From: Limnoperna fortunei
Lineage: Eukaryota; Mollusca; Bivalvia; Mytilida; Modiolidae
NCBI GenBank assembly: GCA_944474755.1
Contig: OX104120.1
Location: 35,940,067-36,004,066, forward strand
DNA: 64,000 bases
Reading direction: 5' to 3'
Both the position numbers and the translations under genes were made by a program. The notes under the pieces are model-generated. The model had not been told where the DNA came from. It searched no databases and saw only the letters and a program-made list of their open reading frames with translations. Positions 1 through 64,000 of this stretch are shown one piece after another. Numbering within the stretch: the first letter of the stretch is position 1; each line of letters opens with the position of its first letter.

Positions 1-125
1 AGATGGACTGTAAACTCCATACTGACTGGCAGTTTATCTTAACTTACCTGGCAGTACACCATATCTTACCTGGAGAGTAACAGGAGCATGATGGACTGTA
101 AACTCCATACTGACTGGCAGTACAT
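1..125. repeat. Two-copy direct repeat cut by the window edge
   Basis: A 30-bp stretch beginning ATGGACTGTAAACTCC occurs at position 3 and again at about 91, a period of 88 bp. It lies in a NOMO intron and may continue to the left. No coding sense was seen. Confidence 0.6.
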
Positions 126-784
126 CAAATCGTATGTGTTCGCCTTTGAAAAATGGAATCTAAATATAAGGTGAAATGTTAATAGTATAAGATCAATGAA
201 AAACAAACATCTATGTATAATTATTCAGTTTTACTGTACTAGGCAGGCTCATAAATTATAGCTGATCACCTCTCTCGTGAGAGTTCATCAGTTTACAAAA
301 CTGCTATTTGCCAGATATTCTTCTTGCTTAGTTTCTATTCAACTTAATTGGTCCCTTTAACATAGCAATAAAATAGCTTAAAGTGTCATAAAAACTGTAT
401 CATTCAGCTGCCATTGTGTGGTGGTTGAATTTAAAATTCTGTCTGAAGAAGTATACACTATTACACAGGATATTTAAAATTTTATGCATGGTGCAAATAA
501 TTGCCTTCTGACCCCCTGCACTCCCCATACATAATCAAAACAAAGTGAATTCAAACAAGTTATAGTACAGTTAAGGACTATACAGGAAAAATGTATATGC
601 ATCCACTGTTAGTATGGTATTACTGCATTTCAGCATCTTTCAATTTTAATTCCATATTTTGGATGCTGTCTTCAACTATTAAATACATCTAGAAGAAAAT
701 AAGTTTAAAGAGCTACATGTATCATAAATTGCTTAGTACAGTCATAACACCCTCAGATTGATTTATTTCAGGAACTGTAATTTT

Positions 785-1056
785 TAAGGTATCCAGACCA
801 TAACTGATCACAAGATCATATTTGGTGTCCCAGATGTCCATTGTTTTTCAATGGAGCAGACCTCGGTAATGTTTGGCAAACATCGAAAAACTATTGAGTA
901 ACTAACTTTTTTCGCCCAAAACTTAACATTGACTCCAAAAAAAACCAATATATTTAATTTGTATCATTAATTAGCAAAACGCTGATTTAATAAAGCTGTA
1001 CTTTTTGGTAAAAAAATAAAATTAACGGCAACTTCAATTATGGGTCGGATACCTTA
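785..1056. mobile_element. MITE with AGGTATCC terminal inverted repeats, copy 1
   Basis: The left end reads TAAGGTATCCAGACC and the right end GGGTCGGATACCTTA, an imperfect terminal inverted repeat. Related copies lie at 33124-33330 and, in the opposite orientation and split by an insertion, at about 48543-49490. The element is about 270 bp, has no ORF and is therefore non-autonomous. A superfamily cannot be assigned safely from one end sequence. Confidence 0.65.
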
Positions 1057-1121
1057 ATGGAAAGTCTCCAACCATTCAGTTTCATAGTGTACAAAATTCT
1101 ACAAGTTTAGCTTTTACTTAC

Positions 1122-4100
1122 AATGCTATAGTCTCCAACTGGTAAAGATGGAAATGTGAAAGTTCCATCATCTTTGGATGTCACATAACAGATTGCATCC
1201 TGATTGTTAGGGGAGACAAATCCTTTAGGTAAAGATTTCTCACAGTCAGTAACATCCTATGGTAAAGTTAGATAAAATTTGAATATAATTCAACAAAGAA
1301 TTTGCAGCAAACTATTACAGATAGATTATTGTTTGTTTCAGAGATGAAAAAATGATTCATCGACCCACTTGCAATGAGATAGCTTATGAGACCGAGGGGG
1401 AAAAACTTGCAGTAATCAGTTTATCACTGTTTTTTTTTTTAAATGTGATGTCACATCCTTAGAAACTGACTTAAATTATCCTTATCGTGCACGTATGCCA
1501 GCAAAGTGAGATGGAATTTTCTCAGATTACATGATAAAAGGAAAATTGAACATAATAAGGTTAATTCGTTATAATATGTGTATCATATTTTCTTCAGTAT
1601 AGGCCTATTTGAACTATATGTCTAATATTTGTTTGTTTATTTGAATGTTCTTTAATGCCACTTTCAGCAATTTTCCAGCTATATCATGGCATCTAGTTTT
1701 ATTGGGGAGGAAGCTGGAGTACCCTGAGAAAATCCCCAACCTTAGGTGGGAAAACAGGCAATCCTTGTCAATTGAGATTGGAGTCCAGTGCATCCTGCCT
1801 GCAGTGAGACTCGAAACCCGCAATCTCAGTGTTGGCAGACCTTGTGATTAATAGTAGTCCAACTACCTTAACCACTCGTCCACCGAGGCTTCTGTCTAAT
1901 ATTTATTAATGAATTATACTCAACTAATCCAACTTCATTTAATTGATCTTGAACCTATTTGATTTCTTGTGTATATGCTAATGTAAGTGGAAAAGTTGAC
2001 CTTATAAGCAACCAGAGGCTCTTAAGAGCCTGTATCGCTCACCTGATTTTATAGGAAATGAAGATGGCATTTCCCTGATTTTAAAGTTAGTCCTGTAATT
2101 TTCAATAAACTTTAATTAGGACCATCCAAACAATATTACTAGAAAGCTTTGTTTCATTGGTTAACCGGTTGTATAGAGAAGATTTTTTTTATTTGCCCAT
2201 AGGGTCCAATGTTAAACTAAGTCCTGCGGCGGTGGTGGCCATTTTGAATTTCCAATTGCCATAAAAAACATAAACTTTATAAAGGACCATCCAAACAATA
2301 TTGCTAGTAAGTTTTTGTTTCAATTGATTAACCGGTTTCAGAGAAGAAGCCTTTAAAAACTTTTTCCCATAGGGTCCAATGTTAAACTAAGTCCTGCGGT
2401 AGCGGCCATTTTGAATTTCCAATTGCCATAAAAAACATAAACTTTATAGAGGACCATCCAAACAATATTGCTAGTAAGTTTTTGTTTCCATTGATTAACC
2501 GGTTTCAGAGAAGAAGCCTTTAAAAACTTTTTCCCATAGGGTCCTATGTTAAACTAAGTCCTGCGGTAGCGGCCATTTTGAATTTCCAATTGCCATAAAA
2601 AATTTAAACTTTATAGAGGACCATCCAAACAATATTGCTAGTAAGTTTTGTTTTGATTGGTTAAACGGTTTCAGAGAAGAAGCCCTTTTAAACTTTTTTC
2701 TCATAGGGTTGAATGTTAAACCAAGTCCTGCGGTGACGGCCATTTTGAATTTCCGATTGGGATAAAAAAACATTAACTTTATAGAGGACCATCCAAACAA
2801 TATTGCTAGTAAGTTTTGTTTCCATTGGTTGACCGGTTTCAGAAAAGAAGCCTTTCAAACTTTTTCCCATAGGGTCCTATGTTAAATTAAGTCCTGCGGT
2901 GGCAGCCATTTTGAATTTCCAATTGCCATCAAAAACACAAACTTTATAGAGGACCATCTAAACAATATTGCTAGTAAGTTTTTGTTTCCATTGATTAACC
3001 GGTTTCAGAGAAGAAGCCTTTTAAAACTTTTTCCCATAGGGTTCTATGTTAAACTAAGTCCTGCGGTGGCGGCCATGTTGAATTTCCAATTCCCATCAAA
3101 AACACAAACTTTATAGAGGACCATCCAAACAATATTGCTAGTAAGTTTTGTTTTGATTGGTTAAACGGTTTCAGAGAAGAAGCCCTTTTAAACTTTTTTC
3201 CCATAGGGTCCTATGTTAAACTAAGTCTTGAGGTGGCGGCCATATTGGTTTACCAATCAAAATAAAAAACACAAACTTTGTAAAGGTCCATCCAATGAAC
3301 ATTATGGCCAAGTTTGGTTTCAATTGGCCAAGTGGTTTCAGAGAAGAAGATTAAAATGTAAAAAGTTTACAGACGCCGACGCCGACGACGACGACGACGA
3401 CGACGACGCCGACGGACGCAAAGTGATAACAATAGCTCACATGACCCTTTGGGTCAGGTGAGCTAAAAAAGGTCAGTATTATACACAACTGATAACAGCC
3501 AAATCTAAAAAGGTCAGTATTATACACAACTGATAACAGCCAAATCTTAACAACTCTGCAGGATTTCTAAGTATTTTACTCCAATTTATTCTCATTTTGA
3601 CAAATCATTGAACATCCCTGTTTTTTTTAAATTCTAAGACTTCAAAAAGGAAATTGTACTGAATTACTGTAAACAATCTGTGTATTTAAAAAATTCAATA
3701 ACGGTTCGATAATTTTTGCTTAATGGCCAGAAATAGATTTCAGATTTATTCCGAACGTGAACAACTTAAGAAACATCTTTTCAATTTAGGCTGAAGATAC
3801 ATTTTGTGTAAAATTAGTTTGGACAAAGTGAAAAAAAAAGAGTGGAAACAATTTAAAAATATTTTGTTAAGTATACAAAATATGTCACATATTACCTGTT
3901 TATTTACAACTTGGGAAAACAACACAAAATTAACTCCCTTTATGTTCTCTTTTTCACTTCGTACACTACCCTGAAATCATAATAAAATTTAATATCTTCT
4001 TGATAGATATATTTGAATGACACAAATACCATACATATTTATATACTTGTGTATATTTTTCATCAAAAAAAAAAGAAAAAAATTTGTGCTTTGAACTTCA

Positions 4101-7100
4101 AAAAAATTTTTTTTTTCATTTTCAGTAAGATTATTTACATTAAGTTTGTTACACAAAATACACTAAGGCAGATCATACTTCTCCCACTTGTCAACAGCCT
4201 ACAGTAGAAGTTGGCAGTATTAATGGTGTAGCTGTGTATTGACATTTGGGTCATTGCCAATACACCCTACTGGTAACAGTCTCCAAAACTTGGTATGCTT
4301 AAACAAATGTGTAAGCCTAGCAAAATTCTAAAAAATGTCATTTCCACTCCTATTTGTTATTAAATACAACAATTCACCAAGTAGGATAAATGATCTTAAA
4401 ACTTTGATTGTATTTGAATGCTTAGGTTAATCCAAACAATATATCAAATATATCATGATATGTACTGTGATACTCGTCTCTAGTGACCAGCCCACCAATG
4501 TCCACTCAACTTTTACATCTTATTTGTACAATAATGAGGATGCTTGTCTTCTTTTCCCAAGGATTATATGTGCAAATCTTATTATAAATAAAGATAATCA
4601 GCAAGTCCATTCCAAATGGCTGGAATAGCAGACAAGCTAAACGTTTTGTTCGTTTGAATGATGTTTAACACCACTTTCAGTAATTTTTCAGCTAAATCAT
4701 GGCATAAATTTTTTTTGGGGGAAGGAAGCCGGGGTACCAAAAGAAATCCCCGGATCTTTGGTAGGAAACCTGGCAATCCTTGTCAGTTAAGATTGGAGTA
4801 AGTACACCCTGTCCGCAGTGTAACTGGAACTCGCAACCTCAGTGTTGACAGACAATGTGATAAATGATAGAAGAACTACCTTAACTACTCAGTGACTGAG
4901 GCCCCCTGCTGAAGGTTTTACTACTCAGTGACTGAGGCCCCCTGCTGAAGGTTTTACTACTCAGTGACTGAGGCCCCCTGCTGAAGGTTTTACTACTCAG
5001 TGACTGAGGCCCCCTGCTGAAGGTTTTACTACTCAGTGACTGAGGCCCCCTGCTGAAGGTTTTACTACTCAGTGACTGAGGCCCCCTGCTGAAGGTTTTA
5101 CTACTCAGTGACTGAGGCCCCCTGCTGAAGGTTTTACTACTCAGTGACTGAGGCCCCCTGCTGAAGGTTTTACTACTCAGTGACTGAGGCCCCCTGCTGA
5201 AGGTTTTACTACTCAGTGACTGAGGCCCCCTGCTGAAGGTTTTACTACTCAGTGACTGAGGCCCCCTGCTGAAGGTTTTACTACTCAGTGACTGAGGCCC
5301 CCTGCTGAAGGTTTTACTACTCAGTGACTGAGGCCCCCTGCTGAAGGTTTTACTACTCAGTGACTGAGGCCCCCTGCTGAAGGTTTTACTACTCAGTGAC
5401 TGAGGCCCCCTGCTGAAGGTTTTACTACTCAGTGACTGAGGCCCCCTGCTGAAGGTTTTACTACTCAGCGACTGAGGCCCCCTGCTGAAGGTTTTACTAC
5501 TCAGCGACTGAGGCCCCCTGCTGAAGGTTTTACTACTCAGTGACTGAGGCCCCCTGCTGAAGGTTTTACTACTCAGTGACTGAGGCCCCCTGCTGAAGGT
5601 TTTACTACTCAGTGACTGAGGCCCCCTGCTGAAGGTTTTACTACTCAGTGACTGAGGCCCCCTGCTGAAGGTTTTACTACTCAGTGACTGAGGCCCCCTG
5701 CTGAAGGTTTTACTACTCAGTGACTGAGGCCCCCTGCTGAAGGTTTTACTACTCAGCACCTGAGGCGACCTGCTGAAGGTTTTACTACTCAGCAACTGAG
5801 GCGACCTGCTGAAGGTTTTACTACTCAGCGACTGAGGCCCCCTGCTGAAGGTTTTACTACTCAGCAACTGAGGCCCCCTGCTGAAGGGTTTACTACTCAG
5901 CGAATGAGGCCCCCTGCTGAAGGTTTTGCCTCTATTCAGTGAGGACATAAAGCACAACCATCTAAAATGAACTGCAGAATCAACCAGAGTTCAAAACACA
6001 ACAGAAGAACATACAAATAATTTACTCTAATACAATTTAATCCTTAATCTGATAGTTTTTACTCTTTCTTAAATATAATACATAATTTTGTTTAATTTCA
6101 AAATATCAGTTACTCATAGAATAAAACTTACATAATGAATATGTAAACAAGTACTTACAACAACTTGGTAGCCTGCAATGACTATGGAATTTCCTGCATC
6201 AGCATTATCAGAGGTCACGGTGACCTTGGTTTGGTGCTGCAAGGTTAATGTAGAATAAATGTTTAGTCAAAGGTGTTTATGTGACTTTTACAATTCTTCA
6301 AATTGGTATATACCAAAACTGATCAAATTAAATGTTCTTGAGCATACAATGTTAAGATCATTCCTATATCTTGGTCTTTTCCATGTTTATAATGTTATGC
6401 TCTTCTCTGTCATATAAATGTTTGAAAATAATGGAAAATCAGTCAGTTTCTTTGAATGACTATGATGGAACTAAATTTAACAAATTTTCTAATATATAAA
6501 AATACATTTATCATGTCATGATCAGTTAAAACCATGGATTATACTGGTGGCAATTATTTTCTTACTGGGATTTATAATATTCAACAGAATTATTTTTTAA
6601 AACATTTAAATACACATAAGGAAAATTGAAAATGGCTGGTGCTCAAAATAAATAAAACACACTAAATTGCAATACCTGTACAAGTCTGTATTTTGGTGAT
6701 GTAGTTGCTTTGATGTCATAATCACCAGGCATTACTTTGCCAAAAGCATAACTGCAAACATACAAATGAACATCTAAATTAAAACCTTAGAATAAAACAC
6801 AACAATCATTGTGCTTAAGATATATAACAGATGTTAACACATCAAAATAGGTTGAGTGGGAGATTTGTTCCAAAAAAATTTTTTTCAAAAGACACAATAG
6901 ATTTATATTATTTTATTTACGTGTTTTTATACAACACTTATTACATGTATTGGTCATTTTCAATGCTCAGTAGAGTAGTTAATAACACATCCAGTCAAAT
7001 TTATCAGTGGCTGGCCAACCAAAGTCAGCACTGAGGTGGAACAACTGATATTTTTAGCTTTCTATCAACCATTATCATGTCACATTGTTGTTTTTCAACA

Positions 7101-10100
7101 AGTACAATAGAGCTGGACAATAGTTCATATGGTGACTAAATAAGAAAAATTGTTTACCCGGTAATGTTAGTTAACACTGATCATATATTTTTTTTATTAT
7201 TGTTTTAAATTTGAAACAACTGTTGCCTTGTCAATTAGACATAGGTTTCTGATATGTCTTTCTGTTATATCTTTAACATGCTTGTTATTACCCACCTTCC
7301 ATCCTCTTTTGTAATGGTACTCTGTAACACTTCTGTAGACCCAGCTTTATGTAGCGTTACAGTGACATCTGATGGTCCATTTACCTGCCCCTTACTGATT
7401 ACCTAAAATTTAACATGTCAACACATTAAGGCTGTTTTTTTAACCAAAAAGAATGTTTATCAAATCAAAAATAGACTTTCTTGTGCTTTGGTACATGTTT
7501 ATTTTGTTTAATATTCTTGCATAAAAAACAATAAATCAATCTATACTACAAGTCAGTGTTTTGGTGGGGGTTTTTTGCTTGACAAATAAAAACTGCTTAC
7601 TGTGTATGGTCGACCTTATGCTCCTTTTGTAGATCCAAAAAATTATATTTTGAAATCTACAATTAATTCCTTAAAATATTTAGCATTTTGAAATGCATGC
7701 TTTCTTTATTTTTGATAGGGCGTTTTTCCATAGTAAATTTGGACCTAAATTAGAAGGGAAGTGTAACCTAGTTGCAGTAGATTTTGTGTATTTGACATCC
7801 TTTTTTGAGGGCTTTGTCTTTTGCTGTTGAAGTGGGAAAAGTCGCACAGTTTGTCTGAATACCACTGAATGCTATGAAAGCAGAAAAAAGTTTGCAAACA
7901 ATATAAGATCCCTTTAGAGTCAAAAATGGCTGACTTACAATGTAAAATTCCTGTAGCAACAGTAAAGTATGATTTGTGCCATTTAAACAACAGAGGCATA
8001 ATATAAAGTATGGACAGGTTATGGTAGTTACACATTTTTTATTGGATTTTTTCGTAATAAAAAGAAGGTACAATATGGAATGATAAAAAAATGCAAGCAA
8101 AAAAACAAACTCCACAGGGATGTGACTTTTTGTAAAATTAATTAGCTTCCCCCCTTTTTTATTGTTACAGTGTGCAAGATCTAGAACAGTAGAAAAATGG
8201 GAACTTAATTTTAATTCAATTAAATCACATCACATGATTTAATTCATAATGTTTGCTGAGTTTAAGATTATACTTTCTGAAAGAAGATGGTTTTCACCAA
8301 GTACTCTGCCTTTCTCACCTATAAAAACTCGATCAGAAGATATACATGTAGCTTAAAATTCCTGAAAGTGGTATTAAGCCCCATTCAAACAAACAAACAA
8401 ACAATACATAAATTCTGACATGAATTTTGTGCATTTCTGGTGTGTAGTGGAAAGGATTTCAAGTAAAGATAAAACAAGGGAGCTAAGCCAATGTCCACTG
8501 ATACAATGTATTATTATTACACTTATCTTGTTAATTTATTGGTACACTTTCACAATGACAATGAACAACAAGTAACAGTACAATTGATTGTGCAATCTTC
8601 TTTACTTACTGCAATGTAGCTTACTAGTAATCATGAATCAACATATTTGGAAATACACATGACAAATTACATCAGTTTAAATTTTGCATCAAATTACAAC
8701 CTTTGTTAATGAAGCCACAAATAGTCCACATCTACATCAGCTGTGTGTTTTTAATATAACATATCTAGATCTGCTGTGTTTTAATCTAGCTTTCAAATGA
8801 GCAGGTCTCAACCAACTAAAATTAAAATTTTAGAAGTCAATACAATCAGTTTTAGAAAAAGCACATAAACTTTAGAATTTTTACCAAAAAAGATATTTAA
8901 TTACCTTTCCATTAACTGTAAAGCCTGTAAATTTAAAATTAATATCTTCTTGACGACTACAGGGATCAGTACTGCCATCTATCTTCAACTCAACACTTTC
9001 TGGCTCTGAAAAATAAATATTTTTCATGTTTAAAATATTCTAAAGCATTTCTAAACTAGATATCAGTAAGATGGTACCCATCTCTGTGGGTGCCGCTGAC
9101 CTTGAGGCCAAGGTCAAAGGTCATCAACCATGGTATGTGACACATTGCCTTGATATTATCTACGCACATTCCAAATATCAGAGCCTACTTCAAAAGATAA
9201 AAAAGTTACAGCTCGGACATGAATTTTTCATTCAGAAAGCAATAATGTGACCTTACGGTCAAAGGTCAACAACCATGGTATGCCACGCATTGCCTTGATA
9301 TTATCTACTCACATGCCAAATATCAAAAGCCTCCCTCAAAAGATAAAAACGTTACAGCCGGACATAAATTTGTCATTCAGAAACCAATAATGTGACCTTA
9401 AGGTTAAAGTTCAAGGTCAAAAGCCATGTTATGCGACACATTGCCTTGATAATATCTACCCACATTCTAAATATCAAAAGCCTACCTCAAAAGATAAAAA
9501 AGTTTCAGCCCAGACACGATTAGTTCGGATGGATGGACGGACAGACTGATCACTATAGGGTGTCCGCAACAAAGTGGGAGGGCCCTAATTAAATTGACAT
9601 TTGATAAAAACATAAAGAAAAGAAATAAAATCATTAGTTTGCAGTTAATCTGCACAATATGTATATAAATGTTTTGTTTTCAATTGTAGTTCTTTTATCG
9701 AGTGACTGCATGATGCTTGAAACTTAGGAATAATGCATAGAAATAAAATCATACAATAACTAGTTTGTTTGTTTGAATGGTGTTTAACGCCACTTTCAGC
9801 AATTTTTCGGCTATATAGTGGCATCCAGTTGTTATTGGGGGAGGAAGCCCATGTACCAGTCCAGTCATTCGGTAGGAAAACTGGCAATCCTTGTCAATTA
9901 AGATTGGAGTCGAGTACACCCTGCCACACAGAGACTCGAACCTGCAACCTCAATGTTGACAGACCATGTGATCAATAGTAGATGATTAACTACCTTGACC
10001 ATTCGGCCACCGAAGCCCCAATTTATTTAGAACTCAGTTATTAGTATTATAATGTGACGGATCTAGAGTTTACTTCAGACAGGACACCAACATCAAACAA

Positions 10101-13100
10101 TCACAACTACTACAATAAAATTGCTTTAATTGTAGCTTTCTTCTACTTACCAAAGCTCCAACCACTAGGTGGCTCTACTTTTAGTACAAAGTCAGCCTTA
10201 TCATAGAGTGGAATGAGATAGTACCCAGTGTTAGGGGCACAGTCAGTCTGGTACTTTATACTGCCATGCGTTGTATACAATTTAACCTGAAAAATATCAA
10301 GGTGAGACCTTTTTACTAAATTTGTTCATAACCTGTGAAAGCAAATAAGAAACACATTATACATTATACATTAATGAACATGTACATGTACATATGTAGA
10401 ATCTTTAGAAGGATTTACGTCTTTCAACTTGATTACACGCCATTTGTTTATTAACCGGATGTGACTAATTACCGGAAGTGAACAACGAAGAAAAGTAAAG
10501 TACAACGGTCCATAATGGAAAATCGTAATTTGTTTGATAAAAAAACACTTTTAATTGGTTTAAATGTCAGTTCTTTCAAATTGTATTGTATTTTACCAAT
10601 TTTCTTTGATAAACATATGAGCTGCACTTGAAAGAATACAGATGTATAGTAATTATTGACATCATGAAAAGTTCTGTAGATGGGTGCCCCATGAAGCAAT
10701 TTTGATCAGCACAACTTTGTCCAAGTGGAAGTGTGCTGAACAGAAGAATTATTTCTGGTTTAATGTTAATTGTTATGTTAGTTTATCTATTTTCTTTGAA
10801 AATTTTACTCAGATAAACATGACATGTTCATAACAAATTGTTAGAAATATTATGAAGTATACAAGAACTTCATAATAAAAAAAAAATCATTTAGATTTAT
10901 TCTTTGATATATGATATAAAATGATATTTTAACAATGGATGTTTATACTAACTGAACTTATGTCAATAATATTTGTGATCATAGCAATAAATTTTCTCAA
11001 AAATAAGTTTTCAGAAAAATAAAAATATGCTGACCGATTTTCAATTTTATTTTAATTTTTTTTTCGATTCTACCAAAAAGTGGATTTTATTTTTATTTTT
11101 ATTTTGCCCCCCCCTCCCCCCCCCCCCACCCCCCGTACTCAATTTGTTTGAAAAAAATCCCGTAAAACAAACAATAAAAAAAAATGTTGGCCTGATGATT
11201 AAAAGAAATTAAAATTTATTATAAAAATTTCAATTAGTTTAAAAAACACCTTTGATCTATACTAAATGCCAAACCACATTGGAACAAATTTTTTGCTTGC
11301 ATTTTTTTATTATTCCATATTTTATCATTTTATGACGAAAATTTAGATACTATAACCCGTTCATGTTAAATTTTTATACTATGCCCGCCGTGGTTGTTTA
11401 CTTGTTACAAATCGTTCTTGACTTTTGCTATGGTAATTTTACATAATAAGTCAGCCATTTTTGTTTCTAAAGGGACCTTGTGTTGTTTACAAATGTTCAT
11501 CTGCTTTCGTGACTTCAATGGTACTCAGACAAACCTCAAGACTTTTCCTGCCTTAACTGCAGACAACATTACCCAAAGGATTTTGAATAGACAACAATCA
11601 ATTGGTCCTAAATTACACTTCCATTCTAATTAAGGTCAAATTTTAATATGGAAAATCACCCAATCAAAATTTAAAAACTGTTGAATTTCAAAAATCTTAA
11701 TATATTAAGGAAATAATTGTTGATTGCAAAAAGTACCTTTCTTGATTTACAAAAGGAGCATAAGCTGAACCATATGCGGTAAGCAGTTTTCATTTGTCAC
11801 GTAAAAACCATCTCCACAATACCTATAGAGCTTTACAGTTTGTGCCTCCAAGTCAGTTAATTAAAGTTCAAAGTAATTTATTAAATGTTTAATTCACGTC
11901 TTTCCATATGCACGCCACCTACCGGTAACATGTTCGGTAACTCTAATTTACATGTAAGACTGTAGTTGGTATACAAGACATAACATAAATCTGTCTGACT
12001 GTCACACTATACCTTCAATAAACAATTAATTGGCACCTACGTAGGTGAAAACCCCACAAAATAAGATGGGATATTAAAATATGTATCAGATATACAGACT
12101 TTGCAAACTTTTGTCGAATAAAAGCGTGTATTTAAAAACTCCTAATTTATTAGTATACACAAAAAGTGTTAACTAATGAACTGTAGTTAATAAGCCGCTA
12201 ATAAATTGTCAGTATAAATTTCTTTCCCACTTTGTGTCCCAAGGAATTTAATTACCTGTTCGGATGCAAGATACTACACCTGGCTGGCGGTTGGATAAAA
12301 GTGATTATTGTGGTGTCAACGAATATACGTGCAATGTATTTATTACTTGTACATGTAATTATATGTATCTGATGTGTGTGAGCGCTGATTTCAATAGGTT
12401 GACAGTTATCAGTTACTGGATAATTAAGTGATTACATATACCTATAATGAAAAAATGTCCCACTGAGAAGCTTCCTGTACAGGTGACTGGTGTTAATTGG
12501 GAAAGGTACACATGTAATTTGTAATAATTACTATGGGAAAATGTGTTGTTTGTTTCGGATACGACGTTCCAAGGAATATTTTACCCACATTTTCCAAATT
12601 GCAGTCATAGGTTTAGTGGAAAATATCAAAAATAAAATAGCTTAAGAAAATTATTGCAACCCAGAAAGGTACATAGTTTTATTGCAGTTATGTAGAGATG
12701 TATTAACAAGTGATTTTAAGTCTATGAAGGAATGCTCCTCCCATCTTTAAGTTTTTCCCGCCACACCTATTGATTGGATTGTAATAGGTGTGTTGCTTTT
12801 AATACACGGGGCCATCCACCTGTCAATTAAGCCGATCATATCAGGCGTTCAAAGGAATGACGATTGACACTGAATACTTGCATTGTGCACACCGGATTGT
12901 TGTTGAATTTCCAGACAATAATATTATCTGTCAAATGAACAATTGTTTGAACCAAAATAAAACTGGAACATCACAATAATGAGGTCAAAATATGTTGCAA
13001 AACATTGTTTTATGACTCAGGAAAACTACAAACTAGGCTCTACGACAAGCGTGATGACTTCAACTTTCCAATTGTCAACTTCCCGTTCATTGACAGCAAC

Positions 13101-14301
13101 ATTCCAGCAGCTCCAGCGTATGGTGTGTACATTTCACAACTTATACGTTATTCTAGATCCTGCGATTGTTATTCAGATTTTCTAGACCGATCACTGCTGT
13201 TGACTACTAAACTACTCAAATAAGGGTTTGTTGTACCTAGGTTGATGTTATCTCTCCAGAAGTTCTATGGTCGGCACCACGACTTAATTGATCGTTATGG
13301 GAAATCAGTGTCTCAAATACGATCTGACATTTTCTCTGAGTCATAGTTAGTGTTTCCTATTCCTGGATTTGACTTTTACCTAGACAAGACAATGAGTAAC
13401 TCGACAGGTGTCTAATTAGAGGCAGGCACTGCTTACTCGTCCGGAGCACCTGAGTGCACCCATGGTTTTTATTGGGTTCGGGTTACTACCTTTCTGTGTT
13501 TTATGTTTTTGATTTTTGTGTTGTGTTTGTCTATATCCGGATTTATAACTGTCCCTTGGTTTTTGGCTCTTGTTGTTCGGTCGGTTTTCTTTGCTACTTT
13601 TTTATGGTTTTTAATGCATTGGAAATAAGTATTTTCTCACTGACAGTTAGTGGTAAGCATATACTGCATGTGCGAGTCATACATGTAAATCGTGGTTACC
13701 TGCCCCTTTAATGGAGGTAACACCACTTAATTCGCAATCAGCAAATTAGCCAAAACATGACAACTCACCAGAATATATAAATATAAGCCACGCCAGTGTT
13801 ATCTATAATATAAACGTAGGTGCAAAATGACCCAGGGCAAACAGGAATCGGGGCAAATTGACCAGTATTCCCACTAATAGGCTATGAAATATGGTAAGGT
13901 TATTTTATACAATTTTCTTTCATCTGATTTACACAATACAAAGGTATAAAATAGAATAATACAGAAAATGAGAAATGTAAGCAAACAAAACTGAGCGCAC
14001 GGAGTGGGGGGAGGTGACTGTTACTTTTATTATATATCGTGACTTTGTTTTATGGCTTTTGAATATCCTTACTTACAATGTAAGTAAGTAAAATTTTATT
14101 TGACGGCATGAATAAACACAAAATAACACAAGCTATTACGAGTTTTGACAATTTTCCTGTACTTACTTCAACTAAAGAAAAGTTAATATCGACGTCCGAT
14201 TTAACAAACCCTCCGCAACCAAATACTGAATCCGCATTTGAAGTGTACAAAAAGGTCAGACTAAAAATTAGAATCAAATTTCTCTTGTTCCCCATCCCCA
14301 T
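1122..14301 (-). CDS. NOMO: NOMO (nodal modulator / BOS complex subunit), 5' eight exons, partial
   Basis: NOMO is a type I ER membrane protein whose lumenal part is a string of beta-sandwich (carboxypeptidase-regulatory-like) domains. With nicalin and TMEM147 it forms the BOS complex of the multipass translocon. Coding exons in order are 14301-14167, 10286-10151, 9005-8905, 7402-7296, 6751-6676, 6236-6159, 3970-3896 and 1256-1122. All have AG/GT borders and the phases join without a break into 281 codons. The first exon gives a hydrophobic signal peptide (about residues 5-22) and then VFGCGGFVKSDVDINFSLVE, nearly the same as vertebrate NOMO near its mature N-terminus. Exon 2 encodes DCAPNTGYYLIPLYDKADF and exon 5 a GDYDI strand, both as in the family. 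NOMO proteins are about 1200 residues, so roughly three quarters lies beyond the left edge. No exon was recognised in 1-1121. Transcription is divergent from DNAJC5. The identification is firm; exon borders come from phase and consensus only. Confidence 0.93.
1629..1891 (-). mobile_element. tRNA-derived SINE, full-length copy in NOMO intron
   Basis: On the minus strand this starts with a tRNA-like head (box A in CCTCGGTGGACGAGTGGTTA, then a B box GGTTTCGAGTCTC with one extra base). A conserved body with TTGCCTGTTTTCC and ATGATATAGCTGG follows, and it ends in a TTCAAATAAACAAAC tail. The same family recurs many times in this window. The tRNA head plus (CAAA)n tail fits mollusc SINE families such as RUDI or MetaSINEs, but I cannot tell which by eye. 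Confidence 0.8.
2011..3468. mobile_element. Pearl-like non-autonomous element with internal ~168-bp tandem core, copy 1
   Basis: The left end carries GAGGCTCTTAAGAGCCT, a perfect palindrome, and then CGCTCACCTGA. The core holds six to seven units of about 168 bp, each with CCATCCAAACAATATT, GGTTTCAGAGAAGAAGCC, CCCATAGGGTC and GGCGGCCATTTTGAATTTCC. It ends in a (GAC)n array at about 3370-3410 and a terminal hairpin AGCTCACATGACCC..GGGTCAGGTGAGCT. TCAGGTGAGC at the right is the inverse of GCTCACCTGA at the left. A second copy lies at 46809-48088 and a diverged one at 45068-45850. The architecture resembles bivalve 'pearl' (Helitron/Helentron-related) elements; that assignment is inference. Frames with runs of Asp are only the GAC array. 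Confidence 0.75.
4645..4906 (-). mobile_element. tRNA-derived SINE whose head seeds the adjacent minisatellite
   Basis: Same family as the copy at 1629. On the minus strand the head is GGGGCCTCAGTCACTGAGTAG. The plus-strand right end runs directly into the 36-bp tandem array, which repeats this head. Confidence 0.8.
4885..5930. repeat. 36-bp minisatellite (about 29 copies) derived from a SINE head
   Basis: The unit contains CTACTCAGTGACTGAGG, then CCCCCTGCTGAAGGTTTTA, repeated almost without change from 4885 to about 5760. More divergent units (CAGCACC, CAGCAAC, CAGCGAA, GGCGACC) lie at the right end. Because 36 is divisible by 3, the minus strand stays open for 358 codons of KTFSRGPQSLSS repeats. 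That frame is a by-product of the period, not a gene. The array sits in the NOMO intron between the exons at 6236-6159 and 3970-3896. Confidence 0.95.
7565..8115 (-). mobile_element. Unclassified dispersed repeat, copy 1 (minus)
   Basis: Read on the minus strand this matches 11275-11835, 43565-43875 and in part 40588-40812. Shared features are TTTTTTGCTTGCATTTTT at one end and AAGCAGTTTTTATTTGTC at the other, with TTTACAATGTAAG and AAACTTTTTTCTGC-like middles. One minus-strand frame reads FYIVSQPFLTLKGSYIVC and then IQTNC.TFP, and is recognisable in the 43.7-kb copy. No complete ORF or known domain is seen. Confidence 0.6.
8354..8404 (+). mobile_element. SINE 3' tail fragment
   Basis: Only the end is present: CCTGAAAGTGGTATTAAGCC, then CATTCAAACAAACAAACAA. 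It is the 5'-truncated tail of the tRNA-derived SINE family, in a NOMO intron. Confidence 0.6.
9063..9590. repeat. Dispersed element with ~150-bp internal tandem units, copy 1
   Basis: It begins GATATCAGTAAGATGGTACC. Three diverged units follow, each with CCTTGATATTATCTA, CAAAAGATAAAAA and GTTACAGC. It ends with GGATGGATGGACGGACAG, then CTGATCACTATAGGGTGTCC. A one-unit copy with the same ends lies at 40250-40475. The GGACGGACAG run next to the right end parallels the GAC array of the pearl-like elements. Confidence 0.7.
9763..10019 (-). mobile_element. tRNA-derived SINE, full-length copy
   Basis: The minus strand has GGGGCTTCGGTGGCCGAATG (A-box region), AGGTTCGAGTCTC (B box), the conserved body and a TTCAAACAAACAAAC tail. 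It lies 131 bp from the NOMO exon at 10151-10286. Confidence 0.85.
11275..11835 (+). mobile_element. Unclassified dispersed repeat, copy 2 (plus), in NOMO intron 1
   Basis: Homologous to 7565-8115 in the opposite orientation. TTTTTTGCTTGCATTTTT lies near the left end. ACAAAAGGAGCATAAGC and GTAAGCAGTTTTCATTTGTC lie near the right. A cytosine run at 11107-11134 lies just outside to the left. The inner frame TADNITQRILNRQQSIG resembles the NRQQ segment of the 43.7-kb copy. Confidence 0.6.
12060..13015 (+). repeat. Diverged repeat, copy A (partner at 16365-16870)
   Basis: Shared words with 16365-16870 include AAAAAATGTCCC, CTTCCTGT.CAGGTGACTGG, TGTTAATTG, GATGCAA and TGAATGAACAATT-like motifs, in the same order. 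Copy A has about 300 extra bases at 12530-12880. It ends where the reverse-transcriptase relic begins, so it could be upstream sequence of the same element, although copy B lacks that relic. Confidence 0.5.
13023..13346 (+). pseudogene. Retrotransposon reverse-transcriptase C-terminal relic
   Basis: The plus-strand frame reads LYDKRDDFNFPIVNFPF, then PAAPAYGVYISQLIRYSR, a stop (TAA) at 13221-13223, then GFVVPRLMLSLQKFYGRHHD and a terminal TAG at 13344-13346. From memory, this domain is a very common C-terminal tail of retrotransposon ORFs in bivalve and cnidarian genomes. The internal stop falls where those proteins usually have Gln, consistent with a CAA to TAA change. The 5' part of the ORF is missing. 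A T-rich 3' flank with GGAGCACCTGAG follows to about 13620 and probably belongs to the same element. It lies in NOMO intron 1, antisense to the gene. Confidence 0.6.
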
Positions 14302-14717
14302 GTCTTCAACAGCCGGTTTAACCTTGAATGAGCTTAACTAGAAACCCAATTTTTAACGTATTTAAAACGCGTTCGTGATTTGAATAAGGTCTTTACTAAA
14401 TCAAAATCAATGTCGGTGTTTTGTGTCTATCAAGAAAACGTTTCTTATTATAAAATCCATATATTTTTAGTTCTGACAAATATATGGCGAATGTCATCAA
14501 AATTTCCGACGTGAAAAAAATAGTCGAGTTTTAAAAACTTATTTGATAATAATAAAAATATCCGGAATATTAATTAATCATGCAACAGGGGGCGCTAATC
14601 AGTTCACAAACATCAGTATTGTGATGTCATTGATTTTCAAGGCAGCTTCCCACTCATACTAGGTCGAAATGATTTGATTTGTCGTTTTTCAACATATTTT
14701 AATTAGTTTGGACAGAA
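14302..14717. promoter_or_regulatory. Candidate bidirectional promoter between NOMO and DNAJC5
   Basis: The 416 bp between the divergent NOMO ATG (14301, minus) and DNAJC5 ATG (14718, plus) must hold both 5' UTRs and both core promoters, unless untranslated exons lie elsewhere. I see no convincing TATA box at a fixed distance. A CRE-like TGATGTCA lies at 14622-14629 beside a GGGGGCGC run at about 14588. Divergent promoters of housekeeping genes are often TATA-less. Confidence 0.5.
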
Positions 14718-14740
14718 ATGAATAGGCCAAGACACTTGTC
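14718..14740 (+). CDS. DNAJC5: DNAJC5 first coding exon (23 nt)
   Basis: ATG, seven codons (MNRPRHL) and TC of a split Ser codon are followed by GTAAGTCG. Joining to 17769 completes TCA and continues [12 protein letters not shown] in frame. No other ATG before 17769 gave both a donor and the right phase in my scan. Transcript data would settle it. Confidence 0.72.
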
Positions 14741-17700
14741 GTAAGTCGATGAAAAAAATTACACGTGCACACACTCGCGAATAAAATGGTATGCAAATTA
14801 CAGGCTCAAACACCTCCCCCTTAAATTGGCTTAATATTTAAACCATGTTCCATTTCATTTGTAAAATGTTACATACACTGAGTATTTTTATTTTACTGGC
14901 AATCTATTTTAGTCAATAATTGATGATGTCTTTTAAGCTGAAGTCACGGAAAGATGTGGGTTGTTTCCTACTGTCTAGCATTTAAGACCAGCCACATAGC
15001 CTTTCTATGATCAGTAAAAATTCAGTCATGTTTTTATTTGATCTTCACTACTCTACAGGAGCACCATTTTGGATGACGTATAGACAACATTCATGTTGGA
15101 TAGGTTTTATAGACAATTATCAGTTTGGCTGGGGGGTGGGGGTCTCGGTGGCAGAGTGTTAAAGTTCATGTAGTTTGTCTACTACTGATCACATGCTTGT
15201 CTACTTTGAGGTTGCGGGTTCGATCCCGTAGGCACTGTACTTCACTTCAATCCTAATTGACATCGATTGCCAGTGTAGAGGAGTTGACTTTTGGCCTTGT
15301 GTATTTTTACAGTCAAACTCCGATTGTGTTCTAATAATCAGTATTTGTACCTTTAAATTGTTGTATATAGTTTGGGACAACTTGTTTTTAAATGACTATT
15401 ACATTTATTTTACTTTAAACATGTAATTGTGTCAAGGCAATTTTTGGTATTTTTGCACTTTTATTTTTGGGAAATAGTGGCGAGGACAACCATTTGTAAA
15501 CAGGAAGTGAGATATCTTTTTTTCTATTGACGATTTTCATTGGTTTAAGTTATAAAGGTTATTCATTGGTTAAGGGGGGATATGAAAGCGATGAGCAACT
15601 TGCTCTCATCAGCTTGTACGTCCACTGACTTGTATAAGGTCTGAATACTCTTCTCTTACTATTCTCACTCCATACTCCTTCCCTAGACTAATAACCTGAA
15701 ATCTGCATATTTTTGACAAACTTATTTTTTCGCTAGCTTTTTGATACTAAAATGTAGGTTTATAGTAAAGTAGGTTTTGTCGATTTTCTAGTGTTCCTTT
15801 TGTTTAAATCCCTTTGAAATTTTATCCACTTACTTAGGTACATTTACATAAGAACTAGGTTTATTTATAAATTAATTTTAGGTGTGTTAGAGTAATGACC
15901 TAAATTTTTGACCTTTCTAATTATGTAAAGTTGTCCTGAATCATTTAAGTGCAAAATTACCTGTTTGAAATATTTAAAGGCTTGAAGATTAAAGTTGAAG
16001 TATGTAATTGAAATAGGTTTGTGAAAAAAGGAAACTTTTAATGTCATTTTGATTTTAATTACACTACAGCCAAAATGGATTACGCCAAGTCCGTGAGTCC
16101 ATGATGGACAACGATTGTAGTACGCGGACATTATCGATGGACAGAAGTTCATCATTCGCGGACACTTCAGAAATTAAAGTCCCCAATGGATCCGCGATTT
16201 CTTCCATATGTCCGCGAACGTAAACGTTATTGTCATGGACTGAATTCGATAAATACTTTATTTGAAGATAGTGTATTGTTCCAATCATTAAACCATTCAG
16301 TTGGGTATTAATTCCTTATAGATCGTCAGTAAAAACATGTTCAAGAAGGGTACTTTATAAATTATTTTACATAATAAATATTTTCATATTAATTTGTAAA
16401 AAAGGGGTCACAAAAAACAGATATAGTAAACTTTTATACAATAAAGGTGTGTTTAAACTCTTATAATATAAACAGTAGGTATTAATAAAATGCTGGCGTA
16501 AAACACCTTTCCTTATGGTGCCCCGGGGAATTAGGATACCTGTCGTCCACCGGATGCAAAATAGAACGGTCCATTGATCAAGGAACACCTGCGATTTTAT
16601 TGTGGGGTTAACTAATATACGCGTGTATAAATGTGTGTAAGAGTTGAAAGGTATGAATTACGGTAAATTTCATAATTATAATAAAAAAATGTCCCGCTGG
16701 CTTCCTGTTCAGGTGACTGGTGTTAATTGATGAAGGTAACACATGATTTCTCACTCCGTGCATGTCCGATTGTTATAGAATTTATACAAAGTAGAATCTG
16801 TTGAATGAACAATTATGTAAAACGAACATAAAATAAAGACATATGAGTAACGAGGTTTCTAAAATGTTACTGCCTTTCTGCAACAAATACTTTCATTACG
16901 AATTTATGCAGTTACAACATATGCCTTGTACAAAAGCCGTGTTTATCGCGGCAATACCGCGAAGTCCATTAATAGACGATTCTGCAGTCATTTTGGTCAT
17001 GGAACGTTCGCGGACAATTATCACTAAAAAAATTGATTGCCGCGTCGCGTTCGGCCGTGTTTTTTCGTGGACTTTGCGGAATCCATCTTGGCCGCAGTGT
17101 ATATTAATATTGTTGTAATATGTTGTTGAATTTAAAAAAAAAGACTTAATACATGAAGTATCTGAACTTAAAATCTTGCCTCTTCTCTGCCAATTTATCT
17201 ACGGATCCCAGAGGAACAGACATGAATAATAGCCGTACACATTTTAATTGAAATTTTACACTAATAAAATACACTGTGATGAAAGTTTATAGATTGAGGA
17301 CAAACAAAATATTTTAGTTCAAGTTGAGGTCTAGTGTTTTGTCGGGTATTTATTCAAAACCATGCACCCGCAGAAAACGGTGACACATAGACACCGACCC
17401 CTCCAGTTACACCAGTTTTCCTATTGAAGTTCTGGGGCTTTCTCGGGGTACTTCAGCTTTATCCTGCAAGAAAAAACTGGATGCCTTGATATAGTTGAAA
17501 AATTGATGAAAGTGACAGAAAACAATATTCAAACAGACAAAATACAGTTTGTCTGACAAATTTGTATGCCGTGTTGTGGTAAGGAAGTCATTCCCCTAGT
17601 GATAATGAAAACCCAGGTCTAGAGTACTTCACCTAAGTCCATTTATTAGCTATACTTTTCATTTTGCCTTGTTGTAAAATTATGTATTAAGTGTATTATT

Positions 17701-20700
17701 TGTTAAGTGGTCTGTACATCTATATCACTAAAAACATTTAGTCACCAAGATCACGATTTTTTTTACAGAAGTTCCGGTAATTCACTATATGAACTACTGG
17801 GCTTACAGAAAAGTGCAACTCATGATGAAATAAAAAAGGCTTACAGAAGAGTAAGTATAGACCTACACACAAATTTTGTTCTGTCTGACCAAATGTTGGG
17901 CAGAGATTTTCTACTTTCTGGAAGTTTGAGTCATTGTGAATTTTTGTTTAACAACTAATATAATATGGGTGGATGGTATCCACTGTACTGGGTACTAGCT
18001 TTATAGATTAAGTCTCTTTTAGCTGTAAATCCACTGCATCTATCCACATTAAAGGGATATACAGTTACTATAATATGTAGGGCAAAAATGTTATAGATAA
18101 TTATCTTTACATCCTTAAACACCAAACGTAGAAGCGCAGTGTAAACCTTTCTTGCATTTTTGGATACATTCTCTGAATATAGTTGATTCTGAATGGCCTC
18201 AATTTAAAAAATCTTTCCTACGAAACTAGAAAAAAATCACTATGTCCTAATTTAACTTGGCACATAAAAGTTGTGTGTGAGGTCCTCAGCAAAAAAACTT
18301 AATGGGCAATCATTGTTTCTAAAAAGGTTTTCAGAAACTGTACAAGGCGAATATTTGTAGACTTATATTGTTTATGGTATCAGTTTCACAAATTTCTCAT
18401 TTATGCCAGGGCTCGACAGTAACGTTTGTTCGATTGCCTGGGACAAGTGGAAATGTCCGTCAGACAAGTAAAACTCAGTACTCACTTGTCCGTCAGGACA
18501 AGTTAAAAAAATAAGCCTATAATGAAGTATCATAAAGAATTGAAGTATCTTTTCTCGAAAATGCGAGTTTGGTCAATAATTTTTCTGAATTTATTACCCA
18601 TTACATTTTGTCATTGCCGATAACATGTCAGCACATTTATGCAAATTACTTAGCACTGGGTCGAAACTACGTATGCATAGCCCTAACTACAAGCTGCAAT
18701 GGAACCAGTAATATACAGTTTATTAGTGATCAAGAAAAGGCTTGAAGGAACTGCGCTTGCCGATAATAGTTGTAAAACTAATTTGACATCAACACGCACA
18801 TGTTTCACGATGTCCAAGAAAAAAATCGTAACGTTAGCAAAGCATAATATGTATTGTTTTTAACCAAATCATTGAATCATACAAATTTTGGATGTTCTGG
18901 GTCACAATTTTCGGACAAGTGATGTTTTCATTCGGACAAGTAAATTTTGAAAGTTACTTGTCCGAAGGGACAAGTTTAAAGCAAAGTTATTGTTGAGCCC
19001 TGTATGCTAATTGGCTTTAGATATGACTGTCATTCAAAAATCTTTAATTACTTTACAGCTTGCATTGAAGTTTCACCCAGACAAAAATCTTGATGATCCA
19101 TCAAAAGCAGAAAAGGTAAGAATTACCATTTTGAAGGGGAGATAATGTATGAATTGGTCTTTTTTGGAGAATGTCTCTTGTAGGATTTATAAAAAAATGT
19201 TGTCATTGATATCAATGTTATACAATTTACTTTGCCACATGGGTGTTTCATCTCATCAGTGTTGTGTAAACCAAACAATATTTAATCCAAATAATCAAGA
19301 TGTTGTAGAGCTTTTGTCATCAAAATTCCTTGGTATTCTTCAAGCCATTTCCTTACGTAAAGTTACTCTTCTTTGTAATTGTTTTATTTATAATAGATAA
19401 GTAGATTTGTTACATAATATCAGATTTTTTCTTTGATCTTTTTATAGCTTAATCACACTTATTCTATGTATTGTGCAAACTCATTCTTTAATATAAGGGG
19501 GGCCTTGGTGGCCGAGTGGTCAAGGTAGTTCGTCTACTATTGATCACGTGGTCTGTCAACACTGAGATTGCGGGTTCGATTCTCACCTCGGGCAGGGTGT
19601 TATCAACTCCAATCTTAATTGACAAGGATTGCCAGTTTTCCTACCGCAGGTCGGGGTTTTTCTCCGGGTACTCCGGCTTCCTCCCCCAATAAAAACTGGA
19701 CGCCATGATATAGCTGAAAAATTGCTGAAATTGGCGTTAAACTCCATTAAACAAACAACAACTTTAATATAAGACATTTCTTGTTAAACCACTGTTGATA
19801 AAAAATCCCTAATCAAATACATTGAAGTATGCAGTGCTTAGCTATGGAATAATCAACCAACTTTTAAGTTATCCCATAGTGTAAGCACAGCCTCTTATTG
19901 TCATTCAAACTACTAAATGAACTGCATCGGTGCAAAGATAGTCCAGACCATCCGTCCAGCACATGATCATATGACAAGTATAATGTCTCATTCTTTTGAT
20001 TGAATTATGTTACAAAACATATATACCACACCTCACTCATTAATATTTAAACCACTATGTAATTAATGTAGCTAGTAATCTACAAAAAAACTGGATGCCA
20101 TGATATTGCTGAAATTGGCATTAAACAATATTCAAACAAACAAACAATTTATTACCCATGTGTCAATACTGATGATGTAAGTTTATGTCTGGCTGGTGAG
20201 GGTGTACTCGACTCTAATCTTAATTGACAAGGATTGCCAGTTTTCCTACCTAAGGTCGGGGGCTTCCTCCTCCAAAAAAAACTGGATGCCAGATATTGCT
20301 GAAATTGGCATTAAACAATATTCAAACAAACAAACAAACTATTTATTACCCATGTGTCAATACTGATGATGTAAGTTTGTGTCTTGCTGGTGAGGGTGTA
20401 CTAGACTCTAATCTTAATTGACAAGGATTGCCAGTTTTCCTACCCAAGGGGGGGGGGGGGGGGGGGCTTCCTCCTCCAAAAAAAAACTGGATGCCAGGAT
20501 ATTGCTGAAATTGGCATTAAACAATATTCAAACAAACAAACAAACAATTTATTACCCATGTGTCAATACTGATGATGTAAGTTTGTGTCTGGCTGGTGAG
20601 GGTGTACTTGACTCTAATCTTAATTGACATGATTGCCAGTTTTCCTACCCAAGGTCGGGGGCTTCCTCCTCATAAAAAAAACTGGATGCCAGGATATTGC

Positions 20701-23700
20701 TGAAATTGGCATTAAACAATATTCAAACAAACAAACAAACTATTTATTACCCATGTGTCAATACTGATGATGTAAGTTTGTCTGGCTGGTGAGGGTGTAC
20801 TTGACTCTAATCTTAATTGACAAGGATTGCCAGTTTTCCTACCCAAGGTCGGGGGGGGGGGCTTCCTCCTCCAAAAAAAAAACTGGATGCCAGGATATTG
20901 CTGAAATTGGCATTAAACAATATTCAAACAAACAAACAAACTATTTATTACCCATGTGTCAATACTGATGATGTAAGTTTGTGTCTGGCTGGTGAGGGTG
21001 TACTAGACTCTAATCTTAATTGACATGATTGCCAGTTTTCCTACCCAAGGTCGGGGGCTTCCTCCTCATAAAAAAAACTGGATGCCAGGATATTGCTGAA
21101 ATTGGCATTAAACAATATTCAAACAAACAAACTATTTATTACCCATGTGTCAATACTGATGATGTTAGTTTGTGTCTGGCTGGTGAGGGTGTACTTGACT
21201 CTAATCTTAATTGACAAGGATTGCCAGTTTTCCTACCCAAGGTCGGGGGGGGGGGGGGGCTTCCTCCTCCAAAAAAAAAAAACTGGATGCCAGGATATTG
21301 CTGAAATTGGCATTAAACAATATTCAAACAAACAAACAAACTATTTATTACCCATGTGTCAATACTGATGATGTAAGTTTGTGTCTGGCTGGTGAGGGTG
21401 TACTAGACTCCAACCTTGACTAGAACTGCCTGTTTTCCTCCTGAAGGTTGGAAGTTTTTACTTATCCTTCCTACTCTTAATATAAACACATGATAAAGCT
21501 AAAAGGGGCATATCACATTTAAACAAACAAAAACAGATCTTTTCAGAAAATATCTTTTGGGCTAAACTTATTATTCAGACGTACACATTAAAAACCATGC
21601 ATACAATATATGTAGCATTTATTTGAAAAATATGTGTGTCAAATAGAATTATGCAACCCTTAACTTCTGAAAAAACAGGAGTTTTCATCACAGTTTAAAA
21701 TGGTGCAAATACCATATTTAGCATTTATTTGAAAAATCTGTGTCATATAGAATTAATTTAATCCTTAACTTCTGAAGAAACAAATGCAGTTGCCAAACTT
21801 ATTTTCAGCACTTTAAAATGTTACAATCATGTAGCATTTATTCAAAAGATTTGTGTATTACATAGAATTAACATATAACCCTTAACCTAACATCTGGAGA
21901 AACAAGTACAGTGTACATGTATTTGGTTTACTAGTATAACAGGTGTTCTGATTAAAAGAAAACAAATCAATTATATATACTATATATACTAGTATATTCA
22001 CCATTCTTAATTATATGAATACATGTAGATCACATATTTACATGTATATAGCATATGAGAGATAACTGAAATCATATTTTTGAGTTTTTCTATATTAAAA
22101 TAATATAGTTGCTCATAAAAAATATTTCTCATCTTGCAATATGTATTTTTTACACAAAAACATTGTGCTCATGTCCATTTTGTAGTTTTATGAGGTATTC
22201 TGGGGTATTCTTGGGTATTTCTATGGACCCCGCCAATAGCAATATCATCAAAGTCTTATAATTTAAGGCATTGTGTTATATATCCAGTTTATAATTCAGA
22301 TTAGTATCAAAGACTCCCCATGGTGTATGTGTAATATTACTTAATAGGTTTTTGTCATTAATATTGGCAGTCACTGATTATCTGCTTGATATGCACATGT
22401 GTTTAATTGTAAAATGTGTAATTAGAAAATCCCTAATTACTTGCTCAAATATACAGAAACTGGTATTCAGTTAACAACATGTCACACCAAGCTCATAGAT
22501 ATTCAGTCTGCAAACAATAAAAGAATACAAAAATTGTAAAAAATGTATTATTTTTGCTAATGTGGAACTGAAAAAAATGTATGTAAAATACTTGAAATGT
22601 AAATAAATAAACATACTATATACAATATTACATTTTGTAAATCAGAATTCCAATTAATGTACATACAATATTGCTTAGTGTTGTTGATAACACAATACAA
22701 TAAAATGTAATAGAAAACATCACTTTAAACTGCATTTATTTATATATATATATATTTTTTCAATGTTAAAATAATTTTTTTAATTTCCCAAAGAAACAAG
22801 AAACGTCTTAATTTTTTAATTTGTAGTTGTAATTTAAATTTAATTCTCTGAGAGGCCATATAACGGCAGTCAAGGACATAAAATCGGTGTAACTTTTTAC
22901 CCAAACCTACCCAAACTTTACCCAAACTATACCCAAACACACATTAAAATAACATGTTTTTGCATTTCTATCATGTTAAACATTTTATATACTAAATTTT
23001 TAATAGAAAATGTTATAAAAGTGAAGTTAACATGACAATTAATTTTCGCTGTTAAAGTCGATCTTATGAAGCCCCTTATGATCACGTTAAACATTTTATA
23101 TACTAAATTTTTAATAGAAAATGTTATAAAAGTTAAGTTAAAATGACTATTAATTTTCCCTGTTAAAGTCGATCTTATGAAGCCCCATATGATCATGAAA
23201 AATTAACCTTCCCAAAAATGCACTATTTAAGAAATAATTCATGGCTGCCCAATTTAATTGATAATTTAAATATGGGTAGGCATTATACTCATGATTATTT
23301 TGCCATGAGTGTTAGTGAATGGTAAAATATTATGAATATTATGCCTTCCCATATTTAAATAATCAATAAAATTGGAGCAGCCATGAATTATTTTGATTTT
23401 GTAACATAGAAATTTTCTAATTTCATGCCTACATAGGTAAAGGTTTATTTTGAACGGCCAACTTCTGAGATCCTCCCTTGTTACAAAATTATTTGTTTTC
23501 TCGTTGAATATTTGGTAAAAAAAAAAAAGAAGAAATATAAATTAAAGTAACATATTTATTATCAGTAACAATATAATTTAACAGTCATCAAAAAGAACGA
23601 CAAAATTAAGCATAAACGTTTATGTGAAACAGTTCTAAATGTATTTTCTATCCCATGAATCATCAGTGTCAAGCTAAAAAAATATTGTTTGTGTACCAAT

Positions 23701-26700
23701 ACTTCCACAAAGAAAAGAAAAGTTTAAATTTGTTTACAGCATTTACAATATTGTTACACCAAAACTGTCATGATTCCTGTACTTGTATTTCTATTACATT
23801 TCAGTTCCTTAAACAGATGACATGTAACTACATGTACAACTAAGATAGCTTTAATTACTTTCATGGGCCCACAAGGGGCCAGCAAGCATGACAGATTGCA
23901 TGCATTTGATTATCCAAAACATACATACTACAGAAAAACAGACCATTTGTACATGTATATGATTACTGAAACTGAACCAACTAGAATGTGGATAGAATTG
24001 ATACAATATGTCTATGAAAATATAATGCTATATATTGATATTCAATAAGGAAGACTACTAGTATGCAAACACATGGCTTATCAATGAATGTATCATTGAT
24101 TATACAGTTCTCTATACATTGATCTGTTACAGCAGTGATATATGTAATGACTTAGTATCTCGCTAGACGTCTTCATGTACCTGCAACCTTAGTTAGTATT
24201 ACCATGTAATGACTTAATATCTCCCTAGACGTCTTCGTGTATCTGCAACTTTAGTTAGTATTACCCTGGACAGACAGATTACTGTGACCGGTTGAGCTTG
24301 TCACTAATTACAGAATAATGTAAATATTACACAATCAGGTTTAGAACTGAGTAGTGCTGCAACATTGTTGCATTAATAGAGAAGCTACAGTTTTTGTGGA
24401 GTTTGCTATGGCAGCAGGCAAATCAATCTTGTCTAGCCTGCCAAATGCAAGGTTCATACAGGTCATGAAATCCTGGAAAAGTCATGGAATTTGACAAAAA
24501 TGAAATTCAAGGTGTTCTAAGTCATAGAATCTCATAAAAGTCTGGAAAAGTCATGGAATTCTCCGTCATTTGTATAACAAACATTACTGTCAGATTTAAT
24601 TTTAACCCCCATAAAATGCAGATTTCTACCGTGCCATTATCTCATAATGTATGTAAAATTGTCAGTGACACTGTCTTGCTAGAATAGGTCTCAAGGTTCT
24701 TAAAAAGTAATGGAATTTGGAGACAAAAAAGGGGTATGAACCATGCAAGTGGACATGACAATGTATTATTCTTCCGTAAATGGCTGATTTCTGGTACAGA
24801 TGATCCAGTACAGTTGAGCTCACGTGCACACATCTGTACTTGCTGCGTCATCTTATCAAAACACCAGAGCATAACAACGTTCTTGTTTCTGACGTTCTGA
24901 TTGGATGTCAGAGACAATGGAGTCTAAAACAATGGGGAGTCAATAGGATATAGCGATGTGAAAGTGGTATACAATACCCATCCATTTTAATCAACAGACC
25001 AACTCACATACTTAATGGAAGCGGAAGGTTTGGCATGCCATGAAACCTGGTTTAATCCATCATTTCTATTGCAATGCCTGTACCAAGTTAAGACCATTGC
25101 TGTAGTTTCTATATATTTGGTTGTTGGTTCCGGAGTTTGCAGGTTTCTTGGACTTTGATTTGTGGATTGTCTTTTTTTCTCTGTGTTTGTATTTTGTTAT
25201 TACCTTCTTTTGTAATCATCATATTTATAATGCTTACTTTTTACTATCTGTCTGGGTGAGTATTATACACCATTAGTCAAATACATGTACATGTACATAA
25301 GTTAAGATGTTGAATCATTTGTTTGATCATTGGGTATTACTGTACATAACATTCCATGCATAAATATATGACCAATTACGGTACATATATTAAAACATCA
25401 CAAATAAATAGAACCTTGTTTGAAATGTGTTCAAAATTATTAGACAAAGCGTCAATTTATTATATAAAAAAAAATAAAACATCGTTCAACATGTGTTCAA
25501 TATTATCAGACTGAGTCAATTTATTATAGAAGTCTGATTGATCTGCAGTGAAATGAATATGAATAATATATTTCTTAAATTGGTTAAAACTTAGTTATTA
25601 ATGATGGATTTCCAATAATTTATGACAATTCAGTTCTAAAAATGAACAAACTAATAGTATTAAATGGATTATTTTCCCTTGAGATTAATCAACTCTATAG
25701 TTATCATGGTTCAATCAGCTATATCCATTTCAGTGTCACACCATTTGGTATAATTTTTTGATTGATTTATACACTTTACTGGAAGTGATTGGTATTAATG
25801 ACAGTTACTTCATTACTTGTCAATTTTTGTTCATTGTAAATTGTATACTGTTTAGTCCCACCCTTCCATCAAAGTCTAATAAAGCATTGGACCGCAGAGG
25901 AACCATATATATATATTTCTGATGATTTAGAAATCCGCTGGATAGATATATTATATGGTTGTCACAATACTTAGACGTTTGTATATAATTAACTTACTGT
26001 GACTGTATGACAAGTAACTTTGTCATCCTATATAATATATACAAAATTGCTGAATTAGATTACTGTCAGATTAATACGTATTGGTTACGAAAATTCCATC
26101 GTCACACGCTAGTACACATGTACTATGTCTATGTCTACGATTAACCCCGGTTAATGAAGCTATATTTATATATAGCGGATTTGGCCGAGGGGTCTAGACC
26201 GCTGGACATAATGCAGGCGATTTGGTGCCACAGTGTCACAAAGGTGTGAGTTCGAATCTCGCTGAGGGAAAGCAAAAAATTTGACAGTGTATATATTATT
26301 ATTATTATTATTATTAATTATATTATTTTGTATTGTATAATATTAATAAATGGAAGAATATACAGCATGTTATATTAAAGTAATAATTTCATGAAAATGT
26401 GAGCATAAACATGATAATAAAATTATCAGACGTTGAGCCTTCTTTTAATACAAAATTAATTCTTTATCATAAATTAGAATTTAGAAATTCTTTTTGAAAC
26501 TGATCTGCTTTACTTATGTCTATGATGTTGTCACATTTTCTATACATGTACTTGCTTTTGGCCAAAAATGACCTCTGTAGTCTATCCTCCTCCCTAAACC
26601 TACTATTAGCCACAAATGAAGCCTACCAAAGTGTTTTTATTTTACAATTTTTGTGCATTTTTGACCGGATTTTATGGAGTGAAAATCCGGGTTATAGTAT

Positions 26701-29700
26701 GGTAAATGTTGGGCAGGCAGGCGGGCAGGGAAAAAATTTTCTTAACAGTTTTCTCAGCAACTACTAATCAGATTCTCTTGAAATTTGGTATGCATCAGCA
26801 TGGCCTCCAATAACGTGGGATTCGATTTCAGGTCTGTCGCTCACCTACTTCCTGTTAAACAACTTAGTTATTTTTTAACGAAATCCTGCCATTTCTGTGT
26901 TTGATCGATTTTATTTTATTCAGACAGCATATAAACCAATTTATCTTTTAAAAAATTACATACATGTACTATTACCAAAAATGGATTATAGGTAAGCTGA
27001 GGGCCACAAGGGAAACAGAAATATTTCTGTATGTTGTATTGAAGGATTGTAATACTTCATTAATCAGTGTTATATGTTAACAACCAGTACAAGTATTATT
27101 GGCAGAGAAGTCAGAATTACCTAGTGGATCCCCAAACCCCAGGGCAATGAAATAGAAAACTTGGTGACATCAGTTACTAAATTGAGCTGTACATACACGA
27201 TGCAGATGACCAATTGTTCAGTCCATTATGCTACCAATTCTCCTATCTTCCCACACATTAGTCCTACTTGATTTTACAATTATTTATGAGTTTCAGGATT
27301 AGGAGACTGTCTAAATTAAACCTACAACCCATGATCTTCACATTAAGTTCATTGTGCTACTGTTTATTCAGTTGAATATTTGAATATTTTTTATTTGCTG
27401 ACTTACTAGTATGGAGATCGTACACTTAATTTTCTACGAAGGTATGAATGACTGTACAGCAGAGACATGTCGGTTTTTTAAGCTAAGATCATTAAGCTGA
27501 GACTGGTACTTTGGCATAAGTTTCATCAAAATTTTAATTAATTGTTGTTGAATGTACATGATATATACACAATTGCTACATTACTAATTTTTTGCTATGT
27601 TTTTCAGTTTAAAGAAATAAGTCATGCTCATACAGTCCTGACAGATACAACTAGACGTCAGATCTACGATGAATATGGGTCAATGGGACTGTGGGCTGCA
27701 GACCAGTTTGGTGAAGAAAATGTTAATGTTTACTTGATGCTTACCAGTAAATGGTGCAAAGTAAGTATGTACTGAAAAACATCCTTCTTCCGTAAATGGC
27801 CGATTTCTGGTACAGATAACCCAGTACAGATGAGCTCGCGGGCACACATCTGTACTTGCTGCGTCATCAAATCAAAACACCAGAAACAAGAACGTTGTTG
27901 TTTGACATTCTTGATTCCGGCATTCTGATTGGATCTCAGAGACAATGGAGTCTACAACAATGGAGAGTCTACAGGATATAGCGATGCGAAAGTTATTGGT
28001 TTACGGAAGGAATAGGTACTTTCATGGGATTTTCGTGATAGAAATTTTTATGTCTTTTGGCTCGTTCCGCTGCACTCCACTCGCGAAAAGACTTAAAATT
28101 TATATCACTCGTGAAAGATCGACTGGTCTTTCCCAAAAAAGTATGAAAGAACCTATTATTCTGTTACATTATATTATTCTGCAGCCATTACCATCATGAA
28201 ATATTATGTAGATGTAAAATACATGGACACTGAATTACTTCATAGATATATTATGTAATATTAAATTTGTTTAAAAATCTTAAAGCTTGAAATTTATTTC
28301 ATTCTAACCTGATTTTAATTTTTGCCCAGGTTTCACAAAGTACTAACTTGGGTATAGTTTGGTGAAGTCAGGCAGCAGATAGGTGGACAGGTGGGGAAAT
28401 CAGAAGACTACCTATTTTGTGTAACGAACTCCTCCTACAATTTTCAACCCAGAAATCTGTGTGAAAGTGTGAACATTTATTGGTATTGAAGTTGTGCAGT
28501 TGCTAATAGGCTGCTTTGATGCTTCAAGGATTTTTTTTTCAAATTTTTATACTCCTGTCGAAGACATTTTGAATTATGGGAACATCCATGGTGGGCGGGA
28601 TGGCGGCGTCCACAGCGATGTCCGCTCTCCCACTCAAACAGTTGTTGACAGATTTTCATGAAACTTTGTGGGAAAATATTTATGGGCATAATATGTATGC
28701 CAAGTTTGATTACAAGCCAAATCACTTCAGCCACTTCAGAGTTATGGCACTTTATACAAAAAATGGAAAATTCCCATTGTCTGCTTTCCAACTAAAACAG
28801 TTGTCCAATCTTCATGAAACTTGCAGAAAATGTTTATGGGCATAATATCTCAACCAAGATTGATAACCAACCAAATTGCTGCAGCAACTTCAGAGTTATA
28901 GCCCTTTATTTATAAGAAAATGACAAATAAGCGTTTGTCCGATCTCTAACTCAAACAGTCCAATCTTCATGAAACTTGGGGAATATTTTTATTGGCATAA
29001 TAACTTGGCCAAGTTTGATAACCAGCCAAATCACTTCTGCCACTTCAGAGTTATGGCCCTTTATTTATAAACAATGGCAAATCTTTTCCACTTTCTAACT
29101 CAAACAGTTGTTTTCCAATCTTCATGAAACTTGTGGAAAATGTTTACTGGCATAATATCTCGACCAAGATTGATAAGCAGCCCATTTGCTTTAGTTCTTT
29201 AGAGTTATGGACTTAATTATACAAAAAATGGCAAATGTTTGACTGGCTTATTTTGTAGCACTTCAAAATTGGGAACATTTGCCAAAGACAGTACCTATTT
29301 TTTGTAATCAACTCCTCCAGTTTTCCACCCAGATCTCTAAATCTTCACAGAAAGATTTCAAATGTATTAAAGTTGTGTGCACCCATTATAGCATTGTTTG
29401 AGGATTTTTTCCTTATTTTCCAGCCTTAGGAACTTATTCATTGGCCAGGTTGCAATGATTGATAAGATAGGATGTTTACTTTACGACTAGCGAGAAGTTT
29501 TTCAGTTATATTCAGGATGAGAACAAGTTTAGCAAACAATAAATCAATTCAGAAAAAATGGACCAAAGGACACAAATTTTGAAGGCCACTGGAAAAGTTT
29601 GGAGTATGGGTTGTGGGAAATTTAGCCTTTGTAGCCCATACAAGGTGCTTACTCTTATTGACATATACTAACAGGGTCAGCGGACAGGCTTTTAGTATTG

Positions 29701-31361
29701 GGATCCAACAACCCCCAACGAGAAAGCATTCCCTGTCTGCTACCTGGGGACGGGCTGGGTAGCTCTGTGGGTCAAGCACCATGATCTCTCACAGTATATT
29801 GTCCCAGCCAAGTTGCAAGAAGTGCAAGGTATTTGTTAAGGTATATTCACCTGTTGTTGGTTTATTTCAGGCATTGTTTATTTGTTGCGGTATTTTCACC
29901 TATTGTTTGTATATTTCAGGCATTGTTTATTTGTTGTGGCATATTTACCTGTTGTTCGTTTATTTCAGGCATTGTTTATTTGTTGTATATTTACCTGTTG
30001 TTGGTTTATTTCAGGCATTGTTTATTTGATTAGGTATATTTACCTGTTGTTTGTTTATTTCAGGCATTGTTTATTTGTTTAGGTATATTTACCTGTTGTT
30101 GGTTTATTTCAGGCATTGTTTATTTGTTGTATATTTACCTGTTGTTGGTTTATTTCAGGCATTGTTTATTTGTTGTATATTTACCTGTTGTTGGTTTATT
30201 TCAGGCATTGTTTATTTGTTGTATATTTACCTGTTGTTGGTTTATTTCAGGCATTGTTTATTTGTTGTATATTTACCTGTTGTTCGTTTATTTCAGGCAT
30301 TGTTTATTTGTTAAGGTATATTCACCCATTGTTGGTTTATTTCAGGCATTGTTTATTTGTTGCAGTATTTTTACCTATTGTTTGTATATTTCAGGCATTG
30401 TTTATTTGTTGCGGTATCTTTACCTGTTGTTATTGTTGCCTGTGCTGCTGCTGCTGTTGTGGAAAATGTCGACCTGCCCATCCAGAGGAGGATTACTCCA
30501 ATCTACATGTAAGTATTACTTGTTTTATGACCCAAATATAAGTTGTGTCAGTTCAGTCTTTTGTTTTTTGTTTATTTGTTTGAATGATGTCTAATGCCAG
30601 TTTCTTCAATTTTTCAGTAATATCATGGCGTGAAGTTTTTAATGGGGGGGGGGGGGGGTACCCAGAGAAATCTTCCTGTCCTTTGGTAGGAAAACTGTCA
30701 ATCCATGTCAATTAAGTTTAGAGCCGAGTACACACTGCCCCCAGTGAGATTCGAACCCACTAACTCAGTGTTGACAGACCACATGATCAAAAGTAGAGGA
30801 ACTACCTTAACCACTCGGCCACAGAGGCCCCTAGATCTGAAAAAATTTGTGATCTTTGTGATAAGGAAGAACTTGGTGATGTGTTCTAAAAAAATCTAAC
30901 TTTAAATACATGTGCTAGTATTTGTCCATGATCAGCAGTTTAGTTCAAAATTTTCTGCTTTCTTGGGCCAATAAATTTAACTTGTCAGTCTTTTTTTTGT
31001 CATATGGTGCCATTGTAAAAGTTTTATTTCTTACTGTTTTGTAATTTCTATTATCAATTATATATATTTTTACATATACTGTAAGGTTGATTTTTTAACT
31101 ATTAATAGTCTGACGTCTTTAAAAAAAGAGATACCAAAATTATATTATTTTATTGATGTATTGCAGGATGAATTCAGTACATCTCCAGAAGATTCCCCAG
31201 TCACCTCACAGCCCCAGGGGGGTGCCATACCAGTCCCACCTGCTGGGGATAATTTTACAGAATCCACTACACTAAAACCAGAAGCTAAAAAATATGGTGC
31301 TGGAGACGAGTCGCCAAAAGTCAATGAGAAAATAGCAGAAAATGGAATTAGAGAAAGTTAA
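14718..31361 (+). CDS. DNAJC5: DnaJ homolog subfamily C member 5 (cysteine string protein), complete
   Basis: CSP is a palmitoylated J-domain co-chaperone of synaptic and secretory vesicles that works with Hsc70 and SGT to keep SNAP-25-type SNAREs folded. Coding exons are 14718-14740, 17769-17850, 19059-19115, 27608-27760, 30395-30508 and 31167-31361, giving 207 aa (human 198). The J domain spans about residues 13-80 with HPD at 41-43, in KFHPDKN. The linker has [18 protein letters not shown], as in the family. The cysteine string covers residues 110-130 with 13 Cys. The acidic, Ser/Pro-rich tail ends in GIRES. The N-terminus [11 protein letters not shown] parallels the short Arg/Ser-rich N-terminus of human CSP, which carries a PKA site at Ser10. 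The 23-nt first exon is chosen because its phase 2 matches exon 2 and a GTAAGT donor follows. Oddity: the acceptor of the cysteine-string exon is the last of twelve tandem copies. Confidence 0.93.
15138..15295 (+). mobile_element. SINE head fragment, 3'-truncated
   Basis: GTCTCGGTGGCAGAGTG (A box), GCGGGTTCGATCCCG (B box) and ATTGACATCGATTGCCAG from the body are present; the tail is absent. It lies in DNAJC5 intron 1. Confidence 0.7.
16061..17100. mobile_element. ~1.04-kb element with ~32-bp terminal inverted repeats
   Basis: The left end ACACTACAGCCAAAATGG (continuing ATTACGCCAAGTCC) matches the reverse complement of the right end, ACACTGCGGCCAAGATGG (continuing ATTCCGCAAAGTCC). Subterminal copies of GCGGACA and TCCGCGAACG occur on both sides. 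No transposase frame is seen. Flanks TTAATT and ATATTAA do not give a clear target-site duplication. It lies in DNAJC5 intron 1 and contains repeat copy B. Confidence 0.6.
16365..16870 (+). repeat. Diverged repeat, copy B (partner at 12060-13015)
   Basis: Collinear words with copy A are listed there. It lies inside the inverted-repeat element 16061-17100, so it may be that element's interior, with copy A a relic that lost its ends. Confidence 0.5.
17409..17543 (+). mobile_element. SINE 3' half fragment
   Basis: CAGTTTTCCTATTGAAG, TTCTGGGGCTTTCTCGGGGT, CTGGATGCCTTGATATAG and AATATTCAAACAGACAA follow the order of the SINE body and tail. The fragment ends about 225 bp before DNAJC5 exon 2. Confidence 0.7.
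18407..19002. mobile_element. hAT-like MITE with 5-bp target duplication
   Basis: The left end CAGGGCTCGACAGTAAC pairs with the right end GTTATTGTTGAGCCCTG. TATGC flanks both ends (18402-18406 and 19003-19007). Inside, several copies of CGGACAAGT and ACTTGTCCG add inverted structure. CAGGG ends with a 5-bp duplication fit the 5-bp-TSD branch of hAT elements. No transposase frame is seen. It ends 56 bp before DNAJC5 exon 3. Confidence 0.7.
19496..19762 (+). mobile_element. tRNA-derived SINE, best full-length plus copy
   Basis: Head GGCCTTGGTGGCCGAGTGG (A box) and GCGGGTTCGATTCTCACC (B box). Body TTGACAAGGATTGCCAGTTT, TCTCCGGGTACTCCGGCTTC and CCATGATATAGCTGAAAA. Tail ATTAAACAAACAAC. It serves as the reference for the other copies here and lies in DNAJC5 intron 3. 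Confidence 0.88.
20086..21430 (+). repeat. Tandem array of a SINE 3' half (about 7 units of 187-214 bp)
   Basis: Each unit carries the SINE body (GATTGCCAGTTTTCCTACC), a variable G run with GCTTCCTCCTCC, ACTGGATGCCAGGATATTGC, the (CAAA)n tail, and a non-SINE stretch with TTTATTACCCATGTGTC and TACTGATGATGTAAG. The last word recurs at about 20168, 20362, 20568, 20764, 20965, 21153 and 21367. No unit has the tRNA head. G runs reach about 17 nt (20450-20466). Confidence 0.92.
21600..21920. repeat. Three diverged ~110-bp tandem units
   Basis: Each unit has TAGCATTTATT, AAAA.ATNTGTGT, ATAGAATTA and CCCTTAACNTCTG followed by AGAAACA. Units start near 21612, 21717 and 21832. They lie in DNAJC5 intron 3. 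Confidence 0.6.
22970..23192. repeat. Two-copy 111-bp tandem duplication
   Basis: ATCATGTTAAACATTTTATA at 22970 recurs as ATCACGTTAAACATTTTATA at 23081, and both units end in GTCGATCTTATGAAGCCCC. Just upstream, 22900-22940 has four tandem ACCCAAAC words. Confidence 0.8.
23234..23391. mobile_element. Palindromic foldback repeat (~158 bp)
   Basis: ATAATTCATGGCTGCCCAAT continuing to ATATGGGTAGGCATTAT at the left is matched by the reverse complement of ATGCCTTCCCATATTTAA to AGCAGCCATGAATTAT at the right. Arms of about 50 bp flank a loop of about 50 bp. It is probably a small foldback MITE. Confidence 0.65.
24150..24265. repeat. Two-copy ~61-bp tandem duplication
   Basis: TGTAATGACTTAGTATCTCG, CTAGACGTCTTC and GTTAGTATTACC occur twice in a row with a few substitutions. 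They lie in DNAJC5 intron 3. Confidence 0.7.
24448..24745. mobile_element. hAT-like MITE (CAAGGTTCATAC ends)
   Basis: The left end is CAAGGTTCATACAGGTCATG and the right end GGGGTATGAACCATG. Inside, CTGGAAAAGTCATGGAATT occurs twice. The flanks (GCCAAATG and CAAGTGGA) do not match, so no target duplication survives. No ORF. Confidence 0.5.
24771..24970 (+). mobile_element. CTTCCGTAAA-type MITE, copy 1, right end lost
   Basis: CTTCCGTAAATGG, GTACAGATGATCCAGTACAG, CACATCTGTACTTGCTGCGT, ATTGGATGTCAGAGACAATG and ATAGCGATGTGAAAGT match 27787-28009 in order. The terminal TTTACGGAAG is absent. Confidence 0.65.
26172..26320 (+). mobile_element. Second tRNA-derived SINE-like element with (ATT)n tail
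   Basis: GCGGATTTGGCCGAGGGGTC (A-box region), a long variable-arm-like stretch and GTGTGAGTTCGAATCTCGC (B box / T arm) resemble a Leu/Ser tRNA. The middle is too long for a tRNA and the 3' end runs into ATT repeats (26288-26312). It differs from the main SINE. A tRNA pseudogene is the alternative. Confidence 0.55.
27787..28158 (+). mobile_element. Composite MITE, copy 2: two abutting inverted-repeat modules
   Basis: Module 1 (27787-28009) runs from CTTCCGTAAA to TTTACGGAAG, with an inner hairpin formed by GTACAGAT and ATCTGTAC. Module 2 (about 28010-28158) follows at once, from AATAGGTACTTTCATG to ATGAAAGAACCTATT. Both modules recur together at 34496-34872. The element starts 26 bp after the donor of the DNAJC5 exon ending at 27760. 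Confidence 0.7.
28560..29300. repeat. Four ~155-bp tandem units of a dispersed element
   Basis: Units share AACAGTTGT, ATCTTCATGAAACTT, TGGGCATAATAT, AAGTTTGATAACCAGCCAAA, CACTTCAGAGTTATGGCCC and TTTATA. The left part has GGGCGGGATGGCGGCGTCC. The layout parallels the pearl-like elements, but their end motifs are not recognised here. Flanking sequence to 28320 and 29420 may belong to it. Confidence 0.65.
29837..30394 (+). repeat. Tandem array of DNAJC5 3' splice sites (46/49-bp units)
   Basis: TTTATTTCAG (or TATATTTCAG) followed by GCATTGTTTATTTG recurs with exon-like starts at 29871, 29920, 29969, 30015, 30064, 30113, 30159, 30205, 30251, 30297, 30346 and 30395. The last is the true start of the cysteine-string exon. 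Each unit thus joins a pyrimidine-rich acceptor to codons for ALFIC. Spacing is 49 or 46 bp, so phase shifts by one at each step. From 30113 and 30251 the phase matches the real exon and stays open into it. From 29969 an in-frame TAG occurs at 30080-30082. Confidence 0.95.
30395..30508 (+). CDS. DNAJC5: DNAJC5 cysteine-string exon
   Basis: This 114-nt, phase-0 exon encodes [20 protein letters not shown] and on to [16 protein letters not shown]. It has 13 Cys, which in the family are palmitoylated and fix CSP to vesicles. It begins after ATATTTCAG, the last of the acceptor copies, and ends at CAT with donor GTAAGT. Confidence 0.92.
30570..30831 (-). mobile_element. tRNA-derived SINE, full-length copy
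   Basis: On the minus strand: GGGGCCTCTGTGGCCGAGTG (A box), GTGGGTTCGAATCTCACTGG (B box), body with a C run (G run on plus at 30645-30658) and CAAATAAACAAA tail. It starts 61 bp after the cysteine-string exon donor. Confidence 0.82.
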
Positions 31362-31586
31362 CCAAAGAAGAACCTAGTAAATTCATTATTTGTTATACCT
31401 TGATGCTTCGCATGTAAACTCACATGTCTATATCAGGGTAATTTATCTTTTACCTATAATACTTAGTATATTATTATAATTTAGCATTTTATTATTGTAT
31501 TGTTGGGTTCCAGTGCATCTACGTAAGAATGAAAAGGATTAGATACAGATTTTTAACATTTTTGCACTAATTTTTGTCAAATTTCA

Positions 31587-31592
31587 AATAAA
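31587..31592 (+). terminator. Candidate DNAJC5 polyadenylation signal
   Basis: AATAAA lies 226 nt past the DNAJC5 stop codon and is the first canonical hexamer I noticed. The region is AT-rich, so chance matches are frequent and later sites may be used. Confidence 0.35.
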
Positions 31593-33120
31593 TAATTTTG
31601 ACATTTGACAGTTTCAGGTGACTGCTAAAAATTTTCATCAGAACATGTCAACAGGACAGTAGTATTTATGTTTAAAAAGTACTGGTTTTTGATCAACTAT
31701 ATTTAAACCAGTAGAATCCTTCACTCTGGAATCTAGCAACACAAAAATCAGTACCCATGAACTTTAGACTTTTCACATTGCTGATTAAATGATAAGGCTA
31801 GTCCATTAAAAAGTACAATGGTGGGTTGGATGGAATTTCAACCACCTGTTGGTTTTTCTGTTAAAAAGATTCTTACCTGTTATGAACTTCTTTCATGTTT
31901 CATATTTTACTTATCGGAGCTTGGACAAAAGCTTTTAAAAATCATGTTGATAAGAATGCAGGTACAATTTTAACCTCCAATGAAGTATTGAACAATCATA
32001 CTGCTGTATATACAGGAAAACAAAAAATTTCAGTATCAATAAATACCGGGCAAATGGAATTAGAAGCATTATGGACTTGCAGATTATTAACGTTTTTTTT
32101 TAAACGAGGTGCATTTTCTTGTCCAAACATCATTGAAGTGTGCCAGCCTCTAGATGAGATAACGAGAAATTGCAACAAGATTCAAAAACTTAAATAATCT
32201 GTTTATCGTTTTTTTGTAACATTGTGATGTCACGTTATTTACTTAGCATCTTGACAGTGAGGTTTAGATGGGCTCATCTCATGCTTGTAGAGTAAGATGG
32301 GATAATATCACACATAAAGATCAAAATACTGCAAAATAGCAATAATATGTGAAGCTCTTCTTAATGCCTTTTGTTGCAACATATTGAAAATAATTAATCA
32401 TGTAGATACAATGTATAACCATGGATCATAAAAGTTATGTGCAATAGTATACTAAGAATCTTGTTCATTAGTGTACATGATAGAACAAGTTGGTGTGTAC
32501 TGCAGTAGAAGTGTTCATTAGTGTATATGAACGATTGAGTTTGTGTGTACTGCCGTAGAAAATTTTTTTCAAATGAATTTTTGAAACTACATTTATTTAT
32601 GAGGTTGAATCATTTATTTAGTAGAAAATCATCCTACTGGTGCATTTGAATAGGAGGGTTGAATGGTTGCAGAAGGTGGGGGGGGGGGGGGGTGACACAA
32701 AACCATTAAGAGGAAAGCGAATACACTTAAAGAGGTAACAGTAATTTAATCCTTTAGGCAAACAGTAAAGATTAGAATTAACACTTCATAATAACATATG
32801 TAAATTTTGCAACAATCATGACCCCTCCCTGTAACCTCCACCAATCTTTAAATCTTATCCTTGGATATTGGATATTCTGTATCATGTGGTTGTGCTATAA
32901 TTAATGAGTTAAGAATTATCTTATTCATTTAAAAGAAATCCTTAGAAATTTACACATTTCTTTGTTTATACAGTCTTGTACATATGTTCTTTTGAATCTT
33001 TGTATATATACACATATGATCTGTATTATCTATGTATATTTTGTATTTCTTAAAGTATTTATTTCAATATACTGTGTTTCACAAAATATAAGATTGTTAT
33101 TTTTTTGTAACAAACACATA
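31593..33120. other. Intergenic, no gene recognised
   Basis: This AT-rich stretch downstream of DNAJC5 may include more 3' UTR. It contains a 16-nt G run at about 32677 and a partly duplicated GTTCATTAGTGTA segment at 32463-32550. A 100-codon open frame at 31895-32197 has no recognisable domain and I regard it as chance. Confidence 0.5.
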
Positions 33121-33123
33121 TTT

Positions 33124-33330
33124 AGGTATCTGGACCACAATTGACCACATTATCATTTTTGGATTCGCAGATGTCAATTGTTGTTCAATTGACCAGACCT
33201 CGGTTATTTTCGGCAAAAATCAACTCAACGAAAAACATATTTAATCTGTATCATTAATTAGCAATACATTGAATCAATAAAGCTGTATTTCTTGGTTGAA
33301 AAATAAAATTAAACGGTAACGGATACCCTA
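33124..33330. mobile_element. MITE with AGGTATCC ends, copy 2
   Basis: From AGGTATCTGGACCACAATTG to ACGGTAACGGATACC. It shares TGACCAGACCTCGGTTAT, TTAATCTGTATCATTAATTA and CAATAAAGCTGTA with copy 1 at 785-1056. Confidence 0.65.
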
Positions 33331-33354
33331 ATACGACTACTACTGAGCTATCCA

Positions 33355-33600
33355 ACTATTTTGCCACACCTTGGGATCATGCATACCTGCTGACTGTTGC
33401 CCACTGTTTCGACATTAACATTCCAGATGAGGGTGTTTGCCATGGTCATCTGAGGGCCACCTGCTCCAAGCTTCCAATGCTTAGGTTGCTAAAATAAGAC
33501 TTTCTGGCCAGGGAGTTCAGTATATCATTGATGATGACTAGCTAGGCCCAGTCTTCTTGCAGCAATCTTGTTGGTAACTTTAGGAAGTTCTCAATACAAA
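33355..33600 (-). pseudogene. LINE ORF2 C-terminal relic
   Basis: A minus-strand frame reads VTNKIAARRLGLASHHQ, stop, YTELPGQKVLF, stop, QPKHWKLGAGGPQMTMANTL and on to PRCGKIVG. This resembles the conserved C-terminus of many non-LTR retrotransposon ORF2 proteins (RRLRLAGH..., a WxPxHGxR.RGRP-type motif, ...MxDRxxWR). Two in-frame stops and lost motif residues show decay. Clade not assignable. Confidence 0.5.
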
Positions 33601-34495
33601 ATACCAAACGTGTAGAATTCATCTGGAGCGAAGATGAACACAATGTGTCTTTCTTAATAGTAAAAATTGAATTTCATGGCTTTATTCTATTTATACTGAT
33701 AAATCTGAGGTCTCATTTGGGGATACTGCAACACTATCTACATATATAAGATATAGAACAACAAATGTTACCCCTTGGTGGCTTGGTATGAGTCTAAATT
33801 ACAAATATCTGGTAATATATCGTTTGACGTTACAAGCACGTCATAATAAAATATTTATTGTTCCCACATTCCCTGTAGCAATTAAAATTTCTAAACCACT
33901 TGTCTTATTTCTTGTTTGGGAAATGTACTATTAAGTATTGCTTGCTGCAGGTAACCTAGTGACCAATTTTTTTTAGTCAATCCTTCTATTGTTGCTTACA
34001 ATATTTATTTATTTTGTTATATGTGACCTTATTAATCTGATTATATCAAATGTTTTTATTAATGTTATAGTTTTTGCGTTTATTTATAGTAGAACTTGTA
34101 TTTAGAAAAATATATATAAGATTAAATACACTTGGTAAATATAAAATGATACTAGTACAACCCCACGCTGTTGATTACATGTATTATAATATCCTTTCGA
34201 GATAATAATGTCTCACCTATGGTATAGAAATATCTTTTTAACTTCCTGTCTCATTGGGTGAGATAGCTTTTTTTGATGTCATAGATACCACACAAATACA
34301 TACACAAATAGATACCACACATACTGGAGAAATGCATAAAAATCAGAAACACTGGTGAAAAAAAGTATCAGACCACTCTTGGAAAGCCCATTCAAACATT
34401 TTTCAAACCCACAGGCAAAGATATTTGTCTGTCCAATCCCTCTGCAGAGCCTTAGGATGGACAAGATATCTTTGCCCTTGGGTTTGAGATTTTCT

Positions 34496-34872
34496 TTTCT
34501 TCTTTAAATGGCTGCCTTATGGTACAGATGAGCTTTCATGCACTCATCTGTACTCGTTGCATACTCCCATTAAAAAATTTGAATCATGAACATTGTTGTT
34601 TTCATAACATCGTTCTAGTTTCAGGCATTCTGATTGGATGTCTGATATTAAATAATGGAGAGGTTATCGGGATATGAAAGTTGATGGTTTAAGGAAGAAA
34701 TAGCAACTTTCATTCACTTTTGGGAATGCCTTGTGATCTTCCACTTGTGTTAGAAATTTTATGTCTATTTGATTGTTCTGCTGTGCTCCAAATGTGAAAA
34801 GACTTGAAATTTTCTATAACACGTGGATTTAACATGGTCTTTTCCCAAAACATATGTAAAAACCTATAAGTC
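34496..34872 (+). mobile_element. Composite MITE, copy 3
   Basis: Diverged but collinear with 27787-28158: TTCTTTAAATGGC, GGTACAGATGAGC, CATCTGTACTCGTTGC, ATTCTGATTGGATGTC, GTTTAAGGAAG, then AATAGCAACTTTCATTC to AAAAACCTAT. Both modules are present, so they move or persist as one unit. Confidence 0.65.
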
Positions 34873-35906
34873 TGGCCTTTCTATTTGTGATAGATACTTT
34901 TTGTCTTAAAATTCTAAATGTAATGATCTCTAGTAGATCAATATTTGATTACTGGTGTTAAGGTGTAGAATCTGTGGTGACTTAAAATACTGATTGCAAT
35001 TTTTCACATGTATTTGTAGTGAAAAATTAATATAAAAATACCTATTAAAATGTACACAGAATTGTGTATCCAATTACATCCAGGTCTTAGCTGACAGGAA
35101 TTTTCCTGTCTCAAGGCCCTGGTAAAATTAAAAACGAAAATGTTTGTGAATAAACAAGTTACAAACTGTATGTTAGAAAATATTTAACATCCATTCCTGC
35201 ATGTAATGTTTTGGAGGTTAAAGTATATTCCCCAGATCTTTATTTTATATTTTTTGAATTTTATAGATCGAATTGTTATTGTTTTTGATCTGTTTTGCTT
35301 TTTCTGACCATGTACATTTGGTTAAAAAGAAATTTTGTGTACTGTATTCAAAGACATGATAATAAGCAATTGTATTATAACTTCATTGTGTACATATATA
35401 TAGCAGTGTCAGTAAACAACAGGTGACAAAGTGGTTTTAGTACTCAGTCATCTATTATTAATCGGTCAGCTGTTTAACCCCAACCTTTACTGTCATTGAT
35501 TGGCTTTTTTCATGCCAAAGGTCACGGGCTTCAAAAGGTACTCCCAATTCCACCTCTAGTATAAAATGGATGCCACGATAAAGATGGAAAATTGTATAAA
35601 GTGGTGCAAAATCTGGAGCAAACAAAAGAGTTAAAACAATTGATAATCTTTGTGACTGGTTCAACAACTTCCATTAGGTTTTTGGTAACAGTTTAGTATT
35701 TCCAGTATCAAACCATTTCCCCATCCAGAGGTATCCCAAACATCTACTGACATTATATAATTGTGTAAGTAGAAAATGTCCAACTATAGAATCATGTGAT
35801 TATTTGTTATTGTATTTATTTCACACAATTAAAAAATAAGACATGAAGTTAAGTGTTTACCTTGTTGAAGCCTGGTGACATTGAACCATACAGCATGACA
35901 CACTTA

Positions 35907-36164
35907 GGGACCGACCATTTAACTGGTGGGGGGGGGGGGGGGGGGCTTGGTTTTTTCCTAAAAAAATATTTTGAAAATGATTTTTGATGAAAAAAATATT
36001 TTGGAAGCAGAGGGTAAGAAAAAAAATATTCTGAAGGATTTCTGCTATATAAATTAATGCTAATAATGAAAAAAAATATTCTGTCGCGACGCCTTCAAAA
36101 AATAAATATTTTCTGACCAAAACAAAAAACCAAGCCCCCCCATTCAAGTTAAATGGTCTGTTCC
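35907..36164. mobile_element. PIF/Harbinger-like MITE with TTA target duplication
   Basis: GGGACCGACCATTTAACT at the left matches the inverse of AGTTAAATGGTCTGTTCC at the right. TTA flanks both sides (35904-35906 and 36165-36167). Inside, GGGGCTTGGTTTTT faces AAAAACCAAGCCCC, extending the stem. A G run of about 17 nt lies near the left end. A 132-codon minus frame across it is chance. Confidence 0.75.
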
Positions 36165-36299
36165 TTATGATGTCCATTGTTAATTTTGTACTTTTTATGG
36201 CAACAACTATATCCTGGAGATAAAGTACCAGGCCAGCACATGTAAAGTGATACAAATACTCTATTCCTTCCAGTTAAAAACATCAGCTCAATACTGAGG

Positions 36300-36412
36300 T
36301 TTGTTTGTTTGAATGGTGTTTAATGCCACTTTCAGCAATTTTTCAGCTATAGCATGGCATCCAGTTTTAATTGGGGGAGGAAGTCGGAGTACCTGGAGAA
36401 AATCCAGTACTA
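36300..36412 (-). mobile_element. SINE 3' half fragment
   Basis: Plus strand TTTGTTTGTTTGAATGGTG, GCCACTTTCAGCAATTTTTC and GGGGGAGGAAGTCGGAGTAC give the SINE tail and body in minus orientation. The head is absent. Confidence 0.75.
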
Positions 36413-36989
36413 CATGTGTTGTAACATAATACAGCATTTTTCCTTTGATCTTTTTACTGCGTCTTGTAGTTTAAATAAATGTATGTTAATTGGTAAAAGA
36501 CGTGGTATATAATACTTACTCAAGGTCAAGTTCCAATTTTCTTTCTACATGTCATATTAGTATTACAAATATTTAATTTGCTTTGTAAGCTGAAATCTGA
36601 TTTGCCAATTCAAATGTATAAACCCTTATTATACCATATAACTTGAAGCACAACATCAATGAAACTGCATTCATGTACAAACTTGTTAAGCATGATGACC
36701 AAACGTTTGCTTACCATGCTGTTGTCTTGACAGCATTGAACACAGAAATGTATTTTGAGAAAATAAATTGCTCAAGTAAGAATGGACAATTACTGGTTAT
36801 ATTTGCCTTATTATTTGTATTTTGACAGGTACTAGTAACCATTGTAAAAATTCACTGTTAAATATGTATGACATGGCCTCCTCAAAATTGCTTTCATTTC
36901 ATACAAATATATTGCTTAGTGCAATTGTCTCCGATTTTATTTGACCAACCTTTCTTTCTGTACCGAAAATGTGACTGTGTGAACATCGT

Positions 36990-37420
36990 GGCTTCATGAG
37001 GGAGATATTCAGTTAAGAAGCTCTATGCCACTGTTTTGTGATGATGCCTTAATATGGGGTAGCCTCTGGTGGGAGGGGACTAAAGTGACCTTATGAACAT
37101 CAAGGCTTCATGAGGGAGATATTCAGTTAAGAAGCTCTATGACTCATTAGAGAGGGATTACTGTACTTCTTCAGGGATTCATGCGAGGCCTTTAATTTGG
37201 GGTAGCTCTGGTAAGAGGGGACTCGTTAGAGAGGGAATACTGTAATTCTTCAGGGATTCTTGCGAGGCCTTTAATATGGGGTAGCCTCTGGAAGGAGGGG
37301 ATCATTAGAGAGGGATTACTGAATTTTTCAGGGATTTATGCAAGGCCTTTAATATGGGGTAGCTTTGGTGGGAGGGGACTCATTTGAGATTACTGCACTT
37401 TTGTGGGGATTCATGTGAGA
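36990..37420. repeat. Diverged ~95-130-bp tandem units
   Basis: GAGGGAGATATTCAGTTAAG, AGAAGCTCTATG, AGAGAGGGATTACTG, TTCAGGGATTCATG, GCGAGGCCTTTAATATGGGG and TAGCCTCTGG recur four to five times in partly scrambled units. Intergenic, no coding sense. Confidence 0.65.
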
Positions 37421-37970
37421 AACTTTCAGCGTCTATCATGGTTCTCAAAATATGCTGATGACTGTATAAAGTTTTTTTTATTGCTTCACTTGTTTAAATA
37501 CATCACAAAAGTGCCACTCAGCAATTCATCAGGTCACCTTCCTAAAATTGTTGAGAAACCTGGTCCATACATTTACTGATTAAAACATCAATCTTTGTTA
37601 ATACAAAACCAAGCAAGCAATACATGTGAACCTCTTATTTATTCTTCAACACAGGGCAAACATCCTTAGTGCAAAAAGTTGATCCATGAACATAGTTTAA
37701 CATCCAGTAAGCAATAACAACAAGCTCACAAACTATAAATTGATTCATAAGTATTGAATGAGAAATGGAATTGGTCAATATGAAATAAAATATTAATGCT
37801 GTAGAAAAAGAAGGAATAATGGCTACAGACCTATTGTATAGGATCCAGGTAGTTATTAACGAGGAAAATTTTGTTATTGTTTGGGTAACAAGCTGAAGTA
37901 CACGTGAAAACCCTGACTTTAAGTAGACTGGCAATCTTCGTCAATAGAATTTGGGAGTCAATCTGTTGTT

Positions 37971-38160
37971 TGGATGGGGTTTCACACCACATTCAACAAT
38001 ATGCTGGTGTCAAGTTTTATTGGAGGGAGGAAGCCAGATTACTTGGCAGGAAAACTGGCAATAATTATTAATTAAGAAAGAAGTTGAGCACCCCCTGCCC
38101 ATGTTGATAGGCACTGATCAATAGTAGATGACTACCTTAACCACTGACACGGAGGCCCCC
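37971..38160 (-). mobile_element. Degenerate SINE copy
   Basis: GTTGTTTGGATGGGGTTTCA, TTATTGGAGGGAGGAAGCC and GGAAAACTGGCAAT lead into CCACTGACACGGAGGCCCCC, so tail, body and head are recognisable though diverged. Confidence 0.65.
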
Positions 38161-38193
38161 AGGCTGGAGACGAGCATACTCTGTCTGCAGTAA

Positions 38194-38438
38194 GTTTGTT
38201 TGTTTAAATGTTGTTTAAAGCCACTTTGAGCAATTTTTCAACTATATCATGGCATCCAGTTTTTTATTTGGAGAGGAATGCCCCGACCTTCGGTAGGAAA
38301 ACTGGCAATTCTTGTCAGTTAAGACTGGAGTCGACACACCCTGCCCGCAGTGAGGCTCAAACGCGCAATTTCAGTGTTGACAGACCACTTGATCAATAGC
38401 AGACGAACTACCTTAACCACTCGGCCACAAAGGCCCCC
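38194..38438 (-). mobile_element. tRNA-derived SINE, near full-length
   Basis: Plus strand GTTTGTTTGTTTAAATG, TTTTTCAACTATATCATGGC, CTTCGGTAGGAAAACTGGC and CCACTCGGCCACAAAGGCCC. It lies 33 bp from the previous copy, giving two minus-oriented SINEs in a row. Confidence 0.75.
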
Positions 38439-38439
38439 T

Positions 38440-39859
38440 GCAGTAAGGCTTTAACCCACAACCTCAGCCTTGAAAAGAAAATTAATATGTCTTTTTTATC
38501 TGTTTTATTATAGGATAAAACATCAAAATTTTTAATATCACATAAGTCTCTACATGCAATAACTCTATTTATCTAGTTATTAGGTTAATTTTAATAAATA
38601 ACGAGAGAGAAATCATAATTTCCAAATACAAAATAACAATGTCCATTTTCAATTTGATATACAAGTTTTAAGTGGTCTTGTCGAATGTTCGGAACAAAAA
38701 TTGCATAATTGTAAGACATAAATTTGTTAGGTGTTAAGTCTGACATATTTTTTATATGTCATGCTGAATTTCAACTTTCTGGAAGCAGGAATCATTAGAC
38801 AAATATTGTCCCATCTCATGAAAAGCCAGATGGTTCTCAATGTTTACAACATGATGGGATCTCTTTTTTACCAAACTTCTGTAGGGCTGTGGCAAATATT
38901 TCATGGTTGAGTGAAATTGAAAAGGGGCGTCTTTACCAGTATGTGATAACATGACATCAGTGTCACAGAGACATATTTTCATGTTGTAACAAGTTTGATG
39001 AAGATATGACGTCATTTTCTAAAAAAAAAGAAGCTTCTTTGCCCATGTAAACCTGAGATGGGACAGATAGACAAGCTATGTGTCCCCCAACTTAGTTGAC
39101 GGTACATAAAAACCATGCTTATTCATTTACACAAAAAGGACAGAAGGGGAATTATGTACTGATGTACATAGTATATTGTTTACAGTTTACAAAATGACAT
39201 ACAATTAAAACAGAAATGAAAAGAAATATAAGAATCAAAGGTTTATAAAGACATTTAAAATGTCATACACAGAGAAGGCACCTTTACATATAGTCAGTTT
39301 CTGAACTTTCAGTATTACAATATAAGGACAACATTTTTGTTTTCTATCCAAAGTTACAAGTGCCCTTTCATGTGTGCTGAATAGAAAACAGTCAGTAATA
39401 TCAAAGCTTAAAATAAATCACAGCAATTTACAAAGCCTAAAAATATGACACAATGATATATTTAGAAAAGATATAAACATGATTCACATATAGGTTAAAT
39501 ATTTATACAAAAGGTTCGATCATGACTTGTAAGTTATCTAATTCAAATTATCTCTTGTTTTCTCCAAACTTTATTTTTAATTTTTACTGCAATGGAGATC
39601 TGCTAAGAAGAAATATTAAAGTCTGTTCAGCGGTCAGCATGAACTCATTTGATACCCAAAACTTCCTTATTTAATCTCATTATTTAAGATTTGCAGGCAA
39701 AAACAATACATTGATTTATTGAGAATAATTAACTCAGGTTCCTGACATGACCTTTAATATGATGTTTAAGCTAGTCCATGCAGTGACAATTAAAAAGCAG
39801 GAGATGGAAAGACCAGTGTTTTGTGTTGATTTTTTCTCCTTGCGACAGAAATTTCTGGG
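38440..39859. other. Intergenic, no gene recognised
   Basis: AT-rich, with many T/A microruns. A segment at about 38990-39115 (ACCTGAGATGGGACAGATAG, then GTGTCCC and ACATAAAAA) resembles 55930-56070 and is probably an old dispersed repeat. The left limit of the NCAPD3 transcript probably falls at or just inside its right end. Confidence 0.45.
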
Positions 39860-39865
39860 TTTATT
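39860..39865 (-). terminator. Candidate NCAPD3 polyadenylation signal
   Basis: On the minus strand AATAAA lies 200 nt past the NCAPD3 stop codon. AT-rich surroundings make chance matches common. Confidence 0.35.
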
Positions 39866-40064
39866 TTTTTTATTGCAAGGTTCTCCCGTTTTATGAAAAA
39901 AATTTCAAAAACTTTGCTACAACCTTAGGTCTGATTTTGATTTAATTATTTTTGACTCCCTAAAGAACAATTTAGGTAAAAATTTCTGTTAACTAAGGAA
40001 TACAAAAAACACTGGCCAAAGATCTATTTTTAATTAGGTTGGAGTTCTAAAACAATTTGACATC

Positions 40065-43000
40065 TCATGATTTACTCTTGCGTGTGCTGCGTCTTGTTTT
40101 ACTTCCTGTTTTTTGTTTTTGTTTATTTGATGTTTTTGAAGCAGAATCATCTGTAGCCTCATTTTCATCTGTTTCTGACATTTCTGTGTTTTTCGCTGCT
40201 TGTTTTGGACCCTGAAATAGAATAACTTGACATAATATTGCAGAAATAACTAGATATCAGTGAGATGGTATCCATCTCTGTGGGGCCAGCTGACTTTGAG
40301 GTCAAAGGTCAACAATGGTAAGTGACACATCGCCTTGATATTAACTACCAACATACCAAATATCCAAAGCATACCTCAAAAGATAAAAAAAGTTCTGGCC
40401 CCACACAATTTGTTTGGACGGACAGACAGGCTGATCACTATAGGACGTCCGCCACTTAGTAGAGGGGCCCTTATAATCGATACTGTAATTGTTTGTCCTA
40501 TAGAGAAATTCATGAAAATACCAACAGAAACATTACTTGAAAATAGCAATTATAACAAACACTATACTAAAAATCACACCCCATATACTCAGTTTTTTGC
40601 TTGCATTTAATTATTCTATATTTTACCTCTGTATTACAAAAATCAAATCGAAAATTTTTGTTTCATGACCACATATCTATCTTACATACAATGCCTCCAT
40701 TATTTACATCTCACAAATCGTCCTTCACATTTGATAAGGGAATTCAACTTTCACATCTTGGGATCTATATAAGCAGTTTTTATTTGTCGCATGAAAAACA
40801 TCACTTCAGATACAGTGACTTTTAGTTTAGGTTTCCTATTGGGTAGTGAAATCACTATATAGAGATTGATGTATAGAGAAACAAGTTTCCAGTTTGTTAT
40901 TGGTAATATGTATACACCTATATACATATATACAAGTAGACACCCAAAACACACAAATACAGGGTCTACCTTATCATTCTAATATACATGTAAATTTTTA
41001 AGTATAAAGCTGACAATACAGTATATTGCAAGGCTTGCTCTGGGTTCTAAAATGTTGGTGCCAAAAAAAAGCGTCAACTACAATTTTCTGTTACCAATTT
41101 CTAAAATCTGGCGGCAAAGTATAAAAGCAATTTTTTTTTCATGCCAATATCTTATTCTACATGTGTATTGGTACATGTACCTGTATTGCCATTTACGGTC
41201 AGTGACACACACTCTGATAAGTTTTCTTAGCAAAAATAATTTTCATTCTATGATAGTATTAAGACTAGACATGAGCAGCACAATACTTTTTCTAAATAAT
41301 TGCTACTTCTAATTGGTAAAATTCACATGCTATATAGGCAGGAAGTTGACAAACAAAAGGATAGCGGGCAGTAAATTCATTCTGTATTATTATGGCTATT
41401 TTGCAGTATTTTCCTTTGATCTTTGTGTGCAGTTTTATTCCATGAGATGGGCCCAGCTCGCTGTCAAGACAATGTTAAATAAACACTGTGACGTCACATG
41501 TTACAAAACAGCGACAAACAGATTATTTTAAGTTTTCTGAAACTCGATTCATTTTCTCGTCATTGGTTAAAATAATTTAGAGTGTTGTACCGTGTCTCCA
41601 TAAAATATTGTATTCCAGTTAATATAGCACTAAAGGTTAAATACTCAATTTTATTTTTTTATTGTTTTTATTTAAACATAATTAACCACAAAATTTCTAC
41701 AAATATATTGCTAAAAAAAATGTGTTTTTATTAAAGTTATTATTTGTATGATAATACAGAAAAGTCTGCCTGGTGCATTTGTATAAATTTGTGTATTTCA
41801 TCGAAAAACAAGGAAAGTTACTGCATTGTTTGATTTATTTTTAGAAATATGCTGACAACATTTTGTCCTTGATTTAATTCTAACCCAAAGTTTGAAAAGA
41901 TAAAAAGAAAAGACAAGAAAACTGTTCAGAAACTTTTATCTTGTATTATTTTGAGATTTCCATTCTTTGCAATTTACATTTTCTCAGTGAAGTTAGATCA
42001 AAGAAATTATGTTCGATCAACCATGATGGTGAACACTATGCTTTTGACACCTGCTGTGGTAATTTTTTTTTTTACCGGCCATAAAATATCTGTAAATTGT
42101 GTACTTTAACCCTTTACTCAAATTATTAAATTCTTAAATAGCCACATTATTAAACCCCCCAAAATCCATGTCCGTAAGGACCGTCCGACCAAGTGCATTA
42201 AGTTGTCGGTGTAGGACGTAAAAAACTCCCCAAGTCAAGTCAGTACTTTAACCCTTATGTGTGTGAGTGATCTAGAAGAACACCTTAGACTGATTAATGG
42301 TCTTATTTCTGGTCATTTTGTTCTGTTTGCAAATAAGATATACTGTCGCCAAAAAACTCACCAAAGACAATATTTTGTCGCCAATTGAAATAAACAATTC
42401 ACGACATTGGCAAATCCCAGAGCACCCCTGTATTGTATTGCCACATTTATCTATTATGGAGTTTGATTAGTTAACAGTCTCAATACAATGAACAATCTAT
42501 GTATTTGGGTTTAACTCTAAATGAGCTCCCATATTGGAAGGTTAAAAGTCATCCATTTATGTTCATGTATTTAGTTGATTATTTAATAACTATATGAGTC
42601 ATTATTTATATAAGGGGTCGTCCATAATTGTCAACCATTTTCACAAGTGTGCAAAAAGCACACTTTTTGAGACCCCCCCCCCATCAAAAAGTGTACATCA
42701 ACCATTAAACTAATATAAAAACCAAACTCCACGAGAAACGAAAAATTTCTAAAGATAGATAAAGAAAAAAGTGTACGCAAAAATGTCGAAATTTTTAACC
42801 CCCTCCCTCAAGTGTGCGGTTTGCACACTTATGAAAATGGTTGACAAATATGGACGACCCCTAAGAACTATATTTATGTAATCAAAAAATAAACAAATAA
42901 ACATAAGTTGTTGTATTTGTCCACTGTTTATACAAATCCTATTTTTTTTATATATTTTATTCAATGTTTGCAGCGAGGCAAGAAATAACTATTGACCAAA

Positions 43001-46000
43001 TATGTCAAACAAGTGAACGGCTTTTTAATTATCCTCAATTTAATACAAGAACAATAAAACTAGGCGTAATATTCTTTTAATCCAAGTGACCATCTATTTC
43101 CAGACAGCAGTAAATTTATAGGCTTGTTATTTTAGTTTTCATCTTGAGTATACGATGTATACAAGTACCTCATACTGTTTTCAGCTATTCCCTAATTTAC
43201 TTAATATCAAATCATTGATAAATAAATAGTACCAACTTTATTCAGAGATGTTTAATGCATGTATCAAAATACAGATACAACGTCTACAGAAGGAAAGAAA
43301 CATACATTAACAGTTAAAATTCAAAGCCGAGGCTAAAACAAAAATAACCAACCCACGAATGAATGTCTTTTATCGGTAAGAAAATAAATACCCACGAAAA
43401 CAAATTGATCAACAGTATATGTCCAGATTTATATATATTCTCAAATTTATTGTATACTTACAGGTGACTTAACATTCCACTTTCTTGGTTTAGGTAGTCT
43501 GTATGAAAAAAAAAGGTAACATAAAAATATACCTATACACATGTACTAAAAGTCTCCCACCCTGTTTGCATTTCTTAATTATTCTATATTGTACTTTTTT
43601 TATATAAAAATCCAGTAGAAAAAATTTATCCACGATAACTTGCCCATATTTAATACTATGCCTCTGTCAAAAATCGTCCCAGATTTTTGAAACGGGAATT
43701 TTATATTGTCAGTCAGCAAGTTTTGTTTCTACAGGGATCTAATATTGTGTACAAACCTTCATCTGCTTTTGTGACGAACAATTATATTCAGACAAACTGC
43801 AAGACTTTTCCAGCGTCAATTGCTTACAACAAAGCCGGATGGGTTTTGAACAGACAACAATTGACTGCACATTGAAATATAGATTGTTGTGTAAAAGATA
43901 ACTTGTAGAGACATACATTTCATAAACAAACGTGTCAGTATCTATTTCAGCAACATACCGTTCAGCTGCTGTATGTTTGTTTGTTTGTTTCTATGGTGTT
44001 TAATGCCAATTTCAGCAATTTTTCAGCTTTATCATGGCATCAATGTTTTTATTGGGGGAGAAAGACAGAGTACTTTGATAAAACCCCTGAACTCCGGTAA
44101 GAAAACTGGCAATCCTTTGTCAATTATGACTGAAGTTGAGAGCACCTTTCTGCAACTGTATGAATATTGTTTGCCAACAGATTATATTTTAGTGATGCCA
44201 TCTGGAAGTAATTATTGTGAGTATGCAAGGCCTTGATACCGCTATTAGGTCATCCTACAAAACATAACTAGGACATTTCTGTCTGTTTCACAAAGACAGT
44301 CATCTATACCAAAGCTAAATATACAATAAATGTTTGTTACTTTTCTTTATTTGCAAGAGGTACAAAAAAGCGAAAACTGTCACAACCATGTTTGAGAATT
44401 TCTAAATCAATGTCAAAGGTAACTGGGACTAAAAATGGAAGGAGTCAACTTTACAATGGCCTACATAAATCACAGTTGAGGGTTAGATTCTCACCGCAGG
44501 CAGGGTGTACTCTACTCTAATATAAATTGACAAGGATTGCCAGTTTTCCTACTGCAGGGCGAGGGTTTTCACCTGGTACTCCGGCTTCCTCCCCCAATAA
44601 AACTGGAGGCCATGATATACTGTAGCTGAAAAATTGCTGAAAGTGGCTTTTTCAAACAAACAAACATAAATCACAGAGAGATTGATGTGATGTGTCAAAT
44701 ACATGACAAATGTACAGTTGTGAAATTAAGTTGGTTTATAATATGTAGCACAGAAGTAAAGTTATGTTTAACTTTATTATCCACCATACTTACGGTTTGT
44801 CAGGCGAGAACATATAGACTGTATCCTTACTGCTAGTGTTTGTTCCTCCTTTTTGTGGGGTTCCAGGAGTTGCTGAAAATAAATGCTTTGTTCAGTGTTA
44901 GGGATAATCTAAAAAATGTTTGGAAATATTAAGAAAGAATTTTAATTTAACACATGCTATCTGTTCTTTCAAAACAACATAAGAAAAGACAAACTTTGCA
45001 AACCCACCTACTTTTAAATAGAGAGAGGAAATTTCTTAAAACTAGATATGAGTGCTATTTATGTATTTTCAAAACCAGAGGCTCTAAAAAGCCTTAAACA
45101 CTCTCCGGATTTACATAAGTAAGGAAGATGGTACTTCCCTGATGATACACAAGTCTTGTAAGTTTGTTTCAACTGCTTAACCGACTTCAAAGAAGAAGCC
45201 TTTTTAAACTTTTTTCAATTGGGTCCAATGTTTAACTTAATCCTGTGGTAGCAGCCATTTTGAATTTCTGATTGGCATAAAAACATAAACTTAATAGAGA
45301 ACCATCCGATGAATACTGGTGGTAAGTTTGTTTCAATTGATGGATTTTGGAGAAGTAGATTTTAAACATTTTCCAACAGGGTTATGGTTAAACTACATCC
45401 TGCTGTAACAGCCATTTTGGTTTTTCGATTAGAACAAAAACACATTCATTTTAGGGGACCATTAAATGAACACTGTGACCAAGTTTGGTTTCAATTGGCC
45501 CAGTGTTTCAGAAAAGAAGCCTTTTTAAAAAAAATTTCCAATGTTAAACTAAGTCTTGTGGTAGTAGTGATTTAAAATTTTGGATTGGCATAAAAAACAT
45601 AAACTTTATAGAGGACCATTCAATAGATGTTGGATTTAAATTTTATTTCAATTATATAACCAGTTTAAGAGAAGAAGCCTATTTAAACATTTTCCCACTG
45701 GGTCCTATGTTAAACTAAGTCCTGCAGTGGTGGCTATTTCGGTTTTCGGATTAGAATAAACAACACCCACTAGATAAAGGACCTTTAAATGAACACTGTG
45801 ATGAAATTTGGTTTCAATTGACCTATAAAGTTTACAGGTGACAAAGATGCTGACGATGATGACGACAAAAACAACAGACTAAAAATGATGACAAAAGCCT
45901 ACAAAAGTATAATACATGTTCAATTTGCACATTTAATACAATAATGTTATATAAACCACAACACTCCAATTTCACATCAATATCTCCTGCGAGATGCTCA

Positions 46001-49000
46001 TTTAACCATGTTCAGAAATTGAGACAGGAGGTAATTGAATTAAATATTGATGACACATGTATAAAAAATGTAAAACCCACTATGTTGTTTGTTTATACTT
46101 TGAAATGTTCTAAATTTGCTTTTATGTATAGGATCATAATAAGTACTTTGGCTTGTAGGGACATTTTCTGACAATAAATTCTACACCAACTTACCATTTT
46201 CATCAGATGCATCACCAAAAACTCTTATTGGCATACATGTCGGGATAGGAGATGGCGGTATCAATGTAACGTTCTGATCAGCATGGAATGTTATGTTGTT
46301 CAAAACACCTTTAAAAAAAATTATCAACAAATTATCATATGTTATACATGTATAAGCATTTTATAGTGTAAAAATTATCTTTCTAATGTATTTCTTGTTA
46401 AAAATATATAAAGTGTTGCATTCATTTGTATCTGAAGAAGAGTCATAGAGACACTAAATTTTAAAAATTCTATCATAAAAAAATACATTTTTTACTAGTT
46501 TTTTATAATACAAAACATAATTATGATTTACCATTTTACTTAAGAATTGATGAAAATGTACTCTGTCAATGCTTTCATACATCAATGAAACTTCAAAATA
46601 ATGCATTCAATTCTTATATTTACATTTTATTTCATTAAAAAAATGTCAGGGTCTTGATTGAAATTGTGCACAATGTATTTTTGTTGATTTAAATTGCTTG
46701 GCGTTGTTTGTTTACTGTGGACATTGTCAAGGAAGCATGAGCTCTTCATGGTTACCGGTTTCATTGAGAAATGCAAAGAATGATTCTACCTCATCTGTAA
46801 CGGTTTGAAACCAGAGGCTCTTAAGAGCCTGTATCGCTCACCTGATTTTATAGGCAAGGAAGATGGCATTTCCCTGATGTTAAAGTAAGTCCTGTAATTT
46901 TCAATAAACTTTAAATAGGACCATCCAAACAATATTACTAGAAAGCTTTGTTTCATTGGTTAACCAGTTGTATAGAGAAGATTTTTTTTATTTGCCCATA
47001 GGGTCCTATGTTAAACTAAGTCCTGCAGCGGAGGTGGCCATTTTGAATTTCCAATTGCCATAAAAAACATAAACTTTATAAAGGACCATCCAAACAATAT
47101 TGCTAGTAAGTTTTTGTTTCCATTGATTAACCGGTTTCAGAGAAGAAGCCTTTAAAAACTTTTTCCCATAGGGTCGTATGTTAAACTAAGTCCTGCGGTA
47201 GGGGCCATTTTGAATTTCCAATTGCCATAAAAAACATAAACTTTATAGAGGACCATCCAAACAATATTGCTAGTAAGTTTTTGTTTCCATTGATTAACCG
47301 GTTTCAGAGAAGAAGCCTTTAAAAACTTTTTCCCATAGGGTCCTATGTTAAACTAAGTCCTGCGGTAGCGGCCATTTTGAATTACCAATTGCCATAAAAA
47401 ACATAAACTTTATAGAGGACCATCTAAACAATATTGCTAGTAAGTTTTGTTTTGATTGGTTAAACGGTTTCAGAGAAGAAGCCCTTTTAAACTTTTTTCT
47501 CATAGGGTTGAATGTTAAACCAAGTCCTGCGGTGGCGGCCATTTTGAATTTCCGATTGGGATAAAAAACATTAACTTTATAGAGGACCATCCAAACAATA
47601 TTGCTAGTAAGTTTTGTTTCCATTGGTTGGCCGGTTTCAGAAAAGAAGCCTTTCAAACTTTTTCCCATAGGGTCCTATGTTAAATTAAGTCCTGCGGTGG
47701 CGGCCATTTTGAATTTCCAATTCCCATCTAAAACACAAACTTTATAGAGGACCATCCAAACAATATTGCTAGTAAGTTTTGTTTTGATTGGTTAAACGGT
47801 TTCAGAGAAGAAGCCCTTTTTAACTTTTTTCCCATAGGGTCCTATGTTAAACTAAGTCTTGAGGTGGCGGCCATATTGGTTTACCAATCAAAATAAAAAA
47901 CACAAACTTTGTAAAGGTCCATCCAATGAACATTATGGCCAAGTTTGGTTTCAATTGGCCAAGTGGTTTCAGAGAAGAAGATTAAAATGTAAAAAGTTTA
48001 CAGACGCCGACGACGACGACGACGACGACGCCGACGGACGCAAAGTGATAACAATAGCTCACATGACCCTTTGGGTCAGGTGAGCTAAAAATAGAAATCT
48101 AGGATATCGATGAAAGACATACGTAATGTAAATATAATACATTAAAATAAATTTCTATTACATTTATAGCTAACAGCTAATTGTTTTCAGATGTTTACAA
48201 ACAAACAGGAAGTAACAGTATAAATTTTAAAAGAAGATATTTCTGAACCCAACATTTTGCACAAGAAGAAATCAATTTGGAATACATAAAGCTTGAGATT
48301 AAATAAACATACAAAATCAGTTAGTATACTACACTAGAAATAAAGAGGCTATAGTATAATTTAGTTTACAAAATACAATATTTTTCAAGCAAATTGGACA
48401 TAAAAAAAAATTACAATTGAAATTTAAAGCTAGTAAACAGAATCTACTAAACCAAGATCAGTGCAGTACAGTACTAGTATCTTGTTCATTACCAATTCAT
48501 GTCACTCATGTTCTTCTAAAATAAATCTTAAACCCTTTTAAGGTAACTGACTCATAATTGAAGTTACTGTTTAAATTATTTTTAAACCAAGACAAGTGTG
48601 GACACAGAAAAACGTCTCGCCTGCATTCCGCATCAGTAACGAAAATAAATTTTGTCATAAGCATTACGTAAATAGCATTAAATATCAGCAGCGGCCTGTA
48701 TACGAAATATTGTCACCATACCATGCATAGTTACAGGGGAACAGCCGTAACCCAAAAACTTTAAAGTAGTCGCTGGACCGTGAAATTGAGGTCAAGGTCA
48801 GGTGGAACCTACCAGACAGTCATGTACTATTCATCAGCAACCTATATGCCAAATATTGTCATCCTACTATGCGTAGTTACAGAGGAACTATCGTAACCCA
48901 AACACTTTAACGTAGTCGCTGGACCGTGAAATTGAGGTCAAGGTCAGGTGACACCTACCAGACAGTCATGTACTAGTCATCAGCAACCTATACACCAAAT

Positions 49001-52000
49001 ATTGTCATCCTACCATGCGTAGTTACAGAGGAACTGTCGTAACCCAAAAACTTTAACGTAGTCGCTGGACCGTAAAATTGAGGTCAAGGTCAGGTGACAG
49101 GTGACTGACTGGCAAGTACTCATCATAAGCTACCTCTGGACCAAATTTGATGGACCTAGGGCTTGGGCTTACAAATATATGAAGCAAGATGTCAAGTGTT
49201 TACGCCGCCGCCGGATTCCCATACATATGTCTCGCCTCCAGCAACTTTCGTCGCAGGCGAGACAAAAAACAGCTTTATTAAATCAATGTATTGCTCATTA
49301 ATGATACAATTAAATATGTTTTAATTTGAGTCAATGTTAACAATTTTGAGTAGAAAAAATTAGTTAATCAAATAGTATTTTGGATGTTTGTTAAACATTA
49401 CCGAGGTCTGCTCCATTAAAAATCAATGGACGTCCGAGACAACAGCTATGAATATAAGGTCAATTGTGGTCTGGATACCTTAAATTGGCAGAAAAAGTCT
49501 GTTTTCTTACCAAAAAATGGGGTATTTGGCAAGATAAGGTCATCTTCTAGTATCCAAATTCTTTATAAGAAGAAGGTACATGTACTTAATATACATTATA
49601 TTTTCTGTCTTATAGTCTTACAATTTAGACAATTGTTTCAACATTTAGCATTTTACAGAATGGAGCAAATAAAAGTTTTGTTTTATTAGAAAGAAAATTA
49701 AGAATTAACAATTTCACAAACAATACAAGTTTTATTTCTGCACTGGTTTTGGCTTCAGAGAATTTCTAATTTACACATGCATAATGTACTGGAATTTACC
49801 CTCATCCACATAGAAAGCTGTAAAACAAAAATATTATCAATAGTTCACATGTTTTGGCTCAAACATAAACTAATGACTTTAAATGCTCGTATCTAATTTG
49901 TACGTAACTGCATTGTGACATGTACATGTGTTATCTGTAATGTTATCATTATCCTTTTATCCAAGACAACTTTTTTCAATAAATTAGCATATTTATGGTA
50001 GTCATAATTCTTATTTTATGTTAGGAAGTCTATGAACCTGAATAATTCATATCAAAGTTTTACATTTAGTAATAATTTTAAGGATGTTGAGGTTGTCCAA
50101 ACAGATGTTCATATTCCCAAAAGTTCCTTTTTCAACAACTCTTGGTTACAATTTTTTCTGGGTAACAAATTACATCAATTCTTTATTCAACCAGTTCTTT
50201 AGTCATCAGGACATCAGTGGACAAATTCTATCTAGTCATATCATAAACCTAAATAGGTATTTGCTACCTGCAGTGTAATAAGGATCCATTAGCAAAGTCC
50301 TTTAAATGAAGGTCACTTGACATGGGTATATATGCATTATAGACAGCCAGTGACTTGCCAGCTTAAACTGGTCTGGTCTGCAGACAGCCAGTGACGTGCC
50401 AGCTTAAACTCATCTGGTCTGCAGATAGTCAGTGACTTGCCATTTTAAACCGGTCTGCTGCAGACAGCCAGTGACTTGCCAGCTTAAACTGGTCTGCATA
50501 AGCTACTTCAGCACTTACAAATATGCTTAAACTAATTAAAATGCCAATGAATCATACACTACCATTATTTCAGAACAGACAATAAAGTTACAAAGATGTA
50601 TTTACCTGATGGTGTACTAATAGCTCTGTTGCTTCTCAGAGTTCTCGGTGGGGTGGCCTTATCTGTAATGTCATCTGCAAACTGAAATGGAAATTAACAA
50701 TCAGTCCAGCAAGTATATCTCCTGTTGTCTTTTCAAATTAAATTTGTGTCCATTCCTTTTACTCGTGTATCTATCCACCAATCCATATTATAATTACAAT
50801 ATCAGTAAAAAAAAGTTTAATTTTGTAAAGCTTTCTGACAGAACTAAACAGTTGAATAGAACAATATATTTATCACATTCATTTTGCAGACATCTAACCA
50901 AATTTCCCAAAGATTTTGAACATTTTTTATGATCAAAAACTTGTATGCAGTAACTGAACAAGGAAAATCTGTGAGCTAATGCTCATTAGTGATACCCCTG
51001 CTTTCACAAAAAGTATTCAGTAAACACGAAGGATGACCAAGGAGCATTAAATTACTATACACCATATGGTACTATAACAGGATAAAGCAATGTGCAAAAT
51101 ATTAGGCTTCTGCATCCTATAGTTGCTTAGAAAATGGCGACAGCAATTTTTGTTATGGACGAACCGACGAACGAATGAAAGGGTAAAACGAAGCCGGAGT
51201 ATATAGATTTACTTTATTGAATGGCGAGGCTCTAATAACAACTGTGCTTCCTATTCGAGGTTGTTTTGTGTAAATGTTACATTGATGCCTTTTATAAATA
51301 TGATACGAACACACCTATTTCAACAGCTTTATTTGTCTCTAAATTTGTTTCAATGATTCCTCCAACAAATAAAACTGCCAGCTAAAACTGGCTGTTAAAC
51401 CAATGAAACATAGCCATCACATTGCTAAAACTGGCTGTTAAACCAATGAAACATTGTCATCACATAGCTAAAACTGGCTGTTAAACCAATGAAACATTGC
51501 CATCACATAGCTAAAACTGGCTGTTAAACCAATGAAACATTGCCATCACATAGCTAAAACTGGCTGTTAAACCAATGAAACATTGCCATCACATAGCTAA
51601 AACTGGACACGTGTTAAACCAATGAAACATTGTCATCACATAGCTAAAACTGGCTGTTAAACCAATGAAACATTGCCATCACATTGCTAAAACTGGCTGT
51701 TATACCAATGAAACATTGCCATCACATACCTAAAACTGGCTGTTAAACCAATGAAACATTGTCATCACATAGCTAAAACTTGCTGTTAAACCGATGAAAC
51801 ATTGTCATCACATAGCTAAAACTGGCTGTTAAACCAATGAAACATTGCCATCACATAGCTAAAACTGGACACGTGTTAAACCAATGAAACATTGTCATCA
51901 CATACCTAAAACTGGCTGTTAAACCAATGAAACATTGCCATCACATTGCTAAAACTGGCTGTTAAACCAATGAAACATTGCCATCACATAGCTAAAACTG

Positions 52001-55000
52001 GCTGTTAAACTAATGAAACATTGCCATCACATAGCTAAAACTTGCTGTTAAACCAATGAAACATTGCCATCACATAGCTAAAACTGGACATGTGTTAAAC
52101 CAATGAAACATTGTCATCACATAGCTAAAACTGGCTGTTAAACCAATGAAACATTGCCATCACATAGCTAAAACTGGCTGTTAAACTAATGAAACATTGC
52201 CATCACATAGCTAAAACTTGCTGTTAAACCAATGAAACATTGTCATCACATAGCTAAAACTGGCTGTTAAACCAATGAAACATTGCCATCACATAGCTAA
52301 AACTGGCTGTTAAACCAATGAAACATTGCCATCACATAGCTAAAACTGGACACATGTTAAACCAATGAAACATTGCCATCACATAGCTAAAACTGGACAC
52401 GTGTTAAACCAATGAAACATTGTCATCACATAGCTAAAACTGGACACGTGTTAAACCAATGAAACATTGTCATCACATAGCTAAAACTGGACACGTGTTA
52501 AACCAATGAAACATTGCCATCATATATTGTTGTTTGAATGGTGTTTAACGCCTCTTTCAGAAATTTTTCAGCTATATCTAGGCATCCAGTTTCATTGGGA
52601 TAGGAAGCCGGAGTACTTGGAGTAAATTGCCATTTTATAGCTTAACATGGTGTAAAACTTCAATAAACCACCAAATTTCTTCTGCAGTATTTACAATAAG
52701 TAATAATGTTGTTCTTTACAAATACACAGATGTTCTGGCTCAGAGAACAATTGTGAAGGCAAGCACTGCCTACTTGATGAAGCACCTGATTGTTATATAG
52801 TTCAAGTTACTGGTTTTTTTACTTTTTATGGGGGGGGGGGGGTCTTCTTGATGTCACGTGTCTTTGTCTCCATCCAAATTTAGTCATTTTCCTTTCATTT
52901 TCTATTCTTGTTGATAGACCAATTTTCTTACATATTTCATTTTGAATTTACAACTTACTTACCCTGACACCTAATTGGGGACTCTCATCCTCTTCTTCAT
53001 TGTCACCTTGCTTTTTATTCTTCAAAACAGATTTTCTCCTTATTGTAGATGGTGCTTTCTTCAATGAGGGAGAATTGAATGTTTGAGGTTCTGTAGGTGG
53101 TGGAGATTTTGATGATTCTGTCTCATCTGTGGACTTTGACAGACTTTCATGGAGTTTTTGAGCTTTCTCAAAAGCTTTCCTAGCAGAATTAAGGATTGCT
53201 AATGTAGAAAGCGATTCCCTGTAAGTGTAAACTGTTAGTAGAATTACAGTGAAAAGGAACAGGTGCTTGAATGAAGTCAAATTTCAAATACTGCAAAATA
53301 ATGAATAACTGTGGGATTGTGTAATTTTTTGTAGGATTTTGTTGCTATGGTACATTTGTAACTCAATCTCTGACTCTCATATCTGAATGAATATGTCTTA
53401 ATTCTTAGTGTCTAAAGAAAAAATTATTCTTGATTAAGCTGGATCATGAAAATACCAAAGAATATAATGACATGTACTTCAAAATTATCAAACACCTGTT
53501 TTGACAAAGGTCTAGTGCAGTACTTAAAACCAATATAATCCCAAAATGTTGACTCAGCGAAGTCAGGCTTCAGGTAACAATATTATAAATGATATTCCCC
53601 CCGTCAAAGGGAGACTGGAAATTATGACCTCGTTAATAACAAAATTAAAGTGACAATTGTGAAATGAGTAAATAACAAACAAAAAACATAATTTAACAAC
53701 GTATGATAAATGTAATTTATAACAATTGCAAAGATGAAGATATAAATATGTACAGTGTGCAAGCACAAAAAAAAAGATTACAACTATCCACTTACACAAT
53801 ATACATGAATATATATACATATATGTAGCAAAGAATCCATAGTTCTCATCCTTAATATAGCTAAAATACTGCTGAAGAAATCAATCAATCAAACCACAGA
53901 ACTACTGATAGTTTGTACATACAGTCAAACCTGTCTTAAGCCACCTTTGAAGGGAAATTGTAAACAAGGTCACATAAGACAAGGGGTCTTTATACAGAGG
54001 TCATGATGTTTGTATACCAGTCAACACAGTCATGTTGTCAGCTTGTGAAAGAGTGACTTGTAGAACTGTTTTGTTTGTTTTCTTAAGTAAACATTAGTAA
54101 AATATAACATTTAATATATGTTATAACGAAAGTACAACAGATACAACAGTTATGAGCGTTTTGATTTCCTATTGTATTAACGCATGTCAACTTTATTCCC
54201 CCTTCAGTTTTTGTAATTTTCTTTGTACCAGTTTTACTGATTTCCTTGTGTTTTAACAATTCGCTCAATGCACAAATTGAAAGTTGGTTTTTAGAACCAG
54301 TGTACACCGGTTAGTATTGATTATAGTCATTTGTAAAAACAAAATGCCGTGAACATAAACACGACGTTTTGAGAAACATCATTTCCAACACGAATGGCAA
54401 CTAAAATGGAATAACAACACAGAGGGTCCGCCACACTAACGACTATTCAAATTTACAAGGCAATCCGAACTTCGATAAAATTCATTTTGATTGCTTTAAA
54501 CTTTAGTTTAACGTTTCGAAGAAGCTTGATCAATGACGATGGTCTACGAATCCTCTTTTTCGTCAGATTGGTTTTATTTATTGTTTAAGGACTTTAACAG
54601 TCTCAATAGTCGTTTTCGACAGTTTTCTCGGTCAAAAACAAACTGACAACATGATCCTTAGTCGCGTAAGGCAGGGAGTCGTTATATAGAGGTGAAATAA
54701 ATGGGAAAATGCTGGGGAGGAATAAATACGGTCGCATAACACAGGAAGTCGTTATATGGAGGGAGTCGCTAAGACAGGTTTGACTATGTAAAAGGTGACA
54801 GTCTATTCCTGAATTTATAATTTCTATGAGATTTAATTTTAGAGTACTTAAACTATTATTCTTAATGCATGTTATGTTAGAAAAGAGCAGGTTTGATTGT
54901 TTCATTCAATAAAATTTCTCATCCCACCACAAAACATAGATATATCTTTTCTAAATTTGTCAGTACGTAATACATGTCTTGAAAAATATACTAATAGTGA

Positions 55001-57827
55001 TGTGCAACAAGATACCTCCTCTCCCTTTTTTAATTACATTTGGTTTAAAAAAATTCAAATATATTGAAAAATGAAACAGCTGGTGAATAGAAATGCTTCC
55101 AAATATAGATACCATGCAATAGAAGAAAGTGTGCCCACTGTCACCCATGTTTGTTAATTGGCACATTTTTTAAGAAGTTGAATATCTAAAAAAAAAATGG
55201 AAAGGTGATTCACATCACTGATTCCTGTTTCTACATAATGAACTGATTAGGTGCAATTTTATAAAGAATTTAGTTTGCTTGCAGGTTATTTAAATGCCAT
55301 TTTCAGCCATTTTTCAGCTATATAATGGTATCCCAGTTTTTATGAGAAAGTTGAAGTACCAGGAGAAAACCCCTGAGCTTCGGGGGGAAATTTTATTTTT
55401 AAGTATGAAGACATGTATAATACCGATGCTCCTTCGTGTCAACCATGCATGCTACTGACGTACCTTGCAGGTGTTCTTACTGGAGTTGGTGCATGTACTT
55501 GTATATCTGGTGGACCCATCACGGAAGTGTCACTTCCTGGTTCATGTCCTGGTGTCTGAGGTTTCCCAGTAGGTACAGGTGACTGAGGTCCAGATCTAGT
55601 TGGTGTGTTTTGACCTAAATTTTGTGGTCTCGGTGAGTTTGGTTTTGAGGATGGCCTTGAGGTAGGTGATGCTGGCTTGGATTGAGGCTGTGGACTTCCA
55701 TGTTCTGTAGGGGCCTGTGTTACAATGTATATGCTTATGTTAAAACATAAAACTATAACACCACTAAATTTCTATCTTACGAAATCATACAATTAGGTTA
55801 AATCAATAAAGAAAATTTCCCACTTGGCACATATTGAAAAACACCCCTTTTTTCTAAGTTCACTCAAGCATGAAATAATTGGCACAGTGATACAGATTTT
55901 TACCAGTAAAGAGAACTCATCATGTTGTAACTGTGTATCAAGTTTCATGAAGATGTGAAGTCATAGTCTAAAAAAAAATTCAACGCAAAGGTAAACCTGA
56001 GGTCAGACGGACAAACACAGGAACAGACCAAAAAGCTAATGTCCCGAGCTTTTATTGGCAGGACATAAAAATGTTGTAGGGTTTAATGCCACTATGAAAT
56101 TTCTCAGCCAAATCATATCATCCAGTGTTCAATCCCAGACCTTTGGCTAAAAAACTGGAAATCTTTGTCGAATAAGGCTAGCAGTAAGACTTGAACCTGT
56201 TATCCCAGTGTTAGCAGGGACATGATAAGTAGTAGATGCCTACCTTAAACTCGAATTAAAATTTATACATTTATATATATTGTTTTTATGGTATCTAGTC
56301 CTAATATAAGTGGGAAATGACAATGATTTGATTTTAATGTCCTTCAAAACGTACTTCCTGTACAAGAGAGGTTGCAGCATTTCTCTGTCTCTCCAACTCT
56401 TCTTCCTGATCTTCAAACTTCCGCAGATCAAATTCAATCTCATTGGCTAACTGTCTGTCAGCTGACAATATCTCTGGAATTAAAATTAACTGGCAATGAT
56501 GGTTTTTTGTCAATATACAGCATGCACAAATTCAACCGAGAAATGAAATAACATCGTGATGTTTTCATAAAGAAATTCAAGTTCTGAAAAGTAGCGGGTT
56601 CGAGTCTCACTGCAGGCAGGGTGTACCTCCAATTAGGATTGGAGTCAAGTACACCCTGCCTGCAGTGAGACTCGAACCCGCAATCTCAGTGTTGACAGAC
56701 CACATGATAAATAGGAGACAAACTACCTTAACAATTCATCCACCGAGGCCCCTGAATAACAAATGTAAAAACCCCAACTTGTAAAGGCAATAATTAATCT
56801 ATTGATAACTATTTCAATACTCTATCACCAATTGATAAATATGAACATGTTTTTTGTTTACATACAGAATCAATTTAAAGCTAGTTCCTTGATATAAGTG
56901 GATCCTTTTTATTGTGCATTCTAATTTTTGTGGATTTTGAAGCAACAAACAAAATACAATTTTCACTAATCACAAAGTACAATATTCTTGTTGCTCAGCA
57001 AATGATGAAACATGAAATTATGTATCTTTGAAATAACAACTCTTCCCAAACCACAAAATGTTATCCACTGATTTGAATAAATCCATAGATCCTGTACTAT
57101 GAGTTTATCAGTACCTTGCACTTCATTCTTGTAATCTTTCATTAACTCCCTTAGATACATCATAAGGTCTTTTAAAACTGTAGATCTATGTTGTTCTAAC
57201 TGAAAAAGAAATACCTGTCTAATTTAATTTGATAATATAGACTAAAGGATTAATGTCTAAGATAGTTGACTGGGGTCTATTTAGAACATTTATAGATATC
57301 TTTGGCAAAATAATATCCAGATTAAAATTCCATGTTGGCTTTTATAAAATGTTAATATTGGTATAGTTTAAATAAATAATAAATGTGTCATCTAAATTAC
57401 TAATTGTTCCTTTGTTTACAGCGAGTTATACAAAATCTATTTAAATTTGGCTGGCAATTTCTGTATAAATGTCACCAAAAGCTATGCCAACACACAAAAA
57501 ATATATTAAAAATGAAAATCGAAATAGAACAAAATAATTTCTTCATAGTAAAGTCAAACTCTCTACATGTAAAAATCGCAATGTTTATCTGGCCATTTTT
57601 ATTTTAGATAGGATATCTGGCTTGTATGAAAAAAATATGTATTAATTGTCTAAACAGTTCATAAATGATGGACAACAGTATCTTCATGTAACAGATTAAT
57701 TTAAACATCCTCATGTTCCGATCTCTTCAACTAAAATCAGTGTTTTAAAAATAACTTTTGAACTCACCATGTGTTTCAAAGAAACAACAGTAGGTACAAT
57801 ATTTTCTATCACATTTTTCTTAACAAC
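40065..57827 (-). CDS. NCAPD3: Condensin-2 complex subunit D3, C-terminal eleven exons (partial)
   Basis: CAP-D3 is the HEAT-repeat subunit of condensin II, which acts in the nucleus in chromosome compaction. Coding exons in order are 57827-57768, 57199-57115, 56473-56355, 55714-55464, 53218-52963, 50681-50606, 49817-49800, 46308-46195, 44872-44794, 43498-43462 and 40211-40065. All phases join, giving 413 residues and a TGA. The first exons encode the end of the helical part (VSLKHM, then LKDLMMYLRELMKDYKNEVQ and SADRQLANEIEFDLRKFEDQ), matching vertebrate CAP-D3. A Ser/Pro-rich tail with many SP/TP sites follows. Then come the conserved blocks ESLSTLAILNSARKAFEK (human STIAILNSVKKA) and DKPLPKPRKWNVKSP (human DKPPPQPQQWNVRSP), and a basic end RRSTRKSKS. 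The family has about 1500 residues, so the N-terminal two thirds lies past the right edge. The gene is tail-to-tail with DNAJC5. Confidence 0.92.
40250..40475. repeat. Dispersed element of the 9063 family, single-unit copy
   Basis: GATATCAGTGAGATGGTATC, GAGGTCAAAGGTCAACAATG, GCCTTGATATTAACTA, CTCAAAAGATAAAAAAAGTT, GGACGGACAGACAGGCTGAT and CACTATAGGACGTCCGCCAC match both ends of 9063-9590 with only one core unit between. It lies 38 bp from the acceptor of the last NCAPD3 exon. Confidence 0.72.
40588..40812 (+). mobile_element. Unclassified dispersed repeat, copy 3 (internally deleted)
   Basis: TTTTTTGCTTGCATTTAATT and TTACATACAATGCCTCCATT at the left and AAGCAGTTTTTATTTGTCGC at the right match 11275-11835. 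The central 300 bp is missing. Confidence 0.6.
41029..42430. mobile_element. hAT-like element, ~1.4 kb, 5-bp target duplication
   Basis: The left end CAAGGCTTGCTCTGGG matches the inverse of the right end, CCCAGAGCACCCCTG. TATTG flanks both sides (41024-41028 and 42431-42435). Subterminal TTGGTGCC and TTGGCAAAT-like words occur on both arms. No long transposase frame is seen, so it is non-autonomous or decayed. It lies in the last NCAPD3 intron. Confidence 0.65.
42614..42861. mobile_element. PIF/Harbinger-like MITE with TAA target duplication
   Basis: Long terminal inverted repeats (about 43 bp): GGGGTCGTCCATAATTGTCA and on to ACCATTTTCACAAGTGTGC, against the inverse of the right end. TAA flanks both sides (42611-42613 and 42862-42864). 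The 248-bp length and 3-bp duplication fit Harbinger MITEs. Same NCAPD3 intron as the hAT-like element. Confidence 0.8.
43565..43875 (+). mobile_element. Unclassified dispersed repeat, copy 4
   Basis: Collinear with 7565-8115 (reversed) and 11275-11640. The frame FYIVSQQVLFLQGSNIVYK, then IQTNCKTFPAS and LNRQQ, is shared with those copies. Its left end is 67 bp from the NCAPD3 exon at 43462-43498. Confidence 0.6.
43972..44160 (-). mobile_element. SINE, head degraded
   Basis: Plus strand GTTTGTTTGTTTGTTTCTAT, TTTCAGCAATTTTTCAGC, TATTGGGGGAGAAAG and GAAAACTGGCAATCC define the tail and body. The tRNA head is lost. Confidence 0.7.
44474..44668 (+). mobile_element. SINE, 5'-truncated
   Basis: It begins at the B box (GGTTAGATTCTCACCGCAGG) and continues with GACAAGGATTGCCAGTTTTC, GGTACTCCGGCTTCCTCC and the CAAACAAACATAAA tail. 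It ends about 125 bp from the NCAPD3 exon 44794-44872. Confidence 0.75.
45068..45850. mobile_element. Diverged pearl-like element
   Basis: AAACCAGAGGCTCTAAAAAG, then units with CGACTTCAAAGAAGAAGCC, GGCATAAAAAACATAAAC and TTTGGTTTCAATTGGCC, ending in GCTGACGATGATGACGAC. It is an older relative of 2011-3468 and 46809-48088, lacking the terminal hairpin. Confidence 0.65.
46809..48088. mobile_element. Pearl-like element, copy 2, one core unit shorter
   Basis: Nearly identical to 2011-3468 along its whole length: same GAGGCTCTTAAGAGCC palindrome, CGCTCACCTGA start, core units, GAC array (48003-48036) and TGGGTCAGGTGAGCT end. CCCATAGGGT-type words occur six times against seven in copy 1, accounting for most of the ~180-bp length difference. 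It lies in an NCAPD3 intron in the same plus-strand orientation. Confidence 0.78.
48543..49490 (-). mobile_element. MITE with AGGTATCC ends, copy 3, interrupted
   Basis: The right part (49264-49490) is the reverse complement of the left two thirds of 785-1056, through ACCGAGGTCTGCTCCATT to GTGGTCTGGATACC. The left part (48543-48600) ends in AATTATTTTTAAACCAAG. Between them lies the element 48614-49263, so this copy was split by an insertion. Confidence 0.65.
48614..49263. mobile_element. Element with GTCTCGCCTGC ends and ~120-bp tandem core, nested in a MITE
   Basis: GTCTCGCCTGC at 48614 is the exact inverse of GCAGGCGAGAC at 49253. The right end is also a hairpin, GTCTCGCCTCCAGC facing GCAGGCGAGAC (49229-49263). 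The core has three units with CAAATATTGTCATCCTAC, GTAGTCGCTGGACCGTGAAA and TTGAGGTCAAGGTCAGGTG. The true borders may extend about 20 bp left, since host MITE homology stops at about 48600. Confidence 0.72.
49800..49817 (-). CDS. NCAPD3: Candidate 18-nt NCAPD3 microexon
   Basis: On the minus strand TTTTTGTTTTACAG is followed by CTTTCTATGTGGATGAGG and then GTAAATTCC. It enters and leaves in phase 1, as its neighbours require, and adds AFYVDE between ISTPS and GVLNN. Skipping it also keeps the frame, so it could be constitutive, alternative or a false positive. Confidence 0.55.
50341..50505. repeat. Four tandem ~40-48-bp units
   Basis: CAGACAGCCAGTGACTTGCC, AGCTTAAACTGGTCTG and small variants repeat four times. 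It lies about 100 bp from the NCAPD3 exon at 50606-50681. Confidence 0.8.
51372..52525. repeat. 43/47-bp minisatellite (about 26 copies) in an NCAPD3 intron
   Basis: The unit is AGCTAAAACTGGCTGTTAAA, then CCAATGAAACATTGCCATCA and CAT. A second 47-bp form replaces GGCTGTT with GGACACGTGTT. The long form occurs singly inside the array (for example near 51604 and 51865) and clusters at the right end, where four long units follow each other. Point variants (GCC/GTC, TAGCT/TTGCT/TACCT) are shuffled along it. Confidence 0.93.
52530..52630 (-). mobile_element. SINE 3' half fragment abutting the minisatellite
   Basis: TTGTTTGAATGGTGTTTAAC, TTTTTCAGCTATATCTAGGC and GGAAGCCGGAGTACTTGGAG. The head is absent. 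It begins at the right end of the 43/47-bp array. Confidence 0.72.
53922..54785. mobile_element. Tc1/mariner-like (possibly pogo-type) non-autonomous element
   Basis: CAGTCAAACCTGTCTTAAGC at the left (after TA) faces GCTAAGACAGGTTTGACT at the right. Subterminal repeats GAAGTCGTTATAT.GAGG and GGTCGCATAA occur near the right end, echoed at the left. No transposase frame. The TA duplication at the right is imperfect. Confidence 0.6.
55270..55395 (-). mobile_element. Degenerate SINE fragment
   Basis: AAATGCCATTTTCAGCC, TTTTTCAGCTATATAATGG and GAGAAAACCCCTGAGCTTCG are diverged SINE body words in minus orientation. It lies 69 bp from the NCAPD3 exon 55464-55714. Confidence 0.6.
56070..56255 (-). 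mobile_element. Degenerate SINE copy
   Basis: GTAGGGTTTAATGCCACT, CCAGACCTTTGGCTAAAAAA, AGACTTGAACCTGTTATCCC (B-box region) and GATGCCTACCTTAAAC keep the SINE order. The A-box end is lost. Confidence 0.6.
56596..56755. repeat. SINE heads in inverted orientation forming a perfect hairpin
   Basis: A plus-oriented SINE piece starting GCGGGTTCGAGTCTCACTGC faces a minus-oriented head. The 33-bp arms GCGGGTTCGAGT..GGTGTAC and GTACACC..ACTCGAACCCGC are exact inverse copies, and the spacer CTCCAATTAGGATTGGAG can pair too. The minus piece continues to TCCACCGAGGCCCC at 56752. Both arms contain the pol III B box GGTTCGAGTCT. Confidence 0.85.
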
Positions 57828-57899
57828 CTGTAAACAAAAACCCAAAGATTGCTGAAACAATTATTATTACAACACAATCAAGTTTAATTTATTATAAAC

Positions 57900-58818
57900 C
57901 AGGGCTCTGGAAGTTTTCCCTGCCCACTTCGGTCATTTTTCCCCCTAAGAAATTACCAAATTCCATGGTAGTGAATATTGGTCTCGGGGTCGTTTCCTAC
58001 CGAAACTTTTTTGCATGTCAGGTTGATTCGCCACGATAATGTGAATAAGCAGGTTGTACCATGGAATTTGGGATGGCTCCTACGATGTATGCGTCATGTG
58101 AAAAAGAAAATATATGTAGCCATACATTCTCCGGCCTAAAAGTCTTTATTGTAAAATGACGTTGTACATCAAAATAATGGGAAACAGCGTTATTTTGATG
58201 AATATTTCGGCGAGTTTTTCATTAACTGGAAATAGGAAGTTGTCACCTTATTGCCACAAGTTCGGACCCGAATTGAATTTATGTGTTATTCTGCGATCGA
58301 TGCTCTTTACAAGCTTTTATTAAATGAAATAATCATTTTTGTTCCCAGTATTTTCAATGAATTTTTATTCAAATTGGTTTTCTCTTGATTTATGTAACGT
58401 TTAGTCACATGGGCGCTTGGGTAGTGTACAATTTTGACCGCACATGTTTTTCATTAAAGTTGCACATGTACTGTAAAGTTGTCTTATTTTCTTAGCAATG
58501 TGATACAGAAACAATCTATTGTAGTCAATCTCTGTTGCTTCAAAATGTTGCAATAGTATGTTTACGAGATGGATGAAACAGATCTGTCACCTGTTGACCT
58601 TATTACGTAATCACCGGTCGGTGGTCAATAAACACATGTCAGCGACAGGAAATAGCATTAAGGTTGATTTTTAATACAAATTTTTCTGCATAGCACAAAT
58701 TGAAGGGATTAAATCCAACAAATCATTATTACATGTAAAATATTACTTTTTAGATGTCCGATTTGAGCAAAACTTAGTCGGTCATTTTAGTATAAATACA
58801 ACCATTTCCAGACCCATG
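57900..58818. mobile_element. hAT element, non-autonomous, with exact 8-bp target duplication
   Basis: CAGGGCTCTGGAA at the left faces TTCCAGACCCATG at the right. TTATAAAC lies immediately outside both ends (57892-57899 and 58819-58826). CAGGG ends plus an 8-bp duplication are the hAT signature. The 919 bp contain no transposase frame. It starts 73 bp from the NCAPD3 exon 57768-57827. Confidence 0.82.
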
Positions 58819-58826
58819 TTATAAAC

Positions 58827-59599
58827 GTAACTTCATGCTTGTTTTAAGAACTAAAAATCATCAAAGAAAACTATAGAGCATGGAAGGAAAAAAACATGTA
58901 GTCTTATTGTCAACAGATTTAATGTAAATGTTTGATGGCATCTTACTGGTCATTAAACGTGTATGGGATGTTCAATTCAAACATACATCTATATGGTTCC
59001 AGAAAGACATTTTAATATTAGAGTAACAACACAGTTTAACTTTTCTTTTTCATCAATTTAAGATGGTGTAAGTAACATGCAAGTGTTTTGAAAGTGCCTT
59101 CCCTAAATTCCATAAATATTTCAGTGAAACAGCCCATTTAAAATAAAAGAACAGTGTTGTAATGTCCCATAGAAGGACCAATTCCCCAATTAAATACCAA
59201 TTAAAGTATTTGATTTTTATTTCCTTAAATCTGACAACCAATAAATGTGTTAGAGTGATTACATGACAATTTTCCACATAATTTAAAATTCTAAGGGGAA
59301 TAATTTTGACAAAAATGCTTAATCTATGCAGATTTTCAAACACTTTAAATTTTATATCAATAAATAGCTTACCACTATAAATTCTGAGATACTCCCCTAG
59401 CGACCTTGACACAGTAGGAAGATAAACAATAATTCTTGAGATATCCCCTTAAACCGGATATCCTATCTCTAATACCCAATTTACCTCATTCCATTTCCTG
59501 CTGCGACAACTTGGCACGTTTTTTTTTTTATAGCTTAGCTAGTTATATTGGAAGGAAAGTTTATTTGTTGATTTATAGCAATATTTCTTGATTATTTGA
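58827..59599. other. Intron sequence, no exon recognised
   Basis: AT-rich. A 119-codon minus frame at 59053-59412 has no CAP-D3 resemblance and no splice context I trust. The left end of the DIRS-type element is not resolved and may begin in the last part of this stretch. Confidence 0.5.
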
Positions 59600-59667
59600 A
59601 TTATTTGTATTGTTTTTGTATATTATGGTCAGGTAAGATTTGTATTATTATGATTTTACCAACATAT

Positions 59668-61370
59668 ATATAAATGAAACTGAAGGTCGGAGTACTTTTA
59701 ACGAGTGTCATTACAGGTACAGACTGCTTTTGGGATGGGTCTTGCCCCAATCCCCATGTGGGTATTCCAACACCCGTCTCCTCTTCTAGTCTTGTAACAT
59801 CAGTTACAAGTTTGAGGAGCGGGGGTCTTAGTCAGGACCCAGCTCCTGGTGGACCAAGATCTGTCGGGATACCCACACTGTCTACTGTTACGCGCAGGTT
59901 CTGCATTTCTCCGCCTCAGGTTCAGCCATGCATTTGAGCTCTGCACCGCCAGTCTGCACTAGTGGTTTTAGTGTACCTAGTACACTCTACACGCAGTATC
60001 AGGCTTTTCCTAGGCCTCATTGGGTTCTTCCTCACCTATCCTTTCAGGGACAGGGTATATATCCCTATCTTTACTGGCCTCAGCCAGCCTTTGGTGGGCA
60101 GGATTCCTTTAGAGCCCCAAATTCTTCAGCTATGTCTCAGAACTCTGAGCTATTTCCTTGGTTTCTGGGTTTAAGGAGGCCTTGGCTGATTTTTTAATCT
60201 ATGATGGAGGAATTGGGTGCAATTTCTAGTTTAGTTTCAGTGGGCAATGGGGTCTCCTTCTCTTCTCCTCTAAAGGTTTAAGAGTCTGACATCATTTCCA
60301 TGGCCCCAGGTAGACAGGAAGCTGACTTCCTTGGGGAAAATGTGGAAAATGAAGAGACTCCTGTTGCCCACATCCCAGTTAGAGCAGTTTCTTCATTTAG
60401 GTCTTACCTGTCTTTACAGGTTTTGTTCCCCTAGGGAATCGGAGGTAGAGGACTCTGTTGTGTCTTCTAAAGACCAACTCAGAGCAAGGGTGTATTCTCT
60501 TCAAAGAGATGTTGCCCATGTTCATTGTCCATCTCTTCCAAGACCTAAGAAAACTGTGTCTATTTTTTGAGACCTCATGTGGATTAGTCCAGGAAGAACT
60601 TGCCACTTACAAGTCTTTTCCAGAATCTAATCACACTACTGCAGCTATTCAACTTGTTAACGACTGTCTCGATAACAAATTGTTTGATAAGACTGCTCAG
60701 GGGTCTTCTTTTGCAGGCTTTGGTGCTACTTCTTTTCCAGGTAGATTCAGGAGCAAGGACTATGAAGTTCATGACTCCTCTATCAGGAAGACAGCCCCGG
60801 TCTGTGACAAGTCCTTGGCACAGTTACTATGGGCTAATCTGTAGATGGTCTTAGATTTTCCCAGTTTCTTTGGGTAAAATTAGAAAATCTACTTAGTAGC
60901 ATCTCTCTTGTTCTGAGTTCTGCTGAATTTTTATTATCAGCAGTAGGTGCTTTACTTCAAGACAGATATGTTGGAAGTCAAAACGCTCCTTTTACAGGTT
61001 GACCAGGCCCTTGGTTCTTCTCAGTTCCTTTTCATGGGCACTCTCGAAAATTTCACCCTTTCTAAAGGCGGGAAATTCTAGAGAAATCTTCTGTAAGTGA
61101 AAGTCTTCATGATTTTTTACTTAGGTCACCTCTCTCGGACAAGTTCTTTTGGTTTACCTTTACAGAGGGTGCAGGAGATGGCCAAGACCCCACACCACTC
61201 AAAGTCAAGGTTCAATTGACTATGGTAAGAGGTCTGCTACTGTCTCCTTGTTTAACCAGTCAGCTTCTGATTATAGAAGAAATGTGACCTATGTCACTAT
61301 TTCATCTGGTCCTAAAAAACCTTCTAAAGGTTTTAAAGGAAACAGGAAGACTGGCCCTCGTAAATAGGTT
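59668..61370 (+). pseudogene. DIRS-type element: Gag-like region
   Basis: Fragments in different frames include FWDGSCPNPHVGIPTPVSSS, LSQDPAPGGPRS, APGRQEADFLGENVENEETP, LFQNLITLLQLFNLLTTVSI and a basic end GFKGNRKTGPRK. No zinc knuckle was recognised. The assignment rests mainly on position before the RT. Confidence 0.5.
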
Positions 61371-61699
61371 GTTGCCCCCTCGTTTTTACTGACTTCTCCC
61401 GAAGGAGAGGAACAGTTTTTCTTGTTCCCCTTCCTTCAATACCAGTGGGAGAAAGTTTTACCCTTTTCTACATCAGTGGGAATAGATCACCACAGATGTT
61501 TGGGCACTGTCAGTAATTCGGGGGTATTGGTTCTAGTGTTTCTGGAACTTCTTTCTTTGTCAGCAAGTCAGATTCCTATGTTTCGGACTTAAGACAAGGA
61601 GAAATTCCTTCTTCTGTTAGAAGAAGTTCAGACTCTATTACTGTAAGGAGTAATAGAAGAACTTCCTTCTTATCAGTTGACTCCAGGTTTTTTATTCTC

Positions 61700-62205
61700 G
61701 TCTTTTCTTGGTTCCCAAGAAAACGGGGGGGATGAGGCCTGTTATAGACCTGTCTATTCTGAATACTTACCTTTCTGTTCCCCATTTCTAAATGGAGATC
61801 AACAGATCCATCAGGTTATGCATTCTTCCAGGTATGTGGAATACCAGACTCGCGAATGTGTACTTCCACATTCCAATAGCTTTTGCCTATAGGAAATACC
61901 TACGTTTCGTTTGGAACATCAAGGTTTTCCAATTTCTGGCCCTCCCTTTTGGGCCTAGCAATAGCTTCTCGGGTTTTCACCAGAGTATTCAGACAGTTGT
62001 AGCTCTTCTACATAGCCTGTCTTTTCAGATTCACTCTTATCTGGATGATTTTATGCTGAAAGAATTCAGCCCAGAATTTCTTTCTCAGTACACTCACCTC
62101 TTGTCACATCTACTGGATATGGATTTTCTCATATCTTGGAAGAAGTCACTCAGAGTTTTCTGTTCTTGGGGGAACTTTACAGGACAGACCTCGGACTGAT
62201 TTTTT
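61700..62205 (+). pseudogene. DIRS-type element: reverse transcriptase
   Basis: FLVPKKTGGMRPVIDLSILN and TYLSVPHF, then a stop where the family usually has Lys, MEINRSIRLCI, YFHIPIAFAYRKYLRF, FLALPFGPS, and HSYLDDFML with the catalytic YLDD at 62038-62049. The PVIDL, ALPFG and YLDD order is that of RTs. The stop and later frame changes show decay. Confidence 0.8.
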
Positions 62206-62507
62206 CCTCCAGAGGAAAAGTTTTGTCTCTGTGTCAGAGAATTCAGATGACCACAACTGTTTGTCAGTTACTGTTCGACAGTTCTCCCAACTTCTGGGAT
62301 TTCTGAATTCTCTGGCCGATGTGGTCCCCTTGGAAAATCTTCACATTTGGCCTCTCCTTTCTCCAAGAACACTGGGAAGCAACCTCGGAAGATTGGGAAG
62401 CAGCAGTCCCTATTCTTCCAGTGGTATTTTCTCACCCAGATTGGTAGATTCACAGGTATTATGTTTTAAAGGGAGTTGAATTGGCTCAACCAATATCCTC
62501 CTTAACC

Positions 62508-62648
62508 CTGTACACAGATGCTTCTCTCCTAGGTTGGGAAGCCTTTCTAGAAGGGAGGTAAATTCCAGGAGTGTGGTCACTTGCTCACCAGCAGGAACAC
62601 ATAAATCTCCTAGAGATGAGAGCAGTTCTGTTAGCACTTCAGTCTTAC

Positions 62649-62692
<44 letters not shown>

Positions 62693-62820
62693 TCTCAAAG
62701 ACATTAGTACTAGCAATACTTCAGTAGTGGCCTACCTGAGAAATCAGGGAGGAACTCACTACCATGCTCTTTTTCTTCTATGCAAGGAAATTTTACTTCC
62801 TTGTCTTCACTAGAACATAG
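62508..62820 (+). pseudogene. DIRS-type element: RNase H, interrupted by poly-T
   Basis: LYTDASLLGWEAFLEGR, a TAA stop (62559-62561), then IPGVWSLAHQQEHINLLEMR and AVLLALQSYK carry the Asp and Glu motifs of RNase H. A run of 38 T (62653-62690) follows, and the domain resumes with SNTSVVAYLRNQGGTH. Confidence 0.72.
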
Positions 62821-62879
62821 TACTGATAGTCAGGTATAGTCCAGGGACATTCAATGTCCTAACGGATTTCCTGACTAGG

Positions 62880-63175
62880 TCTATTTCTCAGGTGAACACG
62901 GAGTGGGAATTACTCAAAGTACTCCTCAACTCCATTGTTCTCTATTGGGACCGTCCTCTTCTGGACCTTTTTGCTACCAGTCTAAATCTCAAGCTGGAAA
63001 CTTGTTTCTCCAGTACTAGATCCCATGGCATTTGCAGTGGACTTATGTCCCTGTCTTGGTCAGGAATGTTCACCTATGCATTCCCTCCATTCAGATTTCT
63101 TCACCAGGTCCTAGCAAGATCAGAGTCGAGGACTGCAAGATCATTCTTTTTGCGCCAGCTTGGCCAAAACTAGCT
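62880..63175 (+). pseudogene. DIRS-type element: conserved segment between RNase H and recombinase
   Basis: VNTEWELL, RPLLDLFATSLNLKLETCFS, SLSWSGMFTYAFPPFRFL and VLARSESRTARSFFLRQLG match the conserved VNTEW..VDLFATRxN..YAFPP block that follows RNase H in DIRS-like polyproteins. One frame shift lies near the end. Confidence 0.68.
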
Positions 63176-63329
63176 GCATCTGTCTTGTGCCAGACCGCTT
63201 TGTCTTCCTCTGAGAAGAGATCTACTATCTCAATTCAGAGGAAAAGTGGTACATCCCAACCCTGAGTCTCTGCATAGTTATGCTGGTTACTATCAGGGAT
63301 GGTCTCAGACAAAAAGGCTTTTCTGATGG

Positions 63330-63930
63330 AGCAGCCTCACACATCTCTAGATCAGTTAGAGAGTCCACAGGCATCATTTATGATGCCAAGTGGTCTATCT
63401 TCTGTGATTGGTGTAGTGGACAGGAATTGATCATGTCCATGTCACTGTTCAGCAATTAGCAGACTTCCTAGTTTTCCTCTTTGTGGTTGAAAATTGGTAC
63501 CTTCGTCTAACAAAGGTTACAGGTCTGCTATATTTAAGAGTTTTTCTCTTCTTAGTGGCTCAGATTTTGGTAATAACGAATATATTTTTTTATTAGTAGG
63601 AACTTTAGTTTAGATAGACCTAAACAAGTAAGTTAGTTCCTCAGTGGGATTTAGGATTGGTCCTAACTGCCTTAAATTCCACTCCTTTTGAGCCAGCAGA
63701 GTAAGTGGACCTACGTTTGCCTATAAATGTTGCTTTTTGCTTGCTTTAGCTTCCGGTAGAAGAAGAGAGATTCATGCTTTGTCTGTCTCAGATTCTTGTC
63801 TTCGTTTTGCTAGAAATATGTCTTCTGTTATTTTTCAAACAGATGCTTCTTTCTTGGGTAAGAATCTGATTCCAGATAGAGGGGCAGGACCCATCTGTTT
63901 TCCAGCCGGATGCTGCTTCTTCTAAGTTTC
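63330..63930 (+). pseudogene. DIRS-type element: tyrosine recombinase, N-terminal part
   Basis: YDAKWSIFCDWCSG and, after a frameshift, HVTVQQLADFLVFLFVVEN resemble the core-binding domain. FLLALASGRRREIHALSVSD resembles the start of the catalytic domain, whose Arg in ASGRRRE would be the first catalytic residue. The HxxR and Tyr motifs would lie beyond 64000. Confidence 0.65.
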
Positions 63931-64000
63931 TCTTTCTAGTCAGAATATTTAGTACTTATTTTGACTGAACTAGGAATACTCTTTCTGTCAGCAATACTCG

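Follow-up and report, generated by a model that had tools for sequence, protein, structure and literature searches.

Twelve tandem 3' splice sites ahead of the DNAJC5 cysteine-string exon of Limnoperna fortunei, probably a mirage-type minisatellite

The cysteine-string exon of DNAJC5 in the bivalve Limnoperna fortunei is preceded by twelve near-identical 3' splice sites (TTTCAG∧GCATT, where ∧ marks the intron–exon boundary). We consider it probable, at roughly three chances in four, that they form a mirage-type minisatellite that arose by duplication of the boundary and is tolerated, with the exon-proximal acceptor in use; the repeat is most likely a by-product and not a switch. The array is a minisatellite-like tandem repeat, its unit spans the boundary, the authentic boundary stands at its end and the splice signals are kept.

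Results

The host gene

We analysed a window of 64,000 nucleotides (contig OX104120.1), meaning the whole stretch of DNA under study; features are on its plus strand unless stated. As the original prediction proposed, the gene carrying the array is DNAJC5 (PDB 2ctw, E=1.5e-37; J domain PF00226, E=4.6e-26). Its coding exons, located by tblastn and splice sites, comprise the start of the J domain at 17769–17850 (...KKAYRR; acceptor CAG∧A, donor GTAAGT), the exon with the HPD motif (HPDKN) at 19059–19115, and the exon preceding the array at 27608–27760, which ends in phase 0 (donor AAA∧GTAAGT). The cysteine string follows behind a linker, in the exon at 30395–30508 (tblastn E=5e-15; donor CAT∧GTAAGT), which has 13 Cys reading from 30395, and the last coding exon, assigned by its splice sites, lies at 31167–31361 (...GIRES, TAA). 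The start-codon exon was not found. The array occupies the 3' end of the intron at 27761–30394, measured to the last acceptor. The protein of exon 27608–27760 had a single match in the genome assembly (three candidates scored), and it revealed no second copy or haplotig for comparison of copy number. Genome matches of 30432–31400 were dominated by a SINE-like element and are uninformative on the DNAJC5 exons there. A genome-wide search with the 26-base exon–exon junction (up to three mismatches) gave no match, and hence no spliced retrocopy showing which acceptor is used.

Anatomy of the array

TRF delimits the array at 29830–30431 (12.6 copies, 90% matches), so that the array is present as predicted and its start falls 7 bp before the proposed 29837. 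The unit, 46 or 49 bp long, joins approximately 12 nt of intron end (TTTATTTCAG type) to the first 34–37 nt of the cysteine-string exon; the 5' edge holds an incomplete unit, and the final copy is the real start of the exon. The eleven extra acceptors have their first exon-like base at 29871, 29920, 29969, 30015, 30064, 30113, 30159, 30205, 30251, 30297 and 30346. All twelve starts agree with those originally given, and the steps between them, 46 or 49 bp, are all 1 modulo 3. The AG is kept in 12/12 acceptors, and a branch-point-like motif (yTnAy, a loose consensus) stands at −22 in all twelve. The exon start is rich in codons for Cys, Phe and Leu and can pass for the next copy's branch point and pyrimidine tract; each unit would thereby rebuild a complete 3' splice site, which may be why the duplication was harmless.

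The 22-mer TATTTCAGGCATTGTTTATTTG has 12 matches in the window when up to three mismatches are allowed, all of them exact, against none in 100 shuffles, and with at most one mismatch the same 12 are the sole matches in the 1.335-Gb genome. No exact match to it was found in viral contigs. A search of genome contigs for relatives elsewhere gave 12 loci, each with a bacterial title, with the match confined to query residues 1 to 21–34. Two weak matches to the array in the mussel's own genome were discarded as relatives, since both lie within other T-rich tandem repeats.

A 22-base stretch over the acceptor and exon start is unchanged in all copies (post-hoc P of approximately 0.009, or 0.04 if clustered columns are counted as one event). 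This invariance could mean constraint on the acceptors, which would speak against the mirage reading.

The units at 29969, 30113, 30159 and 30205 are identical 46-mers, the last three of them adjacent, and the exact number of units could therefore be off. An assembly error in the unit count, or in the existence of the array, is nevertheless very improbable, given a window free of N on a contig of 78.5 Mb, diagnostic unit variants in a higher-order pattern, and the same architecture at four other loci. Part of that pattern is a likeness between the two edges: the 5'-edge block and the 3'-edge block share 120 of 127 aligned bases, with one gap column, whereas seven register-shifted controls gave 13–15 mismatches with 6 gap columns (4/7) or 8–9 mismatches with 12–18 gap columns (3/7). 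The middle units are homogenised and the edge units diverged. The blocks diverge by 5.5%, which points to an array of some age whose acceptors have been tolerated. We infer that a segment of approximately the last 12 intron bases and the first 37 exon bases was duplicated in tandem, that a three-unit block (two extra acceptors and the exon start) was then probably duplicated whole, and that the middle of the array would have expanded afterwards.

Reading frames from the upstream acceptors

Five of the eleven upstream acceptors are open to the end of the exon, two in phase 0 and three in phase 1. As predicted, reading in phase 0 from 30113 or 30251 meets no stop through the exon and would add 94 (30113–30394) or 48 residues, respectively, while 29969, also in phase, meets a TAG at 30080. 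The other acceptors had been expected to shift the frame. Their phases were given correctly, but the phase-1 acceptors 30064, 30205 and 30346 stay open until they meet a TGA split by the last coding junction, a reading that turns the cysteine string into a Leu-rich segment (30346–30508). Stops 197–482 nt ahead of that junction are found for six of the eleven, including 29920 and all four phase-2 acceptors.

These phases could be read as a splice-choice module, in which 30251 and 30113 would give long isoforms with 48 or 94 additional hydrophobic residues and the phase-1 acceptors a form that evades nonsense-mediated decay and has a Leu-rich segment, like a tail anchor, where the Cys string stood. 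The open frames, the yTnAy motif in every copy and the invariant 22-nt block are in keeping with such a module, which we nonetheless regard as unlikely. The openness is largely traceable to copying of one 46-mer that is stop-free in every frame, as are 3.6% of its mononucleotide shuffles. The stops present in the array units in any frame are TGA at 30027, TAG at 30031, TAG at 30080 and TAA at 30312 (span 30027–30314). Single substitutions that create a stop number 31/138 and 29/147 in the two unit types, and the 11 units differ by at least 14 substitutions, so that four stops are roughly the chance level; in this low-power test there was no sign of selection keeping the frame open, and stop avoidance was not seen. 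The arrays at sister loci, described below, bear on the same question.

Splice-signal strength

Acceptors and donors were scored with crude matrices, which allow only a rough ranking. By this score none of the twelve falls below the true acceptor 30395, which shares the lowest value (3.01; range 3.01–5.10), so that an exon-proximal choice is unexplained by site strength; the three other DNAJC5 acceptors scored (1.41–1.91) fall below all twelve. Acceptor-like sites at least as good as the weakest array site occur outside the array at 2.59 per kb; five lie upstream in the same intron (scores up to 6.46), 6 of 10 other arrays checked in the window carry at least one, and a 167-bp repeat at 2105–3349 has eight on the plus and six on the minus strand. 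A good acceptor score alone is therefore no proof of use.

At NAGNAG sites and other closely spaced alternative acceptors in tandem, a single branch point is shared by AGs a few bases apart. The DNAJC5 array likewise places several competing 3' splice sites ahead of a single exon, but its AGs, spaced 46–49 nt apart across 524 nt, are each accompanied by a separate branch-point-like motif and tract. Micro-exons running from an array acceptor to an array donor are unlikely, the best in-array donor scoring 0.8 against 2.35–6.53 for four true DNAJC5 donors. RNA structure was rejected as the chooser among acceptors: the array RNA is less stably folded than shuffled sequence, with all 20 shuffles equalling or exceeding its stability (z +3.26).

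Sister arrays in the same genome

Eight further TTTCAGG arrays were fetched from the genome; they were picked by the acceptor motif, and a genome-wide rate is therefore not derivable from them. Four of the eight adjoin coding exons as at DNAJC5, at four loci in three genes. The array at a RAD54-like gene has 35 exon-like starts, with 0 of 34 upstream ones open through the exon; RB1CC1 has 15 (0/14 open), and two CCM2-like paralogs have 6 and 5 acceptors (0/5 and 0/4). For the remaining four (L062, L065, L066 and L067) no adjoining exon was demonstrated in the fetched stretches, the end of which L067 reaches. With none of 57 upstream starts open, the sister arrays are not coding modules, a further argument against splice choice at DNAJC5. 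Heavy use of the upstream starts would wreck the RAD54-like, RB1CC1 and CCM2-like genes. The five open acceptors at DNAJC5 are unlike these four loci, an observation that runs counter to the mirage reading.

The yTnAy motif was found in 15/15 acceptors at RB1CC1 and in 6/6 and 5/5 at the CCM2-like loci, but in 0/35 of the RAD54-like array (−45 to −15), which restricts the statement on branch points to DNAJC5, RB1CC1 and the CCM2-like genes. The RAD54-like array also ends in ACAG in place of TCAG in 13/34 units and has lost the AG in one. Because of this variation we did not accept selection on the acceptor block, for which the DNAJC5 copies are suggestive. Arrays with triple TTTCAGG gave 2200+1583 matches, compared with 1952+3026 for reversed-motif controls; they are no commoner, and an advantage of acceptor arrays is thus not indicated.

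A different reading, that use of upstream acceptors leads to nonsense-mediated decay and thereby tunes the level of DNAJC5, would account for the six acceptors with early stops and for sister loci that have no upstream start open through the exon. We find it improbable, as the analyses of frames, splice signals, folding and copy number gave no pointer to regulation, the array RNA is less structured than shuffles, and the CCM2-like paralogs, 98.2% identical, nevertheless differ in acceptor number (6 vs 5), a turnover more readily explained by drift than by a tuned switch. Among the possibilities first offered (splice choice, nonsense-mediated control and neutral expansion), the last fits best. 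For the mirage-type minisatellite, the spliceosome would most likely take 30395 in the bulk of transcripts and ignore the others, and products of stray use of the six acceptors with early stops would be cleared by nonsense-mediated decay.

Discussion

In amphioxus, 'mirage' minisatellites are described for BflGb6, BflGb9 and Adh3; at BflGb6 the 3' end of an intron and the 5' part of exon 2 are tandemly duplicated. RT-PCR suggests that splicing in amphioxus is normal despite these arrays, which favours the mirage reading, and allelic length variation is reported (PMC3087553). The DNAJC5 array resembles the amphioxus mirages in the duplicated boundary, the AG/GT signals kept in many copies, the homogenised middle units and the diverged edge units. 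Its unit of 46/49 bp falls inside the 10–72 bp of Adh3 and is shorter than the 150–160 bp of BflGb6, which has 6 and 3 units, compared with 12 at DNAJC5 and 35 at the RAD54-like locus (PMC3087553). It differs in animal and gene, and in having AG and a branch-point-like motif in 12/12 copies. The original view that such a structure is unusual is weakened by these published cases, together with the three further genes (four loci) in the same genome.

Two other systems are related. Intron gain by tandem genomic duplication (PMC4974935) also duplicates across splice signals and is a source of new gene structure, but the DNAJC5 array has yielded no new intron and its donors are weak. Human DNAJC5 C124_C133dup is an in-frame duplication inside the cysteine-string exon that changes the protein (cited in PMC9031920); it too is a tandem duplication touching this exon, whereas the array duplicates on the intron side of the boundary presumed to be in use.

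It is also conceivable, if doubtful, that boundary minisatellites recur in this genome and that their tandem acceptors are functional at some genes, either as a landing pad, where acceptor number itself would raise recognition of the 3' splice site, or as a splice dial at DNAJC5, which would replace the palmitoylated Cys string by membrane anchors that are longer or rich in Leu. Both the invariant 22-nt block and the frames open in phases 0 and 1 are compatible with such function.

On the thin ground of a small search of open-licence literature, which met boundary arrays in amphioxus only, the mussel loci extend them to another animal. Rows of near-identical and seemingly usable 3' splice sites, 5 to 35 before a single exon, offer natural experiments on spliceosomal choice of an acceptor where sequence strength cannot decide, and the step sizes make each choice legible from a single RT-PCR. 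Gene callers may choose wrong acceptors at such loci. Since the arrays sit in DNAJC5, RAD54-like, RB1CC1 and CCM2-like genes, a wrong choice by the cell should be costly.

The DNAJC5 locus and its tandem acceptors

Five coding exons of DNAJC5 (cysteine string protein) were placed on the forward strand of the window, which is 64 kb of the 78.5-Mb contig C10 in a genome of 1.335 Gb and 285 contigs: 17769-17850, 19059-19115, 27608-27760, the cysteine-string exon 30395-30508 and the last coding exon 31167-31361. The start-codon exon was not located. Matches to PF00226 (E 4.6e-26) and to PDB 2ctw, which is DNAJC5 (E 1.5e-37), support the identity of the gene. The protein of exon 27608-27760, which precedes the array, gave one genome match, and a retrocopy junction with this exon spliced to GCATTG was not found in the genome at up to 3 mismatches. 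The intron after the cysteine-string exon contains a tRNA-related, SINE-like element (30557-30850) with an Rfam tRNA match on the reverse strand (30736-30828); a genome search with 30432-31400, a stretch that includes the element, returned 8552 first-look candidates, 40 of which were scored.

The tandem acceptors that the original prediction had described before the cysteine-string exon were confirmed, and all twelve of its exon-like start coordinates, from 29871 to 30395, are exact. TRF delimits the array at 29830-30431 (unit of ~49 bp, 12.6 copies), and each unit fuses ~12 nt of intron end to 34-37 nt of cysteine-string exon start. The steps between the exon-like starts are 49, 49, 46, 49, 49, 46, 46, 46, 46, 49 and 49; each equals 1 modulo 3, so the phase rotates by one step per unit. 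The loose motif yTnAy lies at -22 in all 12 acceptors; for human introns, ~96% of predicted branch points are reported to fall at -15 to -55 and to be most frequent at -24 (PMC2991248). A crude acceptor model scored the true site at 3.01 and the other 11 at 3.01 to 5.10; three further acceptors within DNAJC5 reached 1.41-1.91. Sites scoring like those of the array occur at 2.59 per kb outside it, five of them upstream within the same intron, and several of comparable score sit in other arrays of the window.

Other repeats of the window include a 36-bp unit in 29 copies (4884-5927), lying within a 369-aa open frame on the reverse strand that repeats FSRGPQSLSSKT and could be a coding minisatellite, a 167-bp tandem repeat present at two places (2105-3349 and 46904-47983) and a 43-bp repeat in 26 copies (51380-52526). 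The G+C content of 60001-64000 is 0.41-0.43, versus 0.27-0.37 in the other 2-kb steps save 4001-6000 (0.44). This region is possibly a decayed mobile element; its four open frames of 119-139 aa had no Pfam match.

Predicted products and constraint

Acceptor 30395 is in phase 0, the true reading frame, and gives the normal product. As had been predicted, 30251 and 30113 are also in phase 0 and open, adding 48 and 94 residues, respectively, and 29969 is in phase 0 and meets a stop. The remaining acceptors were expected to shift the frame, which they do, but three in phase 1 (30346, 30205 and 30064) stay open up to a TGA straddling the last coding junction, and their products would escape decay if there is no further intron downstream. 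Their reading replaces Cys with Leu in the cysteine string, a by-product of the TGC repeats being read out of phase. Acceptor 29920 (phase 1) leads to an early stop, and all four phase-2 acceptors stop 197-482 nt ahead of the last coding junction.

At least 14 substitutions, in 11 variable columns, separate 11 of the units, and none falls in a 22-nt stretch over the acceptor and exon start (P ~0.009 post hoc, or 0.04 if clustered changes count once). None of the 7 mismatches between the two edge blocks of the array falls there either (P 0.03), a test not independent of that on the units. These values are at most suggestive of constraint on the stretch. Single substitutions in the units create a stop in 20-22% of cases and four stops are present in the array; no sign of protection is seen in its reading frames.

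Origin of the array

The 5' edge of the array (the partial unit, unit 29871 and the first 37 nt of unit 29920) shares 120 of 127 aligned bases with the 3' edge (units 30297 and 30346 and the first 37 nt of the cysteine-string exon), and four units are identical 46-mers. Because this edge-to-edge match is better than that of seven register-shifted stretches, the array probably began with three acceptors, was then duplicated as a block and later expanded in the middle. The cysteine-string exon has a T-rich start, which may read as a branch point and pyrimidine tract when followed by a copied TTTATTTCAG; each duplication could then rebuild a whole acceptor.

Boundary arrays elsewhere in the genome

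Three TTTCAGG cores spaced 25-55 nt apart gave 2200 forward and 1583 reverse genome matches; the reversed motif, used as a control in the same pattern, gave 1952 and 3026, and acceptor-core arrays are thus no commoner than control-motif arrays. Eight arrays, all those among the matches listed and all on contig C1, were fetched. Four of them abut coding exons (L060, L061, L063 and L064, the last two being paralogs); contact with an exon was not shown for the other four. Because the sample was picked by the acceptor motif, this proportion does not estimate how often arrays at large abut exons.

The RAD54-like locus L061 (G000 C1:12498500-12506500, reverse strand; PDB 1z3i, E 3.8e-58) has an array at 2770-4418 with 47-bp units and 34 upstream exon-like starts besides the true one, lying before a 48-nt Walker-A exon, GLGKTLQCITLMWTLL. 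AG is kept in 34/35 starts (33/34 of the upstream ones). Positions 5959-6336 of this locus show a unit that matches the 167-bp repeat of the window in length and is similar to it in sequence. At L060 (G000 C1:5226000-5234000, reverse strand), 15 tandem acceptors precede a 59-nt exon of RB1CC1 (FIP200). The neighbouring exons match PDB 8soi (E 1.8e-47), and the Pfam match to ATG17_like (E 9.4e-9) is under its curated cut-off; the array's own exon, RHFLQTLFTGLESFSSSFA, aligns weakly (score -2.8) and was assigned from order, open frame and donor. The CCM2-like paralogs L063 and L064 (G000 C1:5447000-5454500 and 5587000-5594500; PF16545, E 2.2e-10 in the scan of L063 only) lie ~140 kb apart and share 1233 of 1256 aligned bases (98.2% identity, 47 gap columns). 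The boundary array is common to both, with 6 acceptors in L063 and 5 in L064.

The neighbouring exon set the reading phase for the RAD54-like locus; for RB1CC1 and the CCM2-like loci it came from the sole frame open in the true exon. Read in the phase so assigned, no upstream start is open through the exon at these loci (0/34 for RAD54-like, 0/14 for RB1CC1, 0/5 and 0/4 for CCM2-like); at DNAJC5, 5/11 upstream acceptors are open, two of these in phase. A functional splice module at DNAJC5 is possible, with little to support it. Upstream sites score at least as high as the true site in 11/11 cases at DNAJC5, 13/14 at RB1CC1, 19/34 at the RAD54-like locus and 1/5 and 2/4 at the CCM2-like loci; by this score, site strength would not explain a choice of the proximal acceptor at DNAJC5. 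The DNAJC5 array has the structural features of the amphioxus mirage minisatellites, which duplicate an intron-exon boundary and are reported to vary in length between alleles, with RT-PCR suggesting normal splicing (PMC3087553). The best reading of the DNAJC5 array is a mirage-type minisatellite, a kind of which this genome has several; it is most probably tolerated, and splicing is predicted to use the acceptor nearest the exon.
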